NCBI RefSeq assembly: GCF_014201195.1 | Contig: NZ_JACHDS010000001.1 | Span: 4,402,001-4,466,000, forward strand | Length of the DNA stretch: 64,000 bases | From: Nocardiopsis mwathae | Lineage (GTDB): Bacteria; Actinomycetota; Actinomycetes; Streptosporangiales; Streptosporangiaceae | Direction: 5' to 3' | Shown: piece after piece, positions 1-64,000 of the stretch | How the letters are laid out: each line of letters starts with the position of its first letter | Position numbering within the stretch: the first letter of the stretch is position 1 | The notes under the pieces: generated by a model | What the model saw: only the letters and a program-made list of their open reading frames with translations | Databases searched by the model: none | Told to the model about the DNA's origin: nothing | Translations under genes and position numbers: made by a program

Positions 1-968
1 TCAAGATCATTTCGCACCGCGGCGCGTCGGGCCACCGCCCCGAGCACACCCTGGGCTCCTATGAGCTGGGGGCGCGCGTCGGCGGCGACTTCATCGAGAT
101 CGACCTGGTCGCCACCAAGGACCACCGCCTGGTCGCGCGGCACGAGCCGGAGATCGGCGGGACCACCGACGTGGCCGACCACCCGGAGTTCGCCGACCGG
201 CGCACGACCAAGGTCATCGACGGCGAGGAGCACACCGGCTGGTTCACCGAGGACTTCACTCTGGATGAGCTCAAGACGCTGCGCGCCACCGAGCGCATCC
301 CCGCCATCCGCCCGGACAACACCGCGCACGACGGCGAGTATGAGATCCCCACCCTGGAGGAGATCATCGGTCTCGCCGAGCGGCTGACCGCCGAGCTCGG
401 CCGCCCGATCGGCATCTACCCGGAGACCAAGCACCCCGAGTACCACGTCTCGGTCGGCCTGGACCTGGAGCCGCCGCTCATCGAGGTCCTGCGCGCCCAC
501 GGCCTGGCCGGGCCGAAGCCGGCGGTCCCGGTCTTCCTCCAGTCGTTCGAGGCGGAGAGCCTGAAGAAGCTGGCCGAGACCGAGCTGCCGCTGGTCTTCC
601 TGACCGGCACCGAGGAGCACTGGCAGCGCCACCTCACCCCGGAGGGCCTGGCCGAGGTCGCGACCTTCGCCCACGCCATCGGCCCGAACAAGGACTCCAT
701 CATCGGCCGCGACGCCGACGGCAACCTGACCGAGCCCACCACCCTGGTCGACGACGCCCACGCCGCCGGGCTGCTGGTCCACCCCTACACGTTCCGCAGC
801 GAGAACCACTTCCTCCCCGCCGACCTCCGCTCCGGCGACGACCCCACCTCCTACGGCGGCTTCGCGGCCGAGTACGAGCTCTTCTTCGACGCGGGCGTCG
901 ACGGCGTCTTCAGCGACCACTCCCGCCACGCCTTCCTCGCCCGCGAGATCTACATGCAGGAGGGGTGA
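1..968 (+). CDS. Glycerophosphodiester phosphodiesterase, 5' end missing
   Basis: The reading frame is open from base 3, so the start lies before the window; 321 residues are visible. The visible N-terminus begins with K-I-I-S-H-R-G-A, the HRGA active-site signature of the GDPD TIM barrel, followed by E-I-D-L and a T-K-D-H-R-L stretch that carry metal and substrate contacts in this family. The long form with the insertion 'TKVIDGEEHTGWF' resembles GlpQ-type secreted enzymes, which cut glycerophosphodiesters to glycerol-3-phosphate and an alcohol. A signal peptide would lie outside the window, so location is unknown. A hairpin terminator follows the stop. Confidence 0.92.
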   Translation, partial: KIISHRGASGHRPEHTLGSYELGARVGGDFIEIDLVATKDHRLVARHEPEIGGTTDVADHPEFADRRTTKVIDGEEHTGWFTEDFTLDELKTLRATERIPAIRPDNTAHDGEYEIPTLEEIIGLAERLTAELGRPIGIYPETKHPEYHVSVGLDLEPPLIEVLRAHGLAGPKPAVPVFLQSFEAESLKKLAETELPLVFLTGTEEHWQRHLTPEGLAEVATFAHAIGPNKDSIIGRDADGNLTEPTTLVDDAHAAGLLVHPYTFRSENHFLPADLRSGDDPTSYGGFAAEYELFFDAGVDGVFSDHSRHAFLAREIYMQEG

Positions 969-977
969 CCCGGTTTC

Positions 978-1002
978 GGGACCGGGCGGCGGCCCCGGTC
1001 CC
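978..1002 (+). terminator. Hairpin terminator after the GDPD gene
   Basis: A 9-bp perfect stem (GGGACCGGG at 978-986 with CCCGGTCCC at 994-1002) and a 7-nt loop begin 10 nt after the GDPD stop codon. There is no strong T-run, which is common in high-GC actinobacteria. Confidence 0.5.
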
Positions 1003-1142
1003 GTAGGGGATTTATCCCAAGATCCGTCCGAGGCTCGAACTGCTGACCCGTGCGTTCGCCCAAGCTTGCTTCTATTCTGTGGAAACGACGGGCGAACCGG
1101 AGCGGCGTTCATTACGCTTCCGGCTCGGAGGTGAGTGGCGAA

Positions 1143-1742
1143 ATGAGTCTTGCTATGGCGGAAGCCACCCCATACGAGGGGTTCTCGAAGGCCGACCGAA
1201 TGCTGCGCACCTGGCAAGAGCTGGATGTGCCCGACGGCTGGCGGGCCGAGATCGTCGATGGGAAGATCACCATAATGGCTCCGCCGTCCAAACCTCATAA
1301 CTTCATCGCGCATCTTCTCCACAGGGCCCTCACGAAGGCAGCGCCTGACGACCTGGGTGTGTTTCAGACTCTCGGTGTGGGGATTCCCGTCCTGGGCGAG
1401 GTGTACATTCCGGACCTCGTCGTGATCCCTGAAGACGCCGTCGAGGGAGATCCTTCCAATCCGCACCCTGCGGAGGACGCTCTGCTCGTCGTCGAGATCG
1501 TGTCGAAGAGCAGTGCCGACGCCGACCGCAAGAAGAAGCTGTGGGGCTACGCCCACGCGCCTGTGCCGCTCTACCTGCTCATCGACCGCTGGGCAGAAGA
1601 AGGACCGGCCGCTTTCCTCTACGAAGACCCCAAGAACGGCGCGTATCTGAAGCGCACCACAGTGAGGTTCGGTGATCCCTTGTACCTCCCGGAACCATTC
1701 GACCTGGAGATCGACACCAAGCGGTTCCCCCGGCCCGAGTAG
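1143..1742 (+). CDS. Uma2 family (DUF820) restriction-endonuclease-fold protein
   Basis: A 199-residue protein with the Uma2 layout: an early 'GWRAEIVDGKI' strand-helix, then 'YIPDLVVIPED' (the catalytic Asp), then 'LLVVEIVSKSS' (the E-x-x-x-K position) of a PD-(D/E)XK nuclease fold, followed by 'KKKLWGYA' and 'LYLLID'. Members are common in actinobacteria and cyanobacteria; their biological role is not settled. The open frame reaches back to a GTG at 1050, but the ATG at 1143 has a strong GGAGGTGAG ribosome site at 1127-1135, so I use it. The 5' part is less GC-rich than its neighbours, which fits a horizontally mobile family. Confidence 0.85.
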   Translation: MSLAMAEATPYEGFSKADRMLRTWQELDVPDGWRAEIVDGKITIMAPPSKPHNFIAHLLHRALTKAAPDDLGVFQTLGVGIPVLGEVYIPDLVVIPEDAVEGDPSNPHPAEDALLVVEIVSKSSADADRKKKLWGYAHAPVPLYLLIDRWAEEGPAAFLYEDPKNGAYLKRTTVRFGDPLYLPEPFDLEIDTKRFPRPE

Positions 1743-1757
1743 ACCGGATCGGCCTCG

Positions 1758-2816
1758 TCACGTCCTCCGGACCAGGACGATGATGCCCACGATCAGCAGG
1801 GCGGCCACCGCGACTCCCGCGCCGATGAGGATTCCCGCGGTGCCTCCGGAGTCGGCTTCGGCGGGCGAGTCGGGGGACGGGGTGTCGGCCCGCTCGGGGT
1901 CGGCGGGTGATGGGGACGGGGAGACTGCGTCGGCCAGGGGGACGTACCAGACCGGGCTGTTGTCGCCTTCCGAACCCGCGAGCAGGCCGCTGCCGTCGGG
2001 CAGGTAGGTCAGCGACTCCCCCTGCTCCATCTTCGGGAGGGTGATCCGCTCGATGCTGCGGCCGGGGACGCCGTCGGTGGCGTCGTAGAGGGTCGCGCCC
2101 CAGTAGGTGCGGATGGCGTACTGGGATCCGTCGGGGGCGAAGGCCGCGTCGGTGGCGTACAGCGGGGCGGAGTCGATGCGGGTGAGGGTGTTGGCGCCGT
2201 CCGGGTCGAGGGTCTCCGGGGCCGCGTAGACGCCTCCGGCGATCTCCTTGCTGACGACGTAGAGGCGGTTGTCGCGCGGGTCGATCATCAGGCCCTCGGC
2301 GTCGCGCCCGCCATCCTCGTAGGTGAAGGTGAAGGTGGTCGCCTCGACGGTCTGGTCGGTCAGCCGCTCCGGCTCGGGGATCCGGTAGACGCGGATGTTC
2401 GGCCAGGCGCCCTGGAAGTTGTCACCGATGTCACCGACGTAGATGGCCGGTTCGCCGTCGTCGCCCACCCCGAGAGAGATGGCCTCCCAGTCGCGCGCCT
2501 CGACTCCGGCTCCGGTCAGGGTGACGGTGGCGACCGTGGCGCCGTTCTCGTCGACCGCGTAGATCTCGGCCGGGTAGTCCCCGCTGTCGTTGTGCGTCCA
2601 CACCACGCCCTCGTGCCGCTGGGAGACCGCCAGGCCACTGGACTCGCGGATGCGCGGGTCCTCCAGACGGAAGCGGATCTCCGACCCCTCGGGGGCACGC
2701 TCCGCCGCCTCCTCCGGCGTGACCGGGGGCGCCGGGATGGCGGCGAGTGCGACACCGGGTGTCGCGGAGAGCACCGCGCACACGATGGGGAGGGCGAGCA
2801 CGGTGCGTTTCCACAT
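1758..2816 (-). CDS. Secreted, membrane-anchored beta-propeller-like protein
   Basis: A 352-residue protein that starts with a clear signal peptide (MWKRTVLALPIVCAVLSATPGVALA) and ends with a proline/serine-rich linker, one hydrophobic segment (GILIGAGVAVAALLIVGIIVLV) and R-R-T, so it is probably held on the outer face of the membrane. The middle has repeated strand motifs such as 'ESSGLAVSQRHEGVVWTHNDSGD', 'AIYVGDIGDN' and 'LMIDPRDNRLYVVSKE', typical of propellers related to SMP30/esterase-like or phytase-like folds. The exact activity cannot be told. The frame extends upstream to 3152 but overlaps the divergent gene; the signal peptide fixes the start at 2816. Confidence 0.8.
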   Translation of the reverse strand: MWKRTVLALPIVCAVLSATPGVALAAIPAPPVTPEEAAERAPEGSEIRFRLEDPRIRESSGLAVSQRHEGVVWTHNDSGDYPAEIYAVDENGATVATVTLTGAGVEARDWEAISLGVGDDGEPAIYVGDIGDNFQGAWPNIRVYRIPEPERLTDQTVEATTFTFTYEDGGRDAEGLMIDPRDNRLYVVSKEIAGGVYAAPETLDPDGANTLTRIDSAPLYATDAAFAPDGSQYAIRTYWGATLYDATDGVPGRSIERITLPKMEQGESLTYLPDGSGLLAGSEGDNSPVWYVPLADAVSPSPSPADPERADTPSPDSPAEADSGGTAGILIGAGVAVAALLIVGIIVLVRRT

Positions 2817-2916
2817 GTCCGCTATCTTCCCACCGACCCGGGGTCGCCATGGCTTTGGATGCACGCCTTGTGGGCATGTTCCGCTTACGACATGCGCCCG
2901 AGGCGAGAGGAAGACC

Positions 2917-3642
2917 ATGCGAATCGTCGCCTGCCTGAACGGTGACCGCCGTCCGGGTGCGCATCCCGCTCTGCCGATCTCCGCGGACCAGGTCGCCGAG
3001 GATGCCCGCGCGGCCGTGGCCAGCGGGGCGGACGAGATCCATGTCCACCCGCGCGACAAGCGGGGCGCCGAAGCACTGGAGCCCCAGGTCCTCACCCCGC
3101 TGCTGGAGCGGCTGCGGGCGGCCGTCCCCGACGTGCCGATCAGTGTGACCACCGCCCTGTCCGCCGAGCCGGACCCGTGGCGGCGCTACGACGTGGTGCA
3201 GCGCTGGGGCGCGCTGCCGGACTCGGCCACGGTGAACCTGCACGAGCCCGGGTCGGTGGAGGTCGCGCGGCTGCTGATCGACCGCCGGGTGCTGGTGGAG
3301 GCCGGTGTGTGGACGGTCGAGGCGGCGCGCATCCTGGCCGCCAGCGGCCTGGCGTCGGAGTTCACCACGGTTCTCATCGAACCGACGCAGGCCACGACGG
3401 AGGCGGCGCTGGACAACGCGTCGGCCATCACCCGCATCCTCGACCGCGCCGGGATCAGGCTGCCCCGCCTACTGCACGGGCAGGACGACACGGCCTGGCC
3501 GGTGCTCGACGCCGCGATCGAACAGGGCTACGACATCCGCATCGGGCTGGAGGACACCCTGCGCGCCCCGGACGGCGCGGAGGCGGCGGACAACGCCGAC
3601 CTGGTCTCCCACGCGGTGGCCCGTGTCGCCGCCACGGCCTGA
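2917..3642 (+). CDS. BKACE-type beta-keto acid cleavage enzyme (DUF849 family)
   Basis: A 241-residue TIM-barrel protein with 'MRIVACLNGDRRPGAHPALPISADQVAEDA' at the N-terminus and the metal-binding 'EIHVHPRD' near residue 41, the hallmark of 3-keto-5-aminohexanoate cleavage enzyme relatives. BKACE proteins use a metal and acetyl-CoA to split beta-keto acids. This copy is shorter than the usual 270-310 residues, as are many actinobacterial paralogues, so the substrate is unknown. The ATG at 2917 is preceded by GAGAGGAAG. It is transcribed divergently from the secreted propeller gene, and a long palindrome follows its stop. Confidence 0.8.
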   Translation: MRIVACLNGDRRPGAHPALPISADQVAEDARAAVASGADEIHVHPRDKRGAEALEPQVLTPLLERLRAAVPDVPISVTTALSAEPDPWRRYDVVQRWGALPDSATVNLHEPGSVEVARLLIDRRVLVEAGVWTVEAARILAASGLASEFTTVLIEPTQATTEAALDNASAITRILDRAGIRLPRLLHGQDDTAWPVLDAAIEQGYDIRIGLEDTLRAPDGAEAADNADLVSHAVARVAATA

Positions 3643-3657
3643 CCTCCCGCTCTCCCC

Positions 3658-3721
3658 CGTTGATCCGGGCGACGTGCACCGACCGCGCGGCGTCTTTCGG
3701 TGCACGTCGCCCGGATCAACG
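3658..3721. repeat. Long intergenic palindrome, GTTGATC family, copy 1
   Basis: A perfect 25-bp inverted repeat (3658-3682 with 3697-3721) and a 14-nt loop. The arm begins CGTTGATCCGGGCGACGTGC. It sits between the BKACE gene (+) and a small minus-strand ORF, so it could act as a two-way terminator. The same outer GTTGATC...GATCAAC boundary recurs at 10072, 19428 and 35121. Confidence 0.85.
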
Positions 3722-3740
3722 CGTGGAGGAGTGGCGGGGG

Positions 3741-3839
3741 TCAGCCGAGCAGGGAGCCGATCACGACGACGAGCATGATCGCCGCGAGCACAACGGGCAG
3801 AAGCCAGCGCTGCTTGCGGTTGTTGGTGAGCATGCTCAT
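3741..3839 (-). CDS. Candidate 32-residue single-pass membrane microprotein
   Basis: A short frame encoding M-S-M-L-T-N-N-R-K-Q-R-W followed by about 18 hydrophobic residues (LLPVVLAAIMLVVVIGSLLG) to a TGA. The layout, a basic N-terminus and one transmembrane helix, is what small membrane proteins look like. The ribosome site is weak, and a second ATG six bases downstream is possible. It lies between the palindrome and thpR on the same strand as thpR. No family is recognised and the call rests on composition only. Confidence 0.4.
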   Translation of the reverse strand: MSMLTNNRKQRWLLPVVLAAIMLVVVIGSLLG

Positions 3840-3882
3840 GGGTCCGGCCTAACTCGTCACGTGCGGGGTGCGTGGGGTCGTT

Positions 3883-4431
3883 TCAGCCTAACGGCCATGT
3901 GGCGACGGTCCGGTACCGGGGAGAGCCGCCGAGGACGCTGTGCACCAGGTGCACCTCCTCGGCCGTCCAGAACGGAGTCGTCATCGACCGCAGGGAAGAG
4001 CGGTGTCGGCTGAAATCGGCGGGTGTGCGGCTGCGCGCGAGGGTGAGGTGCGGCACGTAGGGGCGCCGCTCGACCGGGATCCCGGACTTGCGGGCGGCGC
4101 GGCGCAGGTCGGCGGCGAGCCGGCCGAGCGCGCCGACGTCCCCTTCGAAGCCCGCCCACAGCACCCGGGCGCGGGTGTCGTTCCCGGGGAAGGTCCCGGC
4201 GCCGCGCACCGCGAGCGACAGCGGTTCGTGCCGCCCGACCTCGGCGGCGATGCGCTTCTCCAGGTCGGCCCTGTGCTCGTCGTCGACCTCGCCGAGAAAG
4301 ACGAGGGTGAGATGCCAGTCCTCGGGCCGGCTCCAGCGCAGTCCGTCACCGTCGGTGCGGACCGCCGCCGCCGCTCGGGCGACGCGCTCCAGTAGAGCGT
4401 CCGGGGGATCGATCGCGAGGAAAAGCCGCAT
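3883..4431 (-). CDS. thpR: RNA 2',3'-cyclic phosphodiesterase (2H superfamily)
   Basis: 182 residues carrying both catalytic H-x-T/S-x motifs of the 2H phosphoesterases: H-L-T-L at 40-43 in 'EDWHLTLVFLGEV' and H-L-T-L at 128-131 in 'PYVPHLTLARS'. The family hydrolyses 2',3'-cyclic phosphate ends on RNA to 2'-phosphates and was first described as a 2'-5' RNA ligase. The N-terminus 'MRLFLAIDPP' is typical, which supports the start. Cytoplasmic, with no obvious operon partner. Confidence 0.93.
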   Translation of the reverse strand: MRLFLAIDPPDALLERVARAAAAVRTDGDGLRWSRPEDWHLTLVFLGEVDDEHRADLEKRIAAEVGRHEPLSLAVRGAGTFPGNDTRARVLWAGFEGDVGALGRLAADLRRAARKSGIPVERRPYVPHLTLARSRTPADFSRHRSSLRSMTTPFWTAEEVHLVHSVLGGSPRYRTVATWPLG

Positions 4432-4542
4432 CCGTGACCTCCGCCTGGGGGGTACCGCCGCCCGATTCCGGGCGCTGTTGCCGTCTTTGTTCCCACTGTG
4501 CGGGAGAAAGTACGGGGGAAGGCACGGTTGCGGAGGTTTCGG

Positions 4543-5970
4543 TCAGTGCGACCGGCGGCCGGGCTCCGGGTTCGGTGCCACCCGGACGAACGGGCGGCGG
4601 GTGGGGGTCAGACGGAGCCGCAACCGCATGCGCTGCGCCAGCAGCGCGGCGACGGCGAGCACGACCACCAGGCTGACCGCGCCGCCGAGGGCGAGGCCGG
4701 TGCGGGGGCCGAACACGTCGGCGAGGACGCCCACGATGGGCGCGCCGACCGGCGTCGTCCCGAGGAAGAAGAGCATGTAGATCGCCATGACCCGGCCGCG
4801 CATGGTCGGGTCGACGCTGAGCTGGAAGTGGGCGTTGAGCGAGGTGGTCCACGTCATGAACGCCACACCCATGGGGAAGAGCACCAGGACGAACCCCAGG
4901 TAACCGGGCATGAGGGAGGCCACCACCTGCAGCGCGCCGAACACGGCCGCCCCGGCGAGGATGACGCGCAGCCGCGGGTGCTCCCGGCGGGCGGCCAGCA
5001 GCGCCCCGGTCAGGGCGCCGACGGCGAGGGCGGCGGCCGCGACGCCGTAGGAGGCGGGGCCGGTCTGGAACTCGTTCTTCGTGATGAGCGCGATCTGGTT
5101 CTGCACGTTGGCACCGAAGAGCTGGACCAACGCGGTCATGCCGAGGAGGAGCAGCAGGTCGCGGCGGCCGAGGATGTAGGCCAACCCCTCGCGGGTCTGG
5201 CCCTTGGCGCGCGGAACCGACTCGGTGACGTGCAGTTCGGCGGGGCGCATCCTGGCCAGGCCGAAGATCACCCCGGCGAACGACACCGCGTTGACGAGGA
5301 AGACCACGCCGCTGCCGACTGCGGCGATCATCAGCCCGGCGATGGCGGGCCCGGCGACCCGGCCCAGTTGGAAGCTGGCGCTGTTGAGGGCGACGGCGTT
5401 GGGCAGGTCGCGGCGGCCGACCATCTCCTCGACGAAGGTCTGCCGCGCGGGGTTGTCCAGCACGGTGACCAGGCCAAGGCCGAGGGCGAAGAGGTAGACG
5501 TGCCACACCTGGACGTGGCCGGCGACGGTGAGGGCGCCGAGCCCCAGGGCGAGCAGGCCCATGGCGGCCTGGGTGGCGATGAGCAGGCGGCGCTTGGACA
5601 TGCGGTCGACGAGTGTCCCGCCCCACAGGCCCAGCAGCAGCATCGGCAGGAACTGCAGTGCGGTGGTGATGCCGAGCGCGACGCCGCTGCCGCCGCTGAG
5701 CGAGAGCACCAGCCAGTCCTGGGCGATGCGCTGCATCCAGGTACCGGTGTTGGAGACGACCTGGCCGTAGGCGAACAGCCGGTAGTTGCGGACGGCCAGC
5801 GAGCGGAACATCCCGGTGCGGGGGCCGGGGTCGGCGGCCGCCTCCGCGCCCGCGCCACTGCCCTGGGGGCGGGGTAACCGGGCCTCGTCCGCCGTCTCGG
5901 CGGCCGAACCGGAGTCGCCGCCCTCACCCGTGACCGCCGACCCGGATCCCCCTTCCGGCCCGGCGGTCAC
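4543..5970 (-). CDS. MFS transporter (EntS/MFS_3-like efflux pump)
   Basis: 475 residues. A polar N-terminal tail of about 55 residues precedes 'MFRSLAVRNYRLFAYGQVVSNTGTWMQRIAQDWLVL', the characteristic start of MFS_3 exporters, then about 12 hydrophobic segments and the motif 'GLWGGTLVDRMSKRRLL' between helices 2 and 3. The GTG start at 5970 overlaps the MarR stop codon (GTGA), so the two are translationally coupled. Family members export drugs or siderophores; the substrate is not visible. Control by the upstream MarR protein is inferred from the overlap. Confidence 0.88.
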   Translation of the reverse strand: MTAGPEGGSGSAVTGEGGDSGSAAETADEARLPRPQGSGAGAEAAADPGPRTGMFRSLAVRNYRLFAYGQVVSNTGTWMQRIAQDWLVLSLSGGSGVALGITTALQFLPMLLLGLWGGTLVDRMSKRRLLIATQAAMGLLALGLGALTVAGHVQVWHVYLFALGLGLVTVLDNPARQTFVEEMVGRRDLPNAVALNSASFQLGRVAGPAIAGLMIAAVGSGVVFLVNAVSFAGVIFGLARMRPAELHVTESVPRAKGQTREGLAYILGRRDLLLLLGMTALVQLFGANVQNQIALITKNEFQTGPASYGVAAAALAVGALTGALLAARREHPRLRVILAGAAVFGALQVVASLMPGYLGFVLVLFPMGVAFMTWTTSLNAHFQLSVDPTMRGRVMAIYMLFFLGTTPVGAPIVGVLADVFGPRTGLALGGAVSLVVVLAVAALLAQRMRLRLRLTPTRRPFVRVAPNPEPGRRSH

Positions 5971-6422
5971 GCCTGGCTCAGGCGTTCCAGGATCCGCGCG
6001 GCCCTGCGCAGCGTCTCCTTGTCCTCCGGGGGCAGTTCGGCGAGGCGCCGCGCCAGCCACACCTCGCGGCTGCGCTGGTCCTCCCGCACCACGTCCCGCC
6101 CCGCGTCGGTGAGGTCCACCAGCTGCTGGCGCCGGTCGTCCGGGTGGGGCGTCCGGCGTACCAGCGAGCGCGCCTCCAGCGCCGCGATGATCCGCGTCAT
6201 CGACGGCGGCTGCACCTTCTCGTGTTCGGCCAGCGCACCCGGCGTCATCTGCCCGTAGCGTGCCAGCGCGAACAGCACGGCGCTCTGCCCGAGCGACAGG
6301 CTCGTGTCCGGCCGCTGCGCCCGCAGCCGCCGGGCCAGCCGCCCCACGGCCACCCGCAGCACCGCCGCCAACCCCGCGTCGGTCCTGGTCTGCTGGGAGA
6401 GAGGTGATCGATTCATTAGCAT
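5967..6422 (-). CDS. MarR family transcriptional regulator
   Basis: 151 residues with a winged helix: 'LSLGQSAVLFALARYGQMTPGALAEHEKVQPPSMTRIIAALEARSLVRRTPHPDDRRQQLVDLTDAG' contains the recognition helix and the D-x-R wing motif of MarR proteins. ATG at 6422, a GTG at 6425 and ATG at 6416 are all possible; AAAGG upstream favours 6422. It is first in a two-gene operon with the MFS pump, the usual arrangement for a ligand-relieved repressor of efflux. An inverted repeat covers its own start region. Confidence 0.9.
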   Translation of the reverse strand: MLMNRSPLSQQTRTDAGLAAVLRVAVGRLARRLRAQRPDTSLSLGQSAVLFALARYGQMTPGALAEHEKVQPPSMTRIIAALEARSLVRRTPHPDDRRQQLVDLTDAGRDVVREDQRSREVWLARRLAELPPEDKETLRRAARILERLSQA

Positions 6423-6441
6423 CACTCATTACCTTTGCTAA
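6416..6441 (-). promoter_or_regulatory. Candidate MarR autoregulatory operator
   Basis: TTAGCA (6416-6421) and TGCTAA (6436-6441) form an inverted repeat with a 14-bp centre that overlaps the start codon and ribosome site of the MarR gene. The position suits repression of the marR-MFS operon. Binding is inferred. Confidence 0.4.
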
Positions 6442-6491
6442 CGATATCCCCTCGCGTGCTATTTCCCCCGACACGGCCGGGACGCGGGCAC

Positions 6492-7979
6492 CTACAGCCC
6501 GAGGAGGGCGCTGAAGGGCGCCTCGGCGAAGTGGATGACGAAGATGGCGACCACGATCCACAGCAGCGGGCTCAGTTCGCGCCAGCGGCCCTGGACGAGG
6601 CGGATGAAGGCGAAGGCGATGAAGGCCGCGCCGATGCCGTTGGCGATCGAGTAGGTGTAGGGCATCACCACGATCGCGAGGAAGGCCGGGATGCCGATGC
6701 CCAGGTCGGTGAAGTCGATCCTGGTGACCTGGGTCATCATCATGAAGCCGACCACGACCAGCACCGGGGTGGCCGCCTCGAAGGGGACGAGGCCGACCAG
6801 CGGGGTGAAGAACATGGCGACGAAGAACAGCCCGCCGGTGACCATCGGGGCGATCCCGGTGCGCGCGCCCTCGCCGACACCCGCCGCCGATTCGGCGTAG
6901 ACCGTGTTGACCGACGCCGAGCCGACGCCGCCGAGGATCGTGCCCATCGCGTCGACGACGAGGACCTCGCGGGTGCGCTTCATGTTGCCGTGCTCGTCGG
7001 TCAGCCCGGCCTGGTTGGCGACGCCGACCATGGTGCCCATCGTGTCGAAGAAGTCGGCCAGCAGCAGGGTGAACAGCAGCATGACCACGGTGACGACGCC
7101 CGCGTTCGCCCAGCTGCCGAGCAGGTCGAAGTTGCCCACCAGGCTCAGGTCCGGCATGGAGACCAGGTCGCCGAGGGAGGTGGGGAGCGCGGGGACCGTG
7201 AGCGACCAGCCCGTCTCATCGACGACCGTGCCGTCCGGACCCACGCGCGGGCCGATGCCGCGCAGCACCTCCAGCGCGATGCCCAGGGCGGTCGCGAAGG
7301 CGATGCCGATGAGCAGGGCGCCCCTGACCCGGCGCACGATCAGCCCGATCGTCAGCAGCAGCCCCACCACGAACACCAGCACCGGCCAGCCGTCCAGGCC
7401 GTCCACACCGAGCTGCAGCGGGGTGCCCTCGCCCGGGCGCACGAAACCGGCGTTGACGAAGCCGATCAGGGCGAGGAACAGGCCCACACCGACGGAGATC
7501 GCGCACTTCAGGTCGCCGGGGATCATCGCGAACACGGCGGCCCGGAACCCGGTGAGGACCAGGACCAGCAGGATGACGCCCTCGATGATCAGCAGGCCCA
7601 TGACGTCGGCCCAGGTCATCACGGGGGCCAGGACGTAGGCGACGATCGCATTGAGGCCCATGCCCGCCGCGATCGCGAACGGGTAGCGGCTGACGACTCC
7701 CATGAGCACGCACACGACGCCGGCGACCAGCGCGGTCACCGCCGCGACCTGAGGGATGCCCAGGGTGTCGCCGTTCTTGTCCGGCGCGGTGCCGATGATC
7801 AGCGGGTTGAGGACGACGATGTAGGCCATGGCGAAGAAGGTCGCCATGCCCCCGCGGACCTCCCGGGCGAAGTTCGATCCCCGGGCCGACACCTCGAAGT
7901 AGGAGTCGAGGCGCGCCTTGAACCCGCCGCCGTGCGCGGAGGGTGACTCTTCTGCTGTGGATCTGGACGGTGCGTTCAC
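6492..7979 (-). CDS. NCS2 family purine permease (AzgA/PbuG type)
   Basis: 495 residues, mostly hydrophobic (about 12-14 helices), starting 'FKARLDSYFEVSARGSNFAREVRGGMATFFAMAYIVVLNPLII', which is diagnostic for the hypoxanthine/guanine/adenine permease branch of NCS2. Conserved segments include 'GMGLNAIVAYVLAP', 'DFFDTMGTMVGVANQAGL' and 'SAAGVGEGARTGIAPMVTGGLF'. It imports purine bases by proton symport at the cytoplasmic membrane. The 187 bp upstream is a divergent intergenic region shared with the DUF2530 gene; I see no purine riboswitch there. Confidence 0.92.
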   Translation of the reverse strand: MNAPSRSTAEESPSAHGGGFKARLDSYFEVSARGSNFAREVRGGMATFFAMAYIVVLNPLIIGTAPDKNGDTLGIPQVAAVTALVAGVVCVLMGVVSRYPFAIAAGMGLNAIVAYVLAPVMTWADVMGLLIIEGVILLVLVLTGFRAAVFAMIPGDLKCAISVGVGLFLALIGFVNAGFVRPGEGTPLQLGVDGLDGWPVLVFVVGLLLTIGLIVRRVRGALLIGIAFATALGIALEVLRGIGPRVGPDGTVVDETGWSLTVPALPTSLGDLVSMPDLSLVGNFDLLGSWANAGVVTVVMLLFTLLLADFFDTMGTMVGVANQAGLTDEHGNMKRTREVLVVDAMGTILGGVGSASVNTVYAESAAGVGEGARTGIAPMVTGGLFFVAMFFTPLVGLVPFEAATPVLVVVGFMMMTQVTRIDFTDLGIGIPAFLAIVVMPYTYSIANGIGAAFIAFAFIRLVQGRWRELSPLLWIVVAIFVIHFAEAPFSALLGL

Positions 7980-8166
7980 GCGGTTGAACCTGCCGTGTTC
8001 CGATTAAGTCGAGAAGTTCGCCCTGTTTTGGGCAAGTTACGAGGTCAGCGTAGTTGAAGCTTCGCACGACTTCGGCACCCGGCGGCGCCCCTGCATTCAG
8101 AGAAACCTACGAACACCCGGGTTTCGCTGCGGCGGGTGCGACCGGCCGATCGATTAGCCTGAAACC

Positions 8167-8496
8167 GTGCGTAAACCCCGTCAGCCCGACCCCGACGTCA
8201 TGGAGAGTGACTACCGCGTACCCACGGCCATCGGCACCGTGGCGTGGGTGGTCGCCCTCGTCGTGCTGGTCGCGATGGGCGACGACCTGCCCGGCGACGA
8301 ACGCTGGTGGATCTGGGTGTGCGTGGTCGGCATCGTCCTGGGCGTGTTCGCCTTCCTCTACATCCCCCGCCTGCTCCGCAAACGCCAGGAGGCCGAAGAA
8401 CGCGGTGCGGCCAAGCGCCGCGAGCGCGAGGAGCAGCAGGGTCGACCCGCGCAGGACCCGGCGGGACCGGACTCCACGCGCCCCGACCACCCCTGA
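8167..8496 (+). CDS. DUF2530 two-helix membrane protein
   Basis: 109 residues with two transmembrane segments (VPTAIGTVAWVVALVVLVAMG and WWIWVCVVGIVLGVFAFLYIP) separated by 'DDLPGDERWW', then a highly charged cytoplasmic tail rich in R and E. This is the layout of DUF2530, a small actinobacterial membrane family of unknown function that is often found beside the NCS2 permease, as here. The GTG at 8167 is used; no strong ribosome site is visible. A longer overlapping frame from 8054 is a shadow. Confidence 0.75.
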   Translation: MRKPRQPDPDVMESDYRVPTAIGTVAWVVALVVLVAMGDDLPGDERWWIWVCVVGIVLGVFAFLYIPRLLRKRQEAEERGAAKRREREEQQGRPAQDPAGPDSTRPDHP

Positions 8497-8539
8497 ACAG
8501 GCATGATCGCCGACCCGCGCGATCCCCGATAATGGGCAG

Positions 8540-10048
8540 GTGTCTGAATCGCCGCACCTCTTCCCGCGCCGCCTCGCCGACCGCCTGCGCCGGACCCTGA
8601 TCGACGCCGACTACACCGTCTCCGGCGTCCGCGACCGGCTCGGCGACACCGCCGCCCGTGCGCTCGCCCGCGAGCAGTTGGTGCCGGCCCTGCGCGCCAC
8701 CGGCGGCGAGGAACGGCTGGGCATGCTGCTGCGCCTGTGGTGGCTGCAGGAGCCGATCCCGGAGAAGGCCGCACGCGGCATCCTCCCGGTCGAAGAACTC
8801 GTCGCCACCGGGCTGCTGGCCGTGCGCGGCGACGAGGTACGCGCCCTGGTGCACCTGAGCCCCTGGGAGATCGACGAGGGGCAGGGCGGCGACGCCGCGC
8901 CGCGCGCCGGCTACGTGGTCTCCGACCCGACCGTGCGCCCCGGCCAGGGCAGCCCCCACTCCGACCACGTGGTGGGCGCCGGCGGGGCCTCGGCCACCCT
9001 GTCGGAACTGATCGTGGACGGACCCGTGGACCGGGCGCTGGACCTCGGCACCGGCTGCGGTGTCCAGGCCCTGCACCTGGCCGGCCGCGCCTCCGAGGTC
9101 GTCGCGACCGACGTCAACCCGCGCGCCCTGCGCCTCGCCGAGATCAGCTGCGCCCTGTCCGGCCTGGACAACGTGCGCATGCGCGAGGGGTCGCTCTACA
9201 CCCCGGTCACCGGGCAGCGGTTCGACCTGATCGTGTCCAACCCGCCGTTCGTCATCACCCCGGACTCGGCCCGCTACACCTACCGCGAGTCCGACCTCGA
9301 CGGGGACGCGGTGTGCGCGGAGATCATCCGCCAGGCGCCCGACCACCTCACCGACGGCGGGTGGATCCAGATCCTGGCGAACTGGCTGCACGTCAAGGAC
9401 GAGGACTGGCGCGACCGCGTGGGCGGATGGGTCACCGGCACCGGCTGCTCGGGCTGGGTGGTCCAACGCGATGTGCAGGACCCGGCGGAGTACGTGGAGC
9501 TGTGGCTGCGTGACTCCTGCGAGCACGGCACCCCCGAGTACACCCGACGCTACGACGCCTGGCTGGACTACTTCGAGCGGGAGGGCGTCACGGGTATCGG
9601 CTTCGGCTGGATCTCGGTGCGCAACGACGCCGCCCAGGACGCCGCCGTGCGCGTCGAGGAGCTACGCCACGAGATCGAGCAGCCGGTCGGCCGCTACCTG
9701 CCCGACGTGGTCGACGGCGCGATGACCGCGCGCCGCCTGACCGACGCGGCGCTGCTGTCGGCGCACGTCGCACTCGCACCCGACGTCGTCGAGGAGCGGA
9801 TCGGCGTGCCCGGCGCGCCCGACCCGGAGAAGATCCTGCTGCGGCAGCGCGGCGGCCTGCGCCGAGTGGCCCAGGTCGGCACGGTCGAGGCCGCCCTGGC
9901 CAGCGTCTGCGACGGCACCATGCCGGTGGGGCCACTCCTGGACGCGATCGCCGAACTCACCGACCAGGATCCGGCGGCCGTCCGCGCCCGCACCCCCGAC
10001 GTGCTGCGCTCCCTGATCACCGAGGGCTTCTTCCGCGTCGCCCGCTGA
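8540..10048 (+). CDS. Class I SAM-dependent methyltransferase with N-terminal winged-helix-like region
   Basis: 502 residues. The first ~130 form a helical/winged-helix-like region (DUF7059-like), followed by a Rossmann methyltransferase with motif I 'LDLGTGCGVQALHLA' (from about residue 167) and N-P-P-F (234-237). N-P-P-F is typical of enzymes that methylate planar nitrogens, such as adenine-N6 or glutamine-N5 (PrmC/HemK). The ~200-residue C-terminal extension is of unknown role. The family is conserved in actinobacteria, but the substrate is not established. Translation starts at GTG 8540. A long palindrome separates it from the convergent ATPase gene. Confidence 0.85.
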   Translation: MSESPHLFPRRLADRLRRTLIDADYTVSGVRDRLGDTAARALAREQLVPALRATGGEERLGMLLRLWWLQEPIPEKAARGILPVEELVATGLLAVRGDEVRALVHLSPWEIDEGQGGDAAPRAGYVVSDPTVRPGQGSPHSDHVVGAGGASATLSELIVDGPVDRALDLGTGCGVQALHLAGRASEVVATDVNPRALRLAEISCALSGLDNVRMREGSLYTPVTGQRFDLIVSNPPFVITPDSARYTYRESDLDGDAVCAEIIRQAPDHLTDGGWIQILANWLHVKDEDWRDRVGGWVTGTGCSGWVVQRDVQDPAEYVELWLRDSCEHGTPEYTRRYDAWLDYFEREGVTGIGFGWISVRNDAAQDAAVRVEELRHEIEQPVGRYLPDVVDGAMTARRLTDAALLSAHVALAPDVVEERIGVPGAPDPEKILLRQRGGLRRVAQVGTVEAALASVCDGTMPVGPLLDAIAELTDQDPAAVRARTPDVLRSLITEGFFRVAR

Positions 10049-10071
10049 CCCCGCCCCGCCCCGCCTCCGCA

Positions 10072-10143
10072 CCGTTGATCTCGGAGATATCGGGGTGAAA
10101 ACCGACGCTGAGACCGCGATATCTCCATCTCCGAGATCAACGG
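10072..10143. repeat. Long intergenic palindrome, GTTGATC family, copy 2
   Basis: The outer arms are a perfect 17-bp inverted repeat: 10072-10088 (CCGTTGATCTCGGAGAT) and 10127-10143. An alternative inner pairing of GGAGATATCGGGGT with ACCGCGATATCTCC has one mismatch, because the right half carries a short GGAGAT duplication. It lies exactly between two convergent genes. Confidence 0.8.
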
Positions 10144-10159
10144 AAGGCGGGGTGCGGGC

Positions 10160-13100
10160 TCAGTCGAGGTCGGACTCGGCGAGCAGGGCGGGCGCCTCGG
10201 CAGGGGCGCGGAGGACGGCGGCGATGAGGTGGCGCTGCGGCCAGCGGTCGGCGGTCCAGCACAGGGCGCGGGCCAGGCCGTCGGTGGTGGAGGCGTGTAG
10301 GGAGCCGCCGGTGCACCGCCACTCCACGCCGACGCCGTCGACGAGGAGTTCGTCGTGGTGCAGGTAGGTGTGCACCTCCGCGTCGAGGAAGAGGGCGACC
10401 TCCTCTGGCACCGGGCGGATCTCGCCCGCCGAGGTGACGCTGCCCGCGACCACCTCGCTGGCCAGGGCGATGTCCAGGACGTCGGCCATCGCGACCGCGT
10501 GCTCGGCCGGGACGAGGACGACGGGCCGGTCCGCCAGGAGCGGCAGCAGGTCGGGCGCGTCGACGACCGCGGTCTCCTCCGGGTCGGCGACCACGATCGC
10601 GCCGCCGCGCACCGCCCGCACCCGCTCGGGCGGGGAAACGTGGTCGGGGTCGACCGTGGCGATCGCCGTCCAGATCTCGCGCAGTGCCTGCCGCTCGACA
10701 TGGCGCTTCGGGTCGGCCAGGCGTTCCAGCAGGTCGTCGGGGCCGTCCGGTTCGGCCATCAGCCCCTCCAAGCCGGCCCGGACGCCGATCGCCCTGGCGA
10801 AGGCCGGGTCCAGGCCGTCGGGGGCGGGGTCGTACAGCCCCTGCAGGGCGGGGTCGGCGTCGCGGGTACGCAGCTCCACCGGGCAGCGCCCGTCGAGCAG
10901 CGCGCCGGTGCGCAGCCACCAGGCCGTGTAGGAGGGGATGTCGACCACCCGGCCGTCGGCGCCCAGCACCCGGGCCGGTTCGGTCACCGCGGCGCGGGTG
11001 CCCGGCCCGGCCAGCAGCTCCAGCGCCTGCGGCCAGCGGTCCTCACGGACGAACTCCAGGTCGGCGACGCCGACGAGCTCGGGCACGACCGGCGGGACGT
11101 CGGTGCCGCCCACCCGCTCGGCGGCCTCCTCCGCCCACTCCTCCAGGCCGTCCAGCGGAAGGTCGCCGTGGTCGAGCGCCCCGCCCAGGGTGATGTCCTC
11201 GGCCCGCACGAGGTGGAAGGAGTCGAGCACGCCGACGGCGCGCAGCGCGTCGGACCCGTGGCGCGCCACCGCTTCGGCGGCGACGACCCCGAAGGGCGCG
11301 TCGTCGGTGAGGATGTCCAGCAGCGGGCTGTCGGGCAGCAGCAGCTCACCGGCGACCGAGTAGCCGCCCTCGTCGTCCGGGAGGGCGAGCTCGGCCAGCC
11401 AGGGTTCGTCGGCACTGGTGATCCCTGCCGCCGTCACCAGTTCGAGTACGGCGGCCGCGATCGCCTCGGGGTCGTCGGCCTCCAGGGAGTTCTCCACGGC
11501 GGCGCGCGTCTGCGCGTCGGTGAGCACCGCGGCCTCGTTGGCCTCGACGGCGCCGAGCCGGGTCAGCAGCGGGTCGACGGCCTCGGGGTGCACGATGCGC
11601 AGGCCGAGCGGGTCCAGGGTGTGCCGGTCGGCCCCGACGGCCTCCTCGGCGCCGTACAGGTCGGAGAGGTCGCCGACGGGGACGAGCAGCGAGCGCGGAC
11701 CGCGCACCCGTCGGCCGTCGGCCAGCGGAACCGGCAGCGCCCCCAGGTCGCCCAGGTCGGCGCCCTGCCGCCCGGCGGCGCGCAGTGCCGCGTACAGCCG
11801 CGCCCACCAGCTCGGTTCGCGGTCGAGGTCGGCGAGCAGGTCGGCGAGTTCGGCAAGGCCGACGCGGCGCACCCGCAGCTGGGTCAGGCCGGGGTGGCGC
11901 GGGTTCCAGTGGCCGGGGAGCGCGGTGCGCACCAGTTCGCCGACCACGGCGGTGACCTCCGTACCGCCTTCCAAGAGGACGGCGTCGCGCGGGCGCACGG
12001 GTTCGCCCTCGCTGGTGCGGAGGAAGGGGGTGTCGGGCAGGGTCTTGGCGACATGGGCGCGGAATCCGGCGTCGAACTCGCTGCGGCCCAGTGCGGCGGC
12101 GGGGACGAGGTCCAGGGCGGCGCGGGCGTCGAAGGCGCAGAGCAGTTCGCAGTAGGCCTCGGCCGCCTCGCCGGTGAGCATCTCGGTGGCCGGGCCGGGG
12201 GCGATGCGGCGGCGGTCGGGCGAGAGCGGGAAGGTCCCGATGAGCAGGGCGGGCAGGTCGAGCCCGTCGTCGCTGGGGGTGGGCGCGTGCACGACCCGCC
12301 GCACCCCGGCGGGGAGGTCGGCGACGTGGCCGTCGGGGGTCACGGCGGCGGCCCAGGTCAGCGTCCAGTCGAGGCGGGCGCGCTCCTCGGTGGGGCGGTC
12401 GGCGAGCAGGGACGGCTCGGCGCGGCCGGTGCGGGTGGCGGTGCGCCAGCGGGTGGCGTGCTCCCCGGCGCCGTCGCGGACGCGGGTCAGCACCTCGCCC
12501 GGTGCCGTGCCGGGCTCGGTCTCGCGGGTGAGCACGCGCTCGCCGTCCCCGGTCTCGATGCGCACCTCGGCGAGGTCGGGGAGGGCCAGCAGCAGGGCCT
12601 CGCCGGTCTCTGCCAGCTGGGCGGCGAGCCGGTCGCGGGCGTCGTCGTCGCGCAGCACGAGGGTGGCGGCGGTGTCGTATCCCTCGGGGACGACGGCGTC
12701 GCAGCCGAAGGGGAGCCGGAGCAGCGGCACCTGCTCGCCGCGCCGCTCGAACTCCTCTGCGAGCCCGGTGCGGGCGCGGCCGGGTTCGAGGAGGAGGGCG
12801 CGGACCTCTGTACGGGCCTGGTCGCGGTCGAAGCGGACCGCTCCGTCACGGGAGGCCACGGTGACGTCGTCGCTGACGGCGACCACGGCGGAGAAACCGA
12901 CGCCGAAGCGCCCGGTGGCGGACTCGGCACCGGTTTCGTCGCGTTTGGCCGAGGCGCGCAGCGTGGCCAGGGACTCCACCCCGGCGGCGGTGAGCGGGGC
13001 GCCGGTGTTGGCCGCGGTGAACCGGTGGTCGCCCAACCGCAGCAGGAGGCGGCCGGGCGTGCCGGCGCGGCGGGCGGCGTCGGCGGCGTTCTGCGCGAGT

Positions 13101-13252
13101 TCCACGACGACGCGGTCGCGGTAGCCGCCGAGCGCGTAGTCTTCCTCGGCGTTGGCGTCCTCGCGGAAGCGCGACGGTGCGTCGGCCCAGCCATCGAGGA
13201 CACGTCGGCGAAGTTCGGCGGTGCCGAACGGGTCGTCCGATGTCCGGGACAT
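10160..13252 (-). CDS. Sacsin-like GHKL ATPase, 1030 residues
   Basis: The N-terminal 200 residues form a GHKL (Hsp90/histidine-kinase) ATP site: N-box 'VVELAQNAADAARRAG', then 'LATLRASAKRDETGAESATGRFGVGFSAVVAVSDDV', which holds the G-boxes. This resembles the sacsin N-terminal repeat found in actinobacterial proteins of unknown role. The remaining ~800 residues are acidic, with no recognised domain, membrane segment or signal peptide. Such proteins are thought to be chaperone-like or defence-related, but function is unproven. The gene stands alone: an intergenic palindrome lies at its 3' end and a 99-bp gap precedes it. Confidence 0.8.
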   Translation of the reverse strand: MSRTSDDPFGTAELRRRVLDGWADAPSRFREDANAEEDYALGGYRDRVVVELAQNAADAARRAGTPGRLLLRLGDHRFTAANTGAPLTAAGVESLATLRASAKRDETGAESATGRFGVGFSAVVAVSDDVTVASRDGAVRFDRDQARTEVRALLLEPGRARTGLAEEFERRGEQVPLLRLPFGCDAVVPEGYDTAATLVLRDDDARDRLAAQLAETGEALLLALPDLAEVRIETGDGERVLTRETEPGTAPGEVLTRVRDGAGEHATRWRTATRTGRAEPSLLADRPTEERARLDWTLTWAAAVTPDGHVADLPAGVRRVVHAPTPSDDGLDLPALLIGTFPLSPDRRRIAPGPATEMLTGEAAEAYCELLCAFDARAALDLVPAAALGRSEFDAGFRAHVAKTLPDTPFLRTSEGEPVRPRDAVLLEGGTEVTAVVGELVRTALPGHWNPRHPGLTQLRVRRVGLAELADLLADLDREPSWWARLYAALRAAGRQGADLGDLGALPVPLADGRRVRGPRSLLVPVGDLSDLYGAEEAVGADRHTLDPLGLRIVHPEAVDPLLTRLGAVEANEAAVLTDAQTRAAVENSLEADDPEAIAAAVLELVTAAGITSADEPWLAELALPDDEGGYSVAGELLLPDSPLLDILTDDAPFGVVAAEAVARHGSDALRAVGVLDSFHLVRAEDITLGGALDHGDLPLDGLEEWAEEAAERVGGTDVPPVVPELVGVADLEFVREDRWPQALELLAGPGTRAAVTEPARVLGADGRVVDIPSYTAWWLRTGALLDGRCPVELRTRDADPALQGLYDPAPDGLDPAFARAIGVRAGLEGLMAEPDGPDDLLERLADPKRHVERQALREIWTAIATVDPDHVSPPERVRAVRGGAIVVADPEETAVVDAPDLLPLLADRPVVLVPAEHAVAMADVLDIALASEVVAGSVTSAGEIRPVPEEVALFLDAEVHTYLHHDELLVDGVGVEWRCTGGSLHASTTDGLARALCWTADRWPQRHLIAAVLRAPAEAPALLAESDLD

Positions 13253-13351
13253 GAATCAACCTCTTAAGAGTCGGTGCGGCACTACGGTACGCGACCGATG
13301 GGGCGTTCTCGAAAGAGGTTTCGGCCCGAGGATGCGCGGGTGGGCGGGTGC

Positions 13352-14158
13352 TCAGCTCTCCGAGGAGACCAGCTCCAGCTCGGTGGTGTCGTCGAAGACG
13401 ATGTGGTCGTAGCCCAGCTCGTCGACGACGGGCGCGGCGGGGTCGGGGCGGGGGGCGGGTCGCGCGGCCTCGGAGTGGGCGCCGCAGCCGTGGTCGAGCG
13501 AGACGACCCTGCCGTCGTCGGGCGCGAACTCGTTGGTGCAGACCCCGAACATCTGCCGCAGCTCACCGGCGAGCGGGGTCATGAAGCCGCAGGTGGCGCA
13601 CTTGGCCGGGGCGGAGGAGGCGATCGGGCTGCGCGGCCCGGCGTCGCCGTTGTACCAGCGCTCGGCGGCGGACTCACGGCCGTGCTCCGACAGGACGCGC
13701 ACCCGGCCCAGGCCGAGCTCCCAGACCATCTGGTGGTCGGCGCCCTCCTCGTCGAGTTCGTCCTCGGGCACCTGGGCGTAGCCGGGCATCAGGCGCGGGT
13801 CGTCGGCCTCGGTGGGCAGCAGGTCGCCGACGCCGAGGTCACCCGGGCGCAGGCGCTCCTTCCAGGGCACCCACTCCGGAGCGATCAGTGCCTCGGCACC
13901 GGGGAGCAGCACGGCTTCGTTGACCGTGACGGTCTTGGCGCGCGAGGCGCGGACCACGGTCACCGCGTAGTTCCAGCCGGGGTAGGCAGGGTCGAGGCAG
14001 TCGAAGACATGGGTGACGAGGCGGTCACCCTCGACCTGCGCGGCGAGGTGTTCGCCGACCCACTCCGGGCGCCCGATCTCGGCGGCCACGGAGCGGGCCA
14101 TGTCGACCGCTTCGATACAGGCCTTGTCTGGTGTGGGAGAACGACGGCTACGGCTCAC
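13352..14158 (-). CDS. DUF3027 domain protein
   Basis: 268 residues matching the DUF3027 pattern: 'SPTPDKACIEAVDMAR...EWVGEHLAAQVEGDRLVTHVFDCLDPAYPGWNYAVTVVRASRAKTVTVNEAVLLPGAEALIAPEWVPWKERLRPGDLGVGDLLPT', then a zinc-ribbon-like 'CATCGFM...FGVCTNEF...HGCGAHSEA' with four cysteines and a histidine. Members occur only in actinobacteria and have no assigned function. I choose the GTG at 14158 because family members start close to the 'SRTPD' stretch; an ATG at 14197 would add 13 residues. As in Streptomyces, a cold-shock protein gene is adjacent. Confidence 0.8.
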   Translation of the reverse strand: MSRSRRSPTPDKACIEAVDMARSVAAEIGRPEWVGEHLAAQVEGDRLVTHVFDCLDPAYPGWNYAVTVVRASRAKTVTVNEAVLLPGAEALIAPEWVPWKERLRPGDLGVGDLLPTEADDPRLMPGYAQVPEDELDEEGADHQMVWELGLGRVRVLSEHGRESAAERWYNGDAGPRSPIASSAPAKCATCGFMTPLAGELRQMFGVCTNEFAPDDGRVVSLDHGCGAHSEAARPAPRPDPAAPVVDELGYDHIVFDDTTELELVSSES

Positions 14159-14410
14159 GGTTCCATTTTCGCTGATTGCGGCTACCGACTTGACCATGAC
14201 ACCGATCGATAGTCGACCGTTACGTCGGCTTGGGGGCGTCATGGCACGCCCCGCCGCCGAAAAAGTGGCGGGGGTCACCGCCGGGATCGGGCTGACGGCG
14301 CTCCGGCCGCGGGGTGGGGTGGGGGTCGGGTCCGGGCGTGCGTCGGCGTGTCGGCCGCCTTCCGCCGTGCCCGACCCGCCGCGGCCGAAGGCTCCGTCAG
14401 CCCGTGGGGG

Positions 14411-14794
14411 TCAGGCCTCCAGGTCGTCGGCGACGACGCGGAGGACCTGGGCGATCTTCGCCGCTTCGCGGCGCTCGGGGTGCTTGCCCCGGCGGTAGGA
14501 GGTGGAGACGCCGTCGAGGAGCTTGATGAGGTCCTCGACGATGACCACCATCTCGTCCGGCTTCTTACGGAGGGTCTTGGAGACCGACCGGGGTGCGTCG
14601 AGGAGTTTCACCTGGAGCGCTTGGGCTCCCTTGCGGCCTTCGACGACACCGAATTCCACGCGCTGCCCGGGGCGCAGGGAGGTGGCCCCTTGCGGCAGCG
14701 CGGAGGAATGCACGAAGACCTCACCGCCGTCATCTCGGGTGAGAAAACCGAAACCCTTGTCGCTGTCGTACCACTTGACCTTGCCGGTGGGCAC
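14411..14794 (-). CDS. Cold-shock domain protein with C-terminal helical extension
   Basis: 127 residues. The first ~68 are a cold-shock domain, 'VPTGKVKWYDSDKGFGFLTRDDGGEVFVHSSAL', with RNP1 (KGFGFL) and RNP2 (VFVHSS). The remaining ~60 residues (SVSKTLRKKPDEMVVIVEDLIKLLDGV...) form a helical tail seen in the 127-residue actinobacterial class. It binds single-stranded RNA/DNA. The GTG start at 14794 has GTGAGGT upstream and matches the usual M-P-T-G-K-V-K-W beginning; the open frame extends further upstream but is not coding. The long 5' leader contains a hairpin. Confidence 0.9.
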   Translation of the reverse strand: MPTGKVKWYDSDKGFGFLTRDDGGEVFVHSSALPQGATSLRPGQRVEFGVVEGRKGAQALQVKLLDAPRSVSKTLRKKPDEMVVIVEDLIKLLDGVSTSYRRGKHPERREAAKIAQVLRVVADDLEA

Positions 14795-15334
14795 GTGTGT
14801 GACCTCACGCTCTCGCCGTCGGACCAATGAGAAGGAGGCCGTGCGGGATCGGCCGCGTTCAGCACCGAATGTCCGCTTGGCCTCCTTGCCCCCTATCTTC
14901 CCATAGGGGCCTTTTAAGGCTAGTGCCCACGGAGCGTATCGAGCGAGAGACTTACTAGCGCGAAAAGCCGCAAACCACCACAAAGAAACGGACGGGTTCG
15001 GCCGAATCCGGCCATCCTCAGTGTGACGGCGCGTCCGCGCGATCGAACATACGAGAGGCCCGGACGCGGATCTCCGGGCCTCTCCATTGACAACGATCCC
15101 CGTCGCCGCTGGTTGCGGAGTTATGGGACGGGACCCGGCGGGACCAGGATGCCGCCAATGCCGATGACGCCGAGCGCCGATGTCGCCGCATGAGCGTCGA
15201 TCGCGCCCGCAACCCGGACCAAACCGGAACGGAACGCATGGACATCATTACCCGACGTCTCACCTGTCACTCTTAGAAATGCGCAGGTCAACCACGATAT
15301 TCCAGAGGATTTGCCGGGCGATGACCCAAGGGTG
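14795..15334. other. 540-bp intergenic region with csp leader and a terminator
   Basis: No convincing gene. It holds the presumed untranslated leader of the cold-shock gene, including a 7-bp hairpin (CCCCTAT 14890-14896 with ATAGGGG 14903-14909), and farther out a strong terminator-like hairpin at 15053-15084. The remaining sequence has only short shadow frames. Confidence 0.5.
15053..15084. terminator. Strong 12-bp terminator-like hairpin
   Basis: GAGAGGCCCGGA (15053-15064) pairs perfectly with TCCGGGCCTCTC (15073-15084) around an 8-nt loop. The nearest gene end is the HAAS protein (stop at 15335, minus strand), 250 nt away, so it may end that transcript or an unannotated short RNA. Confidence 0.55.
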
Positions 15335-16153
15335 CTACGACGCATCGACGCCCCGGAGCAGCCGCACGGCCAGATACAGCCCGCACGCCACCGCCGCTAC
15401 ACGCAATCCGATCACCCCCGTGCTCAGCAGCGACCCCATGATCACCTGGTCCACGTAGGGCGCCTCGCCCTGCCACAGCACCATGCCCACCACCGTCGCG
15501 GCGATCGGCACCGCCACCGCGATCCACTGGTCGCGGCGCGCCCACACCCGGCTCAGCACCACCAGCACCGCGCCGACCGGCCACAGCAGCGAAATCGCGC
15601 CGATCAGGCCCGTGCACAGATAGATGACGACGGTGAACGCCTCGGCAGGGTTGTGCCGCACCCGGTCGAACGGCCCCGGCCCCGTGCCGCCGTTCGCGCG
15701 CCGCCGCCGGGCGGAGCGGCCACTCGACGCACCGCGCAGCAACCCGCGGTCCGGCCCACCGCGCCACGGCGGCGGCTCCCGGTGGACCCGGTGCTCGGGC
15801 ATCGGCCGCTTGGACCCCGCCCAGAGCACCTGATCGCCGTCCCCGTCGCCACCGCCGCCGGCACCGTTCCCGTTCCCACCGGCCGTGCCGTTGCCGTTTC
15901 CGGCTCCGTTTCCGTTCCCGTCCTCCCGACAGGCTCGGTCGACCACGTCCTCCGGGTCACCGAACTGGCGCAGGACCTTCCGCACCTCCTCCGGGCTACG
16001 CGCCCCGGCCGCGGCACATGCCGCGTTGATCCGCGAGCGCAGGTCGCCGATGAACGCGACACGCCGCCGATGGGGGAGCCGCCCGTAGGCGGCTTCACCG
16101 ACATCCGCGAGGTACGCCAGCACCACCTGTTCCGCACGCTCCGGCTCAGTCAT
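15335..16153 (-). CDS. HAAS signalling-domain membrane protein
   Basis: 272 residues. The N-terminus 'MTEPERAEQVVLAYLADVGEAAYGRLPHRRRVAFIGDLRSRINAACAAAGARSPEEVRKVLRQFGDPEDVVDRAC' matches the HAAS helical domain (DUF1700-like) that couples to sensory or membrane modules. A low-complexity G/N/D linker of about 30 residues follows, then roughly four transmembrane helices (AFTVVIYLCTGLIGAISLLWPVGAVLVVLSR and further). Function unknown. ATG 16153 is chosen over 16162 because it matches the common M-T-x-x-E-R beginning. It is divergent from the helicase-associated gene. Confidence 0.75.
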   Translation of the reverse strand: MTEPERAEQVVLAYLADVGEAAYGRLPHRRRVAFIGDLRSRINAACAAAGARSPEEVRKVLRQFGDPEDVVDRACREDGNGNGAGNGNGTAGGNGNGAGGGGDGDGDQVLWAGSKRPMPEHRVHREPPPWRGGPDRGLLRGASSGRSARRRRANGGTGPGPFDRVRHNPAEAFTVVIYLCTGLIGAISLLWPVGAVLVVLSRVWARRDQWIAVAVPIAATVVGMVLWQGEAPYVDQVIMGSLLSTGVIGLRVAAVACGLYLAVRLLRGVDAS

Positions 16154-16342
16154 ACGCCTCATGGTGCCCCAAGATCGCCCATTCTCCGGGGGAAACTCAA
16201 GTGCCCATCGGCGCCCTCGCCGCCCCACCGGCCCAGGGTTCCGGTCCGCACCGCGGGCGGCCCGCCCCACGCGCCCCACGGGCGGGACACCCGGTCCGCA
16301 CCGCCGGGTCGCGGCCCCGCGCATGGCATAGCGTGAAGAGCG

Positions 16343-18790
16343 ATGATCGACGACGCCGATACGGGGCGCTCGGCCGACGGGCGGCTCCCCACCTTCACCT
16401 CGTGGCTGCGGGACCGCTCCGACACCGAGCTGGCCGCTCTGTTCGAAGCGCGCCCCGACCTCATCACCCCGGTCCCCGCCGACATCGGCGCGCTGGCCGC
16501 ACGCGCCGCTTCCCGACCCGCCGTCCTGCGCGTCCTCGACCGGCTCGACCGCTTCACCCTCAACGTCCTCGAAGGCCTGGTCGCACTCGGCGACGACCGT
16601 GCGGGCACCGCCCCCGGCGTCGACCGCGACCGGCTCGCCGCCGCGCTGAACGCACCCGGCAAGCGGCTCGACGAGGCACTGGCCACCCTGCACCGCACCG
16701 CCCTGGTGTGGGAGGACGGCGCACGGCTCCGCCCCCTCACCGTGCTGCGCGACATCCTCACCCGGCCGGCCGGGCTCGGCCCGCCGCTGCGCCACCTGCT
16801 CGCCGGGCGGCCCGCCGACCGGTTGGACCGGCTCGCGGCCACCCTCGGCCTGCCCACCGGCCACACCGGCGCCGGCGACCCGGCCTCGCGCATCGCCGCG
16901 GCCGCCACCCCCGATCGGATCACCGAGCTCATCGCCGACGCCGGAGCACGCGCCCGCGAGGTACTGGACCGGCTCGCGTGGGGACCCCCGGACGGCACGG
17001 TGTCATCGGCGGCCTCCCGCGACGTGGACGCGGCCACCGCCGCCTCCCCCGTCGACCGCCTGCTCGCCCGCGGTCTGCTGGTCGCCACCGGGCCCGACAC
17101 CGTCACCCTCCCTCGGGAGGTGGGGCTGGCGCTGCGCGAGGGGCGGCCGTTCCACCCGATCGAAGCCGACCCGCCGCCGCTCACCGGCCCCCCGATCGAC
17201 CCCGACCGCGCCACACGGGCCGCAGCCGGCCAGGCGTTCACCGTGATCCGCTCGGTCGAGGAACTGCTGGAGCGCTGGGCCGAGGACCCGCCGGGCGTGC
17301 TGCGCAACGGCGGCCTGGGCGTCCGCGACCTGCGCCGGGCCGCCCAGAGCCTGGACACCGACGAGCCGACCGCCGCGCTGCTCATCGAGACCGCGCACGC
17401 CGCCGGGCTGCTGGCCGCCGACGCCGAGGTGGGCGGTGAGTGGCTGCCCACCCCCGGCTACGACCTGTGGCGCCGCTCCGCACCCGAACGGCGCTGGCTG
17501 CGGCTGGCCGAGGCGTGGCTCCGCTCCACCCGGGTGGCCGGGCTGAGCGCGTCGGCGGACGCCCGCGGCCGGTCGCGCAACGTCCTCGGTGAGGGCCTGG
17601 ACCGCCGCTCGGCCCCCGAGGTCCGCCGCGACGTCCTGCACGCGCTCGCCGCCGCCCCCGAGGAGACCGCACCCACCCCCGACGCGGTGACCGCGTACCT
17701 GGCCTGGCTGCGCCCGCGCCGCCAGAGCCCGGCCACGGCCGGCCTCATCGACATCACCCTGCGGGAGGCGGCACTGCTCGGCTGCACCGGGCGCGGTGCC
17801 ATCGCCCCGCACACGCGGGCGCTGCTGGAGGAGGCCGCCGACCAGGACACCCCCGTCGCCGAGCGGGACCACTCGCGCGCCGCCGACCTGCTCGGCGCCG
17901 AGCTGCCCGCCCCGCTGGAGCACATCCTGGTCCAGGGCGACCTCACCGCCGTGGCCCCCGGCCCCCTCGTCTGGGACCTGGCCCGGGAGCTGGCGCTGGC
18001 CGCCGACGTCGAGTCGACCGGCGGCGCCACCGTGTACCGGTTCACCGACGCCTCCATCCGCCGCGCCCTGGACGCGGGGCGCGGTGCCGCCGACATCACC
18101 GCTCTGCTGGAGCGCCACTCCCAGACCCCGCTGCCCCAGGCGCTGCGCTACCTCATCGACGACGTCGCCCGCCGGCACGGCCGGCTGCGCGTCGGCACCG
18201 CGTCGAGCTACCTGCGCTGCGACGAGCCGACGGTGCTCGACGAACTGCTCGGCGACCGCCGCACCGCCGACCTGATGCTGGTACGGCTGGCGCCCACCGT
18301 CGTGGCCTCCCGCACGGCCCGCGCGACCCTGCTGGACCGGCTGACCGATCTGGGCTACCACCCGGTGCCCGAGGACACCACCGGCGCGGTGCGGCTGAGC
18401 GGGCCGGAGGAACGCCGGGCGGAGGACCGCCGGCCGGCCCGCGAGTTCGACGAGCCCGCACCCGTGGGCCCCGCACTGCGGATGGCCGCGGTGCGGGCGG
18501 TGCGGGCCGGGGACGAGGCCGCGACGGCGGTGCGCCGCCCCGTCCCGGCTCCGGACGCCGCTCCCCCGCGCTCCGCCACCTCCGCCACGCTCGCCGCGCT
18601 CACGGCCGCCACGGAGCAGGGGCGCCGCGTGTGGATCGGCTACCTGGACACCGACGGCCGCGCGAGCAGCCGCATCGTGGAACCCGCCCGGATCGACGGG
18701 GGCTACATGACGGGCTACGACGCGACGCGCGCCGCGGTGCACCGGTTCGCCGTCCACCGCATCACCGGCGTGGCCGACCTGGACACCTGA
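16343..18790 (+). CDS. Helicase-associated protein (partner of XPB), WYL-like C-terminus
   Basis: 815 residues. 'LPTFTSWLRDRSDTELAALFEARPDLITPVPADIGALAARAASRPAVLRVLDRLDRFTLNVLEGLVAL' is the typical start of the actinobacterial helicase-associated family, and the 'ILVQGDLTAVAPGPLVWDLARELALAADVESTGGATVYRFTDASIRRAL' block is its conserved Helicase_C_3 segment. The last ~70 residues (VWIGYLDTDGRASSRIVEPARIDGGYMTGYDATRAAVHRFAVHRITGV) look WYL-like. It has no Walker motifs of its own. In related genomes this gene sits close to the XPB helicase gene; here that gene starts 3.9 kb downstream. Repair role inferred. Confidence 0.85.
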   Translation: MIDDADTGRSADGRLPTFTSWLRDRSDTELAALFEARPDLITPVPADIGALAARAASRPAVLRVLDRLDRFTLNVLEGLVALGDDRAGTAPGVDRDRLAAALNAPGKRLDEALATLHRTALVWEDGARLRPLTVLRDILTRPAGLGPPLRHLLAGRPADRLDRLAATLGLPTGHTGAGDPASRIAAAATPDRITELIADAGARAREVLDRLAWGPPDGTVSSAASRDVDAATAASPVDRLLARGLLVATGPDTVTLPREVGLALREGRPFHPIEADPPPLTGPPIDPDRATRAAAGQAFTVIRSVEELLERWAEDPPGVLRNGGLGVRDLRRAAQSLDTDEPTAALLIETAHAAGLLAADAEVGGEWLPTPGYDLWRRSAPERRWLRLAEAWLRSTRVAGLSASADARGRSRNVLGEGLDRRSAPEVRRDVLHALAAAPEETAPTPDAVTAYLAWLRPRRQSPATAGLIDITLREAALLGCTGRGAIAPHTRALLEEAADQDTPVAERDHSRAADLLGAELPAPLEHILVQGDLTAVAPGPLVWDLARELALAADVESTGGATVYRFTDASIRRALDAGRGAADITALLERHSQTPLPQALRYLIDDVARRHGRLRVGTASSYLRCDEPTVLDELLGDRRTADLMLVRLAPTVVASRTARATLLDRLTDLGYHPVPEDTTGAVRLSGPEERRAEDRRPAREFDEPAPVGPALRMAAVRAVRAGDEAATAVRRPVPAPDAAPPRSATSATLAALTAATEQGRRVWIGYLDTDGRASSRIVEPARIDGGYMTGYDATRAAVHRFAVHRITGVADLDT

Positions 18791-18810
18791 CCCTCCCCGC
18801 GCCCTTCTTC

Positions 18811-18874
18811 CATTGATCGACCGGATATCGACCGAATTCTCGCCGGTATTCGGTCGATCTCCCCGAGATCATCG
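18811..18874. repeat. Imperfect palindrome related to the GTTGATC family
   Basis: The core is an 11-bp perfect inverted repeat ATCGACCGAAT (18827-18837) with ATTCGGTCGAT (18848-18858). The flanks ATTGATC and CGAGATCATC resemble the decayed outer boundaries of the other family members. It lies just after the helicase-associated gene and may end its transcript. Confidence 0.6.
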
Positions 18875-19002
18875 GAGAATCCGGGGATCCGGCATTGGGG
18901 GAAGGGCGGTCGTTGCGTAGGTTGAGCCTGGCGCCGAGGGCGGTACACATGGGGGCGGCGCCGTGGCCGACGGATTCGCGGAGTAGGGACGGGACGACAT
19001 CG

Positions 19003-19419
19003 ATGAGCAACCAGTCGCTGCCGCCGGGGGCCTCCTCACCCCGGGACGACGACCGGCCGGACCGGGCGCGCGGCCGCGGGCACGAGGCTGTGTCGGCGGT
19101 GCGGGACGACGGTCGAGCGCATCGGCCGACGGCGGGGGGCGGGGCGAGCAGCTCCACCATGGCCCTCATCCTGCACGCCATGACGTTCCTGTGCTGCGCC
19201 AACTGGATCTTCGGCGTGATCGGGATCGTGTTCGCGGTCCGCGCGGCGCACAAGCGCGACCAGGGCCGCTACCTGGAGGCCGAGACGCTGACCCGCTACT
19301 CCTGGTACTGCCTGGGGGCCGCGGCCGTCATGTTCACGGTCATGCTGGTGCTGTCCCTGTGGATCCTCACCCAGGCGGGCTCCTGGGTGGAGGGCATCGC
19401 CCCGGTGCCCAACTGGTAA
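19003..19419 (+). CDS. CD225/dispanin-like small membrane protein 1
   Basis: 138 residues: a polar, R/D-rich N-terminal half, then two hydrophobic segments. The first, 'ALILHAMTFLCCANWIFGVIGIVFAVRAAHKRDQGRYLEAETLTRYSWY', has the L-x-C-C...G-I-x-x-x-x-x-A...G-x-Y-x-x-A pattern of CD225 (interferon-induced transmembrane protein-like) proteins, a family common in actinobacteria with no known bacterial function. The ATG at 19003 is weakly supported by GGGACG. It is first of three similar genes in tandem. Confidence 0.7.
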   Translation: MSNQSLPPGASSPRDDDRPDRARGRGHEAVSAVRDDGRAHRPTAGGGASSSTMALILHAMTFLCCANWIFGVIGIVFAVRAAHKRDQGRYLEAETLTRYSWYCLGAAAVMFTVMLVLSLWILTQAGSWVEGIAPVPNW

Positions 19420-19427
19420 GCGGCTAC

Positions 19428-19499
19428 CCTTCGTTGATCTCGGGGATATCGGGGTAAAAATCGGCCGTGAGACCCCGATATCTCCGAGATCAACGAAGG
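19428..19499. repeat. Long intergenic palindrome, GTTGATC family, copy 3
   Basis: Two 28-bp arms (19428-19455 and 19472-19499) match with one G/A difference that still allows a G-U pair in RNA; the loop is 16 nt. The arm runs CCTTCGTTGATCTCGGGGAT then ATCGGGGT. Unlike most copies it lies between two genes on the same strand, 8 nt after one stop and 21 nt before the next start, so it may separate the two dispanin-like genes into different transcripts. Confidence 0.85.
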
Positions 19500-19520
19500 G
19501 ACGGGGAGCGGAGGGAGACG

Positions 19521-20090
19521 ATGGACGAGCAGTGGCCGCGGGTGCCGCGGTACTGGGACGCCCCTGCGGGGGCGGGGCCGTGGGACCGGGCCGACCGGAG
19601 CGGTGGCCACCCCGGCGGCGGCAACGGGTCCGGGTCCGGCGCCTGGGCGCCCCCGGCCGCACCTCCCGCGGCGCCGGCACCGCTGCCGCCGTCCGCGGCG
19701 TACCCGGGATACCCGGCGCCCCCCTGGCCTGCCGCCCACCCGGCGCACGCCCACCCCCGCTTCGAGCCGCCGGGCGTCCCCGCGGCGCCGCATTGCCACG
19801 GTCCGGCTCCGTGCGGCCCTCCGGCCCGCGTGGGGAGCGCCGTGGCCGCCCTCGTCGGCGCGATCCTCACCCTGGTGTTCCCGATATTCTTCCTCGTGGT
19901 CGGTGAGCCCCTGCTCTTCCTGCTGATGAACATCCCGGGCATCGTCCTGGGGATCCTGGGGCTGACCAAGACCGCCGACCCCGCCGAGGTCGAACGCTCC
20001 ATCGGACACACCTGGGCGTGCACGCTCGCCTACATCGCCCTGGTGGTCATCATCGCCTCCTGGATGTTCGCCCCCGTCGGTACGGTGTGA
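19521..20090 (+). CDS. CD225/dispanin-like small membrane protein 2, proline-rich
   Basis: 189 residues. The first ~105 are low-complexity (rich in P, A, G, H), and the rest holds two or three hydrophobic segments: 'VGSAVAALVGAILTLVFPIFFLVVGEPLLFLLMNIPGIVLGILGLTKTADPAEVERSIGHTWACTLAYIALVVIIASWMF'. The architecture copies its neighbours, though the C-C signature is lost. ATG 19521 has GGAGGGAG directly upstream. Proline-rich cytoplasmic tails on short membrane anchors suggest a protein-docking role, which is only inference. Confidence 0.65.
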   Translation: MDEQWPRVPRYWDAPAGAGPWDRADRSGGHPGGGNGSGSGAWAPPAAPPAAPAPLPPSAAYPGYPAPPWPAAHPAHAHPRFEPPGVPAAPHCHGPAPCGPPARVGSAVAALVGAILTLVFPIFFLVVGEPLLFLLMNIPGIVLGILGLTKTADPAEVERSIGHTWACTLAYIALVVIIASWMFAPVGTV

Positions 20091-20213
20091 GGCCCCACCT
20101 CTGGCCGGAATCGGCCGCAGCCGCCCGCAACCGGTCGGCCCTCTTCACCGTCGAAGTACGACCGGGTGCGCAAGCGCGGCCCGCCCCTGACGATCCCCGG
20201 AGGTTGCACGACG

Positions 20214-20633
20214 ATGAGCGCACAGTGGCCCGACCCCCAACAGGGGCACTGGAACAGGCCGACCGGCGGCTATGAGCCGCAGGCGGGCGGCCAGCCCGGC
20301 ACGGGGTGGGGGCAGGCCTCTCCACACCCCGCCTACCCGCCGCCCTACATGCCCGGCTACCCAGCGCCCTACCCCGGTGGCGGGCCGGTCGAGGAGCCGC
20401 CGAGCACCGGCGGCCTGGTCGGCGCCATGATCGTCGCGGTCGTGACCGCCATGCTCTGCAGCGGCACCAACCTCGTCGGAATCGTCCTCGGCGCGATCGC
20501 CCTGGCCAAGCGCACCTCGGAGCCCGCTGAGGCCCGCAAACTCACCAAGTACACGTGGATCTGCAACTGGATTCACATCGGCATCCTCCTGCTCGTCATC
20601 GGATTCTTCGCCGTCGTGATCGCCTTCGCCTGA
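20214..20633 (+). CDS. CD225/dispanin-like small membrane protein 3
   Basis: 139 residues with a P/G/Y-rich N-terminus (HPAYPPPYMPGYPAPYPGGG) and two helices: 'GLVGAMIVAVVTAMLCSGTNLVGIVLGAIALAKRTSEPAEARKLTKYTWICNWIHIGILLLVIGFFAVVIAFA'. The G-I-V-L-G-A-I-A-L-A-K...A-R-K-L-T-K-Y pattern fits CD225-like proteins. ATG 20214 is 10 nt after GGAGG. It is the last of three tandem relatives, which likely arose by duplication. Confidence 0.68.
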   Translation: MSAQWPDPQQGHWNRPTGGYEPQAGGQPGTGWGQASPHPAYPPPYMPGYPAPYPGGGPVEEPPSTGGLVGAMIVAVVTAMLCSGTNLVGIVLGAIALAKRTSEPAEARKLTKYTWICNWIHIGILLLVIGFFAVVIAFA

Positions 20634-20662
20634 CCCCCGGTCGTCCCGCCCGGGGCCGGGGG
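20634..20662. terminator. Candidate terminator between convergent genes
   Basis: CCCCCGG (20634-20640) pairs with CCGGGGG (20656-20662) in the 34-bp gap between the third dispanin-like gene and the TetR gene. Confidence 0.35.
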
Positions 20663-20667
20663 CCGGA

Positions 20668-21279
20668 TCACAGGGCGTCGACGGCGTCGCGCAGCACGGC
20701 GTGCGCGGCCTCCGTGGTCATCACCCCGGCGAGCCATCGGGCACCGACCCCCTCGACCAGGGCGGTCAGCCGCTCCGCCGTCGTCTCCGGGTCCGTTCCG
20801 GCGGGGATGCTGCCGTCGCGTCGGCCGTCGCGGATGATCTCGGCCAGGTCGGCGTTCCATCGGCGGGTGGACTCCGCGACGAGGGGACGCAGCGACTCGT
20901 CGAAGACGGCCGCCGCGCACATCTCGCCCCAGACCGCGGAGTTCGCGCGGACTTCGGGGGTGTCCTGGACCTCCCGGAGGACGACCTCGCGCAGGAGGTC
21001 GGCGGCGGGGCGGTCCCACCCGTCCCCGTCCCCGTCCCCGCCGGCCAGCGGATCGGTGTAGCGGTCGGCGCGCTCGTTCACGTGGGCCATGGCCCCGGCC
21101 AGCAGGCCGCGCCGGTTCTTGAAGTGGTAGTAGATGAGCGCGGTGGAGGTCCCCGCCTCCTCGGCGACCTGCTCCACGCGCAGCCCGCGGACCCCGCGCC
21201 GCGCGATCACCCTGCAGGTCGCGTCGAGCAGGGCCCGCCGCTTATCCGACTTGTCCAGCTTGTCCGATGCGTCGTTCAC
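20668..21279 (-). CDS. TetR family regulator, downstream of agmatine deiminase
   Basis: 203 residues. The N-terminal HTH is 'KRRALLDATCRVIARRGVRGLRVEQVAEEAGTSTALIYYHFKNRRGLLAGAM'; the C-terminal ligand domain is BetI-like. The GTG at 21279 follows AAGGATGGAACC. It lies 96 bp behind the agmatine deiminase gene on the same strand, and a perfect 12-bp-armed palindrome sits in front of that gene, so the simplest reading is a regulator that controls its own operon. The ligand could be agmatine or another polyamine (inference). Confidence 0.88.
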   Translation of the reverse strand: MNDASDKLDKSDKRRALLDATCRVIARRGVRGLRVEQVAEEAGTSTALIYYHFKNRRGLLAGAMAHVNERADRYTDPLAGGDGDGDGWDRPAADLLREVVLREVQDTPEVRANSAVWGEMCAAAVFDESLRPLVAESTRRWNADLAEIIRDGRRDGSIPAGTDPETTAERLTALVEGVGARWLAGVMTTEAAHAVLRDAVDAL

Positions 21280-21375
21280 GGTTCCATCCTTACCGGACCG
21301 CACCCCCGCCGCGACCGCGGCCAACGGCCGGGGGCCGCGGTGCGGCAGGGGTGCGGCAGGGGTGCGGCGGCGAGG

Positions 21376-22542
21376 TCAGCGGTCGGACACCGGGAGCTGC
21401 TGGGTGGAGCAGTGGATGCCCCCACCGCCTTCGGCCAGGGAGTCGATCCGCACCTGGCGGACCTCCCGGTCCGCGTGCAGGTCCCCGATGATCCCGGCGG
21501 CGCGGTCGTCGGCCTCCCGGTCACCGAAGGCGGGCATGACGACCGCGCCGTTGGCGACGTAGTAGTTGATGTACGACGGCAGGAACGCCTCGCCCACATC
21601 GCCGATCCGGCGCGGGTCGGCCTCGGGGAGGTCGATGACGTCCGGCCTCCGCCCCTCGGCGTCGGCGGCCTCGGACAGCACTGCGAACGCCTCGTCCTCA
21701 CAGCGCGTCCACACCTCGTCGGACGCGTCGGGCACGGAGCGGTTCAGCAGTACGACACCCGGCCGCGCGAACCTGGCGAGGCTGTCGATGTGCGCGTCGG
21801 TGACATCCGCGCCCGCGACCCCGGCGAGCCACACGACCGTGCGCACACCCAGGACACGGCGCAGTTCCGCCTCGATCTCGTCCCGGCTCATGCCCGGGTT
21901 GCGGTTGGGGTTGACCCAGGAGCTCTCGGTGGCCATCAGCGTGCCCTCACCGTCGATCTCGATGGCACCGCCCTCACCGACGATGGACGCCCGCACCCGG
22001 GGGACGCCGATCTCCTCCAGCAGCCGACGCGCGACCGCGCCGTCGTCGTCGTGGTCCTGCTTGCCGCCCCAGCCGTTGAACCCGAAGTCGATTCCGACGA
22101 GGCCGTCGGAGCCATGGACGAAGGTCGGACCGCTGTCGCGGACCCAGAGGTCGTCCACGGGCAGGGGCAGGACCTCCACGCCCGAGCCGCAGGCCCGCCG
22201 CGCGTCGTCCGCCTGCTCGGGGCGGGCGAGCATGGTCACCGGCTCGAAGTCGGCGATCGCGCGGGCGATGCGGGCGATGTCGGCGCGGACGCCGGGGATC
22301 AGCTCCTCCCAGTACGGCGCGCCGGCCGGCCAGGCCATGAACGTCCGCTCGTGCGGCGTCCGCTCGGAGGGCATGGTGTACGCGGCGTCGCCGGCGCCGC
22401 CCCCCGTGGTTCCACTGTTGTCGGCCGGCATTGCGGCTCCCCTTTCCCCGTCGGACCCCGCGCACCCGCCGAGGAGCACGGCGCCCCCGGCAAGTGCTCC
22501 GAAACGCAGCAGGTCACGGCGCGGCGGTGCGAAGTCCGGCAT
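21376..22542 (-). CDS. Agmatine deiminase-family enzyme, Tat-exported lipoprotein
   Basis: 388 residues. The N-terminus has a twin-arginine signal with a lipobox (PPRRDLLRFGALAGGAVLLGGC), so the protein should be a folded lipoprotein on the outer membrane face, unusual for this normally cytoplasmic enzyme. The mature part is a PAD_porph-type deiminase: 'TFMAWPAGAPYW', 'DDLWVRDSGPTFV', 'GFNGWGGKQDHDDD', 'EGGAIEIDGEGTLMATESS', 'DAHIDSLARF' and the catalytic cysteine in 'GGGGIHCSTQQLP'. The reaction would be agmatine to N-carbamoylputrescine plus ammonia. ATG 22542 is better placed after AAGGGGAA than the GTG at 22548. Confidence 0.88.
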   Translation of the reverse strand: MPDFAPPRRDLLRFGALAGGAVLLGGCAGSDGERGAAMPADNSGTTGGGAGDAAYTMPSERTPHERTFMAWPAGAPYWEELIPGVRADIARIARAIADFEPVTMLARPEQADDARRACGSGVEVLPLPVDDLWVRDSGPTFVHGSDGLVGIDFGFNGWGGKQDHDDDGAVARRLLEEIGVPRVRASIVGEGGAIEIDGEGTLMATESSWVNPNRNPGMSRDEIEAELRRVLGVRTVVWLAGVAGADVTDAHIDSLARFARPGVVLLNRSVPDASDEVWTRCEDEAFAVLSEAADAEGRRPDVIDLPEADPRRIGDVGEAFLPSYINYYVANGAVVMPAFGDREADDRAAGIIGDLHADREVRQVRIDSLAEGGGGIHCSTQQLPVSDR

Positions 22543-22578
22543 GTTCACTTCCCCTTTCGGCGTCCGGACGCTCCGGAC

Positions 22579-22604
22579 ATCCTGACTGAATTTTCAGTCA
22601 GGAT
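22579..22604. promoter_or_regulatory. Perfect TetR-type operator between aguA-like and XPB genes
   Basis: A 26-bp palindrome with 12-bp perfect arms and a 2-bp centre (arms 22579-22590 and 22593-22604, core CTGAATTTTCAG). It lies 37 bp upstream of the agmatine deiminase start, in the divergent region shared with XPB. Size and symmetry fit TetR binding; the likely ligand is the TetR protein encoded at 20668-21279. Confidence 0.7.
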
Positions 22605-22734
22605 CGAGTGTATACGCTTCCCGGGGTGGCGCAACCCTGTCGCGCGCATACCCTGGGTGACGGGCCCGGCCCGCGACGTGCGCACACCGCACCGAGGTCG
22701 CCCCGCCCCTTCCGATCACCTCTGCGAGGTACGC

Positions 22735-24381
22735 GTGTCCTGCCTGATCGTCCAGTCCGACAAGACCCTGCTGCTCGAAGTCGACCACGACCTGGCCGAC
22801 GCGTGCCGACGCGCCATCGCGCCCTTCGCCGAGCTGGAACGGGCACCCGAGCACGTGCACACCTACCGGATCACCCCGCTGGCGCTGTGGAACGCGCGCG
22901 CCGCCGGGCACGACGCCGAGCAGGTCGTCGACGCCCTGATCGAGTACGCGCGCTACCCCGTCCCGCACTCGCTGCTGGTCGACATCGCCGAGACGATGGA
23001 CCGCTACGGGCGGCTGCGGCTGCTCTCCCACCCCGCCCACGGACTGGTGCTGCACGCCCTGGACCAGGCGGTGCTGGAGGAGGTCGTACGCGCCAGGAAG
23101 ATCAAGGGCATGCTCGGCGAGCGGATCGAGCCCGACACCGTGGCCGTGCACCCCAGCGAGCGCGGAAACCTCAAGCAGGCCCTTCTCAAGCTGGGCTGGC
23201 CGGCCGAGGACGGCGCCGGGTACGTCGACGGCGAAGCCCACGCCATCGGCCTCGCCGAAGACGGCTGGACACTGCGCGACTACCAGCGCGAGGCGGCCGA
23301 CGGCTTCCACTCCGGCGGGTCGGGCGTCGTGGTGCTTCCCTGCGGCGCCGGGAAGACGCTCGTCGGCGCGGCGGCCATGTCGCTGGCCAAGGCCACCACG
23401 CTGATCCTCGTCACCAACACCGTCTCGGTGCACCAGTGGCGCGACGAACTGCTGCGGCGCACCACGCTCACCGAGGACGAGATCGGTGAGTACTCCGGCA
23501 CCCGCAAGGAGGTCCGGCCGGTCACCATCGCCACCTACCAGGTGATGGCGGCACGCAGGAAGGGCGTCTACAGCCACCTGGAGCTGTTCGACGCGCGCGA
23601 CTGGGGCCTGATCATCTACGACGAGGTGCACCTGCTCCCGGCCCCGATCTTCCGGATGACCGCCGACCTGCAGGCACGCCGCCGCCTCGGCCTGACCGCC
23701 ACGCTGGTGCGCGAGGACGGCCGCGAGGGCGACGTGTTCTCGCTGATCGGCCCCAAGCGCTACGACGCGCCGTGGAAGGAGATGGAGAACCAGGGCTGGA
23801 TCGCCCCGGCCGAATGTGTGGAGGTCCGGGTCGACCTCGCGGAATCCGAGCGGCTGGCCTACGCGACCGCCGAACCCGAGGACAAGTACCGGTTCTGCTC
23901 CTCCACCTCCGCCAAGACGGCGGTGGTCCGGGAGCTGGTGCGGCGGCACGAGGGCGAGCAGACCCTCGTCATCGGCTCCTACATCGACCAGCTCGACGAA
24001 CTCGGCGCGGAGCTCGACGCGCCGGTGATCAAAGGCGAGACACGGGTGAAGGAGCGCGAACGGCTGTTCGACGCGTTCCGCGCCGGGGAACTCCGCACCC
24101 TGGTGGTGTCCAAGGTCGCCAACTTCTCGATCGACCTGCCCGAGGCCGGGGTGGCCATCCAGGTGTCGGGGTCGTTCGGCTCCCGCCAGGAGGAGGCGCA
24201 GCGGCTCGGCCGACTGCTGCGCCCCAAGTCCGACGCACGCAGCGCCCGCTTCTACGCGGTCGTCGCCCGCGACACCCTCGACCAGGACTACGCGGCACAC
24301 CGCCAACGTTTCCTCGCCGAGCAGGGCTACGCCTATCGGATCATGGACGCCGGAGACGTCCTCGCCGGCGAGGAGATCTGA
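22735..24381 (+). CDS. DNA repair helicase XPB
   Basis: 548 residues, highly similar in pattern to actinobacterial XPB: an N-terminal 'PLIVQSDKTLLLEVDH'-like damage-recognition region (here 'SCLIVQSDKTLLLEVDHDLADACRRAIAPFAELERAPEHVHTYRITPLALWNARAAGHDAEQVVDALIEYARYPVP'), Walker A P-C-G-A-G-K-T (202-208), the D-E-V-H box (296-299), the 'GLTATLVREDGR' motif and 'EEAQRLGRLLRP' of motif VI. It is a 3'-5' SF2 DNA helicase of excision repair. GTG 22735 with GAGG upstream matches the family start; the frame is open much farther upstream. Confidence 0.95.
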   Translation: MSCLIVQSDKTLLLEVDHDLADACRRAIAPFAELERAPEHVHTYRITPLALWNARAAGHDAEQVVDALIEYARYPVPHSLLVDIAETMDRYGRLRLLSHPAHGLVLHALDQAVLEEVVRARKIKGMLGERIEPDTVAVHPSERGNLKQALLKLGWPAEDGAGYVDGEAHAIGLAEDGWTLRDYQREAADGFHSGGSGVVVLPCGAGKTLVGAAAMSLAKATTLILVTNTVSVHQWRDELLRRTTLTEDEIGEYSGTRKEVRPVTIATYQVMAARRKGVYSHLELFDARDWGLIIYDEVHLLPAPIFRMTADLQARRRLGLTATLVREDGREGDVFSLIGPKRYDAPWKEMENQGWIAPAECVEVRVDLAESERLAYATAEPEDKYRFCSSTSAKTAVVRELVRRHEGEQTLVIGSYIDQLDELGAELDAPVIKGETRVKERERLFDAFRAGELRTLVVSKVANFSIDLPEAGVAIQVSGSFGSRQEEAQRLGRLLRPKSDARSARFYAVVARDTLDQDYAAHRQRFLAEQGYAYRIMDAGDVLAGEEI

Positions 24382-24453
24382 CCGCGCGCGGGCCCGCGCG
24401 CCCGGACGGCCGCAGCACCGGCGGGATCAGCCCGGCGGGGCCACCCGGCGGGG

Positions 24454-24690
24454 TCAGAACGAGGGCAGCCCGCCCAGCACGTAAGTGAACCCGGCGACGC
24501 CCCAGGCGATGAGGGCGTAGACGAGCGTCCGCGCGCGCAGCTCGGAGTTCCTGCGCATCGCGGGTGTGACGAAGGCGGCGACCATGAGGATCATCGCGAG
24601 CATCGCGGGGATCAGCGACGCCACGGCGAAGAGCTGCATCTGCGCGACGCACTCGGTGTAGTTGTCGCCGCTCAGCTCGCCACAGAACAA
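24454..24690 (-). CDS. Small two-helix membrane protein, probable TTG start
   Basis: 78 residues: a short N-terminus with two cysteines (FCGELSGDNYTECVAQMQ) then two transmembrane helices (LFAVASLIPAMLAMILMVAAFVTP and TLVYALIAWGVAGFTYVLGG). No ATG or GTG fits upstream; the TTG at 24690 has GGGAGAA immediately before it. An internal ATG would give only 62 residues and lose the conserved-looking cysteines. No family is recognised. It is convergent with XPB and divergent from R2lox. Confidence 0.5.
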   Translation of the reverse strand: MFCGELSGDNYTECVAQMQLFAVASLIPAMLAMILMVAAFVTPAMRRNSELRARTLVYALIAWGVAGFTYVLGGLPSF

Positions 24691-24872
24691 CGGTTCTCCC
24701 GGTTCGAGGGTCGAAGGGCCCCGGTCGGCCGCCCGGTGGACGGCACCATATCGACGGTACCGTTTCGGCGGTGTGATCGGCGCCGATGCGTTCTGCGGGT
24801 GCGCCCGCCCTTTACAGTCCGCCGGTGCGCGCCGCATCGTGGAAGGTCCGGAGCCATCCTGGAGGTACCCCC

Positions 24873-25862
24873 ATGGCCGACCATCCCGTACCCGCGCCCG
24901 CCGAACCCTACCGCGACGGCTTCCACTCCCTGCGTTCGGGCGGACTGAACTGGGGCTCCCTGCCACTGCGGCTGTTCGCGAAAGGCAACGCGAAGTTCTG
25001 GGACCCCGCCGACATCGACCTGAGCCGCGACGCCGAGGACTGGCAGGCGCTCAGCGGCGAGACCAGGACCCGCGTCCTGCGCCTGTGCGCGCAGTTCGTG
25101 GCCGGCGAGGAGGCCGTCACCTCCGACATCCGGCCGTTCATCGGTGCGATGGCCGCCGAAGGGCGCATCGGCGACGAGATGTACCTGACCCAGTTCGCGT
25201 TCGAGGAGGCCAGGCACGTCCAGGCCTTCCGGTTGTGGTTGGACGCGCTGGGGGTGACCGACGACCTGCATGCCTATGTCGACGCCAACCCCGGCTACTG
25301 CGCGCTGTTCTACGAGGAGCTCCCCGGGGCGCTGCGAGCCCTGGAGCGCGACCCCAGCCCCCGCAACCAGGTCCGCGCGTCGGTCACCTACAACCACGTC
25401 ATCGAGGGCTCGCTGGCGCTGACCGGCTACTACGCCTGGAACCACCTGTGCCGGGCGCGCGGCATCTTCCCCGGGATGCGCAGGATCATCCGGCACATCG
25501 GCGACGACGAGCGCCGCCACATGGCGTGGGGCACCTTCACGTGCCGGCGCCACGTGGCCGCCGACGACGCCAACTGGCAGGTGATCGCCGACCGGCTGGA
25601 AGAGCTGATGCCGCACCTGATCAAGACGGTCGGGCGCCGCGCGGAGGAGATCGTCGGCCCGGAGGAGCAGAGGTACGAGCTGCCCGACGGCGAACTGCAG
25701 CGCTACGCCGACGACCGGGCCCGGCGCCGCCTGGGCGCCATCGAGACCGCCCGCGGGGTCCCGCTCTCCCGCATCGACACCGACGCCTCACCGGAGGAAC
25801 TGGAGGAGCGCTTCGGCGAGGAGGACCGGGCCGTGATGGAAGGGCTGGCCGGGCCGGGCTGA
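24873..25862 (+). CDS. R2-like ligand-binding oxidase (R2lox)
   Basis: 329 residues of the ferritin-like R2lox family. The six metal ligands are all in place: E79, E112, H115 (in 'FEEARHVQ'), E178 (in 'NHVIEGS'), E213 and H216 (in 'DDERRH'). The valine (V82, in 'GEEAVTSD') and tyrosine (Y173, in 'VTYNHVIEG') that form the ether cross-link in this family are both present. R2lox proteins hold a Mn/Fe site and a bound fatty acid and are thought to be two-electron oxidases, not ribonucleotide reductases. ATG 24873 lies 8 nt after GGAGG. Confidence 0.9.
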   Translation: MADHPVPAPAEPYRDGFHSLRSGGLNWGSLPLRLFAKGNAKFWDPADIDLSRDAEDWQALSGETRTRVLRLCAQFVAGEEAVTSDIRPFIGAMAAEGRIGDEMYLTQFAFEEARHVQAFRLWLDALGVTDDLHAYVDANPGYCALFYEELPGALRALERDPSPRNQVRASVTYNHVIEGSLALTGYYAWNHLCRARGIFPGMRRIIRHIGDDERRHMAWGTFTCRRHVAADDANWQVIADRLEELMPHLIKTVGRRAEEIVGPEEQRYELPDGELQRYADDRARRRLGAIETARGVPLSRIDTDASPEELEERFGEEDRAVMEGLAGPG

Positions 25863-25928
25863 CGGCGTCGCAACCGCCCCATCCGACGTGCCAGGGGGCG
25901 GTCGGAGCGGTCGTCTAGGGTGTTCGCC

Positions 25929-26357
25929 ATGGGAACACCAGTGCCATCCGCTTCGCCCGCGCCGGTCATCGACGCCATCGCGTGGGTACACGTGCGCGAC
26001 GGGCGCCTGCTGTGCGCGCGGACGCACGGCCGGGAGCTCTTCTACCTGCCCGGCGGCAAGCCGGAGCCCGGGGAGAGCCCCGAGGCCGCGGTGACGCGCG
26101 AGGTCGAGGAGGAAGTCTCGGTGGCGCTGCGCCCCGGCACGATCCGGCCGTTCACGGTGGTCGACGAGCTGGCCGACGGCTACCCCGAGGGCACCCGGGT
26201 CCGGCTGTCCTGCTACGTCGCCGAGCACGACGGCGATCCGGTCCCGACCAACGAGATCGCCGAGCTGGCCTGGCTCGACAGCGCCGGCCGGTCCCGCTGC
26301 GCCCCGGCCGTGCGGCGGGTCATCGACGAGCTCGCCGACCGGGGCCTGGTCGGCTGA
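25929..26357 (+). CDS. NUDIX hydrolase
   Basis: 142 residues with the Nudix box 'GGKPEPGESPEAAVTREVEEEVSV' at about 42-65, which binds Mg and hydrolyses nucleoside diphosphate linkages. The N-terminal 'IDAIAWVHVRDGRLLCARTHGRELFYLPGG' resembles MutT/8-oxo-dGTP-cleaning enzymes, but the substrate is not certain. It is 66 bp downstream of R2lox on the same strand and may be co-transcribed. ATG 25929 is used; a GTG three codons earlier is possible. Confidence 0.85.
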   Translation: MGTPVPSASPAPVIDAIAWVHVRDGRLLCARTHGRELFYLPGGKPEPGESPEAAVTREVEEEVSVALRPGTIRPFTVVDELADGYPEGTRVRLSCYVAEHDGDPVPTNEIAELAWLDSAGRSRCAPAVRRVIDELADRGLVG

Positions 26358-26361
26358 TCCC

Positions 26362-26391
26362 CCTCTCCCCCGAGATCATCAGGGGGAGAGG
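26362..26391. terminator. 10-bp hairpin between convergent NUDIX and CPBP genes
   Basis: CCTCTCCCCC (26362-26371) pairs perfectly with GGGGGAGAGG (26382-26391) around a 10-nt loop that contains GAGATCATC, a sequence like the inner boundary of the window's GTTGATC palindromes. Confidence 0.6.
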
Positions 26392-26478
26392 CGCGGGTGG
26401 AGGGCCGGAGGTACGTGGCGGTGCCGACGCCGCCGGCGCGCGACGCCGGCACGCCACTCCCCTGAGGCTCCGTCCCCC

Positions 26479-27435
26479 TCAGGGCTCCCGGTCGGGTTCT
26501 GGGGTGCGCCAGTTCACGGGCGCGGGGTGGGCGAGCTGGTAGAGCAGCACGGCGAGGCCGCAGGGCAGGAACGCGAACGCGATCAGCAACAGCGGCAGCG
26601 GGTCGCCGACGGCGAACTGGCCGTGCGCATCCGTGGCCAGCAGGACCTGGGCGGCGACCTGGAAGGACAGGTGGAAACCCACACAGGCCCACGTGTTGCC
26701 GCTGACCACGCGGATGCAGCCGAGGACGATCCCCACCGCGAGAAGCACCAGGAAGCGGGCGAGGCCGATGGGCTCGTCACCCAGGACGCCCCACAGCACG
26801 GCGCCGAACAGGCTGAACAGCACCGCCTGGGCGAGCACCGCGGCGCCCGGCCGCATCGCGGTCATGAGGTTGCGCTGCAGGTACCCGCGGAAGACCAGCT
26901 CCTCTGGCAGGGCCTCGTAGAACAGCACGAGGACGGCCAGCACCACGATGAACAGCAGCGCCTCGGGCACCGAGGTGAGCAGGGTGATGCGCGTCCAGCC
27001 GAACGCCACGCACACCGCGGTGCCCACGGCGGCCGGCACCGACCAGACGGCCATCCCCAGCAGCAGGTGCCGCCATCCCTCACGCAGTGGGGTGAGGCCG
27101 AGGCCGCTCCACGGGCGCCGGTCGAGGTGGCGGCGCGCCAGCACGACCATCGGAATGGCGACCAGGCTGACCAGCGCCGCCGACAGCGCGTGCCCGGCGA
27201 GGCTGTAGCCCGGCCCGGTGACCGTGCGGACCACCCACCCCACCAGCGGCCACAGCAGGGTCGCGGCGACGGCCACGGCCGCCACCCGCCAGACCAGGTC
27301 GGGCGGTCGGCCGAAGGAGAGGGCGGAGAGCGGCGGGGGCGGTTCGGGGAGGCGGGGGTCGCCGCTGTGTGCCCCTGCCCCGTCCGCCGCACCGGACGGG
27401 GCTCCGGGCCGGGGCGCTGCGCGCCGTTCACTCAT
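26479..27435 (-). CDS. CPBP family intramembrane metalloprotease
   Basis: 318 residues, about eight transmembrane segments after a 45-residue proline-rich cytoplasmic tail. Motif 1 'EALPEELVFRGYLQRNLM' has E-E-x-x-x-R, motif 2 is the F-x-x-x-(H/N)-like segment, and motif 3 'NTWACVGFHLSFQ' supplies the histidine; this is the CAAX protease/bacteriocin-processing (Abi) signature. Substrate unknown. Its start overlaps the PhyH-like stop by 8 nt (ATGAGTGA), so it is coupled to the upstream gene. Probably regulated by the TetR gene at the head of the cluster. Confidence 0.85.
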   Translation of the reverse strand: MSERRAAPRPGAPSGAADGAGAHSGDPRLPEPPPPLSALSFGRPPDLVWRVAAVAVAATLLWPLVGWVVRTVTGPGYSLAGHALSAALVSLVAIPMVVLARRHLDRRPWSGLGLTPLREGWRHLLLGMAVWSVPAAVGTAVCVAFGWTRITLLTSVPEALLFIVVLAVLVLFYEALPEELVFRGYLQRNLMTAMRPGAAVLAQAVLFSLFGAVLWGVLGDEPIGLARFLVLLAVGIVLGCIRVVSGNTWACVGFHLSFQVAAQVLLATDAHGQFAVGDPLPLLLIAFAFLPCGLAVLLYQLAHPAPVNWRTPEPDREP

Positions 27436-28159
27436 GAAGCGCTCCTGTGATCAGGGGGAAGTCCGCTCCGCCGAGGGGATGGCCGACCGTCAGGCCGAGC
27501 GGGTCGGTAACCGGGTCGGGGCGCCCGTTGTACGTGGCGTCCGCCGCCATGTATCTCGCGCTCAGCACGATGCGCGGTTCCGTGGTCGTGTTGCCGTTCG
27601 CCCAGCGGACCGTGCGGGCGCTGTGGAAGACGGCGTCGCCCGCGGCCAGCGGCAGCGTGACCGAGGGTCCGCGCAGGACCGGAACGATGCCGAGGTCCCG
27701 GTGCGAGCCGGGGATGAAGGAGAGGCAGCCGCGCTCCGGAGGGATGTCGGAGAGGGCGACCCAGGCGGTGATCGTCTCCGCCGAGTCGTAAGGGTCGTAG
27801 GGGGCGTCGCTGTAGCGCACGGTCGGCCTGCCGCACTCCGGCTCCTGGTAGAGGAAGCAGCCGCTGAACAGGCGCATCGCCCGCCCCGTGAGAGCGGAGG
27901 CCGACTCCCCCAGCGGGCCCAGGACGAGGTCGCGCAGGGTCCCCTCGGAGCGCCAGTCGCCGGCGCCGCGCAGGACGGTCATGCCCCGCTGGTCCCACCG
28001 CGGTTCGGCTTCGTACCGGTAGGCCTCCCACGCGGCCCCGCGCGCGTGGATGAGGGACTCGCCGTACAGCAGGCGGGGGACACGGACGACCCCTGCCTTC
28101 CGGTAGTCGGTGATGTCGGCTTCGAGCAGGGTGGTGAACGGGTGTCGTTCGACTCGCAC
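27428..28159 (-). CDS. Phytanoyl-CoA dioxygenase-fold protein without iron histidines
   Basis: 243 residues aligned with PhyH-family 2-oxoglutarate oxygenases: 'ITAWVALSDIPPERGCLSFIPGSH', 'GDAVFHSARTVRWANGNTTTEPRIVLSARYM'. In active members the first metal motif is H-x-D and the distal histidine follows 'RTL'. Here the positions read Y116-S-D118 and R185 (T-V-R-W), while the 2-oxoglutarate-binding arginine (R196) remains. So Fe(II) chemistry of the usual kind is doubtful. GTG 28159 has GAGAGGAGA nine bases upstream. It sits between a TetR regulator and a CPBP protease. Confidence 0.75.
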   Translation of the reverse strand: MRVERHPFTTLLEADITDYRKAGVVRVPRLLYGESLIHARGAAWEAYRYEAEPRWDQRGMTVLRGAGDWRSEGTLRDLVLGPLGESASALTGRAMRLFSGCFLYQEPECGRPTVRYSDAPYDPYDSAETITAWVALSDIPPERGCLSFIPGSHRDLGIVPVLRGPSVTLPLAAGDAVFHSARTVRWANGNTTTEPRIVLSARYMAADATYNGRPDPVTDPLGLTVGHPLGGADFPLITGALHE

Positions 28160-28227
28160 GACGGTCTCTCCTCTCGGGATGGCGTCCGCGGTCGGTCGGA
28201 TGTGCCCGGAAGCGCGCCGGTCCGGCG

Positions 28228-28845
28228 TCACTTTCGGATCGCGAGGTCGAAGAGGGTGATCAGCTCGGCCGTATAGGCCTTCAGGTCCAGGTCGGGGTTT
28301 CTCGCCCACTGGTCGAGCGCCCCCTCGATGCCCTGCCGGACGGTGACCGCGACGACCCGGGGATCGAAGTCGCGGAACTCCCCGTTCTCCTGTCCCTTGC
28401 TCAGGAGATCCTGGAGGACCGTGACCGTCTCCTCCCATTTCTGGGCGAACCGCGGCTTCCCGTCGCTCGTACGGTGGCCGTCGACGATGGACGCCATGGC
28501 CAGGTACCGGGTCCGGTTCGCTCCCCAGTAGTCGAGCTCCACCTCCATGTGGACGTGCAGCCGCTCGGTCTCGGTGCGCGCGGACGCCAGCCGGGGCTCG
28601 ATGAGTGCCCAGCCGTCGTCGAAGATCTGCGTCACGACCTGTTCGAGCAGGTCGTCCTTGCCCGCGAAGTGGTAGGAGATGACGCTCTTGCTGATGCCCG
28701 CGTGCTGAGCGATGCGGGCCAGTGACGCCTGCGCGTATCCCACCTCGGCGACGGTCTCGGTCGCCGCCTTGATGATCTGCACCCGACGGGCGGCCTCGAT
28801 GAAGGGGTTGCGTTTTCGGCCGACCGCACTGATTTTCGGCTGCAT
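28228..28845 (-). CDS. TetR family regulator heading the PhyH-CPBP operon
   Basis: 205 residues: HTH 'RRVQIIKAATETVAEVGYAQASLARIAQHAGISKSVISYHFAGKDDLLEQVV' and a C-terminal domain of the TetR_C type. ATG 28845 is chosen; the frame is open to 28881. A 16-bp perfect palindrome lies 11-26 bp upstream. The PhyH-like gene starts 69 bp after its stop on the same strand, so all three genes probably form one self-repressed operon; the ABC exporter is divergent and may share the control. Confidence 0.88.
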   Translation of the reverse strand: MQPKISAVGRKRNPFIEAARRVQIIKAATETVAEVGYAQASLARIAQHAGISKSVISYHFAGKDDLLEQVVTQIFDDGWALIEPRLASARTETERLHVHMEVELDYWGANRTRYLAMASIVDGHRTSDGKPRFAQKWEETVTVLQDLLSKGQENGEFRDFDPRVVAVTVRQGIEGALDQWARNPDLDLKAYTAELITLFDLAIRK

Positions 28846-28855
28846 GGCGCAAAGA

Positions 28856-28871
28856 TAGGCCGATCGGCCTA
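28856..28871. promoter_or_regulatory. TetR operator candidate upstream of the TetR gene
   Basis: TAGGCCGATCGGCCTA is a perfect 16-bp palindrome located 11 bp before the TetR start and 127 bp before the divergent ABC transporter gene. Size and placement fit an autoregulatory site. Confidence 0.6.
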
Positions 28872-28997
28872 CGCGCGGCAAGGGGATAGCCGACTTCGGC
28901 CAGACCGCGATCTCCCCAGATCAGCAGGGATTCGCTGCTTCCCGCAGGTAAAAAACCTCTGGCGCCGGACACTCTCCCGTGGATAACCTGCGACGCT

Positions 28998-30809
28998 GTG
29001 CGAGCCCTTCCCGAACGCGATCCAGGAACCCCCGACCACCGATCGGCCGGGCGGTACCTGCTCTGGCTGGCGCGCAGGCAGTGGTGGCCGCTGGCCGTCG
29101 CCGCGGTCTACCTCACCGTCTACATGTCCCTCCAGGCGCTGCACCCGGTCGTTCTCGGGGCCGCCGTGGACGACGGGCTGGCTTCGGGTGACCCGGAGCG
29201 GCTGCTGCTGTGGGGCGCGGCGCTGCTCGCCATGAGCGTCGGAATCGCGCTCCTCATCACCCCGACCCACCGCGCCGAGGCGTTCAACTGGTACGCCTCC
29301 GCCTACCGCACCGTCCAGGTGGTGACGCGGAGGTCGGCGCACCTTGGCGCCACGCTCACCCGGCGGCTGCCGACCGGCGAGGTCGTCGCCGTAGGCACCA
29401 CCGACATCGACGACATCGGCGAGATGTTCGAGCGGGTCGCCCGGCTCGCCTCCGCCGTCCTCACCATCGCCCTGGTCAGCGCGCTGATGCTGTGGTCATC
29501 GGTGCAGATGGGGCTGGCCGTCCTCATCGGGGTGCCGCTGATCGTGCTGTGCTCGGGCCCCCTCCTGCGCCCCCTGCACCGGCGCGAGTCCCGACAGCGC
29601 GACCTCCAGGCCGCGGTCGCGACCCGCGCCACCGACATCGTCGCCGGGCTGCGCGTCCTGCGGGGAATCGGCGGCGAGCGGGTGTCGGAGACCCGCTACA
29701 CCGCCGAGTCCCAGCGCGCCCGCGCCGCCGGCGTCCACGTCGGCTGGCTGACGGCGGCACTCCACGCGCTCCAGGTCCTCCTGCCCGGCCTGCTGATGGC
29801 CGGGATCATCTGGCTCGGTGCCCGCCTCGCCCTCGCGGGCGAGATCACCCCCGGCCAGCTGGTGACCTTCTACGGCTACACGGCGTTCCTGATGATCCCC
29901 GTGAGCGATCTGATGCGCACGACGAACTTCATCGTCAGCGCACACGTGTCCGCCCGGCGGATCGTCCGGATCCTGTCCCTCCCCCACGACCTCCCCGAAC
30001 CCGAACAGCCCGCTGACGCCCCCGACGGGCCCGTCGACCTGCACGACGCGGGCAGCGGAGTCACCGTCCGGGCCGACCGCCTCACCGGCATCGCCTGTAC
30101 CGACATGGAACAGGCGACGCTGATCGCCGACCGGCTCGGCCGCTACCACGACGACCCCGACTCCGACGTGACCATGCGCCCCGCAGCGGCCGGAGGGCCG
30201 GACGGGGCCGCGAGCCCCACCCGGCTCCGGGACCTGCCGCTGGACCACGTCCGCCGGCGCATCCTCGTCGCCGCCAACGGCGCGGTGCTATTCTCCGGGC
30301 CCCTGCGCGGCGAGCTCTCCCCCGACGGCGGGGCCACGGACGAACGCATCCACGCGGCCGTCCGCACCGCCTGCGCCGACGACATCGTCGATGCGCTGCC
30401 CGGGGGGCTGGACGGTCACGTGGCCGACCACGGCCGCGAGTTCTCCGGCGGTCAGCAGCAGCGGCTCCGGCTGGCCCGCGCCCTGCTCGCCGACCCCGAT
30501 GTGCTGATCCTGCTCGAACCGGCCTCGGCCGTCGACGCGCACACCGAGTCGGCCATCGCCGGCCGACTCGGCGCGGCGCGGCAGGGCCGCACGACCGCCG
30601 TGCTGACGACCAGCCCGCTCCTCCTCGACCGCACCGACCACGTGGTCTTCGTCGACGGCGGGCGGGTCGTGGCCGAGGGGACACACCGCGAGCTGCTGCG
30701 CACGGAGCCGCGGTACGCGCGGACGGTGCTCCGCTCCGCGGCGGACGACGACGGCGACACCCCCGCCACCGGCAGGGCCGTCCCGGCAAGCGCAGGAGAG
30801 AGCAGATGA
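28998..30809 (+). CDS. ABC exporter half, NBD lacking Walker A and B
   Basis: 603 residues: a six-helix type I exporter membrane domain (about residues 20-320) and a C-terminal nucleotide-binding domain. The NBD keeps the signature 'EFSGGQQQRLRLARALL' (from ~480), but the Walker A position reads 'LTGIACTDMEQATLIADRL' without any G-x-x-G-x-G-K, and Walker B ends V-L-I-L-L-E-P instead of I-L-D-E-P. Alone it should not hydrolyse ATP. It starts with GTG at 28998 and its stop overlaps the next gene's ATG (ATGA). Partner: the next ABC half. Confidence 0.88.
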   Translation: MRALPERDPGTPDHRSAGRYLLWLARRQWWPLAVAAVYLTVYMSLQALHPVVLGAAVDDGLASGDPERLLLWGAALLAMSVGIALLITPTHRAEAFNWYASAYRTVQVVTRRSAHLGATLTRRLPTGEVVAVGTTDIDDIGEMFERVARLASAVLTIALVSALMLWSSVQMGLAVLIGVPLIVLCSGPLLRPLHRRESRQRDLQAAVATRATDIVAGLRVLRGIGGERVSETRYTAESQRARAAGVHVGWLTAALHALQVLLPGLLMAGIIWLGARLALAGEITPGQLVTFYGYTAFLMIPVSDLMRTTNFIVSAHVSARRIVRILSLPHDLPEPEQPADAPDGPVDLHDAGSGVTVRADRLTGIACTDMEQATLIADRLGRYHDDPDSDVTMRPAAAGGPDGAASPTRLRDLPLDHVRRRILVAANGAVLFSGPLRGELSPDGGATDERIHAAVRTACADDIVDALPGGLDGHVADHGREFSGGQQQRLRLARALLADPDVLILLEPASAVDAHTESAIAGRLGAARQGRTTAVLTTSPLLLDRTDHVVFVDGGRVVAEGTHRELLRTEPRYARTVLRSAADDDGDTPATGRAVPASAGESR

Positions 30810-32656
30810 CCGCCACGACCACCGGCGCCGCCGAGGACCACCAGGGTGCGGCCCCGCACACACCGGACCGGCCCCACCGCGAGATCCTGCCCATCACCGA
30901 CTCCGCCCACGTGCGCCGACGGCTGGCGGCGGCGGGCCGCACGCACTGGCGCATCCTCGTTTCGATCGTCGCGCTGCACGCGGTCGCCGCCATCGCGGGG
31001 CTGGCCGCGCCCTGGCTGCTCGGCACCATCATCGACGCCGTCCGGGACGGCACCACCGCCGCGCGCATCGACCTCACGGTCGCGCTGATCGCGGTGGCGG
31101 TGCTGGTGCACGCCGCGTTCACCTACGGATCGGTCGCCCAGGCGATCCGATTCGGCGAAGGCTTCCTCGCCGAGCTGCGCGAGGACTTCATGCGCGCCGT
31201 CCTGCGCCTTCCCCTGGCGAAGGTGGAGCGTGCCGGGACCGGCGACCTCGTCACCCGCACCGGCCGCGACATCGGCCACCTGGCACACGTGGTGCGCTAC
31301 TCCCTGCCCGAGACCATCATCGCGGTGGTCACCTGCACCCTGACGATCGCCGCCATCGGTGCCGTGCACCCCCTGCTCCTGCTGCCCGCGCTCACGTCGG
31401 TCCCGGTGTTCTGGCTGGGCACCCGGTGGTACCTGCGGCGCGCACCGCGGGGCTACGACCGGGAGCTGGCCACCTACGGCGACCTGACCCAGGGGATGAC
31501 CGACACGGTGGAGGGCGCGCACACCATCGAGGCCCTGCGCCGCGCCGAGCGCATGACCGCCCGCGGCGACGCGAACATCTCCCGCGCGTACGCCGCCGAG
31601 CGCTACACGCTCTGGCTGCGGTCGGTCTGGTTCCCGATCCTGGACTTCGGCTACGGGCTGCCGGTGGCCGCCACCTTCCTCATGGGCGGCTGGCTCTACA
31701 CCCAGGACGTCGTGACGCTGGGCCAGGCCACCGCCGCGACCCTGTTCACGACCCAACTCATCCAGCCGCTCGACCGGCTGATCATGCAGCTCGACTCCCT
31801 GATGTACGGCTTCGCGGCGATGCGGCGGCTCCTCGGTGTCCGGCTCGCCTCATCGGAGCACCCGGCCACCGGACACGACACCGCGACCGCGGCGGCGGCG
31901 TCACCCGCGCGGGTCACGGCGGCGGCCGCAGCGGTCGAACTCCGCGACGTCCGCTTCGCCTACCGCCCGGACCAGGAGGTGCTGCACGGCGTCGACCTCG
32001 CGCTGCGGCCGGGCGAGCGGCTGGCCATGGTCGGCCCCAGCGGCGCGGGCAAGTCGACCCTGGGCAAGCTGATCGCCGGAATCCACGGCCCGACCTCTGG
32101 CACCGTTCTCGTCGATGGGACGGACCTGGCCGCCCTGCCCGCCCACGAACAGCGGAGCCGGGTCGTGCTGGTCACCCAGGAGACGCACGTGTTCGGCGAC
32201 ACCCTCGGCGAGAACGTGGCCCTGGCCCGCGAAGGCGACGTCACCGCCGAGGAGATCTGGGCGGCCCTGGAGGCGGTCGACGCCGCGGACTGGGTCCGCG
32301 ACCTGCCCGAGGGCCTGGACACCCGGGTCGGCACCGGCGCACTCGAACTCGACCCGGCCCACACCCAGCAGCTGGCCCTGGCCCGCCTGGTCCTGGCCGA
32401 CCCCCGGGTCCTGATCCTGGACGAGGCCACCTCCCTGATCGACCCCGGCGCCGCCCGCCGCCTGGAACGGTCGCTCAACGGAGTGCTGGAAGGCCGCACG
32501 GTCGTCGCCATCGCCCACCGTCTCCACACCGCCCACGACGCCGACCGCATCGCCGTGGTCGAGAACGGCGGCATCACGGAACTGGGCACCCACGACGAAC
32601 TCCTCGCCCGCAACGGCTCGTACGCCTCCCTCTGGCGCACCTGGCACGGCGAGTAA
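30806..32656 (+). CDS. ABC exporter half, NBD with Walker motifs but degenerate signature
   Basis: 616 residues, membrane domain then NBD with intact Walker A 'GPSGAGKST' (about 410-418), Q-loop 'VTQETHVF', Walker B 'VLILDEAT' and H-loop 'AIAHRL'. The ABC signature expected before the 'ALARLVLAD' helix is 'LELDPAHTQQ' instead of L-S-G-G-Q-x-Q. It therefore complements its partner: this subunit's Walker site and the partner's SGGQ form the single complete ATP site of the heterodimer. Coupled by a 4-nt overlap. The substrate is unknown. Confidence 0.9.
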   Translation: MTATTTGAAEDHQGAAPHTPDRPHREILPITDSAHVRRRLAAAGRTHWRILVSIVALHAVAAIAGLAAPWLLGTIIDAVRDGTTAARIDLTVALIAVAVLVHAAFTYGSVAQAIRFGEGFLAELREDFMRAVLRLPLAKVERAGTGDLVTRTGRDIGHLAHVVRYSLPETIIAVVTCTLTIAAIGAVHPLLLLPALTSVPVFWLGTRWYLRRAPRGYDRELATYGDLTQGMTDTVEGAHTIEALRRAERMTARGDANISRAYAAERYTLWLRSVWFPILDFGYGLPVAATFLMGGWLYTQDVVTLGQATAATLFTTQLIQPLDRLIMQLDSLMYGFAAMRRLLGVRLASSEHPATGHDTATAAAASPARVTAAAAAVELRDVRFAYRPDQEVLHGVDLALRPGERLAMVGPSGAGKSTLGKLIAGIHGPTSGTVLVDGTDLAALPAHEQRSRVVLVTQETHVFGDTLGENVALAREGDVTAEEIWAALEAVDAADWVRDLPEGLDTRVGTGALELDPAHTQQLALARLVLADPRVLILDEATSLIDPGAARRLERSLNGVLEGRTVVAIAHRLHTAHDADRIAVVENGGITELGTHDELLARNGSYASLWRTWHGE

Positions 32657-32676
32657 CCCCGATAACCCCAAGCAAA

Positions 32677-32708
32677 AGGTCGGGGCGGGATCTCCCCCGC
32701 CCCGACCT
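32677..32708. terminator. 13-bp hairpin after the ABC operon
   Basis: AGGTCGGGGCGGG (32677-32689) pairs perfectly with CCCGCCCCGACCT (32696-32708). It lies between the ABC operon and the convergent DUF397 gene, so it may work in both directions; A-rich sequence precedes it on the plus strand and so acts as a U-run for the minus strand. Confidence 0.75.
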
Positions 32709-32722
32709 CCATGACCGAATCG

Positions 32723-33055
32723 TCAGCGGCCGAGCCCGCCGGCCTTCACGATCTGGAGGAAGGCCGACCACTCACCAGCGCCAAAGGCCAGGTGCCCCAG
32801 ACCTCGATGCATCGAATCACGCACCGCCGTAGCGATGCCAAGATCTGCCACCTCAATGCAGTTGTTGCCAGTACCGCTGTGGCTGCTCTTGCGAAAGTGC
32901 GCCCGAACCTGCGCAACCTCAAGGCAGTTCTGCTGAGCCGTACTGTGGCTGCTCTTGCGGAAGTCGGGAGGAAGGTGAGCAACCTCGACGCAGGCGCCTC
33001 CTGCGTTGCTGTAGCTGGACTTACGCCATCCAGCCTCAGGCACTCGAAGCGTCAC
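32723..33055 (-). CDS. Triple DUF397 protein
   Basis: 110 residues made of three DUF397 units in a row: 'WRKSSYSNAGGACVEVAHL' (~10-28), 'FRKSSHSTAQQNCLEVAQV' (~32-50) and 'FRKSSHSGTGNNCIEVADL' (~54-72), then a tail 'TAVRDSMHRGLGHLAFGAGEWSAFLQIVKAGG' that looks like the usual DUF397 end. Single DUF397 proteins partner XRE/DUF5753 regulators in actinobacterial development; three units in one chain are unusual. GTG 33055 has GGAGG 10 nt upstream. It follows the XRE gene by 18 bp. Confidence 0.88.
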   Translation of the reverse strand: MTLRVPEAGWRKSSYSNAGGACVEVAHLPPDFRKSSHSTAQQNCLEVAQVRAHFRKSSHSGTGNNCIEVADLGIATAVRDSMHRGLGHLAFGAGEWSAFLQIVKAGGLGR

Positions 33056-33073
33056 GGTGCAGGCACCTCCACA

Positions 33074-33931
33074 TCATGCGAAGTCTCTCATCACGCGGGC
33101 GATGAAATCCTTGGACTTGACATCTGACAACGCAGATGATTGCAAATGGTCAAATACCAGATTATACCGGGCAACATCTTCCGCGGATTCGAGGTGCTGG
33201 CTACTCGTGAGGTCTTCGATGTAGACCACATCAGGATCCGACTGCTCGGGAAAGCTGAGGATCGCAAACGACGTCCCGAGGGAGGCGTGTCCTCCTTCCG
33301 CGAAGGGCAGTACCTGAACTGTGACTTCGCGGAGTTCCGACAGCTCCAAGATGTGTTCGAGCTGTTTGCCGAATGCCTGCCTACCTCCGACGGGGCGGTG
33401 CAGGACCGCCTCGTCAAGGATCGCCCACAGCCGCAGCGGAATCTCCCTGGTCAAGAGCTTTTGGCGCTCAAGCCGAGCCTGAACCTGCTCCTCGATGCGC
33501 TCAGGCGGCACTTCCGGGCGCGCTGCAAGCAGGACTCCCTTGGAGTACTCCTCCGTCTGCAGCAGTCCTGTTACCAGCTGGTTGTCATACCCAAAGACCG
33601 ACGCGGCCTCATTCTCCAAGCCCACATAGCGCTCAAACCAGGGTGGAATGGCGCCCTGCTCGAACGTCTGCCACCACCCCTTGAGCTTGGACTCTCGTGA
33701 GAGCGTGACGAGCGCCTCGGCCTCTTCATTGCTGGCCCCATAGATCTGGAGGAGCAGCCGGAGATCACGCGGCTTGATACTCCGGCGGCCGTTCTCGACG
33801 CGGCTCAGCCATGAAGCATCGCACTCTGCCGATTCAGCCACCTGGCTGAGCGTCATCCCTGCGTCTTTGCGCAGCCGCCGCATCTCCATGCCCAGCCGTC
33901 GACGCCGCGCAGTCGGGCTCGCTGCCGCCAT
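33074..33931 (-). CDS. XRE regulator with DUF5753 domain
   Basis: 285 residues: N-terminal HTH 'RRLGMEMRRLRKDAGMTLSQVAESAECDASWLSRVENGRRSIKPRDLRLLLQIY', then a DUF5753 ligand-like domain (GWWQTFEQGAIPPWFERYVGLENEAASVFGYDNQLVTGLLQTEEYSKGVL...LPFAEGGHASLGTSFAILSFPE...VVYIEDLTSSQHLE). These pairs, together with DUF397 proteins and small ATPases, regulate sporulation and antibiotics in streptomycetes. ATG 33931 lies about 8 nt after GGAGG; an ATG at 33949 is also in frame. An inverted repeat sits in the divergent promoter region. Confidence 0.92.
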   Translation of the reverse strand: MAAASPTARRRRLGMEMRRLRKDAGMTLSQVAESAECDASWLSRVENGRRSIKPRDLRLLLQIYGASNEEAEALVTLSRESKLKGWWQTFEQGAIPPWFERYVGLENEAASVFGYDNQLVTGLLQTEEYSKGVLLAARPEVPPERIEEQVQARLERQKLLTREIPLRLWAILDEAVLHRPVGGRQAFGKQLEHILELSELREVTVQVLPFAEGGHASLGTSFAILSFPEQSDPDVVYIEDLTSSQHLESAEDVARYNLVFDHLQSSALSDVKSKDFIARVMRDFA

Positions 33932-33976
33932 GCCTCTTGCCTCCGTCATGCCATCAGGGTACGTCGCTGACTTTCT

Positions 33977-34005
33977 TTGGCAAAATGTCTTTGACAACTT
34001 GCCAA
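33977..34005. promoter_or_regulatory. Inverted repeat and promoter between XRE and ATPase genes
   Basis: TTGGCAA (33977-33983) and TTGCCAA (33999-34005) form an inverted repeat with a 15-bp spacer, at lower GC than its surroundings. The right arm also serves as a possible -35 (TTGCCA, 33999-34004) with AATACT at 34022-34027 exactly 17 bp on, for the rightward ATPase gene. It is a plausible XRE binding site. Confidence 0.5.
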
Positions 34006-34076
34006 GCGTCCGAAGCTGTCCAATACTGACAGTGTGCCGACGCTCACACCACCTCGTCGGTGGAATGGAGAGATCC

Positions 34077-34541
34077 ATGCCAATCTCTGCCCAGCACAGC
34101 CCTCGGACCGACGTAACGACTCTCTTCCTCCCCGGCCTGCGGCTTGGTGAGGTCCGGACCGCCCGCGACTGTGTCGCCTGGGTCCTGTCCAGCGAGGATC
34201 CCGACACCCGATCGACTGCACAGCTACTGACCAGCGAACTCGCGTCCAACGCGCTCATCCACGGCGACGTCCGCAACGCCGCCTGCCCCAAGACCGGGCT
34301 GCTGGCCGAGCCGCGCCCGTTCTCCGTCACGGTGGACCTGCTCGCCCGGGAGATCAGCGTCCTTGTCTGCGGCCGGGGCGCACGCCGCGTAGCCCCGCGC
34401 CCCAAGCGCAACCGCGCCTGGAACGAAACCGGCCGAGGCCTGCTCTGGGTCGAAGCCCTCTCCGCCGCCTGGGGCACCTACGGCGACCACGTCTCCCGCA
34501 CCGTGTGGTTCACCCTCACCCGCGCGCCCGCCCTGGGCTGA
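34077..34541 (+). CDS. HATPase_c_2-type ATP-binding protein (anti-sigma-like)
   Basis: 154 residues: 'FLPGLRLGEVRTARDCVAWVLSSEDPDTRSTAQLLTSELASNALIHGDV' has the N-box E-L-x-S-N-A-x-x-H of RsbW-like GHKL kinases, then 'FSVTVDLLAREISVLVCGRGARR' and 'TGRGLLWVEALSAAWGTY' with the G-box. Stand-alone proteins like this act beside XRE/DUF397 pairs in actinobacteria as anti-sigma-type kinases. ATG 34077 is used because GGAGA lies 7 nt upstream. Divergent from the XRE gene; a terminator follows. Confidence 0.88.
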   Translation: MPISAQHSPRTDVTTLFLPGLRLGEVRTARDCVAWVLSSEDPDTRSTAQLLTSELASNALIHGDVRNAACPKTGLLAEPRPFSVTVDLLAREISVLVCGRGARRVAPRPKRNRAWNETGRGLLWVEALSAAWGTYGDHVSRTVWFTLTRAPALG

Positions 34542-34563
34542 CGCCACACACGACAAGACCGCC

Positions 34564-34588
34564 CCGGCCCTAAGGCAAGTAGGGCCGG
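34564..34588 (+). terminator. Terminator after the ATPase gene
   Basis: CCGGCCCTA (34564-34572) pairs perfectly with TAGGGCCGG (34580-34588) around a 7-nt loop, 22 nt after the stop. Confidence 0.65.
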
Positions 34589-34678
34589 AGCGGCCGCCAC
34601 AGAACCTACCCCACAGGCGCCGCCGCCCGCTTCCGGCAATGGAGGGGAAGAGCGGGCCCGGCCGGCGCCGCCCAAGAA

Positions 34679-34718
34679 GGGGTGCCCGCCCCGGAACGAG
34701 AGGCCGGGCGGGCACCCC
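34679..34718 (+). promoter_or_regulatory. 13-bp leader hairpin ahead of a small gene
   Basis: GGGGTGCCCGCCC (34679-34691) pairs perfectly with GGGCGGGCACCCC (34706-34718), 40 bp before the start of the 116-residue gene and after the previous terminator. It could be a leader structure or a second terminator; I cannot tell which. Confidence 0.4.
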
Positions 34719-34758
34719 GCCCACGAACAGCCACGAACACCCCCCAAGGAGCAACCCC

Positions 34759-35109
34759 ATGCGCACCCCACAGCAGCAGCGGCCCGCCCCACCCACGGCC
34801 AGGCCCACGCGCTCACGCCGCTACCGGCCCTACGCCTCGGCACCCCCACCGGCCACCAAGCCCGACCGCTCGCGCCTCCCCGGCCCCGGCCGCCACGCGC
34901 GGCAGCCCGTCCCCTCTCACCCGGCGCTCCAGGCCTGGTCCCGCAGACCGGAAAACCACCGCGCATACACCGCCTACAAGCACCGCACCCTCAACGAAAC
35001 CGCCGGCCAGACCCGCTCGCTCTTCACCATCTGCGAGCAACTCCCCTACTCCTGCGCCATCATCGGCGCCATGCTCCTGACCCACCTCCTAGGCCTCCTG
35101 GGGTGGTGA
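34759..35109 (+). CDS. Hypothetical basic protein with C-terminal membrane segment
   Basis: 116 residues. The first ~60 are basic and rich in P, R and A (RTPQQQRPAPPTARPTRSRRYRPY); the middle is 'HPALQAWSRRPENHRAYTAYKHRTLNETAGQTRSLFTICEQLPYS', and the end is a hydrophobic stretch (CAIIGAMLLTHLLGLLGW). ATG 34759 has AAGGAG 7 nt upstream. It shares no family I recognise. Its 3' end overlaps the convergent CYTH gene by 21 bp. Confidence 0.55.
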   Translation: MRTPQQQRPAPPTARPTRSRRYRPYASAPPPATKPDRSRLPGPGRHARQPVPSHPALQAWSRRPENHRAYTAYKHRTLNETAGQTRSLFTICEQLPYSCAIIGAMLLTHLLGLLGW

Positions 35110-35808
35110 CGCCAGCGGTTCCTCTGTTGATCTCGGCGAAGTGCACCGAATATCGGCGATCATTCGGTGCACTTCGCCGAGATCAACAGAGGGCTGGGAG
35201 GGGCGTCCCGTTGAAAGAAGATGAAGGCCAGCCGGCCAAGCTCGCACGGATCGGGCCATAGCGAGATCGCGGTAGGGAAGGTCGACGGCGGGAAACCCCG
35301 TGAGGCCAAGCCCGCGCTCGATCTCCTCCAAGAGTTCCCTCCCGTCCGCGGCCTCACTGCGCAGCACCTCCACCTCGGCGAAGATGCCGACGTTGTCGAC
35401 CACGTCGATTGCGACAGTGAGGCCGGGAGTGTGTGGGTGCCGGTAGAGGGTCCTCCGCTTGGCCACCGTGACCAGGTGAACCATGCCCAGCGCAGCAAGG
35501 AGCCGTCCGGCCGCGTCCGCCTGCCCGTCTCCCAGTGCCACGTTCGTCTCCCGCTTGGCGATCACATCGCCAGCGGAGTGTGTCACGGCCGTCGTCGGCG
35601 GTTCGTAGGTGACCTCAGCGGATGCTCCGTTGCGCCGGATCCTCAGGCACTCCACCGTCTCCATGAAGTCCACATCGGGACGGCTGTAGTAGTCGTCGGT
35701 CTCCACCACCGGCCCCGATGCGTGCCACCCGGCTTCGGACAAGTGCCGCCGCACGGATTCCTCAGCGGTTCCGATCTCCCGCTTTCGCTCGATCTCGACC
35801 AGGTCCAT
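35089..35808 (-). CDS. CYTH domain protein (class IV adenylate cyclase/thiamine-triphosphatase fold)
   Basis: 239 residues. The N-terminus 'MDLVEIERKREIG' has the E-x-E-x-K signature (E5, E7, K9) of the CYTH triphosphate tunnel fold, followed by 'DDYYSRPDVDF', 'CLRIRRNG', 'KRRTLYRH', 'LTVAIDVVDNVGIFAEVEVL' strands with the expected basic and acidic tunnel residues. CyaB-like members act on triphosphates; the substrate here is unknown. The domain ends near residue 200; residues ~206-229 are encoded by an intergenic-type palindrome, so the tail looks acquired. Six bp downstream of the 76-residue gene. Confidence 0.82.
   Translation of the reverse strand: MDLVEIERKREIGTAEESVRRHLSEAGWHASGPVVETDDYYSRPDVDFMETVECLRIRRNGASAEVTYEPPTTAVTHSAGDVIAKRETNVALGDGQADAAGRLLAALGMVHLVTVAKRRTLYRHPHTPGLTVAIDVVDNVGIFAEVEVLRSEAADGRELLEEIERGLGLTGFPAVDLPYRDLAMARSVRAWPAGLHLLSTGRPSQPSVDLGEVHRMIADIRCTSPRSTEEPLASPPQEA
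35121..35192. repeat. Long palindrome, GTTGATC family, copy 4 (31-bp perfect arms)
   Basis: Arms 35121-35151 and 35162-35192 are exact reverse complements, 31 bp each, with a 10-nt loop. The arm begins CCTCTGTTGATCTCGGCGAA and continues GTGCACCGAAT, sharing GTGCACCGA with copy 1. It lies at the 3' end of the CYTH reading frame, which reads straight through it. Confidence 0.9.
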
Positions 35809-35814
35809 CCCGCC

Positions 35815-36045
35815 TCAAATCCTGTCGCTGATCACCGAGTGCACCCTCGCTGTGTTCTGCTCGGTGCACACCTGCTGTACCGCCGCCATCGCCTCAGTCA
35901 ATGCTGCGGCGTCCGACAACGGAACGCTGCTGAACAGAACCATCTGCTTGGCGTCGAGTAGCGGGGCAGCGAGGCTCTTTCGCCCGTAACGGTTGTAGTA
36001 CCTGCGCTCCTCGGTGAGCACGTCATCAGAGGCGCGCGGCATCAT
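35815..36045 (-). CDS. Hypothetical 76-residue protein upstream of CYTH
   Basis: A small soluble protein, 'MMPRASDDVLTEERRYYNRYGRKSLAAPLLDAKQMVLFSSVPLSDAAALTEAMAAVQQVCTEQ...'. It contains one cysteine and no membrane segment or known motif. It ends 6 bp before the CYTH start on the same strand, which suggests co-translation. Two adjacent start codons are possible. Function not recognised. Confidence 0.5.
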   Translation of the reverse strand: MMPRASDDVLTEERRYYNRYGRKSLAAPLLDAKQMVLFSSVPLSDAAALTEAMAAVQQVCTEQNTARVHSVISDRI

Positions 36046-36089
36046 CGCCGGAGAGGCGGCGGGTGCGGTGAGAAACCGGCCTCGGAGGG

Positions 36090-36314
36090 TCAGGTCTGGG
36101 GGCCGGCGTAAATCCGATCGCTCGGCGGGGGGCGCCGGGCCGGGTTCTCCAGCTGCCGCACGAACGCGTCCACGTCATCCAGGTCCTCAACGATGGGCGC
36201 CAAGCCAGGGTCAGTGGGATCGGCAGACCAGTGGTATCGGCTCCGGTAGATCCGATACTGCCCGCCGTAGGTGGCACGCAGCCACTCCTCGACGGCGCCA
36301 TGATCGGTGGTCAC
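36090..36314 (-). CDS. Hypothetical 74-residue acidic protein
   Basis: 'VTTDHGAVEEWLRATYGGQYRIYRSRYHWSADPTDPGLAPIVEDLDDVDAFVRQLENPARRPPPSDRIYAGPQT'-type sequence, acidic in the middle with many aromatics at the start. GTG 36314 is used; a GTG at 36359 would add 15 residues of low-complexity sequence. No family recognised. It lies 44 bp upstream of the 76-residue gene on the same strand, so it may head the same small operon. Confidence 0.45.
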   Translation of the reverse strand: MTTDHGAVEEWLRATYGGQYRIYRSRYHWSADPTDPGLAPIVEDLDDVDAFVRQLENPARRPPPSDRIYAGPQT

Positions 36315-36581
36315 TGGCCCGCCCGCGGCGGCCGGGCGGCGTTGCGCTGGCCTTGGCACAGCACGTCCTGCACGTCGAACCGAGCGGCCGGGACCACGGC
36401 GTCGGGTGCTGTGACCTCTTGCGGGTAGCGCTCACGCCTCTCCTCAGAGAGGGTGTCGACGGAAGTACTTCGGCCATCCATGCCCTCAGGGATATCGTCG
36501 GGTCACCGATCACCGGCAGGGCGTGATCACACAGGCGTGTGGGACCGCTTTCACGCGGGGTGTGAATCGAGAGGCACCGAA

Positions 36582-37916
36582 ATGACCGAGCCAAATATTC
36601 TCCTGGCCGGCCTCATCGAGGAGGCAGGAATCTCCAACGCAGGGCTCGCTTCCCGGGTGAACCGCGTGCTCAGAACACGTTACGACCACACCGCCGTCGC
36701 CCGCTGGATCCGGGACCATGCCACTCCACGCGGCCGGGCACCGCAAGTCATCTGCGATGTCCTGACCCAACGGCTCGGCAGGACGATCACCATGAGCGAC
36801 ATAGGGATGGGCCGCGGCGCCGCGTCCGGGAACGCCAGCGACCTCGGCGCCGTCGCCACCCGGACCGCAGCCATGTGGCGCCGAGACGCCCGCCACGAGT
36901 CCTTCCTGAAGGACGCCCGGCCCGTGGGCGGAGCGGCGGTGATCATGCCGCTGTTCGAATGGGAGAACCCTCCCGGCGACCTCGACGTATCGGGCTCCGG
37001 CCGAACTTCCATTGGCATCCGGGACGTCAACCGCCTCCACACAGCCCGCCACCGCTACGAGGAGATGTACCGCCGCGCGGGCGGTATTCCGGTCCGACCT
37101 CGGCTGGCGCGCTTCCTGGCGGAGCAGGTCACACCGATGCTGTCGGCCTCCTTCTCCGACGCAACCGGGCGGCGCCTCTACCGCACCGTCGGGTCTCTCA
37201 CGGCGCTCGCAGGCATTTGCGCCTATGACGCGCCCCGTCAAGCGCTGGCGCAACGCTACTTCCTGTCCGCCCTGCGGATGGCCAAGGCCTCGGCGGACCG
37301 CCGCTTCGGCGCCTACGTCGTTGCGCTGCTCGCGAACCAAGCCATGGCCGCTGCGGAGTACCGGCTGGTCATCCAGTACTGCGAGACGGCTCTGCGTGCG
37401 GCAGGGCCCGACCTCACTCCGGCGCTGGTCTCCGACCTGTGCACCATGCAGGCCCGTGCCTATGCGCGACTCGGCGACCAGCGCTCCTGCCACGCCCAGA
37501 TGGCGCGATCGGAGTCCATGTCCGGGCGGATCCGCATAGAGGAGGAACCCGAGGAGACCTCGTATGTCCAGCCTGGTCTGGTCGAGACGCAGCACTCCGA
37601 GGCGCTGCGGCAGCTCGGCGACCTTGGCGCGGCCGAGGAATACGCGGATGAGGCGGTGCGCACTGGCGGCCAGGCGCACCTTCGCGGCCAGGTGCACCGG
37701 TATGCCGGGCTCGCGGTAATCAGGGCGCAGCGCGGCCGGGTGCACGAGGCGGTGGAGCCGGCCAGGGAAATGCTGGCACGGGTGCGTGGGATGGAGTCGG
37801 ACAGGTTGCAAGACCGGGTGCACCAGGTGCGCCGGGCGATTGCCGGTCGCAGTCGTGATCCGGAGGTACGCGAGTTCGCTGAGCAGGCCGATGAGGAACT
37901 TCGGCTGGGATTGTGA
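36582..37916 (+). CDS. Actinobacterial HTH-TPR transcriptional regulator
   Basis: 444 residues. The N-terminal ~75 form an HTH-like helical domain ('LLAGLIEEAGISNAGLASRVNRVLRTRYDHTAVARWIRDHATPRGRAPQVICDVLTQRLGRTI'); the rest is helical and TPR-like, with 'YRTVGSLTALAGICAYDAPRQALAQRYFLSALRMAKASADRRFGAYVVALLANQAM' as the signature seen in streptomycete regulators. Function is regulatory by family; targets unknown. ATG 36582 has GAGAGG 8 nt upstream. The NUDIX gene begins 41 bp downstream on the same strand, a pairing also common in relatives. Confidence 0.85.
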   Translation: MTEPNILLAGLIEEAGISNAGLASRVNRVLRTRYDHTAVARWIRDHATPRGRAPQVICDVLTQRLGRTITMSDIGMGRGAASGNASDLGAVATRTAAMWRRDARHESFLKDARPVGGAAVIMPLFEWENPPGDLDVSGSGRTSIGIRDVNRLHTARHRYEEMYRRAGGIPVRPRLARFLAEQVTPMLSASFSDATGRRLYRTVGSLTALAGICAYDAPRQALAQRYFLSALRMAKASADRRFGAYVVALLANQAMAAAEYRLVIQYCETALRAAGPDLTPALVSDLCTMQARAYARLGDQRSCHAQMARSESMSGRIRIEEEPEETSYVQPGLVETQHSEALRQLGDLGAAEEYADEAVRTGGQAHLRGQVHRYAGLAVIRAQRGRVHEAVEPAREMLARVRGMESDRLQDRVHQVRRAIAGRSRDPEVREFAEQADEELRLGL

Positions 37917-37957
37917 TGTCCTGGGACGCGACACCGCCGTCTCCGGGGAGCTGCCGC

Positions 37958-38488
37958 ATGCGCTGGACTGTCCACTCCGAGCAGCCGCTGTACACCGACC
38001 GGTGGCTGGACATCCGCCTTGCCGACGTGGAGATCACCGGCGGTCGGCACCTGGAGCATCGGCTGATCCGCACCGACCCCGGGGCGGGCGCCGTCGTCAT
38101 GAACGACCGCGACGAGGTCCTGTTGGAGTGGCGGCATCGGTTCATTCCGGACACGTGGGGCTACGAGATCCCGATCGGCGGCGTCCACCCCGGTGAGCAC
38201 CCGGCCGCCGCGGCGGCCCGGGAGGTCGAGGAAGAAACCGGGTGGCGGCCCGGTCCGCTACGGCCCCTCATCTACACGCAGCCGACCCCCGGCATCAGCG
38301 ACAGCGAGCACCACATCTTCTTCGCTGACACCGCCGAGCACGTCGGCGACCCGGCCGAGGACTGGGAAGCCGAGCGCATCGAGTGGGTACCGCTCCCCCA
38401 CATACCGAAGCTAGTCACCGAACGCAAAATCGTGTCGGGAACCACGCTGACCGCCCTGCTGTATGTGTATGGGACAGGACGCCCGTAG
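37958..38488 (+). CDS. NUDIX hydrolase paired with TPR regulator
   Basis: 176 residues with the Nudix box 'GGVHPGEHPAAAAAREVEEETGW' and flanking 'LIRTDPGAGAVVMNDRDEVLLEWRHRFIPDTWGYEIP', an ADP-ribose-pyrophosphatase-like arrangement. ATG 37958 follows GGGGAG by 7 nt; starts at 37913/37916 would overlap the upstream stop but add unlikely sequence. It probably cleaves a nucleoside diphosphate derivative; whether that product is sensed by the regulator beside it is speculation. Confidence 0.85.
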   Translation: MRWTVHSEQPLYTDRWLDIRLADVEITGGRHLEHRLIRTDPGAGAVVMNDRDEVLLEWRHRFIPDTWGYEIPIGGVHPGEHPAAAAAREVEEETGWRPGPLRPLIYTQPTPGISDSEHHIFFADTAEHVGDPAEDWEAERIEWVPLPHIPKLVTERKIVSGTTLTALLYVYGTGRP

Positions 38489-38516
38489 TGGCGTGCCGTT
38501 GAGACCAACGACCTCG

Positions 38517-38545
38517 GTAGGCCCCGCGCAGGCAGGGATGCAGGG
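38517..38545 (+). repeat. Solitary CRISPR-repeat-like sequence
   Basis: 29 nt beginning GTAGGCCCCGCGCAGGCAGG, matching the first 17 bases and most of the rest of the array repeats at 41889-42096. No second copy occurs at a 61-nt spacing on either side. It may be an orphan of the array 3.4 kb away, since the two share the same type I-E-like sequence and orientation. Confidence 0.65.
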
Positions 38546-38582
38546 GGCACACGCGAACTCGGGATTTCTGGGATCAAGGGCT

Positions 38583-38885
38583 ATGGGCACAGTCACCATG
38601 GAGCAGCTCCGAAGTCGCCTCGCGCAGGTGATCGGGCGGGTGATGGACGGCGGTACGTCAGCAGCCGTGACCCGGGATGGGACGGTCGCCGCTGTACTCA
38701 TCTCGCCGGGCGGCTACGAGGACCTCAGGCGCCTGCGTGATGAGCGCGATCGCAGAGTTGTGCTCGAACGTCGCGCCGCGGCTCAGGCCCACCCCAGTCG
38801 CATGGTCGCGTTCGACTCCGCGAGAAGATATCGCCCTACATTCCCCCAGATCACGAGGGGAAGCCAGCGCCCCACCTCGTTGTAG
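38583..38885 (+). CDS. Phd/YefM-like antitoxin, no toxin beside it
   Basis: 100 residues; 'MGTVTMEQLRSRLAQVIGRVMDGGTSAAVTRDGTVAAVLISPGGYEDLRRLRDERDRRVVLER' is the Phd/YefM DNA-binding and dimer domain. Normally a toxin (Doc, YoeB or similar) is encoded directly downstream; here the next gene is on the other strand and unrelated. Its 3' third overlaps the end of the convergent XRE gene by 103 bp, an abnormal overlap. The region just upstream holds a CRISPR-like repeat. Confidence 0.75.
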   Translation: MGTVTMEQLRSRLAQVIGRVMDGGTSAAVTRDGTVAAVLISPGGYEDLRRLRDERDRRVVLERRAAAQAHPSRMVAFDSARRYRPTFPQITRGSQRPTSL

Positions 38886-39262
38886 CGGGTGGCCTGGTAA
38901 GCCGCATAGGTGTGGTCAGCCTCGGCGCGCAGGCGGGCGACGTCGATGGGATGCTCGCCGCGGGATTCCTCGACGATGGTTTCCAGGCTGGTGTAGCGCA
39001 TCATGGCGCGCTCGATCTCGCGTGCTGCCGTGTAGCGCACCTCGCTGTCTGGGGCCTCGGTGCCGGTCAGGTCCGTGATGTCCAGACGGAGAACGTGGGC
39101 CATGCGGGTGAGGACGCTGTGGGCATCAATGTCGCGCTTGCCGCGCTCGACCTGGGACAGCCAGGATTCAGAGCGTCCGACGAGCCCGGCAAGCGCAGCT
39201 TGGGAGAGGCCGCGGCGGCGCCGGGCGCGGCGGATGATCTGGCCTCGCATGGCTGCGTCCAC
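38783..39262 (-). CDS. XRE regulator, apparently truncated at the C-terminus
   Basis: 159 residues. HTH 'MRGQIIRRARRRRGLSQAALAGLVGRSESWLSQVERGKRDIDAHSVLTRMAHVLRLDITDLTG', then the start of the linker 'ARLRAEADHTYAAYQATRYNEVGRWLPLVI' that precedes a ~250-residue TPR domain in typical homologues. The TPR part is missing; the last ~20 residues are read from the antisense of the Phd gene. GTG 39262 has GAGGAGG 7 nt upstream, so it is expressed normally at its start. It is 15 bp downstream of the flavoprotein gene. Confidence 0.8.
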   Translation of the reverse strand: MDAAMRGQIIRRARRRRGLSQAALAGLVGRSESWLSQVERGKRDIDAHSVLTRMAHVLRLDITDLTGTEAPDSEVRYTAAREIERAMMRYTSLETIVEESRGEHPIDVARLRAEADHTYAAYQATRYNEVGRWLPLVIWGNVGRYLLAESNATMRLGWA

Positions 39263-39277
39263 GTTCGGCCTCCTCGC

Positions 39278-39802
39278 CTAGTGGGAGGTGGCCACGGAGC
39301 GGAGGGTGGTGACGACCTCGGCCCACGTGGGCATACGGGCCTCGTAGGGGGCGTGAGGGTCGTGCAGCACCGTGACGGCTGGCATGGACCGCAGCACGTC
39401 AAGAGAGCGCTGAAAGGCCGGGTGGTCGGCGAGTTGGGGTTTGCACTGCGGCACGACGACGGTGGGGACGCGGTAGCCGACCATCTCGCACAGCAGCCCG
39501 ATAGCGAAGTTGTCGGCATGGCCGTTGGCGAACTTGTTGGTCGAGTTGAAGGTGAGCGGGCAGGCGAGGACCGCATCCGCAGGCGGCAGCGGCTTTCCGG
39601 TCCCCGGCATCCGGTACTCAACGCGCACCCGCTCCCTGGTGAGCTCCGCGAGCTGGTCCGGATCGTGGAACCGCACCCCGGTCGGAGTCGACAGCACCAT
39701 GATTCGCCAACCATCGGCCTGGAGGACCTTGACCAACTCAGGCACGCCTTCGGGGGCAGGAGCACCTGAGACCACAAGGCAGAGCGTCGACGCCGTCACC
39801 AT
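39278..39802 (-). CDS. Flavoprotein of the HFCD/PPC-decarboxylase fold
   Basis: 174 residues: 'LCLVVSGAPAPEGVPELVKVLQADGWRIMVLSTPTGVRFHD' opens a Rossmann-like flavoprotein fold, and 'ADAVLACPLTFNSTNKFANGHADNFAIGLLCEMVGYRVPTVVVPQCKPQLADHPAFQRSLDVL' has the P-x-T-x-N-x-x-x-K...A-x-G-x-x-D motif of phosphopantothenoylcysteine decarboxylase relatives. Such stand-alone actinobacterial proteins are often beside XRE-TPR regulators, as here. Function unknown; oxidative decarboxylation is possible by family. Confidence 0.82.
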   Translation of the reverse strand: MVTASTLCLVVSGAPAPEGVPELVKVLQADGWRIMVLSTPTGVRFHDPDQLAELTRERVRVEYRMPGTGKPLPPADAVLACPLTFNSTNKFANGHADNFAIGLLCEMVGYRVPTVVVPQCKPQLADHPAFQRSLDVLRSMPAVTVLHDPHAPYEARMPTWAEVVTTLRSVATSH

Positions 39803-39881
39803 GAGGGCAGTGTAGAAGCGGGCATCGGGGGTGCAGGGCCATGCCTGTCACGAAGCGACCCCCCGTCAGCTGCACCGTCGG

Positions 39882-40190
39882 TCAGCGGTTGCCGTGCCAG
39901 ATGAACCGCCCAGTGAAAGCTCCGCGCTCGTCGGCCTTGGCCTGGCGCACCCTCTCCACGCCGTCCGCGCCGCGACCGTGAACCGCCGCCAAAGCGTGGA
40001 CGACCTCCATAATGTCGGCCAGCTCCTCGACCGCTTGCGGCCCGTCGGCCTCCAGGTACTCGGCGACCTCCTCTTCGAGCTTGCGGCGTAGTTCGCGGAC
40101 GTACTCCTCGTGCGCTGCCACGGTGATCACTGGCTCGGCACTATCGGCCCGAATGATGCCGGGGATACGGTCGCGCACCAGCTTCGGCAT
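39882..40190 (-). CDS. MazG-like nucleoside triphosphate pyrophosphohydrolase
   Basis: 102 residues: 'MPKLVRDRIPGIIRADSAEPVITVAAHEEYVRELRRKLEEEVAEYLEADGPQAVEELADIMEVVHALAAVHG' carries the E-x-x-E...E-x-x-D all-alpha NTP-pyrophosphatase motif of the phosphoribosyl-ATP-pyrophosphohydrolase-like/house-cleaning family. It likely hydrolyses non-canonical dNTPs. Start ATG 40190. A short gap separates it from the flavoprotein gene downstream. Confidence 0.88.
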   Translation of the reverse strand: MPKLVRDRIPGIIRADSAEPVITVAAHEEYVRELRRKLEEEVAEYLEADGPQAVEELADIMEVVHALAAVHGRGADGVERVRQAKADERGAFTGRFIWHGNR

Positions 40191-40330
40191 GGGTCACTCC
40201 CAGCTCAGACCGAGTCCGGACTCCTTCCGGACCTCCCATGTCGCCAGGACGATACCTAGTGCCAGCTACCGCCGCAGGGCCTCTCAACGAATCGGACTCA
40301 CCCCGATCAACCTGGGAGGCTTGCTCGGGT

Positions 40331-40346
40331 GTTGCATAAATGCAAC
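40331..40346. promoter_or_regulatory. Palindromic operator ahead of the antitoxin gene
   Basis: GTTGCATAAATGCAAC is a perfect 16-bp palindrome (7-bp arms, AA centre) 51 bp before the XRE-type antitoxin start, in a locally AT-rich patch. TTGCAT inside it could serve as a -35. It fits autorepression by the antitoxin. Confidence 0.6.
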
Positions 40347-40396
40347 GGTCGTGCTGGAATGATAGGGCCCCACCAGGAAGGATGAGGTCGATCGTC

Positions 40397-40759
40397 ATGC
40401 ACAGCGCCTTCTGGGACGACCACAAGCGCGACCTGAGCGACCCTGAGTACGCCCGTGAGTTCGCCGCCGAGTCCGCCCGCGTGCGCACCATTGACACGAT
40501 CATCAACGCCATCGACGACGCGCGCGTGGCCGCAGGGATGAGCAAAGCCGAGCTCGCCCGCGCGATCGGCTCCGATGCCGCTGTGGTGCGCCGCCTTCTG
40601 TCGTCGTCCAAGGCGAATCCGACGCTCGGCACACTCGCCGAGGTGGCCGCCGCTCTCGGCATGAAGGTCGTCCTGGAGCCCATGACACCTGAAGAGCGAG
40701 AAGCCGTCACCAAGCCGATGACCCAAGGCGGGAAGTCCCAGCAAGTCATCTCGGCTTGA
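40397..40759 (+). CDS. HigA-like XRE antitoxin
   Basis: 120 residues. Conserved start 'MHSAFWDDHKRDLSDPEYAREFAAESARVRTIDTIINAIDDARVAAGMSKAELARAIGSDAAVVRRLLSSSKANPTLGTLAEVAAALGMKV': a helical N-terminus followed by an XRE HTH, the organisation of antitoxins paired with Gp49-like toxins. ATG 40397 follows GAGG. The candidate toxin gene ends only 32 bp downstream but on the opposite strand, so the pair is convergent instead of an operon. Confidence 0.8.
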   Translation: MHSAFWDDHKRDLSDPEYAREFAAESARVRTIDTIINAIDDARVAAGMSKAELARAIGSDAAVVRRLLSSSKANPTLGTLAEVAAALGMKVVLEPMTPEEREAVTKPMTQGGKSQQVISA

Positions 40760-40791
40760 GGAGTAGCCCACTGCCCGCCAGCCGCGTCCGC

Positions 40792-41286
40792 TCACCCGAT
40801 GGGACGCGGCTGTTGGCTGAAGTAGTCCTTCCCGAGCAGGAGTACGGCCGCGTAGTCGGAGTCCGGCAAGGTCGTACGAAATGCCTTCGTGCGCCCGTCC
40901 ACGAGCACGAGCAACGGCTTGTCGACCCCCTTGGCTTCGTAGTCGAGCAGGCAGAACACCCGATAGTGCGTACGATTCGGCGGGCCGTCTACGCGAATCT
41001 CGAACCACCCTGTCATGGATCCGCGCATGGCCTCCCAGTAGCCGCCGCCCGCAAAGCGCATTGGCGGAGCTTGAGCTACCGCAATCGCGGCACTACGGAT
41101 GCGAGCACGGATCGTCGCCGGTACTGAGTTCAAGTACTCCTGAGCGGGCATCGTTCCGTCTGGCGCGCGATAGAACACGATGTCGTGCTCATCGGTAGGC
41201 TGCGGGCCGGTACGGATCGCGGTCCTCTTATTCCGCCCCCTGCGCTTGGATGTCACGGGCCATACCGTAGCGACCTTCGTCATCAT
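40792..41286 (-). CDS. Gp49-like (RelE/HigB) toxin family protein
   Basis: 164 residues. The C-terminal ~125 match the phage-derived Gp49-like (DUF891) fold: 'DIVFYRAPDGTMPAQEYLNSVPATIRARIRSAAIAVAQAPPMRFAGGGYWEAMRGSMTGWFEIRVDGPPNRTHYRVFCLLDYEAKGVDKPLLVLVDGRTKAFRTTLPDSDY'. Toxins of this group are mRNA-cleaving. An extra basic N-terminal ~35 residues is unusual. ATG 41286 with AGGA upstream is chosen; GTG 41301 is possible. Faces the XRE antitoxin. Confidence 0.78.
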   Translation of the reverse strand: MMTKVATVWPVTSKRRGRNKRTAIRTGPQPTDEHDIVFYRAPDGTMPAQEYLNSVPATIRARIRSAAIAVAQAPPMRFAGGGYWEAMRGSMTGWFEIRVDGPPNRTHYRVFCLLDYEAKGVDKPLLVLVDGRTKAFRTTLPDSDYAAVLLLGKDYFSQQPRPIG

Positions 41287-41301
41287 CCTCGCATTCCTCA
41301 C

Positions 41302-41888
41302 TGCTCCCGTGAGGCCGAAGCACCTTTTTCGGGCACGGTGAATTCTCGATCAGACGATCCGATGTTCTGCCGAACAAGGGGCCGACGGCCAATGGGGCAG
41401 GGAAGGCGCGATCCAGGGATTCGATCCCCCGGCGTTCGGGGACGCTGGGGTGTCGGGCGCCCTGATTTGTCGCATAGAACCGCCCGAAAACACGGGATTC
41501 CGCTTTGCGTGAGGGGGATTCCGAAACACGGAAGGAATCGGCAGCCCTCAACCACATTTCGCCGATGACCATGGGGGCGCATCTGATCATGCCCGTTTCG
41601 CCCTAAGAATTCCCATGGTCATTGCACAGGAGGGTTCCGGGCCGCGCCTTTCCGCCACAAGGGAGTGCTCCACCTTGCGGACAACAGCGGCGCCCCACCC
41701 CCTTCCACCCTCGCCGCCGCTTCTCCAGCAGAGCAGCGGCCAGCCACCCGCGGACAAAGCCGCCATCACGCTACTCAGCAAAGGACCCAGCGCCCCGCAA
41801 CCCGCACTATGGTGAACACAGCCGCAGTGCAGCCACCGAGGCCATGTCACAGGAAAATAACGCCCCGCATCGTCCCAGGTCACGAACT
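41302..41888. other. 587-bp intergenic region with CRISPR leader side
   Basis: No convincing gene; frames here have no family features. It contains an 11-bp inverted repeat ATGACCATGGG (41565-41575) with CCCATGGTCAT (41612-41622). The final ~70 bases before the first CRISPR repeat (for example AGGAAAATAACG near 41851) are the best candidate for the array leader, because the repeats are most regular at this end. Confidence 0.5.
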
Positions 41889-42096
41889 GTAAGCCCCGCG
41901 CAGGCGGGGATGGACCGCTCCGGCGAGCTTCGGCCCTGGTCAAGAACCAGTAAGCCCCGCGCGGGGATGGACCGAGCGCGATGACCTCGTCGGCGTCGGC
42001 TTCCAGGTAGGCCCCGCGCAGGCGGGGATGGACCGCCCACCCCGCTGGATGACGACGATTTCGCGCGGTAGGCCCCGCGCAGGTGGGGGTGGGCGG
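41889..42096 (+). CRISPR. Orphan type I-E-like CRISPR array: 4 repeats, 3 spacers
   Basis: Repeats at 41889-41917, 41950-41974, 42007-42035 and 42068-42096; three spacers of exactly 32 nt (41918-41949, 41975-42006, 42036-42067). The 29-nt repeat begins GTAAGCCCCGCGCAGGCGGG or GTAGGCC... and contains the CCCCGCG...CGGGG hairpin of type I-E repeats. Repeat 2 has lost the 4 bases CAGG; repeat 4 is degenerate in its second half, which marks the trailer end. No cas gene lies in the window. A further degenerate repeat follows at the same period. Confidence 0.9.
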
Positions 42097-42104
42097 ATCC
42101 GTGT

Positions 42105-43622
42105 TTACGAGGCGGAGATGGTGCCGCGGTAAGGCCCGCGCGTGTGGGTGGTCATCGCTTCTCCCAGGGCGTCGGCGAAGGAGAGGACGGTGGCTTCTGC
42201 CGCTGGGGTGGCCGGGTAGCGGGAGCGGAGGAACAGGCCCTCGTGGGTGCGGGAGATCCAGAACTGGGCGTCGTCGGCGACGGTGACGGCGCTGAGGTGG
42301 TGGGCGTTGGCCGGGGCGAAGTCGTCGGAGCCCGGGAAGCGGCGGTAGTCAACGAACGAGAGCATGAAGACGTCGTCGCGGGTGCGGGTGAACTCGTCGC
42401 CCAGGGCCGCCAGGACGTGGGCGACCGGGCGGCGGGCCAGGTCGAGGGCAGTGCGGAAGCCTGTTCTGGCGGCGTGGAGGCGGGTGGTGAACGCGGAGAG
42501 GGCCGCCGACTCGGCCGATTCCTCCCCTTCTGGCGCATCCGCGGATTCCAGCGCTTCCTCCGATTCCGCTGGTCGGCCGGGGCCGCTGCCCCCCGTGATG
42601 TCGAGGGTGAGTGGGGCGACCGTGGTGAACCAGCCGATGGCGTTGGTCCACCGCTCCTCGTGGCGGGTGTGCAGGGGTACGCACAGGCGGAGTTCGTCGC
42701 CTGGGCCGAGGCGGTGGGCGGCCTCGCCCACGGTGGCCAGGACGCCGGAGAACAGGCTGCCGCCCGCGTCCCGGCATGCCCGTTCGAAGGCGTCGGCGGC
42801 CCGGTCGTCCAGGAGGCGGCGGGTGTCGGTGCCCTGGGGGTGGCGTTCCCCCGGGGCCAGGCCCAGGTCGAGGGGGAACGACGGGGTGGTGCCGCCGCAC
42901 GCGGCGAAGAAGTCGGCCCAGCGGCGGATGAGTGGGTCGTCGCGTGTGGGTGGGGACGCCACGACCTCCTGTTCCAGGGCGCAGAAGTCCACGTAGCTGC
43001 CGACCGCGGGCAGGTCGGGCTCGCTTCCGGCGGCGACGGCGCGGTAGCACGCGCCCAGCTCGCGGACGGCGATGGCCAGGGAGTAGGCGTCCACGTTGCA
43101 GTGGTCGAACCCGCAGAACACGGTGGCGCTGCCGGGTCGGAGGACGACCGCGAACAGGTAGGAGGGCCAGGAGAGGGCGCGGCACGCCTCGTCGAGTCGC
43201 TTGGCGACATAAGCGCGGAGGGCGTCCGTTGTGGTGTAGTCGCCTACTTCCCGGGGTTCCAGGTCGAAGGCCTCTGCGGGGAGGACGAAGCGCTCGATCG
43301 CCTCCCCGTCCGGCGCCGGGCGGAAGCCGCTGCGCAGGGTTTCATGGCGGCGGACCCAGTGGACGAAGGCCTGCCTCAGGGCTTCCGGGCAGATGGCACG
43401 GCTCGATCCGAGGTCGCCCTCGAAGTCGAACGCGCAGGCCAGCCAGTGGCGCGGCCCGTCGTGCTGGCGGCGCTCCGTCTCCAGGTGGAACCGCTGGTTG
43501 AGCGAGGGCGGCACCGGGGAGGCGGGCGTGCCGTCGGCGGCGGTGAGCGTCGCCGCCGACGGCACGAACTCGATGACCCGGCCGGGCGCCGGGTCGTAGC
43601 GGTCCAGCGTGGTGACCCGCAC
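42105..43622 (-). CDS. Stand-alone condensation-domain (PapA-like) acyltransferase 1
   Basis: 505 residues. The catalytic motif H-H-x-x-x-D-G of condensation domains reads D-H-C-N-V-D-A (near 175-181): the catalytic second histidine and the aspartate are kept, the terminal glycine is alanine. 'GSYVDFCALEQE', 'LRLCVPLHTRHEERWTNAIGWFTTVAP' and 'FMLSFVDYRRFPG...FWISRTHEGLFLRSRYP' match the PapA-type acyltransferases of mycobacterial lipid synthesis. No carrier domain is attached. GTG 43622 lies 2 bp after the upstream stop. The last ~17 residues (TTHTRGPYRGTISAS) come from CRISPR-derived sequence. Confidence 0.85.
   Translation of the reverse strand: MRVTTLDRYDPAPGRVIEFVPSAATLTAADGTPASPVPPSLNQRFHLETERRQHDGPRHWLACAFDFEGDLGSSRAICPEALRQAFVHWVRRHETLRSGFRPAPDGEAIERFVLPAEAFDLEPREVGDYTTTDALRAYVAKRLDEACRALSWPSYLFAVVLRPGSATVFCGFDHCNVDAYSLAIAVRELGACYRAVAAGSEPDLPAVGSYVDFCALEQEVVASPPTRDDPLIRRWADFFAACGGTTPSFPLDLGLAPGERHPQGTDTRRLLDDRAADAFERACRDAGGSLFSGVLATVGEAAHRLGPGDELRLCVPLHTRHEERWTNAIGWFTTVAPLTLDITGGSGPGRPAESEEALESADAPEGEESAESAALSAFTTRLHAARTGFRTALDLARRPVAHVLAALGDEFTRTRDDVFMLSFVDYRRFPGSDDFAPANAHHLSAVTVADDAQFWISRTHEGLFLRSRYPATPAAEATVLSFADALGEAMTTHTRGPYRGTISAS
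42129..42157 (+). repeat. Degenerate fifth CRISPR repeat inside a coding region
   Basis: 29 nt placed exactly 32 nt after repeat 4, so the 61-nt period holds. It matches the consensus at 18 of 29 positions by eye, 11 of the first 13. It lies within the 3' end of the condensation-domain gene on the opposite strand, where its reverse complement encodes M-T-T-H-T-R-G-P-Y-R. Confidence 0.55.
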
Positions 43623-43624
43623 GT

Positions 43625-45055
43625 CTACTCCGCCGGGTCGCCCGCTGCCGCTGCCGCCACCCGCTCGCCGAGCGGGTAGTCGCCGTTCTGCGCGATCTCC
43701 CGGAACACGTGGCGCAGGCGCTCCAGGAAGATCGGGATGTTCTTGCGGGCCTTCTCGGTGTCCGGGTACTTGGTGTTGAGGAAGGTGCGGTCCCAGCCCC
43801 GGTTCAGCCACATGGACACCTCCCGGGTCTCCCCGGGCCCGGCCAGCACGTGCAGGTTGGCGCCCGGCCAGTCCGCTGACGCCGGGGCGTGGCGGATGTC
43901 GAGGTAGGACACCATCGGCGGGGCCGCTCCGGGGACGGACTGGGCGGTGAGCTCCGGGTAGAGCTCGGTGACGCGGGGCATTGGGACCCCGATCATGGAG
44001 CGGGCCGTCTCGAAGGCGCGCTGCGCCTCCGCGATCACCTCGGTGAAGCTCTTGAGCCCGGCGACCTGGAAGGTGATCGGTACGACGTTGACGAACCACC
44101 CCTGGGCGCCGAACCAGCGCGCCTCGTCGCGGGTCTGCATGACGGTGAGGCCGCGGTAGGCCTCGGTGCCGTTCAGTTCGAGCCCGCAGATGCCGAGCGC
44201 GGCGAACATCCCGGCGGTGAACCCGCCCCCGCCCGCCTTGCACACCTGGGAGAACACGTCCGCCTCGACCGGGGTGAACACGTCCTCCTCGATGAAGATC
44301 GCGGGGTAGGTCTCGCCCGGCTCGGTGCCGAGGTCCAGTGGGACCGTCCGGTCGCCCCCGCCCTGCCAGAAGTCCACCCAGCGGTCGACACCCGGCGTCT
44401 CCGGCCCGATGTGCGCCAGCCGCTCCCGTTCCACCCCGCAGTAGTCGACGTACGAGCCGACGCTGGGCAGCCCGTGGTCGACCCCCTCCAGTTCGGCCTC
44501 ATAGAGGGCGCGGAGCTCGGCGAACACCAGCATCAGCGACACCCCGTCGCAGTGGGCGTGGTCGACCGCGTAGACGATGGTGGAGGTGGTCTCGCGGACG
44601 ATCGCGGTCATCGCGAACGGCGGCCACTGCATCGGGTTGACCGAGGTGTCCAGGCGGTTGCGCACATGGGCGCGGATCGCGGCGGGCTCCTCGACCACGC
44701 CCTGGGACACCGGGCGGATCGCCAGCTTGTCCGGGGGCATGGCGTAGCGCTTCAGCCCGCTGTCGTCCGCGGCGAACCAGGTCAGCAGCGTGGGGTGGCG
44801 GCGCGCCCACGTCTCCAGGGCGGCGGCCATGGCGTCGGTGTCCAGGCGGCCGGGCAGGTCGAAGGCGATGCACACCCACGGCGTGGTCGGGCGCTCCGCG
44901 GCCTGGTTGGCCAGCCACAGGCGGGTGTGGTGCTGCTGGATCCAGGACGGCGGTTCGGGGTGCTCGCTCCACCCGGTTCCGGCGGTGTCCTGTACCTCGA
45001 ACTCGACCAGCTCACCGGGCTCGGGGCTGTACTCGACGATCTTCGTCATCAGCAT
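43625..45055 (-). CDS. Stand-alone condensation-domain (PapA-like) acyltransferase 2
   Basis: 476 residues. Catalytic motif D-H-A-H-C-D-G (near 164-170) is complete apart from the usual D for the first H. Other family blocks: 'PTTPWVCIAFDLPGRLDTDAMAAALETWARRHPTLLTWF', 'GSYVDYCGVERERL', 'LTVMQTRDEARWFGAQGWFVNVVPI', 'MVSYLDIRHAP' and 'VSMWLNRGWDRTFLNTKYPDTEKARKN'. These catalyse acyl transfer from a carrier or CoA to an alcohol or amine; donor and acceptor are unknown. ATG 45055 overlaps the previous stop and has GGAGG 7 nt upstream; ATG 45049 (TGATG) is the alternative. Confidence 0.87.
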   Translation of the reverse strand: MLMTKIVEYSPEPGELVEFEVQDTAGTGWSEHPEPPSWIQQHHTRLWLANQAAERPTTPWVCIAFDLPGRLDTDAMAAALETWARRHPTLLTWFAADDSGLKRYAMPPDKLAIRPVSQGVVEEPAAIRAHVRNRLDTSVNPMQWPPFAMTAIVRETTSTIVYAVDHAHCDGVSLMLVFAELRALYEAELEGVDHGLPSVGSYVDYCGVERERLAHIGPETPGVDRWVDFWQGGGDRTVPLDLGTEPGETYPAIFIEEDVFTPVEADVFSQVCKAGGGGFTAGMFAALGICGLELNGTEAYRGLTVMQTRDEARWFGAQGWFVNVVPITFQVAGLKSFTEVIAEAQRAFETARSMIGVPMPRVTELYPELTAQSVPGAAPPMVSYLDIRHAPASADWPGANLHVLAGPGETREVSMWLNRGWDRTFLNTKYPDTEKARKNIPIFLERLRHVFREIAQNGDYPLGERVAAAAAGDPAE

Positions 45056-46548
45056 GATGCGGCCTCCATGTCGGCGGTCACCGGGTGGGCTCCGGCGGCG
45101 GGTTGCGGGGATGCGGTGAGCTCCCCGCCGTCGGCGACGCGTTTCATCTGCGCCGCCGCGTTGTCGATGTAGAGTCGTGCGGCCGTGGCGCGGTTACCGA
45201 CGGCCGGGTAGCGGAAGCTGACCCGCGTGCCGTCGAACCCGCGGTTGATCCACAGGTAGACCTCGTGCGGGTGGTGGCTGCGGCTGCGCAGGGTGTGCAT
45301 CCGCCACTCCTTCCAGTAGCGCGCGCCGGGCGTCAGCCGCATGTCGACGTAGGACACGACGAACCGCGGCTCCAGCTCGGCGCCGAGCAGTTCGACCACC
45401 CGGGCGAAGGGGACCTCCGACAGCGGCTTGGCCGCCTTGACCGCGTCCGCGGCGCCCGTGAGCACCTTCGGGAAGGTGTCGGGTCCTGCGACGGGGAAGT
45501 GGACCGGTGCCAGGCCCACGTACCAGCCGAGCGAGCGCGCCCACTTGGGGTGGTTGCGGGTGTGGAAGATGGTCAGTGCCCGGAACTCGTCCTGGCCGAG
45601 GCTTTCCCGCCCGGCGAGGCCCAGGCAGGTGAGGATCCCGGCCAGCGGCGACCCCCCGCTCTTGCGGCAGGCGGCGTCGAAGGCCGTGGCCTGCTCCGCG
45701 TCGAGGATGAGTTCGTCCCCGCTGAGCTGCGGCGCCGTCATGTCGTCGTACAGGGCCGGGTCGTCGTAGTCCGCGTAGTCCTCGTACCCGCCCTCGACCC
45801 CGCCCTCGACCAGCCGGGCCGCCGGGAACTCGGGCAGCTTCCACCCGTTGGCCGCGAGGAAGTCCCGCCACCGGGTGACGGCCTCGTGGTCGGAGTCGAC
45901 CTCGGCGGCGGCCGACCGCTCGATGTGCGAGAAGTCCAGGTAGCTGCCGACGTCCGTGGGGTCGGGCCGGGAGCCCACCACGGCGGCCGCGTACAGCCAG
46001 CGGATCTCCTGGGCGATCAGGAGGATCGAGTAGCCGTCGACGTTGGAGTGGTCGAAGCCGAGGCACACGGTGGTGGAGCCGGCCCGCGAGATCGTGGCGC
46101 AGGCGTAGGCCGGCCAGGCCAGCGGGTCGGTCTCCCGGTCGAAGAAGGACTCGAGCCGCTCGGTCAGCTGGGCGGTGTCGGTGTAGTCGCCGACGGGTGT
46201 CCCGCACAGTTCGACCTCGCCCTTGGCGAGCGTGACGCGGGTGATGCGGTCCCCGTCGACGCGCAGCCCGCTGCGCAGCGTCTCATGCTGGTCGATCCAG
46301 GTGAGAAGGGCGGTGCGGAACGCCTCCGGGTCGAGGCGGCCCGGCAGGTCGAAGACGGTGGCGAGCCAGGACGGCGACGCGCGGCCCCGGCTGACGCCGG
46401 CCAGGCGGCCGCGCACGTGGGCTTCCTGAACGTAGGAGGGCGGCCGTTCGTCGGTCCTCCATCGGCTCCCGTCCGGCCCACCCCAGGGCCGCCACTCGGT
46501 CAGCGCGCCCGGTTCGACGTCGATATCAGAAATCTCGGTGAACTTCAT
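45049..46548 (-). CDS. Stand-alone condensation-domain (PapA-like) acyltransferase 3, first in operon
   Basis: 499 residues with D-H-S-N-V-D-G (near 164-170) as the active site, 'GSYLDFSHIERS', 'LTIFHTRNHPKWARSLGWYVGLAPVHF', 'FVVSYVDMRLTPGARYW' and 'VYLWINRGFDGTRVSFRYPAVGNRATA'. An acidic insertion (GGVEGGYEDYADYDDPALYDD) sits in the middle. It starts the three-gene operon; ATG 46548 follows GGGGG, and an ATG at 46566 is also possible. The long AT-richer region before it should hold the promoter. Confidence 0.86.
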   Translation of the reverse strand: MKFTEISDIDVEPGALTEWRPWGGPDGSRWRTDERPPSYVQEAHVRGRLAGVSRGRASPSWLATVFDLPGRLDPEAFRTALLTWIDQHETLRSGLRVDGDRITRVTLAKGEVELCGTPVGDYTDTAQLTERLESFFDRETDPLAWPAYACATISRAGSTTVCLGFDHSNVDGYSILLIAQEIRWLYAAAVVGSRPDPTDVGSYLDFSHIERSAAAEVDSDHEAVTRWRDFLAANGWKLPEFPAARLVEGGVEGGYEDYADYDDPALYDDMTAPQLSGDELILDAEQATAFDAACRKSGGSPLAGILTCLGLAGRESLGQDEFRALTIFHTRNHPKWARSLGWYVGLAPVHFPVAGPDTFPKVLTGAADAVKAAKPLSEVPFARVVELLGAELEPRFVVSYVDMRLTPGARYWKEWRMHTLRSRSHHPHEVYLWINRGFDGTRVSFRYPAVGNRATAARLYIDNAAAQMKRVADGGELTASPQPAAGAHPVTADMEAASC

Positions 46549-46949
46549 TTGGCCCCCGGTTGCCATGCAGGAACGATAGCAAAGAAACCCAAAAGAAAAA
46601 CCAATGGAATGGCATCCACCGAAGGAAGACGTCGCGGTCCGATACCGCACGTCGGCCTACATCGACAACCGTCGACATAGCCGCATGAGGAGGACATCGC
46701 CCGAGGTCAGGGGACTTGCGAGACATCAGATCCACGGGAATTCACGCCGCCGCAATACGTCGTTAACGCGACGGATGCTCATTCACGTGGATCAAATAAG
46801 ACCCACATCGTTGGGGGCACCTTCGGACAGCGATATCCGGAAAAAGACCTTTTTCGGGTGACGCTGCCCGCCCGATGTTAGTAGGAGATAAGTCGGATTT
46901 CATCCTTTTCTCAGAGTTGCCCGCGTCACACGCTTGCGAACACGCGAAA
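46549..46949. other. AT-richer intergenic region upstream of the acyltransferase operon
   Basis: About 400 bp, visibly richer in A/T than its surroundings, with A-runs around 46578-46602 and a frame at 46604-46861 that lacks any coding or family signs. I read it as the promoter region of the PapA-like operon and spacer to the groEL terminator. No clear operator stands out. Confidence 0.45.
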
Positions 46950-46976
46950 GGGCGGCCCCCGCAAGGGGGACCGCCC
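46950..46976 (-). terminator. groEL terminator hairpin
   Basis: GGGCGGCCCCC (46950-46960) pairs with GGGGGACCGCCC (46965-46976) with one bulged A and a GCAA loop, 50 bp after the groEL stop; TTTCGCG follows on the minus strand. Confidence 0.7.
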
Positions 46977-47026
46977 GATCGTCGCAGGCTGGTGACGCGT
47001 ACCTGGACGCCAGAACCCGTGGGTCC

Positions 47027-48658
<1,632 letters not shown>

Positions 48659-48780
48659 CTAGTCCTCCCGTGACCGGGCTGATACGCGAGGGAACGAGCC
48701 GACGCCCGCGACGGACGACCGCGGCTTCTCCCCGGCAACCCGACTGCCGGAGACCGCGGCCTCATCGTCTCGATCCTGAC

Positions 48781-48807
48781 TTAGCACTCATGATCCCAGA
48801 GTGCTAA
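48781..48807 (-). promoter_or_regulatory. CIRCE operator 1 (perfect)
   Basis: TTAGCACTC (48781-48789), 9-bp spacer, GAGTGCTAA (48799-48807): the exact consensus of the HrcA binding site, 128 bp upstream of groEL. Confidence 0.95.
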
Positions 48808-48817
48808 CGCTCCTTTT

Positions 48818-48844
48818 TTAGCACTCGGGCCGGTTGAGTGCAAA
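48818..48844 (-). promoter_or_regulatory. CIRCE operator 2 (one mismatch)
   Basis: TTAGCACTC (48818-48826), 9-bp spacer, GAGTGCAAA (48836-48844). It starts 37 bp after the first CIRCE and differs from consensus at one base, giving groEL a tandem HrcA operator. Confidence 0.85.
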
Positions 48845-48927
48845 CGACTCAGCGAAGTTGTGGAAGCTCGGCTACCCGCAGGTCAATAGGGGTTTCACGG
48901 CCCCGACCAGCCCCCGGAGAGGCACGA

Positions 48928-48964
48928 AAACCGCGCCCGCCGAAGGGGTTGGCAGGCGCGGTTT
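48928..48964 (-). terminator. Terminator of the thrC-carrier operon
   Basis: AAACCGCGCCCGCC (48928-48941) pairs with GGCAGGCGCGGTTT (48951-48964) with a single mismatch and a 9-nt loop, starting 20 bp after the carrier protein stop. Confidence 0.7.
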
Positions 48965-48984
48965 CCTGGGACGACGCGAAGGAG

Positions 48985-49263
48985 CTAGCAGCCCCCGGCG
49001 ACCGCCGGGATGATCGAGATCTGCACCCCATTGGCGGTGGCGGTCGCCAGCCCGTCGGCGAAGCGGACGTCCTCGTCGCCCACGTACACGTTGACGAACC
49101 GGCGGATCTTGCCGGAATCGTCGAGGATGCGCGCCTGGATGCCCGGGTAGTTGGCCTCCAGGTCGGCGAGGACGTCGGCGAGAGTGGCGCCCTCGGCACT
49201 CACCTCGGCGGCGTCCTTGGTGTAGCTGCGGAGAATGGTCGGCACGCGGACACTGACGCTCAT
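48985..49263 (-). CDS. MoaD/ThiS-family sulfur carrier (CysO-like) ending in GGC
   Basis: 92 residues of ubiquitin fold: 'MSVSVRVPTILRSYTKDAAEVSAEGATLADVLADLEANYPGIQARILDDSGKIRRFVNVYVGDEDVRFADGLATATANGVQISIIPAVAGGC'-like sequence, matching CysO, the sulfur carrier for cysteine synthesis from O-phosphoserine. Carriers work through a C-terminal Gly-Gly thiocarboxylate; here a cysteine follows the two glycines, so it must be trimmed (for instance by a Mec+ JAMM peptidase) before use. It lies 98 bp after thrC and is probably in the same transcript. Confidence 0.88.
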   Translation of the reverse strand: MSVSVRVPTILRSYTKDAAEVSAEGATLADVLADLEANYPGIQARILDDSGKIRRFVNVYVGDEDVRFADGLATATANGVQISIIPAVAGGC

Positions 49264-49361
49264 GGCTGCGAAGTACTCCTGACGGGTGCGGGGTGGGTCG
49301 TGGGTCGCGGATCGGCGGCTGTGGTCGGCGGGCGGCCGCGGTCGGCCGCGGGTCGGCCGGG

Positions 49362-50630
49362 TCAGAGCAGCCCGGCGTCCTTGAACGCGTCCAGGGACGG
49401 CTTGATGGTCGCGGTGACGCCGGAGTCCACGGCGTTCAACGTCTTGAGTCCGTCGCCGGTGTTCAGCACGACGGTCTCGGCGCCCGGGTCGAGCACGCCC
49501 TCGGCGGCCAGCTTGCGCAGCACGCCGGTCGTCACGCCGCCGGCGGTCTCGGCGAAGATGCCCTCGGTGCGGGCCAGCAGCTTGATGGCGTCGACGACCT
49601 CGGCGTCGCTCACGTGCGCCACCGCCCCACCGGTGCGAGCGCAGATGTCGAGGACGTAGGGGCCGTCGGCGGGGTTGCCGATCGCCAGCGACTTGGCGAT
49701 GGTGTCGGGCTTGACCGGCTGGATGACGTCGTGCCCGCGTTCCCAGGCCCGGGCGACCGGGGAGCAGCCGGTGGCCTGCGCGCCGAAGACCTTGTAGGGG
49801 CGGTCCTCCACCAGGCCCAGCGCGATGAGCTCGCGGAAGCCCTTGTCGATCTTGGTGAGCTGGGATCCCGAGGCGATCGGGATGACGATCTGCTCCGGCA
49901 GCCGCCAGCCCAGCTGTTCGGCGATCTCGTAGGCCAGCGTCTTGGAGCCCTCGGCGTAGTAGGGGCGCAGGTTGACGTTGACGAAGCCCCAGTCCTCACC
50001 GGCGCTGTCGCCGATGAGCTCGGAGCAGAAGCGGTTGACGTCGTCGTAGTGGCCGTCGAGGGCCACGACCTTGCCGCCGTAGACGGCGGCCATGACCACC
50101 TTGCCCTCCTCCAGCCCGGCCGGGATGAACACGCACGAGTCGAATCCGGCGCGGGCGGCGGCGGCGCCGACCGCCCCGGCCAGGTTGCCGGTGGACGAGC
50201 AGGACAGCGTGCGGAAGCCGAACGTGCGCGCGGCCTCGACGGCGATGGCCACCACACGGTCCTTGAAGGAGTGCGTGGGGTTGCCGGAGTCGTCCTTGAC
50301 GTGCACCGAGCGCAGCCCGAGTTCGGCGGCCAGCCGGTCCGCCCGGACGAGCGGGGTCAGGCCGGGGTTCATGTTGGGTAGCGAGGCGACATCGGCCGGG
50401 ACGGGCAGCAGGTCGGCGTAGCGCCAGATGTTCTTGGGGCCGCGCTCGATGGACGCGCGTGTGACGGTGCCGAAGTCGTAGGCGATCTCCAGCGGGCCGA
50501 AACAGAACTCACACGCGAAGCGCGGGCCGAGGTCGTAGCGTTCCTCGCACTCCCGGCAGGACAGCGCGACGGCGGGGCCGAAGGAGCGGGCGGTGGCGGC
50601 GGCTTCGGGTTCGGCGGCGGTAATCGCCAT
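49362..50630 (-). CDS. thrC: Threonine synthase
   Basis: 422 residues. A zinc-ribbon-like N-terminus (C25, C28, C40, C43) precedes the PLP-fold type II enzyme; the PLP lysine is K123 in 'NPTHSFKDRVV', and 'SCSSTGNLAGAVGAAAARAG' is the phosphate-binding S-x-x-N-x-G loop. It converts O-phosphohomoserine to threonine. ATG 50630 is preceded by GGGGAG, which is the end of a SAM-I riboswitch; the open frame continuing to 50732 is riboswitch, not protein. It leads the operon with the sulfur carrier. Confidence 0.95.
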   Translation of the reverse strand: MAITAAEPEAAATARSFGPAVALSCRECEERYDLGPRFACEFCFGPLEIAYDFGTVTRASIERGPKNIWRYADLLPVPADVASLPNMNPGLTPLVRADRLAAELGLRSVHVKDDSGNPTHSFKDRVVAIAVEAARTFGFRTLSCSSTGNLAGAVGAAAARAGFDSCVFIPAGLEEGKVVMAAVYGGKVVALDGHYDDVNRFCSELIGDSAGEDWGFVNVNLRPYYAEGSKTLAYEIAEQLGWRLPEQIVIPIASGSQLTKIDKGFRELIALGLVEDRPYKVFGAQATGCSPVARAWERGHDVIQPVKPDTIAKSLAIGNPADGPYVLDICARTGGAVAHVSDAEVVDAIKLLARTEGIFAETAGGVTTGVLRKLAAEGVLDPGAETVVLNTGDGLKTLNAVDSGVTATIKPSLDAFKDAGLL

Positions 50631-50645
50631 GGCGAGGCGTCTCCC

Positions 50646-50786
50646 CTCATCTTTCCCGTCGACCGATCTGGCCACGGGCCGGAGTTGGCACCTGCCTCGG
50701 CCGCCTCGCGGGTCACAGCGAGAAGTACGCACCGAGATGGTTGCCGGGGCTTCGCAGGGCCGGTCCCTCCACCCCTCTGGATGAGC
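50646..50786 (-). promoter_or_regulatory. SAM-I (S-box) riboswitch upstream of thrC
   Basis: Reading the minus strand: CTCATCCAGAGGGGTGGAGG at the 5' end (complement of 50766-50785), then GGACCGGCCC, GAAGCCCCGGCAACC, later GGTGCCAACTCCGGCC, and finally GGGAAAGATGAG (complement of 50646-50657). These are the conserved core of the S-box aptamer in the right order. P1 is CTCATC (50780-50785) with GATGAG (50646-50651). The 3' strand of P1 runs directly into the thrC ribosome site, so SAM binding could control translation or termination. Confidence 0.93.
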
Positions 50787-51269
50787 AATATGAAGTTGTC
50801 ATGAAGTTGTCGACGGACCCGGTGGGGATCCGTTGGTCACTGTAACCGACGGACATGCGGCGTTTCCATGGGGGGTGACGTGTATTACACGAATCCGCTC
50901 ACATCGTGAGACGCCGCGTCCACCGCAACTCGCTCGACACCTTCCGACCTGTGGGTTCACCCCATAGCCCGCCCGCCGCTCCCGACACCGGGCCTCGGAG
51001 GGAAAGCACCGGCCAGGGACATCCGGGGGGAAACTTCCGGAATTCGGGCAGGGCCGGGAGCGGGTTTGCGCCCCGCCGACACTGGCGAGACCTAGGGACG
51101 TCCGCGGGCGGCCGCCCTCGACCACGACCACCCGTTGCATCATGGTCCTGCACCGACGCAAGCTTTCCGATATCTGTACATTCGCACGTTTAGCCGAGTT
51201 TCAGTCCGTTTCGTACGATTCGCTCAAGCTCTTCCGTTTACACTGTTCGCGCGAGAGGTGGTTGATCAG
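50787..51269. other. Divergent control region between thrC and otsA
   Basis: Contains the thrC promoter side with a tandem 11-bp direct repeat (ATGAAGTTGTC at 50790-50800 and 50801-50811) directly before the riboswitch, and the otsA leader. No gene is supported; frames here are shadows. The otsA-side ~100 bp is lower in GC than the rest. Confidence 0.5.
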
Positions 51270-52709
51270 GTGGACAAGGCGCAGATCCTCGTCGCTTCCA
51301 ACAGGGGGCCGGTGTCCTTCTCGGTCAATGCCGACGGATCCCTCGACTACCGGCGCGGAGGCGGAGGCCTGGTCTCCGGCCTGAGTTCCGTCGCGGCCGA
51401 GACCGACACCCTGTGGGTGTGCGCCGCGCTCTCCGACGCCGACCGCCGGGCCGCGGCCGGTGCGCCCGACGCCCGACTGGACAAAGGCGGCTTCGACCTC
51501 GGCGGCATGCGCGTACGGATGCTGGACATCCCGCCGGACGTCTTCACAAGCGCCTACACCTCGGTGGCCAACTCCACCCTCTGGTTCGTCCAGCACCTGC
51601 TCTACGACACCCCGAACAAGCCCGCCTTCGGTGCCGAGTTCCGCGCCCAGTGGGCCGACTACCGCGCCTACAACGCCGCCTTCGCCGAGGCCCTGCTCAC
51701 CGGCGCGGCCGACAACGCGCGGGTGGCCGTGCAGGACTACCACCTGGCCCTCGTGCCGCGGATCCTCCGCGGGCGCCGCCCCGACCTGCGCATCGCGCAC
51801 TTCTCGCACACCCCCTGGGCGCCGCCGGAGTACTTCCGCCTGCTGCCCACCGACATCGGCCGCGAGCTGCTGGAGGGCATGCTCGGCGCCGACCACCTCG
51901 GCTTCCTCAGCCGACGCTGGGCCGACGCCTTCCTGCGCTGCTGCGAGACCTTCCTGCGCAGCGACGTCGACTGGGCCAAGCGCACCGTCGAGTACGGCGG
52001 CCGGGTGATCCACGTCGGTGTGCACCCGCTCGGCGCGGACGCCGACGGCCTGCGCGAACGCGCCGCGGCCCCGGACGTGGCCGACCGGCGCACCGCCCTG
52101 CGCGAGCGCGTCGGCGACACCCTGCTGGTCGTCCGCGTCGACCGCACCGAGCTGTCCAAGAACATCGTCCGCGGCCTGGAGGCCTACCGCGAGCTGCTGG
52201 CCACCCGTCCGGAGTGGCGGGGCCGGGTCACCCACCTCGCCTTCGCCTACCCCAGCCGCGGGGACGTCCCGGAGTACCGCGAGTACACCGAGGCGGTGCG
52301 GCGCGTCGCCAAGGAGATCAACGACGAGTTCGGCACCGCCGAGTGGACCCCGCTGATCCTGGAGGTCAACGACGATTACCCGCGCTCCCTGGCCGCTTAC
52401 CAGCTCGCCGACGTGCTGCTGGTCAACCCCATCCGCGACGGGATGAACCTGGTCGCCAAGGAGGGGCCGGTGCTGTCCCACGACGGCTGCGCGCTGGTGC
52501 TGTCCACCGAGGCCGGCGCCGCCGACGAACTGGGCGCCGACGCCCTGCTGGTCAACCCCTACGACGTCTCCGAGACAGCGGAGGCCCTGCACACCGGCCT
52601 GGCCATGTCGGCCGCGGAGCGCCGCTCCCGCTGCGACCGCCTGGTGGAGAGCGCGACCGCCATGCCTCCGCAGCGCTGGTTCGCCGAACAGCTCCGAGCG
52701 ATCGCCTGA
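51270..52709 (+). CDS. otsA: Trehalose-6-phosphate synthase (GT20)
   Basis: 479 residues: 'AQILVASNRGPVSFSVNADGSLDYRRGGGGLVSGLSSVAAETDTLWVCAAL' (the N-L/R-G-G loop that binds the acceptor), 'VQDYHLALVPRILRGRRPDLRIAHFSHTPWAPPEYFRLLP', 'RVDRTELSKNIVRGLEAYRELL' and 'VNPIRDGMNLVAKEG...LVLSTEAGAADELG' (D-G-M-N-L-V-x-K-E) are GT20 landmarks. It joins a nucleotide-glucose and glucose-6-phosphate. GTG 51270 is used, with GAGAGG upstream; GTG 51258 is possible. The matching phosphatase gene is at 55503. Confidence 0.93.
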   Translation: MDKAQILVASNRGPVSFSVNADGSLDYRRGGGGLVSGLSSVAAETDTLWVCAALSDADRRAAAGAPDARLDKGGFDLGGMRVRMLDIPPDVFTSAYTSVANSTLWFVQHLLYDTPNKPAFGAEFRAQWADYRAYNAAFAEALLTGAADNARVAVQDYHLALVPRILRGRRPDLRIAHFSHTPWAPPEYFRLLPTDIGRELLEGMLGADHLGFLSRRWADAFLRCCETFLRSDVDWAKRTVEYGGRVIHVGVHPLGADADGLRERAAAPDVADRRTALRERVGDTLLVVRVDRTELSKNIVRGLEAYRELLATRPEWRGRVTHLAFAYPSRGDVPEYREYTEAVRRVAKEINDEFGTAEWTPLILEVNDDYPRSLAAYQLADVLLVNPIRDGMNLVAKEGPVLSHDGCALVLSTEAGAADELGADALLVNPYDVSETAEALHTGLAMSAAERRSRCDRLVESATAMPPQRWFAEQLRAIA

Positions 52710-52738
52710 CCGGCCGGCGGCGGACCGGTCGTCCTGCG

Positions 52739-52773
52739 GCCGTGGCCCGGCGGCTGAACCGCCGGGCCACGGC
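52739..52773. terminator. Perfect 15-bp terminator between convergent otsA and grpB-like genes
   Basis: GCCGTGGCCCGGCGG (52739-52753) and CCGCCGGGCCACGGC (52759-52773) around the loop CTGAA. Symmetric, suited to ending transcripts from both sides. Confidence 0.85.
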
Positions 52774-52794
52774 ACCCGCACCCGCTCCGCGGGG

Positions 52795-53409
52795 TCAGGA
52801 CTTCCGCTCGGCCATGGCGCGGGCGATGATCTCCTCGACTACCTGCGACTTCGCGTCGGCGTAGTCCTGGATGTCGTCCCACGTCCGGTCGCTCAGTTCA
52901 CGCTTGACCCGCTCGTAGGCCTCGCGCTCGGCGGGATGGGCGCGCAGCCGGTCGCGGAACGCCAGCAACCGGTCGGGCTCGGGCGAGCCGACCGTGAAGA
53001 CGTGCAGGTTGATGTTGACGTCGGGCCCCTTGAGCACCCGGTGCTCGTGCCAGTCCGGCTCGCGGATGACCAGCACATACCCGGCCTTCTCCAGGTCGGG
53101 CACATAGGCGTCCTCATCCGCGGCGTCGGCGAGGAGCATCAGCATGTCGACGCACGGCTTGGCGGCCAGGCCGGGCACCGACGTCGAACCGACGTGCTCC
53201 AGGCGCAGCACCCGCTCTCCCAGGACCTCGCGGATCCGCTCCGCCTCGCGCTCGAACAGGAAAGGCCACTTGGGGTCGTAGTCGTCGAGCCGGACGCGGC
53301 CGTCGATCAGGTTGCGGGACACGCGGTCGCGGTCGATCACCGGGTCGCCGCGTTCGGGCAGCGGCGGGGAGTCCGGGGAACGGCCGGGAGGGGTCTCATC
53401 AGGCGACAT
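52795..53409 (-). CDS. GrpB family protein (UPF0157, nucleotidyltransferase-like)
   Basis: 204 residues: 'VRLDDYDPKWPFLFEREAERIREVLGERVLRLEHVGSTSVPGLAAKPCVDMLMLLADAADEDAYVPDLEKAGYVLVIREPDWHEHRVLKGPDVNINLHVFTVGSPE' has the H-x-G-S-T-x-x-P-G-x-x-x-K-x-x-x-D motif of GrpB proteins, which share the nucleotidyltransferase fold. Biological role not established. ATG 53409 lies 8 nt after AAGG; the frame is open farther upstream. An N-terminal proline-rich ~25-residue extension is unusual. Confidence 0.9.
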   Translation of the reverse strand: MSPDETPPGRSPDSPPLPERGDPVIDRDRVSRNLIDGRVRLDDYDPKWPFLFEREAERIREVLGERVLRLEHVGSTSVPGLAAKPCVDMLMLLADAADEDAYVPDLEKAGYVLVIREPDWHEHRVLKGPDVNINLHVFTVGSPEPDRLLAFRDRLRAHPAEREAYERVKRELSDRTWDDIQDYADAKSQVVEEIIARAMAERKS

Positions 53410-53488
53410 GCCGAAAGCCTTCAGGTCCCGCCTCCGCACGTCAAGGCTTCGGCCGGCTTTCGGGACGCACGGCCGCGCGCCCCGCCGC

Positions 53489-54769
53489 TCAGCGCCTGCG
53501 GCGCGACCCCCGGCGCCGACGCCCGGTGCCCGCCGTCTCACCCTCCGTCTCCTTGGCCTGCTGCCGCCGCCACTGCTCGGCCGCCTCCTCGGAGTCGGGG
53601 TCGGGCCGGAGATCGTAGGGGTTGACCATCGACCGGCGCAGCATCACCACGCCCACGACCAGCAGGCTCAGCAGCAGCACACCGGTGCCGGCCCACAGCG
53701 TCCACGCCGGGACCGGGAATTCGTCGCCGGTCTGCCCGGCCAACTCCTCGTCGAACAGCGGGACGTCCTCGGCCGTCCCCGTCGACGCCGACATCGCGCC
53801 GGGCGCGTTCAGCACGCCGCCCGACTCCGCGCCCTTGACCAGCGCCTCGGCGACCTGGTCCGGCAGCAGCTGCGGGTGCTCGGCACGGACCAGCGCGGCC
53901 GTGCCCGCGGCGAACGCGGCGGCCGCGTCGTCGCCGCTCATCTCGGTGTAGCCGGTGCCGACGTCCAGCGTCTCGACGTCCCGGCCGGGCGCGATCAGCC
54001 CGGCCGCCGAACGCCCGCCGCCGTCCTGGGCCTCGTCCGCAGCGCCCTCCTGTGCGTCGCCGCCCGCCGGGCGCAGCTGCCGGTCGGCCGCGCCGACCGC
54101 GAGCACGCCCTCCGACTCCGCCGGGTACCCGCCGTCGGCCGGGACGACGACCAGCGTGCCGGTGCGGACCGCGTGGTCGATGGCCTCGCGCACGCCCGCG
54201 TCGGCGGCGGCGCCCCCCATTCCCGCGGGCAGTGCGATGACCTGCGCGCCCTCGTCCACGGAGTAGCGGATCCCCCGCTGCAGCGCCGTGTCGGGGGCGA
54301 CACCGCCGGCGTCCGCGCCGTCCCGCTGCACGCGCACCGACAGCAGCTGCGCCTCTGGCGCGACACCGAGCATCCCGCCGTCGTGTTCCTGTCCGTGCCC
54401 GCGCGCCCCGATGATCCCGGCCCGACCGGTGCCGGAGGCGCCGAAGGGATCGCCGGCCTCCTCGCCGTCCTCGTCCGCGGTGAAGTCGGTGCCGATGGTG
54501 ACGCTGCCGCGGAAGTCCGGGTGGTCGCCGTCGACGCCGGTGCCCAGCACCGCGACCACGACGCCGCCGCCCGAGGTCTGCTCCCACACCTCCGGTGCAC
54601 CGACGGCGTCCAGGCCCCACTGCTCGGGGCGCAGGTCGGCGACCGTATCGGCTGCGGCGGGTGCCGCGGCGGTCAGCTGGGCCGCCAGGACGGCCGCGCA
54701 CGCTCCCAGCGCAACGGGCGTGCCGGTGGTGTTCGGGCGCGTCGGGCGCGTCGGGCGCGTCGGGCGCAT
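53489..54769 (-). CDS. Mycosin-like subtilase with all catalytic residues lost
   Basis: 426 residues: a basic repeat (RPTRPTRPTRP), signal peptide (to about residue 41), S8-type domain, one transmembrane helix (WTLWAGTGVLLLSLLVVGVVML) and a basic tail, the mycosin/MycP layout of type VII secretion. The catalytic positions are altered: D-T-G is G76-T-G ('AVLGTGVDGDHPD'), H-G-T is S112-G-T, and S-G-T-S is S-G-D-D281; the oxyanion region N is also changed. So it should bind but not cleave. ATG 54769 with GGGGGAC upstream. The T7SS eccC gene lies 1.7 kb away on the other strand. Confidence 0.82.
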   Translation of the reverse strand: MRPTRPTRPTRPNTTGTPVALGACAAVLAAQLTAAAPAAADTVADLRPEQWGLDAVGAPEVWEQTSGGGVVVAVLGTGVDGDHPDFRGSVTIGTDFTADEDGEEAGDPFGASGTGRAGIIGARGHGQEHDGGMLGVAPEAQLLSVRVQRDGADAGGVAPDTALQRGIRYSVDEGAQVIALPAGMGGAAADAGVREAIDHAVRTGTLVVVPADGGYPAESEGVLAVGAADRQLRPAGGDAQEGAADEAQDGGGRSAAGLIAPGRDVETLDVGTGYTEMSGDDAAAAFAAGTAALVRAEHPQLLPDQVAEALVKGAESGGVLNAPGAMSASTGTAEDVPLFDEELAGQTGDEFPVPAWTLWAGTGVLLLSLLVVGVVMLRRSMVNPYDLRPDPDSEEAAEQWRRQQAKETEGETAGTGRRRRGSRRRR

Positions 54770-55078
54770 GTGTACCGTCCCCCTGATGACATGTCGTGGA
54801 TCGCGCACGTGGCCTCCGCGGTGCGGACGAGCGGTGGCAATTCTGCCACGTGGAGGCCGCGGGGCGGGGGTGGGCCCGTGACGCCTCGTGCGCGCTCCCG
54901 GCCCCTGCGGGTGCCCGTGGGGAGCGGGATCGCCCGCGGCACAGGAGTAGCGATCGGGCGCCGACTTCCAAAGGTCAGGGAAGTGTGACCCCCAGGGTGA
55001 GTCCTCCCGGATCCCCTCTTCCGTTCCACTGCGGACTCGCTACCATGAGTCGCGCCTATCCGGACGAGGAGGCGCCCA
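54770..55078. other. Intergenic region between divergent mycosin-like and DUF3263 genes
   Basis: 309 bp, promoters expected for both directions. Apart from GC-rich short repeats I see no operator, RNA or small gene with support. Confidence 0.4.
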
Positions 55079-55402
55079 ATGTCAGATCCCGGTCCATTCG
55101 ATGAACTACCGTCCGTTTTCCCGGCGGAGACGGCGGCATCCTCCGGTGGACCCGAACTCGCCGACCGCGAACAGCGGATCCTCGCCTTCGAGCGCCAGTG
55201 GTGGAAGCTCGAAGGCTCCAAGGAGCAGGCCATCCGCGATGAGTTCGGCTTCTCCCCCACCCGCTACTACCAACTTCTCAACGGTCTGGTGGACCGCCCC
55301 GAAGCGCTCGCCTTCGACCCCATGACCGTGAAGCGGCTCCGCCGCCTGCGCGCCAACCGGCGCCGCCAGCGGACCGCCCGCATGCTGGGCATCCAGCTCT
55401 AG
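55079..55402 (+). CDS. DUF3263 protein
   Basis: 107 residues. The core 'ADREQRILAFERQWWKLEGSKEQAIRDEFGFSPTRYYQLLNGLVDRPEALAFDPMTVKRLRRLRANRRRQR' is the DUF3263 domain, an HTH-like actinobacterial family (W-W-K...K-E-x-A-I-R...S-x-T-R-Y-Y-Q). Function unknown; a DNA-binding role is likely from the helical pattern and basic C-terminus. ATG 55079 has AGGAGG 6 nt upstream. It lies 100 bp before the trehalose phosphatase gene, same strand. Confidence 0.88.
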   Translation: MSDPGPFDELPSVFPAETAASSGGPELADREQRILAFERQWWKLEGSKEQAIRDEFGFSPTRYYQLLNGLVDRPEALAFDPMTVKRLRRLRANRRRQRTARMLGIQL

Positions 55403-55502
55403 CCGACGCACCGCCACGGGCCCGGCACTCCTCCCCTCCCCCGCCCGCTCCGCGGACGCCGGAACGCCCGCCATCGACGCCCCGCGAAAGGCCCAGGCCG
55501 CA

Positions 55503-56336
55503 ATGACCGTCCCACGCCCGCACACCGCCGAGGGCGCCGCCGCACTGGACCGGCTGCTCGCCGAGCCGTCCACCGCGGTCCTCGCCTTCGACTTCGACGG
55601 CACGCTGGCCCCCATCGTCGCCGACCCGCGCGACGCCCGCGCCTACCCCGGTGTCACCACCGAGCTGGCGCGCCTGTCCCCCCTTGTCGCGTCGGTCGTG
55701 ATCATCACGGGGCGACCGGCCGGGCTGGCGGTGGAGTACGGGGGGCTGGACGGCGTGGACGGCGTCGTCGTCCTCGGGCAGTACGGGCGCGAACGCTGGG
55801 AGGCCGGCCGCTTGGAGGCGCCCGAGCCGCCTCCCGGCGTGCGGCTCGTCCGCGACGAACTCCCGGAGCTGCTCCGGCGCCACGACGCCCCCGAGGGCAC
55901 CTGGATCGAGGACAAGGGGCACGCCCTGGCGGTACACACCCGCCGCACCCCCGCCCCGGAGGCGGCCCTGACCCTGCTGCGCGGCCCCCTGACCGAGCTG
56001 GCCGAGCGCGCCGAGCTGACCGTCGAGCCCGGCCGGATGGTGATCGAGCTGCGCCCGCCCGGCATGGACAAGGGCGCGGCCCTGACCCGCTTCGTGACCG
56101 AGCGCGGCGCCGCGTCGGTGCTGTACGCCGGTGACGACCTGGGCGACCTGGCCGCCTTCGACGCGGTCGCCGCGCTCCGCGGCGCGGGCGTCGCCGGCCT
56201 GACCGTGTGCAGCGGCTCCGACGAGGTCACCGCCCTGGCCGACCGCGCCGACCTGGTCGTCGACGGCCCGCCGGGCGTCGCCGCGCTCCTCGGCTCGCTG
56301 CGCGCCGCACTGGAGTCCGCACCTCCGCGCGGCTGA
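55503..56336 (+). CDS. otsB: Trehalose-6-phosphate phosphatase
   Basis: 277 residues of the HAD superfamily: 'VLAFDFDGTLAPIVADP' (motif I with the nucleophile Asp), 'VVIITGRPAGLAVEYGG', 'IELRPPGMDKGAALTRFV' and 'VLYAGDDLGDLAAFDAV' (motif III/IV). It removes phosphate from trehalose-6-phosphate, completing the pathway begun by the otsA gene 3 kb upstream. Cytoplasmic. It is followed by eccC at 143 bp on the same strand, though without obvious functional tie. Confidence 0.95.
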   Translation: MTVPRPHTAEGAAALDRLLAEPSTAVLAFDFDGTLAPIVADPRDARAYPGVTTELARLSPLVASVVIITGRPAGLAVEYGGLDGVDGVVVLGQYGRERWEAGRLEAPEPPPGVRLVRDELPELLRRHDAPEGTWIEDKGHALAVHTRRTPAPEAALTLLRGPLTELAERAELTVEPGRMVIELRPPGMDKGAALTRFVTERGAASVLYAGDDLGDLAAFDAVAALRGAGVAGLTVCSGSDEVTALADRADLVVDGPPGVAALLGSLRAALESAPPRG

Positions 56337-56479
56337 GAACCCGTCCTCTCGGGCCCCGCCGCCCCGGGACGCGCCGCGTGCGCGGTCCACAACCGGCCGG
56401 GACAGGGGCGGCTCGCCGCCGCCCGCCGTCACCGACGGGGACTAGGATCTGTGCGGTCTGTCCTGAGAGGAGTGCGAAG

Positions 56480-59400
56480 GTGACGATCCGTATCGTGCAT
56501 CGCCCGGCCCGGACCGTCCACCCGCCTCCCCGGCAGGAACCGCACGAGGTCGAGGCTCCCCCGACACTCCCCGACGGCAATGCGCAGACCAGCCCGCTGA
56601 TGACCATCCTTCCGATGGTCGGCATGATGGGTTCGCTGACGATCATGATGGTGCTGCGCAACCCGGCCTTCATGGCGATCGGGGCGCTGGTGCTCGTGGT
56701 CGCGGCGCTGGCCGCCGTCGGCATGCTGTTCTCGCGCCGCGGCCAGGCCGCCCGGCAGCGCCGCAACCAGCGGGAGCTCTACCTCGAATACCTGGAGGAG
56801 CTGCGGGAGGACCTGAGCCGCTGGGAGCGGGAGACCCGGTCGCACGCCCGTCGGCTCGACCCGCCGCCCGAGGCGCTGTACGACGCCGTGCACGACCCCA
56901 CCCGGCTGTGGGAGCGCCGCCGCCGGGACCGCGACTTCCTCCGGGTCCGCGTCGGCACCGGCGTCACGCCCGGCCGCCTGCTGCGGCTCGCGGAGAAGGG
57001 CACCGCGCTGGCCCCCACCGACCCCTTCATGGCCTCCGAGGCCAGGGGCGCGATCCGCCGCTTCGAGAAGATCCCGGAGATGCCGCTCACCGTCCCGTTG
57101 GACATGGTGGGCGACATCAGCGTCATCGGCGAGCGCGCGGACGTGCTGCGGCTGATGCGGGCGCTGCTCGCCCAGCTCGGTGTCTTCCACGCGCCCGAGG
57201 ACGTCGCGCTGGCCGTGGCGCACCCGACCTCCCGCGCCGAGGACTGGGACTGGGTGAAGTGGCTGCCCCAGGCACTGGACCCCCGGCGCCGCGACGGCGG
57301 CGTCAACGCACGGCTCATCGCCCCCACCCCGGCCGAGTTGGGCGCGCTGCTCTCCGACGAGCTGCGCTCGCGCAACGACTTCGCGGCCGAGGTGCGGCGC
57401 GGCATGGGCAAGCGCGAGGCGTACCGGATGATGCGGCGCCTGGTCGTCGTCCACGACACCCACGGCCAGGTCGCCACCGAGCTGGCCCGACCCGACGAGG
57501 CGGTCCCGCCCTCCGCCCTCGGCGCGACCGTGATCCACCTGGTGGCCGACCAGGTGTCCGAGCCGGGCGACGTGAGCATCCGGCTGACGGTCTCCGGCGA
57601 CGAGGTCCGGATGGAGGACCTGCGCGCCGACGACCCGCCCGTCCTGACCGGAACCGTGGACGACGTCCCCGCGGCCACCCTCGCCGGGCTGGCGCGGATG
57701 CTCGCCCCGCTGCGCCTCTCCCGGGAGTCCGTCGAGGAAGCCGCTGCCGAGGGCGGCGGCGTCGACTTCCCGACGATGATGGGCGTGAGCGACCCCGGCG
57801 ACATGGACGTCGCACGGCTGTGGGCGCCGCGCAGCGAACGCTCCTTCCTCCGCGTCCCCATCGGCGTCGACGACCTGGGGCAACCGGTCGTCCTCGACCT
57901 CAAGGAGGCGGCGCAGCTCGGCATGGGGCCGCACGGGCTGTGCGTCGGCGCCACCGGCTCGGGCAAGAGCGAGATGCTGCGGACACTGGTGACGGCCCTG
58001 GCCGCGGCGCACCCGCCCGAGGACGTCAGCATGGTGCTGGTCGACTACAAGGGCGGCGCCACGTTCGCGCCTTTCGCGGACCTGCCGCACGTCGCCGGGG
58101 TCATCACCAACCTGGAGGACGACGCCGCGCTGATCGAGCGCGCGTACGCGAGCCTGTCGGGCGAGGTGCAGCGCCGCCAGCAGGTGCTGCGCGACGCCGG
58201 GAACGTTGCGGGGATCGGCGACTACGCCCACAGGCGGCGGCACGACCCGAGCCTGCCGCCGCTGCCGCACCTGCTGGTGATCATCGACGAGTTCGGCGAG
58301 CTGCTGACCGCCCGGCCGGACTTCATCGAGCTGTTCCTGTCCATCGGGCGGATCGGCCGCAGCATCGGCGTGCACCTGCTGCTGTCCAGCCAGCGGATCG
58401 AGGGCGGCAAACTGCGCGGGCTCGACACCTACCTCTCCTACCGGCTGGGGCTGCGCACCTTCTCCGAGGAGGAGAGCCGCACCGTTCTGGACACCCCCGA
58501 CGCGTTCCACCTGCCGTCGATGCCCGGCTTCGGGTACCTCAAGGTCGACACCACCGTCTACCAGAGGTTCAAGGCGGGCTACGTCTCCGGCGCCTACCAT
58601 GGCCCGGTCGCCGCCGAGGCGGAGGCCGAGCGCGAGAAGGCCCCGCCGGTGCGCGTTTACACCGCCTACAACACCGGCGATGAGCCGACGGCGGAGCCGC
58701 AGCCCGCCGCGGGCGGCGACGAGGACGCTCCGCTGCCCCGGCGCACCACCGGGCCGACCCTGCTGGACGTGATGGTGGGGCAGCTGGCCCGGCACGGCGA
58801 ACCGACCCGCGGCGTCTGGCTGCCGCCGCTGCCCTCCGCCACCACCCTGGACGCGGTCACCGGCCCGGCCCGCGACGGCGGCGCCGGGATGCGGCTTCCG
58901 CTGCCCGAGGACATGCGCCCGCTCCAGGTGCCCGTGGGCCTGCTGGACGACGCCGCCAAGCAGTGGCAGGGGCTGTGGACGATCGATCTGACGGAGTCGG
59001 GCGGCCACCTCGCCGTCATCGGCGGCCCGCAGACCGGCAAGACCACGCTGCTGCGCACCATGGCGCTGTCCCTGGCGCTGACCCACACCCCCGGCCAGGT
59101 GGCGCTGTACGCGCTCGATCTGGTCGGCGGGGGCCTGCAGGCGCTGTCGGGGCTGCCGCACGTCGGCGGCGTGGCCGGACGCACCGACGCCGAGCGGGTG
59201 CGGCGCACCGTCGAGGAGGTCCACGGGATGCTGGAGCGCCGCCAGGAGGTGTTCCGGGAGCGCGGCATCGACTCCATCCAGCAGCTGCGGCGGATGCACG
59301 CCCGCGGGGAGGTGCCCGAGCTGCCGTGCGCCGACGTAGTGCTGTGCGTCGACGGGTTCGGGGCGCTCCGCAGCGACTTCGACGAGGTCGACCACATGGT

Positions 59401-60490
59401 CTCCGACCTGCTGCAGCGCGGCGGCGGGTACGGCGTCCACGTGGTCGCGGCGATGCTGCGCTGGAACGACGTGCGGATCGCCATGCAGTCGAATTTCGGG
59501 AGCAAGGTGGAGCTGCGGCTCAACGACCCCACCGACTCGTCGGTGGACCGCAAGCTCGCCGAGACGATGAGCGCCGAGACGCCGGGGCGGGCGCTGACCG
59601 ACGGCAAGCTCTTCGGCCAGGTGGCGCTGCCCCGCGTCGACGGCCGGGCCGACGACCGGGACCTGGGCGAGGTCGTGGAGAAGACGGCGCGGGAGATCGG
59701 CGGGGCGTGGCGCGGGCCGGGCGCCCCCAGGGTGCGCGTGCTGCCGCACCGCCTGCCGGCGCGGACCCTGCCCGGGGCCGCGGCCGAGCCCCGCCTCGTC
59801 CCCATCGGTGTGGACGAGCGGGCGCTGGAGCCGGTCCTGCTCGACCTGTTCGACCACGACCAGAACCTGCTGGTGCTGGGCGACGGCGAGTGCGGCAAGA
59901 CCAACCTGCTGCGCCTCATCGCCGAGGGGCTGATGGCGCGCTACAGCTCCACGGAGCTGGTGTTCGCCGTGATGGACCCGCGGCGGACCCTGCGCGAGGT
60001 GGTGCCCGAGCCCTACCTGGGCGGGTACGCCAGCAGCGCGCGGGTGTGCGCGGGGCTGGCCACGGGGGTGTCCCAGGAACTGGAGGGGCGCCTGCCCGAC
60101 GAGGCCGCCGCCCAGCACGAAAGAACGGAGATCACCGGCCCCCGCATCGTCGTCCTGGCCGACGACTACGACGTGCTCACCACCGCCGGCCAGAAGCCGC
60201 TGTCGGCGTTCGTCCCGTTCGTGTCGAGCGGCCGCGACATCGGGCTGCACTTCGTGGTGGCCCGCCGCGTGGCCGGGGCGGGGCGCGGGCTGTACGACCC
60301 GCTGGTCCAGTCCATACGCGAGATCGGCACCAGCGCCGTGCTCATGTCGGGCGACCGGAGCGAGGGCCAGCTCTTCCCCCGCGTGTACGCCGACCGCCGG
60401 CCCCCGGGCCGCGGCCGCTGGCTCCGCCGTGGAGAGTCCCCGCGCCTCATGCAGACCGCCATCCTGGAATCGGACAGGGAGCACCATTGA
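56480..60490 (+). CDS. eccC: Type VII secretion ATPase EccC (fused EccCa-EccCb)
   Basis: 1336 residues. Two N-terminal transmembrane helices (LMTILPMVGMMGSLTIMMVL and AFMAIGALVLVVAALAAVGML), a cytoplasmic stalk/DUF domain, then three FtsK/SpoIIIE ATPase modules with Walker A sequences G-A-T-G-S-G-K-S (~490), G-G-P-Q-T-G-K-T (~848) and G-D-G-E-C-G-K-T (~1134). Walker B: 'LLVIIDEFGELL', 'VLCVDGFGAL', 'VVLADDYDVL'. It is the motor and coupling protein that recognises Esx-type substrates. GTG 56480 has GAGAGGAG upstream. It heads a three-gene overlapping operon. Confidence 0.95.
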   Translation: MTIRIVHRPARTVHPPPRQEPHEVEAPPTLPDGNAQTSPLMTILPMVGMMGSLTIMMVLRNPAFMAIGALVLVVAALAAVGMLFSRRGQAARQRRNQRELYLEYLEELREDLSRWERETRSHARRLDPPPEALYDAVHDPTRLWERRRRDRDFLRVRVGTGVTPGRLLRLAEKGTALAPTDPFMASEARGAIRRFEKIPEMPLTVPLDMVGDISVIGERADVLRLMRALLAQLGVFHAPEDVALAVAHPTSRAEDWDWVKWLPQALDPRRRDGGVNARLIAPTPAELGALLSDELRSRNDFAAEVRRGMGKREAYRMMRRLVVVHDTHGQVATELARPDEAVPPSALGATVIHLVADQVSEPGDVSIRLTVSGDEVRMEDLRADDPPVLTGTVDDVPAATLAGLARMLAPLRLSRESVEEAAAEGGGVDFPTMMGVSDPGDMDVARLWAPRSERSFLRVPIGVDDLGQPVVLDLKEAAQLGMGPHGLCVGATGSGKSEMLRTLVTALAAAHPPEDVSMVLVDYKGGATFAPFADLPHVAGVITNLEDDAALIERAYASLSGEVQRRQQVLRDAGNVAGIGDYAHRRRHDPSLPPLPHLLVIIDEFGELLTARPDFIELFLSIGRIGRSIGVHLLLSSQRIEGGKLRGLDTYLSYRLGLRTFSEEESRTVLDTPDAFHLPSMPGFGYLKVDTTVYQRFKAGYVSGAYHGPVAAEAEAEREKAPPVRVYTAYNTGDEPTAEPQPAAGGDEDAPLPRRTTGPTLLDVMVGQLARHGEPTRGVWLPPLPSATTLDAVTGPARDGGAGMRLPLPEDMRPLQVPVGLLDDAAKQWQGLWTIDLTESGGHLAVIGGPQTGKTTLLRTMALSLALTHTPGQVALYALDLVGGGLQALSGLPHVGGVAGRTDAERVRRTVEEVHGMLERRQEVFRERGIDSIQQLRRMHARGEVPELPCADVVLCVDGFGALRSDFDEVDHMVSDLLQRGGGYGVHVVAAMLRWNDVRIAMQSNFGSKVELRLNDPTDSSVDRKLAETMSAETPGRALTDGKLFGQVALPRVDGRADDRDLGEVVEKTAREIGGAWRGPGAPRVRVLPHRLPARTLPGAAAEPRLVPIGVDERALEPVLLDLFDHDQNLLVLGDGECGKTNLLRLIAEGLMARYSSTELVFAVMDPRRTLREVVPEPYLGGYASSARVCAGLATGVSQELEGRLPDEAAAQHERTEITGPRIVVLADDYDVLTTAGQKPLSAFVPFVSSGRDIGLHFVVARRVAGAGRGLYDPLVQSIREIGTSAVLMSGDRSEGQLFPRVYADRRPPGRGRWLRRGESPRLMQTAILESDREHH

Positions 60491-60918
60491 CCTACGACGT
60501 GGTCGCACTGGTCAGAAAGGACCCGGACATGCGGGCGCTGATCGACGCGATGGTGGAGGCCGGGCCCGAACTGCGGGTGCGCGGGGCCGGGGGTGGCGCG
60601 GTGGTGCAGCTGCGCGACGACGACGGCACCCCGCTGGTGAGTATCGAGGCCGCGCAGCGGGTGGACGTGCCCGGCGAGGTGGAGCGGCTGCTGGGGGCCG
60701 AGACGGCTGCGTGCATGCCCGATCCGTGCTGGTGGGTGGAGGTGCGGGCGTCTCGGGGGACCGACGGGACGGCTGCCGGGGTCGACACGGCGGGGCTCGC
60801 CCACCGCTTCGCCGACGGCCTGGTCGGCAGCCTCGGCGGAACCGTCTGGTCGGCACACCCCCGGCCGACCGCCCGCCGCCGCGACGCGAGAGACGAGAGG
60901 AACGAGGACGCACGGTGA
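60487..60918 (+). CDS. Small hypothetical in the eccC operon
   Basis: 143 residues, 'LTYDVVALVRKDPDMRALIDAMVEAGPELRVRGAGGGAVVQLRDDDGTPLVSIEAAQRVDVPGEVERLLGAETAACMPDPCWWVEVRASRG', with an alpha/beta look, no membrane segment, and an arginine-rich end. It begins with TTG overlapping the eccC stop (TTGA) and has AGGGAG upstream; its end overlaps the next gene's GTG (GTGA). The tight coupling implies a role with EccC and DUF6177. I do not recognise a family. Confidence 0.75.
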   Translation: MTYDVVALVRKDPDMRALIDAMVEAGPELRVRGAGGGAVVQLRDDDGTPLVSIEAAQRVDVPGEVERLLGAETAACMPDPCWWVEVRASRGTDGTAAGVDTAGLAHRFADGLVGSLGGTVWSAHPRPTARRRDARDERNEDAR

Positions 60919-61964
60919 CCATCCACCCCGCGGTCGATCTCGCCACCGACCGGACGGTCCTCGTCTACCAGGACCGGCCCGTGGTGCCCCTCTCCTCCTG
61001 GCTGGCCGACGCCATGGCGACCTTCGCCGAGGAGGGGCGCGGGCTGCAGGTGGTGACCCCGGCCGCGTCGCGCCTCACCTTCCCGCTCCGCTCCCTGCTG
61101 AGCCGACCGCAGGCCCGGTGGGTCGTCGCCGAGCCCGACGGCTCCGGCGGCCACTACGACGGCCTCACCGGTACGCGTCTGGTCTGGGACGACACCGCGG
61201 GCTACGTCCCGGCGGCGGCGCCCGAGGCCCCGGCCGCGCCCGTCGGTGGCACCGCCCCGAGCGACCTCTCCCCCGCGTTCCTCCAGCGGCCCGCCGCACT
61301 CGGCGCCCACCTGATCATCGACGTCACCGCGGTGCACCCCGCCACCGACGAGCTCCTCCTCGGGGCGGTGGCCGAGGCCCTGGCCCGCGCCTTCACCGGG
61401 GCCGACCCGGGCGGCTGGGGCACCAGCGAACCCGCCCTGAACGTGTGGGACCGCGCGGCCCTCACCGCGACGTGCCGCCGCCGCGCGCCCCAGCCGACCT
61501 GGTTCGCCTTCGTCGGCCCCGGCGGAGGCACACGCCCGTGCATCGGCACGCAGCGCGTCTCCCGGGTGACCTCCGGAGTGAAGGAGAAGGTCACCTTCGC
61601 GGTCGCCTATGCCGAGGACGAGCCCCCGGCCCTGCACCGGCTGGAGGACACCGTCGGCGACCTCGCCCACCGGGGCGTCCTGCGCACCCTGACCGCCCAC
61701 CGGCTCCCGGGCCGCCCCGACCTGACCTACGAGCCGCGCACCCCGTCCGCCGCCACCCCGGTCGGCCTCGCGCTCGGTCCCGGCGCCGTCACCGAGGCGG
61801 GCATGGACCACGTCCTGGAGTCCCCGGTCTCGGGCCACCTGATGGGCCGGCGCGAACAGCCCGCCGTCTGGTTCCCGTTCGGCGACGGCACCACCCCCGA
61901 GAGCCGGCAGGCGTTCACCCGCCTGATGCGCCACCTCGGAGCGGAGGGCCCGCCGACCGTTTAG
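60915..61964 (+). CDS. DUF6177 family protein of the type VII locus
   Basis: 349 residues. Conserved pieces: 'DRTVLVYQDRPVVPLSSWLADAMATF', 'LQVVTPAASRLTFPLRSLLSRPQARWVV', 'LNVWDRAALTATCRRRAPQPTWFAFVGPG', 'REQPAVWFPFGDGTTPESRQAFTRLMRHLG'. DUF6177 genes follow eccC in actinobacterial T7SS loci; function unknown. Translational overlap (GTGA) with the upstream gene. A 70-bp relic of its 3' end is repeated at 63581-63650. Confidence 0.8.
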   Translation: MTIHPAVDLATDRTVLVYQDRPVVPLSSWLADAMATFAEEGRGLQVVTPAASRLTFPLRSLLSRPQARWVVAEPDGSGGHYDGLTGTRLVWDDTAGYVPAAAPEAPAAPVGGTAPSDLSPAFLQRPAALGAHLIIDVTAVHPATDELLLGAVAEALARAFTGADPGGWGTSEPALNVWDRAALTATCRRRAPQPTWFAFVGPGGGTRPCIGTQRVSRVTSGVKEKVTFAVAYAEDEPPALHRLEDTVGDLAHRGVLRTLTAHRLPGRPDLTYEPRTPSAATPVGLALGPGAVTEAGMDHVLESPVSGHLMGRREQPAVWFPFGDGTTPESRQAFTRLMRHLGAEGPPTV

Positions 61965-62154
61965 CCCTCGGCGGTGCCCACGCGCCTCGGCACGGTCGGA
62001 TCCGCGGCGGTCCGGTCGGCCGACAGGCCGACCCGGCGGCGACCGGGCCGCGCGAGCGGGCATTCTCGCTACCCTTACCCCTTGACCTCGGCCGGTGGAA
62101 CACCTGGACCTGGTCGCCGACCAGCGGTCATTGTTGAATCAGGGGGTGCGAGGG

Positions 62155-63000
62155 GTGGACCGGCAAGAGGAGTTGCGGGAGTTCCTCAGATCACGGCGAG
62201 CACGTCTCCGGCCCGAAGATGCCGGGCTGACCCGGAGTTCGGGGTTCAGCGGGCGCCGCCGGGTTCCGGGGCTGCGCCGTGAGGAGCTGGCCCAGCTGGC
62301 CGGGGTCAGCATCGACTACTACGTGCGCCTGGAGCAGGGACGCGCAGGACAGGCCTCCCCGGAGGTGCTCGACGCCGTCGCGAAAGCGCTGCAGCTGGAC
62401 GCGTTCGAGCGGGCGCACCTGTACGCGCTGGTGCGCGGCGAAGACGTCCCGCCGTCCGGCGAACACCGGCAGGAGATCCGCCCTGGGGTGCGGGCCCTCC
62501 TGGATGCCCTCGAAAACGTACCGGCGTACGTGGTGGGGCGCCGCCTGGAGATCCTCGCCTGGAACGAACTCGCGCGCATCCTGATCGCCGACTTCCCGGC
62601 GCTGTCGCACCGAGAGCGCAACCTCGCCCGCCTCACGTTCTTGGACCCCTCGGCCCAGCAGCGCTACATCCGATGGCAGGAGAAGGCCGAGGACACCGTC
62701 GCGTTCGTGCGGCTGGACGCCGGCCGCCACCCCGACGACCCGGAGCTGGCGCAGCTGATCGAGGAGCTGAGCTCACAGAGCGAGGACTTCCGGCGCATGT
62801 GGTCCGAACACGACGTACGGGATATCACCCACGGCCCCAAACCTCTCTACCACCCGCTGGTCGGCGTCCTGCAGGTGTCGTTCGAGACATTGCAGCTTCC
62901 CGATGAGCCGGACCAGGCCGTGGTGGTCTATCTGCCCGAACCGGGAACCTCGGCGGCCGCCGACCTGCGGCTGCTGGCGGCCGAGTACACCGCCTCCTGA
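62155..63000 (+). CDS. MmyB-like XRE transcriptional regulator
   Basis: 281 residues: HTH 'VPGLRREELAQLAGVSIDYYVRLEQGRAGQASPEVLDAVAKALQLDAFERAHLYAL' and a C-terminal MmyB-type ligand-binding domain ('NVPAYVVGRRLEILAWNELARILIADFPALSHRERNLARLTFLDPSAQQRYIRWQEKAEDTVAFVRLDAGRHPDDPELAQLIEELSSQSEDFRRMWSEHDVRDITHGPKPLYHPLVG'), which binds fatty acid-like ligands in this family. GTG 62155 is used; a GTG at 62146 is possible. It is often next to an oxidoreductase it controls; here an ABM monooxygenase follows. Confidence 0.9.
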   Translation: MDRQEELREFLRSRRARLRPEDAGLTRSSGFSGRRRVPGLRREELAQLAGVSIDYYVRLEQGRAGQASPEVLDAVAKALQLDAFERAHLYALVRGEDVPPSGEHRQEIRPGVRALLDALENVPAYVVGRRLEILAWNELARILIADFPALSHRERNLARLTFLDPSAQQRYIRWQEKAEDTVAFVRLDAGRHPDDPELAQLIEELSSQSEDFRRMWSEHDVRDITHGPKPLYHPLVGVLQVSFETLQLPDEPDQAVVVYLPEPGTSAAADLRLLAAEYTAS

Positions 63001-63156
63001 CAGGGGTAATGCCGTTACCAGGACGGCCGATGCTAGGAGTCCCTTTCATCGGAGAACCTCGGCCTGTGCAGCCGGGTGTTCTCCCTGCAAAGTGGTCGTA
63101 GTCGCTGAGGACATCAGCCGACGAAAAGCAGGAATCGACCACTGAGGGGATTCACC

Positions 63157-63462
63157 ATGACGTACCACGTGCTCGTCCAGTTCGACGTTCCGCCGAGCAA
63201 GCGCGAGGACTTCGTCGCCGCCGGCCTGTTCGACGCCGAGGGGTCACTGGCCAATGAGCCGGGAACCCTGCGCTTCGAGGTCATCCGCGATGAGAACAAC
63301 CCCAACCGCTTCTACCTGGACGAGGTCTACACCTCGCGTGAGGCGTTCGAGGAGCACTGCTACAACCCGACCATCGAGAAGTTCTACGAGATGGTCGACT
63401 CCTACGCCTACGGCCCCACCTTCCTGTTCAAGGGAGAGCGCGCCGAGCCGCGGTCGAGCTGA
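63157..63462 (+). CDS. ABM-domain monooxygenase (YgiN-like quinol monooxygenase)
   Basis: 101 residues: 'MTYHVLVQFDVPPSKREDFVAAGLFDAEGSLANEPGTLRFEVIRDENNPNRFYLDEVYTSREAFEEHCYNPTIEKFYEMVD' matches the antibiotic biosynthesis monooxygenase (ABM) ferredoxin-like fold; such dimers oxidise quinols without cofactor. ATG 63157 has GAGGGGA 8 nt upstream. It follows the MmyB-like regulator by 156 bp, same strand; regulation by it is likely but unproven. Confidence 0.85.
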   Translation: MTYHVLVQFDVPPSKREDFVAAGLFDAEGSLANEPGTLRFEVIRDENNPNRFYLDEVYTSREAFEEHCYNPTIEKFYEMVDSYAYGPTFLFKGERAEPRSS

Positions 63463-63580
63463 CCCGGTGCCGCGCCCCTGCCCTGCCCGTTCCCCGGGCC
63501 GGGCAGGGGCGGCGTCGACCGGTCGGAGTGGCACACGTCCGGGTGCGGCGCAGTGTCGGCGGCCACCCCGGGAACCGGTC

Positions 63581-63650
63581 GTCCGGGTCCCGTTCGGCGA
63601 CCGGACCGCCTCCGAGAGCCGGCAGGCGTTCACCCGCCCGATGCGCCACC
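63581..63650 (+). pseudogene. Relic of the DUF6177 3' end
   Basis: An ungapped 70-bp match (63 of 70 bases by eye) to positions 61866-61935 in the DUF6177 gene. Translated in the equivalent frame it reads V-R-V-P-F-G-D-R-T-A-S-E-S-R-Q-A-F-T-R-P-M-R-H against V-W-F-P-F-G-D-G-T-T-P-E-S-R-Q-A-F-T-R-L-M-R-H. No start or domain remains, so it is the remnant of a duplicated DUF6177 gene or a partial duplication. Confidence 0.75.
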
Positions 63651-63693
63651 CCACCCCGTTTCCGGGCGACCCGCGCAACGGTCGCTACATCGG

Positions 63694-64000
63694 TCACCCG
63701 GCGCGGCCGGGAGGGACCTGTCCTGGGTAGCCGTGGGCGTAGTGCGGCGGCATCGGGGCGGGGGCCACCCCGCGCACCTGGACGACGCGGGTTCCCGCCG
63801 CCTTGTCGTGAATCGCCTGCTGGTAGGGCTGGTCCCACAGCGGCCACAGGTAGTCCAGCAGTGCGCCCACCCAGACGAACCCCAGCAGCATCCGGACGAA
63901 CTGGCGGAGGGCCGACGCACCGAGCGACGGCGGTTCGCCGGTGCGCACCGAGATCGCCTTGATCCCCATCATCTTCTTGCCGAGCGTCTGGCCACTGCTG
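63694..64000 (-). CDS. RDD family membrane protein, 5' end outside the window
   Basis: About 101 residues of the C-terminal part are visible: '...SSGQTLGKKMMGIKAISVRTGEPPSLGASALRQFVRMLLGFVWVGALLDYLWPLWDQPYQQAIHDKAAGTRVV' is the second half of an RDD domain (G-Q-T-L-G-K-x-x-x-G-I and the Q-x-x-x-D-K-x-x-G-T-x-V-V end). RDD proteins are small transport-like membrane proteins, often in T7SS or ion-homeostasis loci. Convergent with the ABM gene; the frame is open to the last base. Confidence 0.88.
   Translation of the reverse strand, partial: SSGQTLGKKMMGIKAISVRTGEPPSLGASALRQFVRMLLGFVWVGALLDYLWPLWDQPYQQAIHDKAAGTRVVQVRGVAPAPMPPHYAHGYPGQVPPGRAG

Follow-up and report, generated by a model that had tools for sequence, protein, structure and literature searches.

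Three PapA-like genes conserved in fixed order across actinobacteria: a candidate operon for the serial acylation of one small molecule

The PapA enzymes characterised so far belong mainly to the synthesis of mycobacterial envelope lipids. PapA2 (PDB 6aef) is the trehalose-2-sulfate acyltransferase of M. tuberculosis and works in the sulfolipid pathway; its catalytic residue is His166, Ser384 and Thr324 lie near the docked trehalose-2-sulfate, and a zinc site reported for the enzyme is described as a peculiarity of PapA2 (PMC6996325). The mycobacterial acyltrehaloses involve sets of PapA, Chp and MmpL proteins, which in the polyacyltrehalose system are PapA3, Chp2 and MmpL10, with one PapA3 adding two acyl chains alongside Pks3/4 (PMC4183827). 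In Rhodococcus sp. I2R, contig 9 carries four consecutive papA genes, homologues of TlsA, that have been proposed to act in trehalolipid synthesis, and TlsA-like papA genes are linked to succinoyl trehalose lipids in Rhodococcus (PMC8396431). SgcC5 (PDB 4znm), a stand-alone condensation enzyme of the NRPS type, belongs to the same superfamily. The trehangelin protein ThgK, considered as a possible PapA relative, is treated in the literature as an enzyme of the angelyl-CoA pathway and was set aside.

The window analysed here, a stretch of 64,000 nucleotides from Nocardiopsis mwathae, contains three adjacent reverse-strand genes in the transcription order C-B-A: gene C (45049-46548, 499 aa), gene B (43625-45055, 476 aa) and gene A (42105-43622, 505 aa, with a GTG start). 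Genes C and B overlap by 7 bp, and a gap of 2 bp separates B from A. Each product is a stand-alone protein with a single Condensation domain (PF00668), which is its sole Pfam match (66.8-67.9 bits, cut-off 30.6); at E-values up to 1 Condensation still appears alone, with no match to the wax ester synthase/DGAT families. The three proteins share about one third of their residues in pairwise comparison, and all begin with a PxPGxxxE(F/W) stretch. The same-strand gene upstream of the trio is groEL2 in both species of the genus, and the operon promoter probably lies in the 478-bp gap between groEL2 and C (46549-47026). The operon itself contains no RNA-family match or tRNA, and an Rfam scan of the window from 33 to 48 kb is empty.

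The best match of A, B and C among PDB sequences is in each case PapA2 (E = 1.6e-30, 3.9e-41 and 6.8e-36, respectively), scoring 110-144 bits where no condensation domain exceeds about 50, and a joint profile of the three aligns with PapA2 over its full length (E = 6.2e-71). Structures were predicted for A and B, and C is compared with PapA2 by sequence only. The AlphaFold models of B and A (pLDDT 92.5 and 92.6) align to PapA2 in VIA-align with Z-scores of 43.7 and 40.5, compared with 31.0 and 28.7 for the next best structures, and in Foldseek with E-values of 1.4e-39 and 3.1e-39, compared with 3e-23 and 3e-22. PapA2 is also the sole structural match aligned from residue 1, so that the PxPGxxxE stretch is covered; nearly all others align from residue 25 or later. 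PapA5 is absent from the structure-search matches. SgcC5 shares the stand-alone state of the trio proteins, but its Z-scores reach only 28.4 and 25.8 for B and A, and its sequence match is much weaker. By sequence the three proteins are thus members of the PapA-type family, and the predicted fold of A and B is closest to that of PapA2, although identity to the latter is about 25%.

The catalytic motif reads DHSNVDG in C (46033-46053), DHAHCDG in B (44543-44563, with His166) and DHCNVDA in A (43086-43106), all on the reverse strand. The D, H and D of D-H-x3-D are invariant in 44 relatives, and the His and the second Asp are common to PapA2, whose own motif is A-H-x3-D-P as opposed to D-H-x3-D-G/A in the trio. 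The DA ending of A recurs in other members of its lineage, and PapA2 ends in DP, so we read the variant from these comparisons as no sign of inactivity. The first His of the HHxxxDG motif of NRPS condensation domains, of the SgcC5 type among them, is replaced by Asp in every trio protein. The residues near trehalose-2-sulfate in PapA2, whose positions rest on docking, are conserved only in part in the trio: reading the alignments by eye gives Ser384 in A, B and C and Thr324 in A only.

In a tree of 86 proteins (IQ-TREE), the genes of each trio separate into lineages of their own, to which we refer as A, B and C. The trees identify the three genes as old duplicates representing three ancient lineages. 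Lineage A is recognizable by the signature DDVFMLS.DYR...T.ADDAQFW.SRT. In both trees that we built, PapA2 groups together with its mycobacteria-like relatives on the lineage B side, with support of 97/95 for the four-row group holding PapA2 in the 86-protein tree and SH-aLRT of 100 for the 24-row lineage B set in the second; the PapA2 branch is long, which makes its precise position within B less certain. Among the tree members, which include PapA2 but no named PapA1, PapA3, PapA4, PapA5 or TlsA sequences, lineages A and C have no characterised enzyme. A preliminary description of this DNA had presented the trio as coupled genes for PapA-like stand-alone condensation enzymes of 476-505 residues, separated by a 2-bp gap and a 7-bp overlap, with D-H-x-x-x-D-(G/A) active sites and a similar short N-terminal P-G stretch, that arose by duplication. 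Its coordinates, strand and lengths prove exact, and the family, motif and tree results agree with it on these points.

The trio is conserved as a unit. The other genome of the genus (G001) has all three genes in the same order and place, at 76-83% identity, and dN/dS between it and the window is 0.27-0.28 for each gene, which denotes purifying selection (NG86, which is only approximate for DNA this rich in G+C). Scanning 84,980 species genomes and samples from whole-genome sets revealed additional trios in C-B-A order in Marinitenerispora sediminis (L005), four Amycolatopsis species, Streptomyces physcomitrii, two genomes of one further family (G542 and G409, family f4) and one of another (G323, family f26), bringing the order to eleven loci in at least five actinobacterial families. 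Pairwise identities of A, B and C over the 11 loci correlate with one another (r of 0.90, 0.94 and 0.96), with a contribution from genome relatedness. All three window genes are nearer to those of Amycolatopsis anabasis than to those of Marinitenerispora, a member of the same family as the window, so the whole cassette was probably transferred horizontally in one piece. Pseudonocardia, Amycolatopsis bartoniae and several Streptomyces have C-B pairs that lack A, suggesting from gene content that A is a later, optional last step; single relatives are common. A clear A gene is present in only three of about 396 phylum-wide genomes. The enzymes themselves are related to a known family; a partial literature search turned up no account of the fixed, PKS-free C-B-A set that recurs across families. 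Outside of actinobacteria, the only match is a single lineage C PapA-like gene in Pectobacterium betavasculorum (L012:7626-9251, 35% identity), which was probably acquired by horizontal transfer.

One genus (g137) stands out in this distribution, with an A gene in 32 of its 37 species and, for most of them, further family members listed directly beside it. In G542 the three genes, 32-40% identical to those of the window, are followed about 1.5 kb on by a fourth, an extra C. Gene lengths and gaps in this layout fit the four papA genes of Rhodococcus sp. I2R (PMC8396431), so the genus is probably Rhodococcus; the window differs in having no fourth gene, and the function of the Rhodococcus cluster is itself only proposed.

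The surroundings of the trio contain no assembly line. Adenylation, carrier and ketosynthase domains are absent from the Pfam-scanned window proteins, which represent part of its ORFs; polyketide synthases and fatty acyl-AMP ligases are absent from the scanned genes around the trio, and none were noticed at related trio loci. The nearest other Condensation match in the genome is about 0.59 Mb off. The preliminary description had reported neither assembly-line nor transporter genes around the trio in the window, and the first part of this claim holds for the scanned proteins. The part about transporters does not, as the window contains a coupled ABC exporter pair (28998-32656, forward strand), which adjoins the trio directly in G001, and a xanthine/uracil-type permease (6492-7979). 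The ABC pair finds no support as a dedicated exporter of the trio product: a relative lies elsewhere in Marinitenerispora (61% identity) and occurs also in G013, where the trio has no match.

No MmpL gene lies beside the window trio, and the MMPL matches of the genome, at 0.86 and 1.67 Mb, are far off. The genome's own MmpL was considered as a partner, but nothing connects it with the trio; an MmpL beside a single PapA-like gene in G054 matches it at 69% identity. MmpL genes do adjoin the trio in three Amycolatopsis loci (L001, L003 and L008, from A. anabasis, A. marina and A. arida), and since the A. anabasis proteins are only about 30% identical to those of the other two, the sequences look like the outcome of two separate associations. 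The A. anabasis run continues from C-B-A into an alpha/beta hydrolase with N-terminal membrane segments and then MmpL. The hydrolase matches BD-FAE/Abhydrolase_3 and may be no more than a positional counterpart of Chp. With its presumed cytosolic PapA-type acylation, hydrolase and MmpL, the run recalls the PapA3/Chp2/MmpL10 set (PMC4183827). The window trio departs from that set in its three PapA lineages and in the lack of an adjoining PKS, MmpL or hydrolase gene, and no ligase gene is found beside it either. Glycosyltransferases lie close to the trio in Marinitenerispora (GT4) and in G542 (GT1-like). The profile of the Stf0 sulfotransferase (PF09037), expected of the sulfolipid branch, has no match in the genome and is silent in the control genomes as well.

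Taken together, these observations make it reasonably probable, in our judgement, that the trio is a dedicated operon of three PapA-type O-acyltransferases that serially acylate one small acceptor, yielding a multiply acylated product that would then be exported. This product is most plausibly a glycolipid, and trehalose is the likeliest core. Speaking against this reading are the missing MmpL, hydrolase, ligase and PKS neighbours of the window trio and the only partial conservation of the residues near docked trehalose-2-sulfate. C, B and A would be transcribed together in that order. Each enzyme would adopt the two-lobed condensation-domain fold, in which the His of D-H-x3-D would deprotonate a hydroxyl of the acceptor for attack on an acyl thioester. 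The donor is most likely acyl-CoA, given that no carrier protein or synthase lies nearby. Three conserved and divergent enzymes evolving in step in one operon would fit three successive acylations of a shared acceptor, in which the enzymes probably differ in the position they acylate or in the acyl chain they add. The serial acylation suggested in the preliminary description is plausible for a trio that is conserved and diverges as a unit. The same description had taken the presence of otsA and otsB within 15 kb as pointing to trehalose, an argument that falls. The block of groEL2, a ThiS-like gene, thrC and otsA, mostly with otsB nearby, is the same in five genomes of other genera that have no trio at that place (G007, G008, G009, G011 and G013); in Marinitenerispora the trio and the block are on different contigs, and neither otsA nor otsB is found at the other trio loci examined. 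We therefore reject the proximity as evidence for trehalose and attribute it to conserved chromosomal backbone. Trehalose would still be the single likeliest acceptor, with a probability approaching one half, on account of the homology to PapA2 and the role in trehalolipid synthesis that has been proposed for the Rhodococcus cluster.

The most serious alternative retains serial acylation and replaces the acceptor with another glycoside, glucosylglycerate, a glycosylated lipid or a polyol. The backbone origin of the otsA/otsB linkage leaves room for it, as do the glycosyltransferases flanking two of the trios and the lack of a characterised enzyme in lineages A and C; we nevertheless consider it possible rather than probable, as the only solved close relative acts on trehalose-2-sulfate and the TlsA-like genes are tied to succinoyl trehalose lipids (PMC8396431). 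Considerably less credible is a role as condensation-type enzymes that serve a distant NRPS in trans and join carrier-bound substrates. All three proteins have the Condensation domain and NRPS-type genes do occur in the genome, at about 0.7, 1.8, 2.3 and 5.0 Mb, but these are at least 0.59 Mb away, sequence and fold are much nearer to PapA2 than to any C domain, and Asp stands in place of the first His of HHxxxDG throughout.

The genes might also be co-transcribed and serve separate pathways. The C-B pairs and the common single relatives agree with such independence, yet we regard it as very unlikely in view of the fixed order over at least five families, the tight spacing and the strongly correlated divergence, all of which point to one pathway. 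Decay or silence of the genes is the least probable explanation: no evidence for either was found in the trio, and both species of the genus keep the genes and their catalytic residues intact, at a dN/dS of about 0.27. The serial acylation of one acceptor, most plausibly trehalose, remains the reading that we prefer.

That three lineages free of PKS genes are kept in fixed order by distantly related actinobacteria suggests a general acylation pathway of greater age, of which one mycobacterial branch may be an offshoot. More tentatively, and with considerable doubt, C-B-A could represent an ancient mobile three-step cassette that makes a triacylated, trehalose-like glycolipid without a PKS, in which case the mycobacterial PapA2 group would derive from a B member that PKS genes joined later. 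The trio offers a harmless and genetically tractable place to learn the function of PapA-type enzymes and the nature of their lipid product.

Several other features of the region and genome deserve mention. Four repeats of 28-30 nt resembling type I-E CRISPR repeats (GGTCCATCCCCGCCTGCGCGGGG) occupy window positions 41889-42097 with start-to-start distances of 57-61 nt. They begin right after the stop codon of A, whose 3' end overlaps a fifth, degenerate copy in the same register; none are expected by chance. In G001, a perfect inverted repeat, GGTCCGTCCCCGC..GCGGGGACGGACC, follows A (L033, about 14775-14810) and resembles the window repeats; this could be either a terminator or an isolated repeat. 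The segment from about 32700 to 42000 is missing between the trio and the ABC pair in G001 and was apparently either inserted in the window's species or deleted from G001; it contains HTH, NUDIX, Phd-like antitoxin, flavoprotein and CYTH genes as well as a tRNA-Arg. A further stand-alone condensation protein (435 aa; L085:6328-7635; G000:C1 near 5886496) is encoded by the terminal gene of a small cluster that also has an aminotransferase-like gene, beside rpsL/rpsG. Finally, the window encodes a protein of the peptidyl-arginine deiminase (PAD_porph) family at 21376-22548, the start of which resembles a secretion signal.
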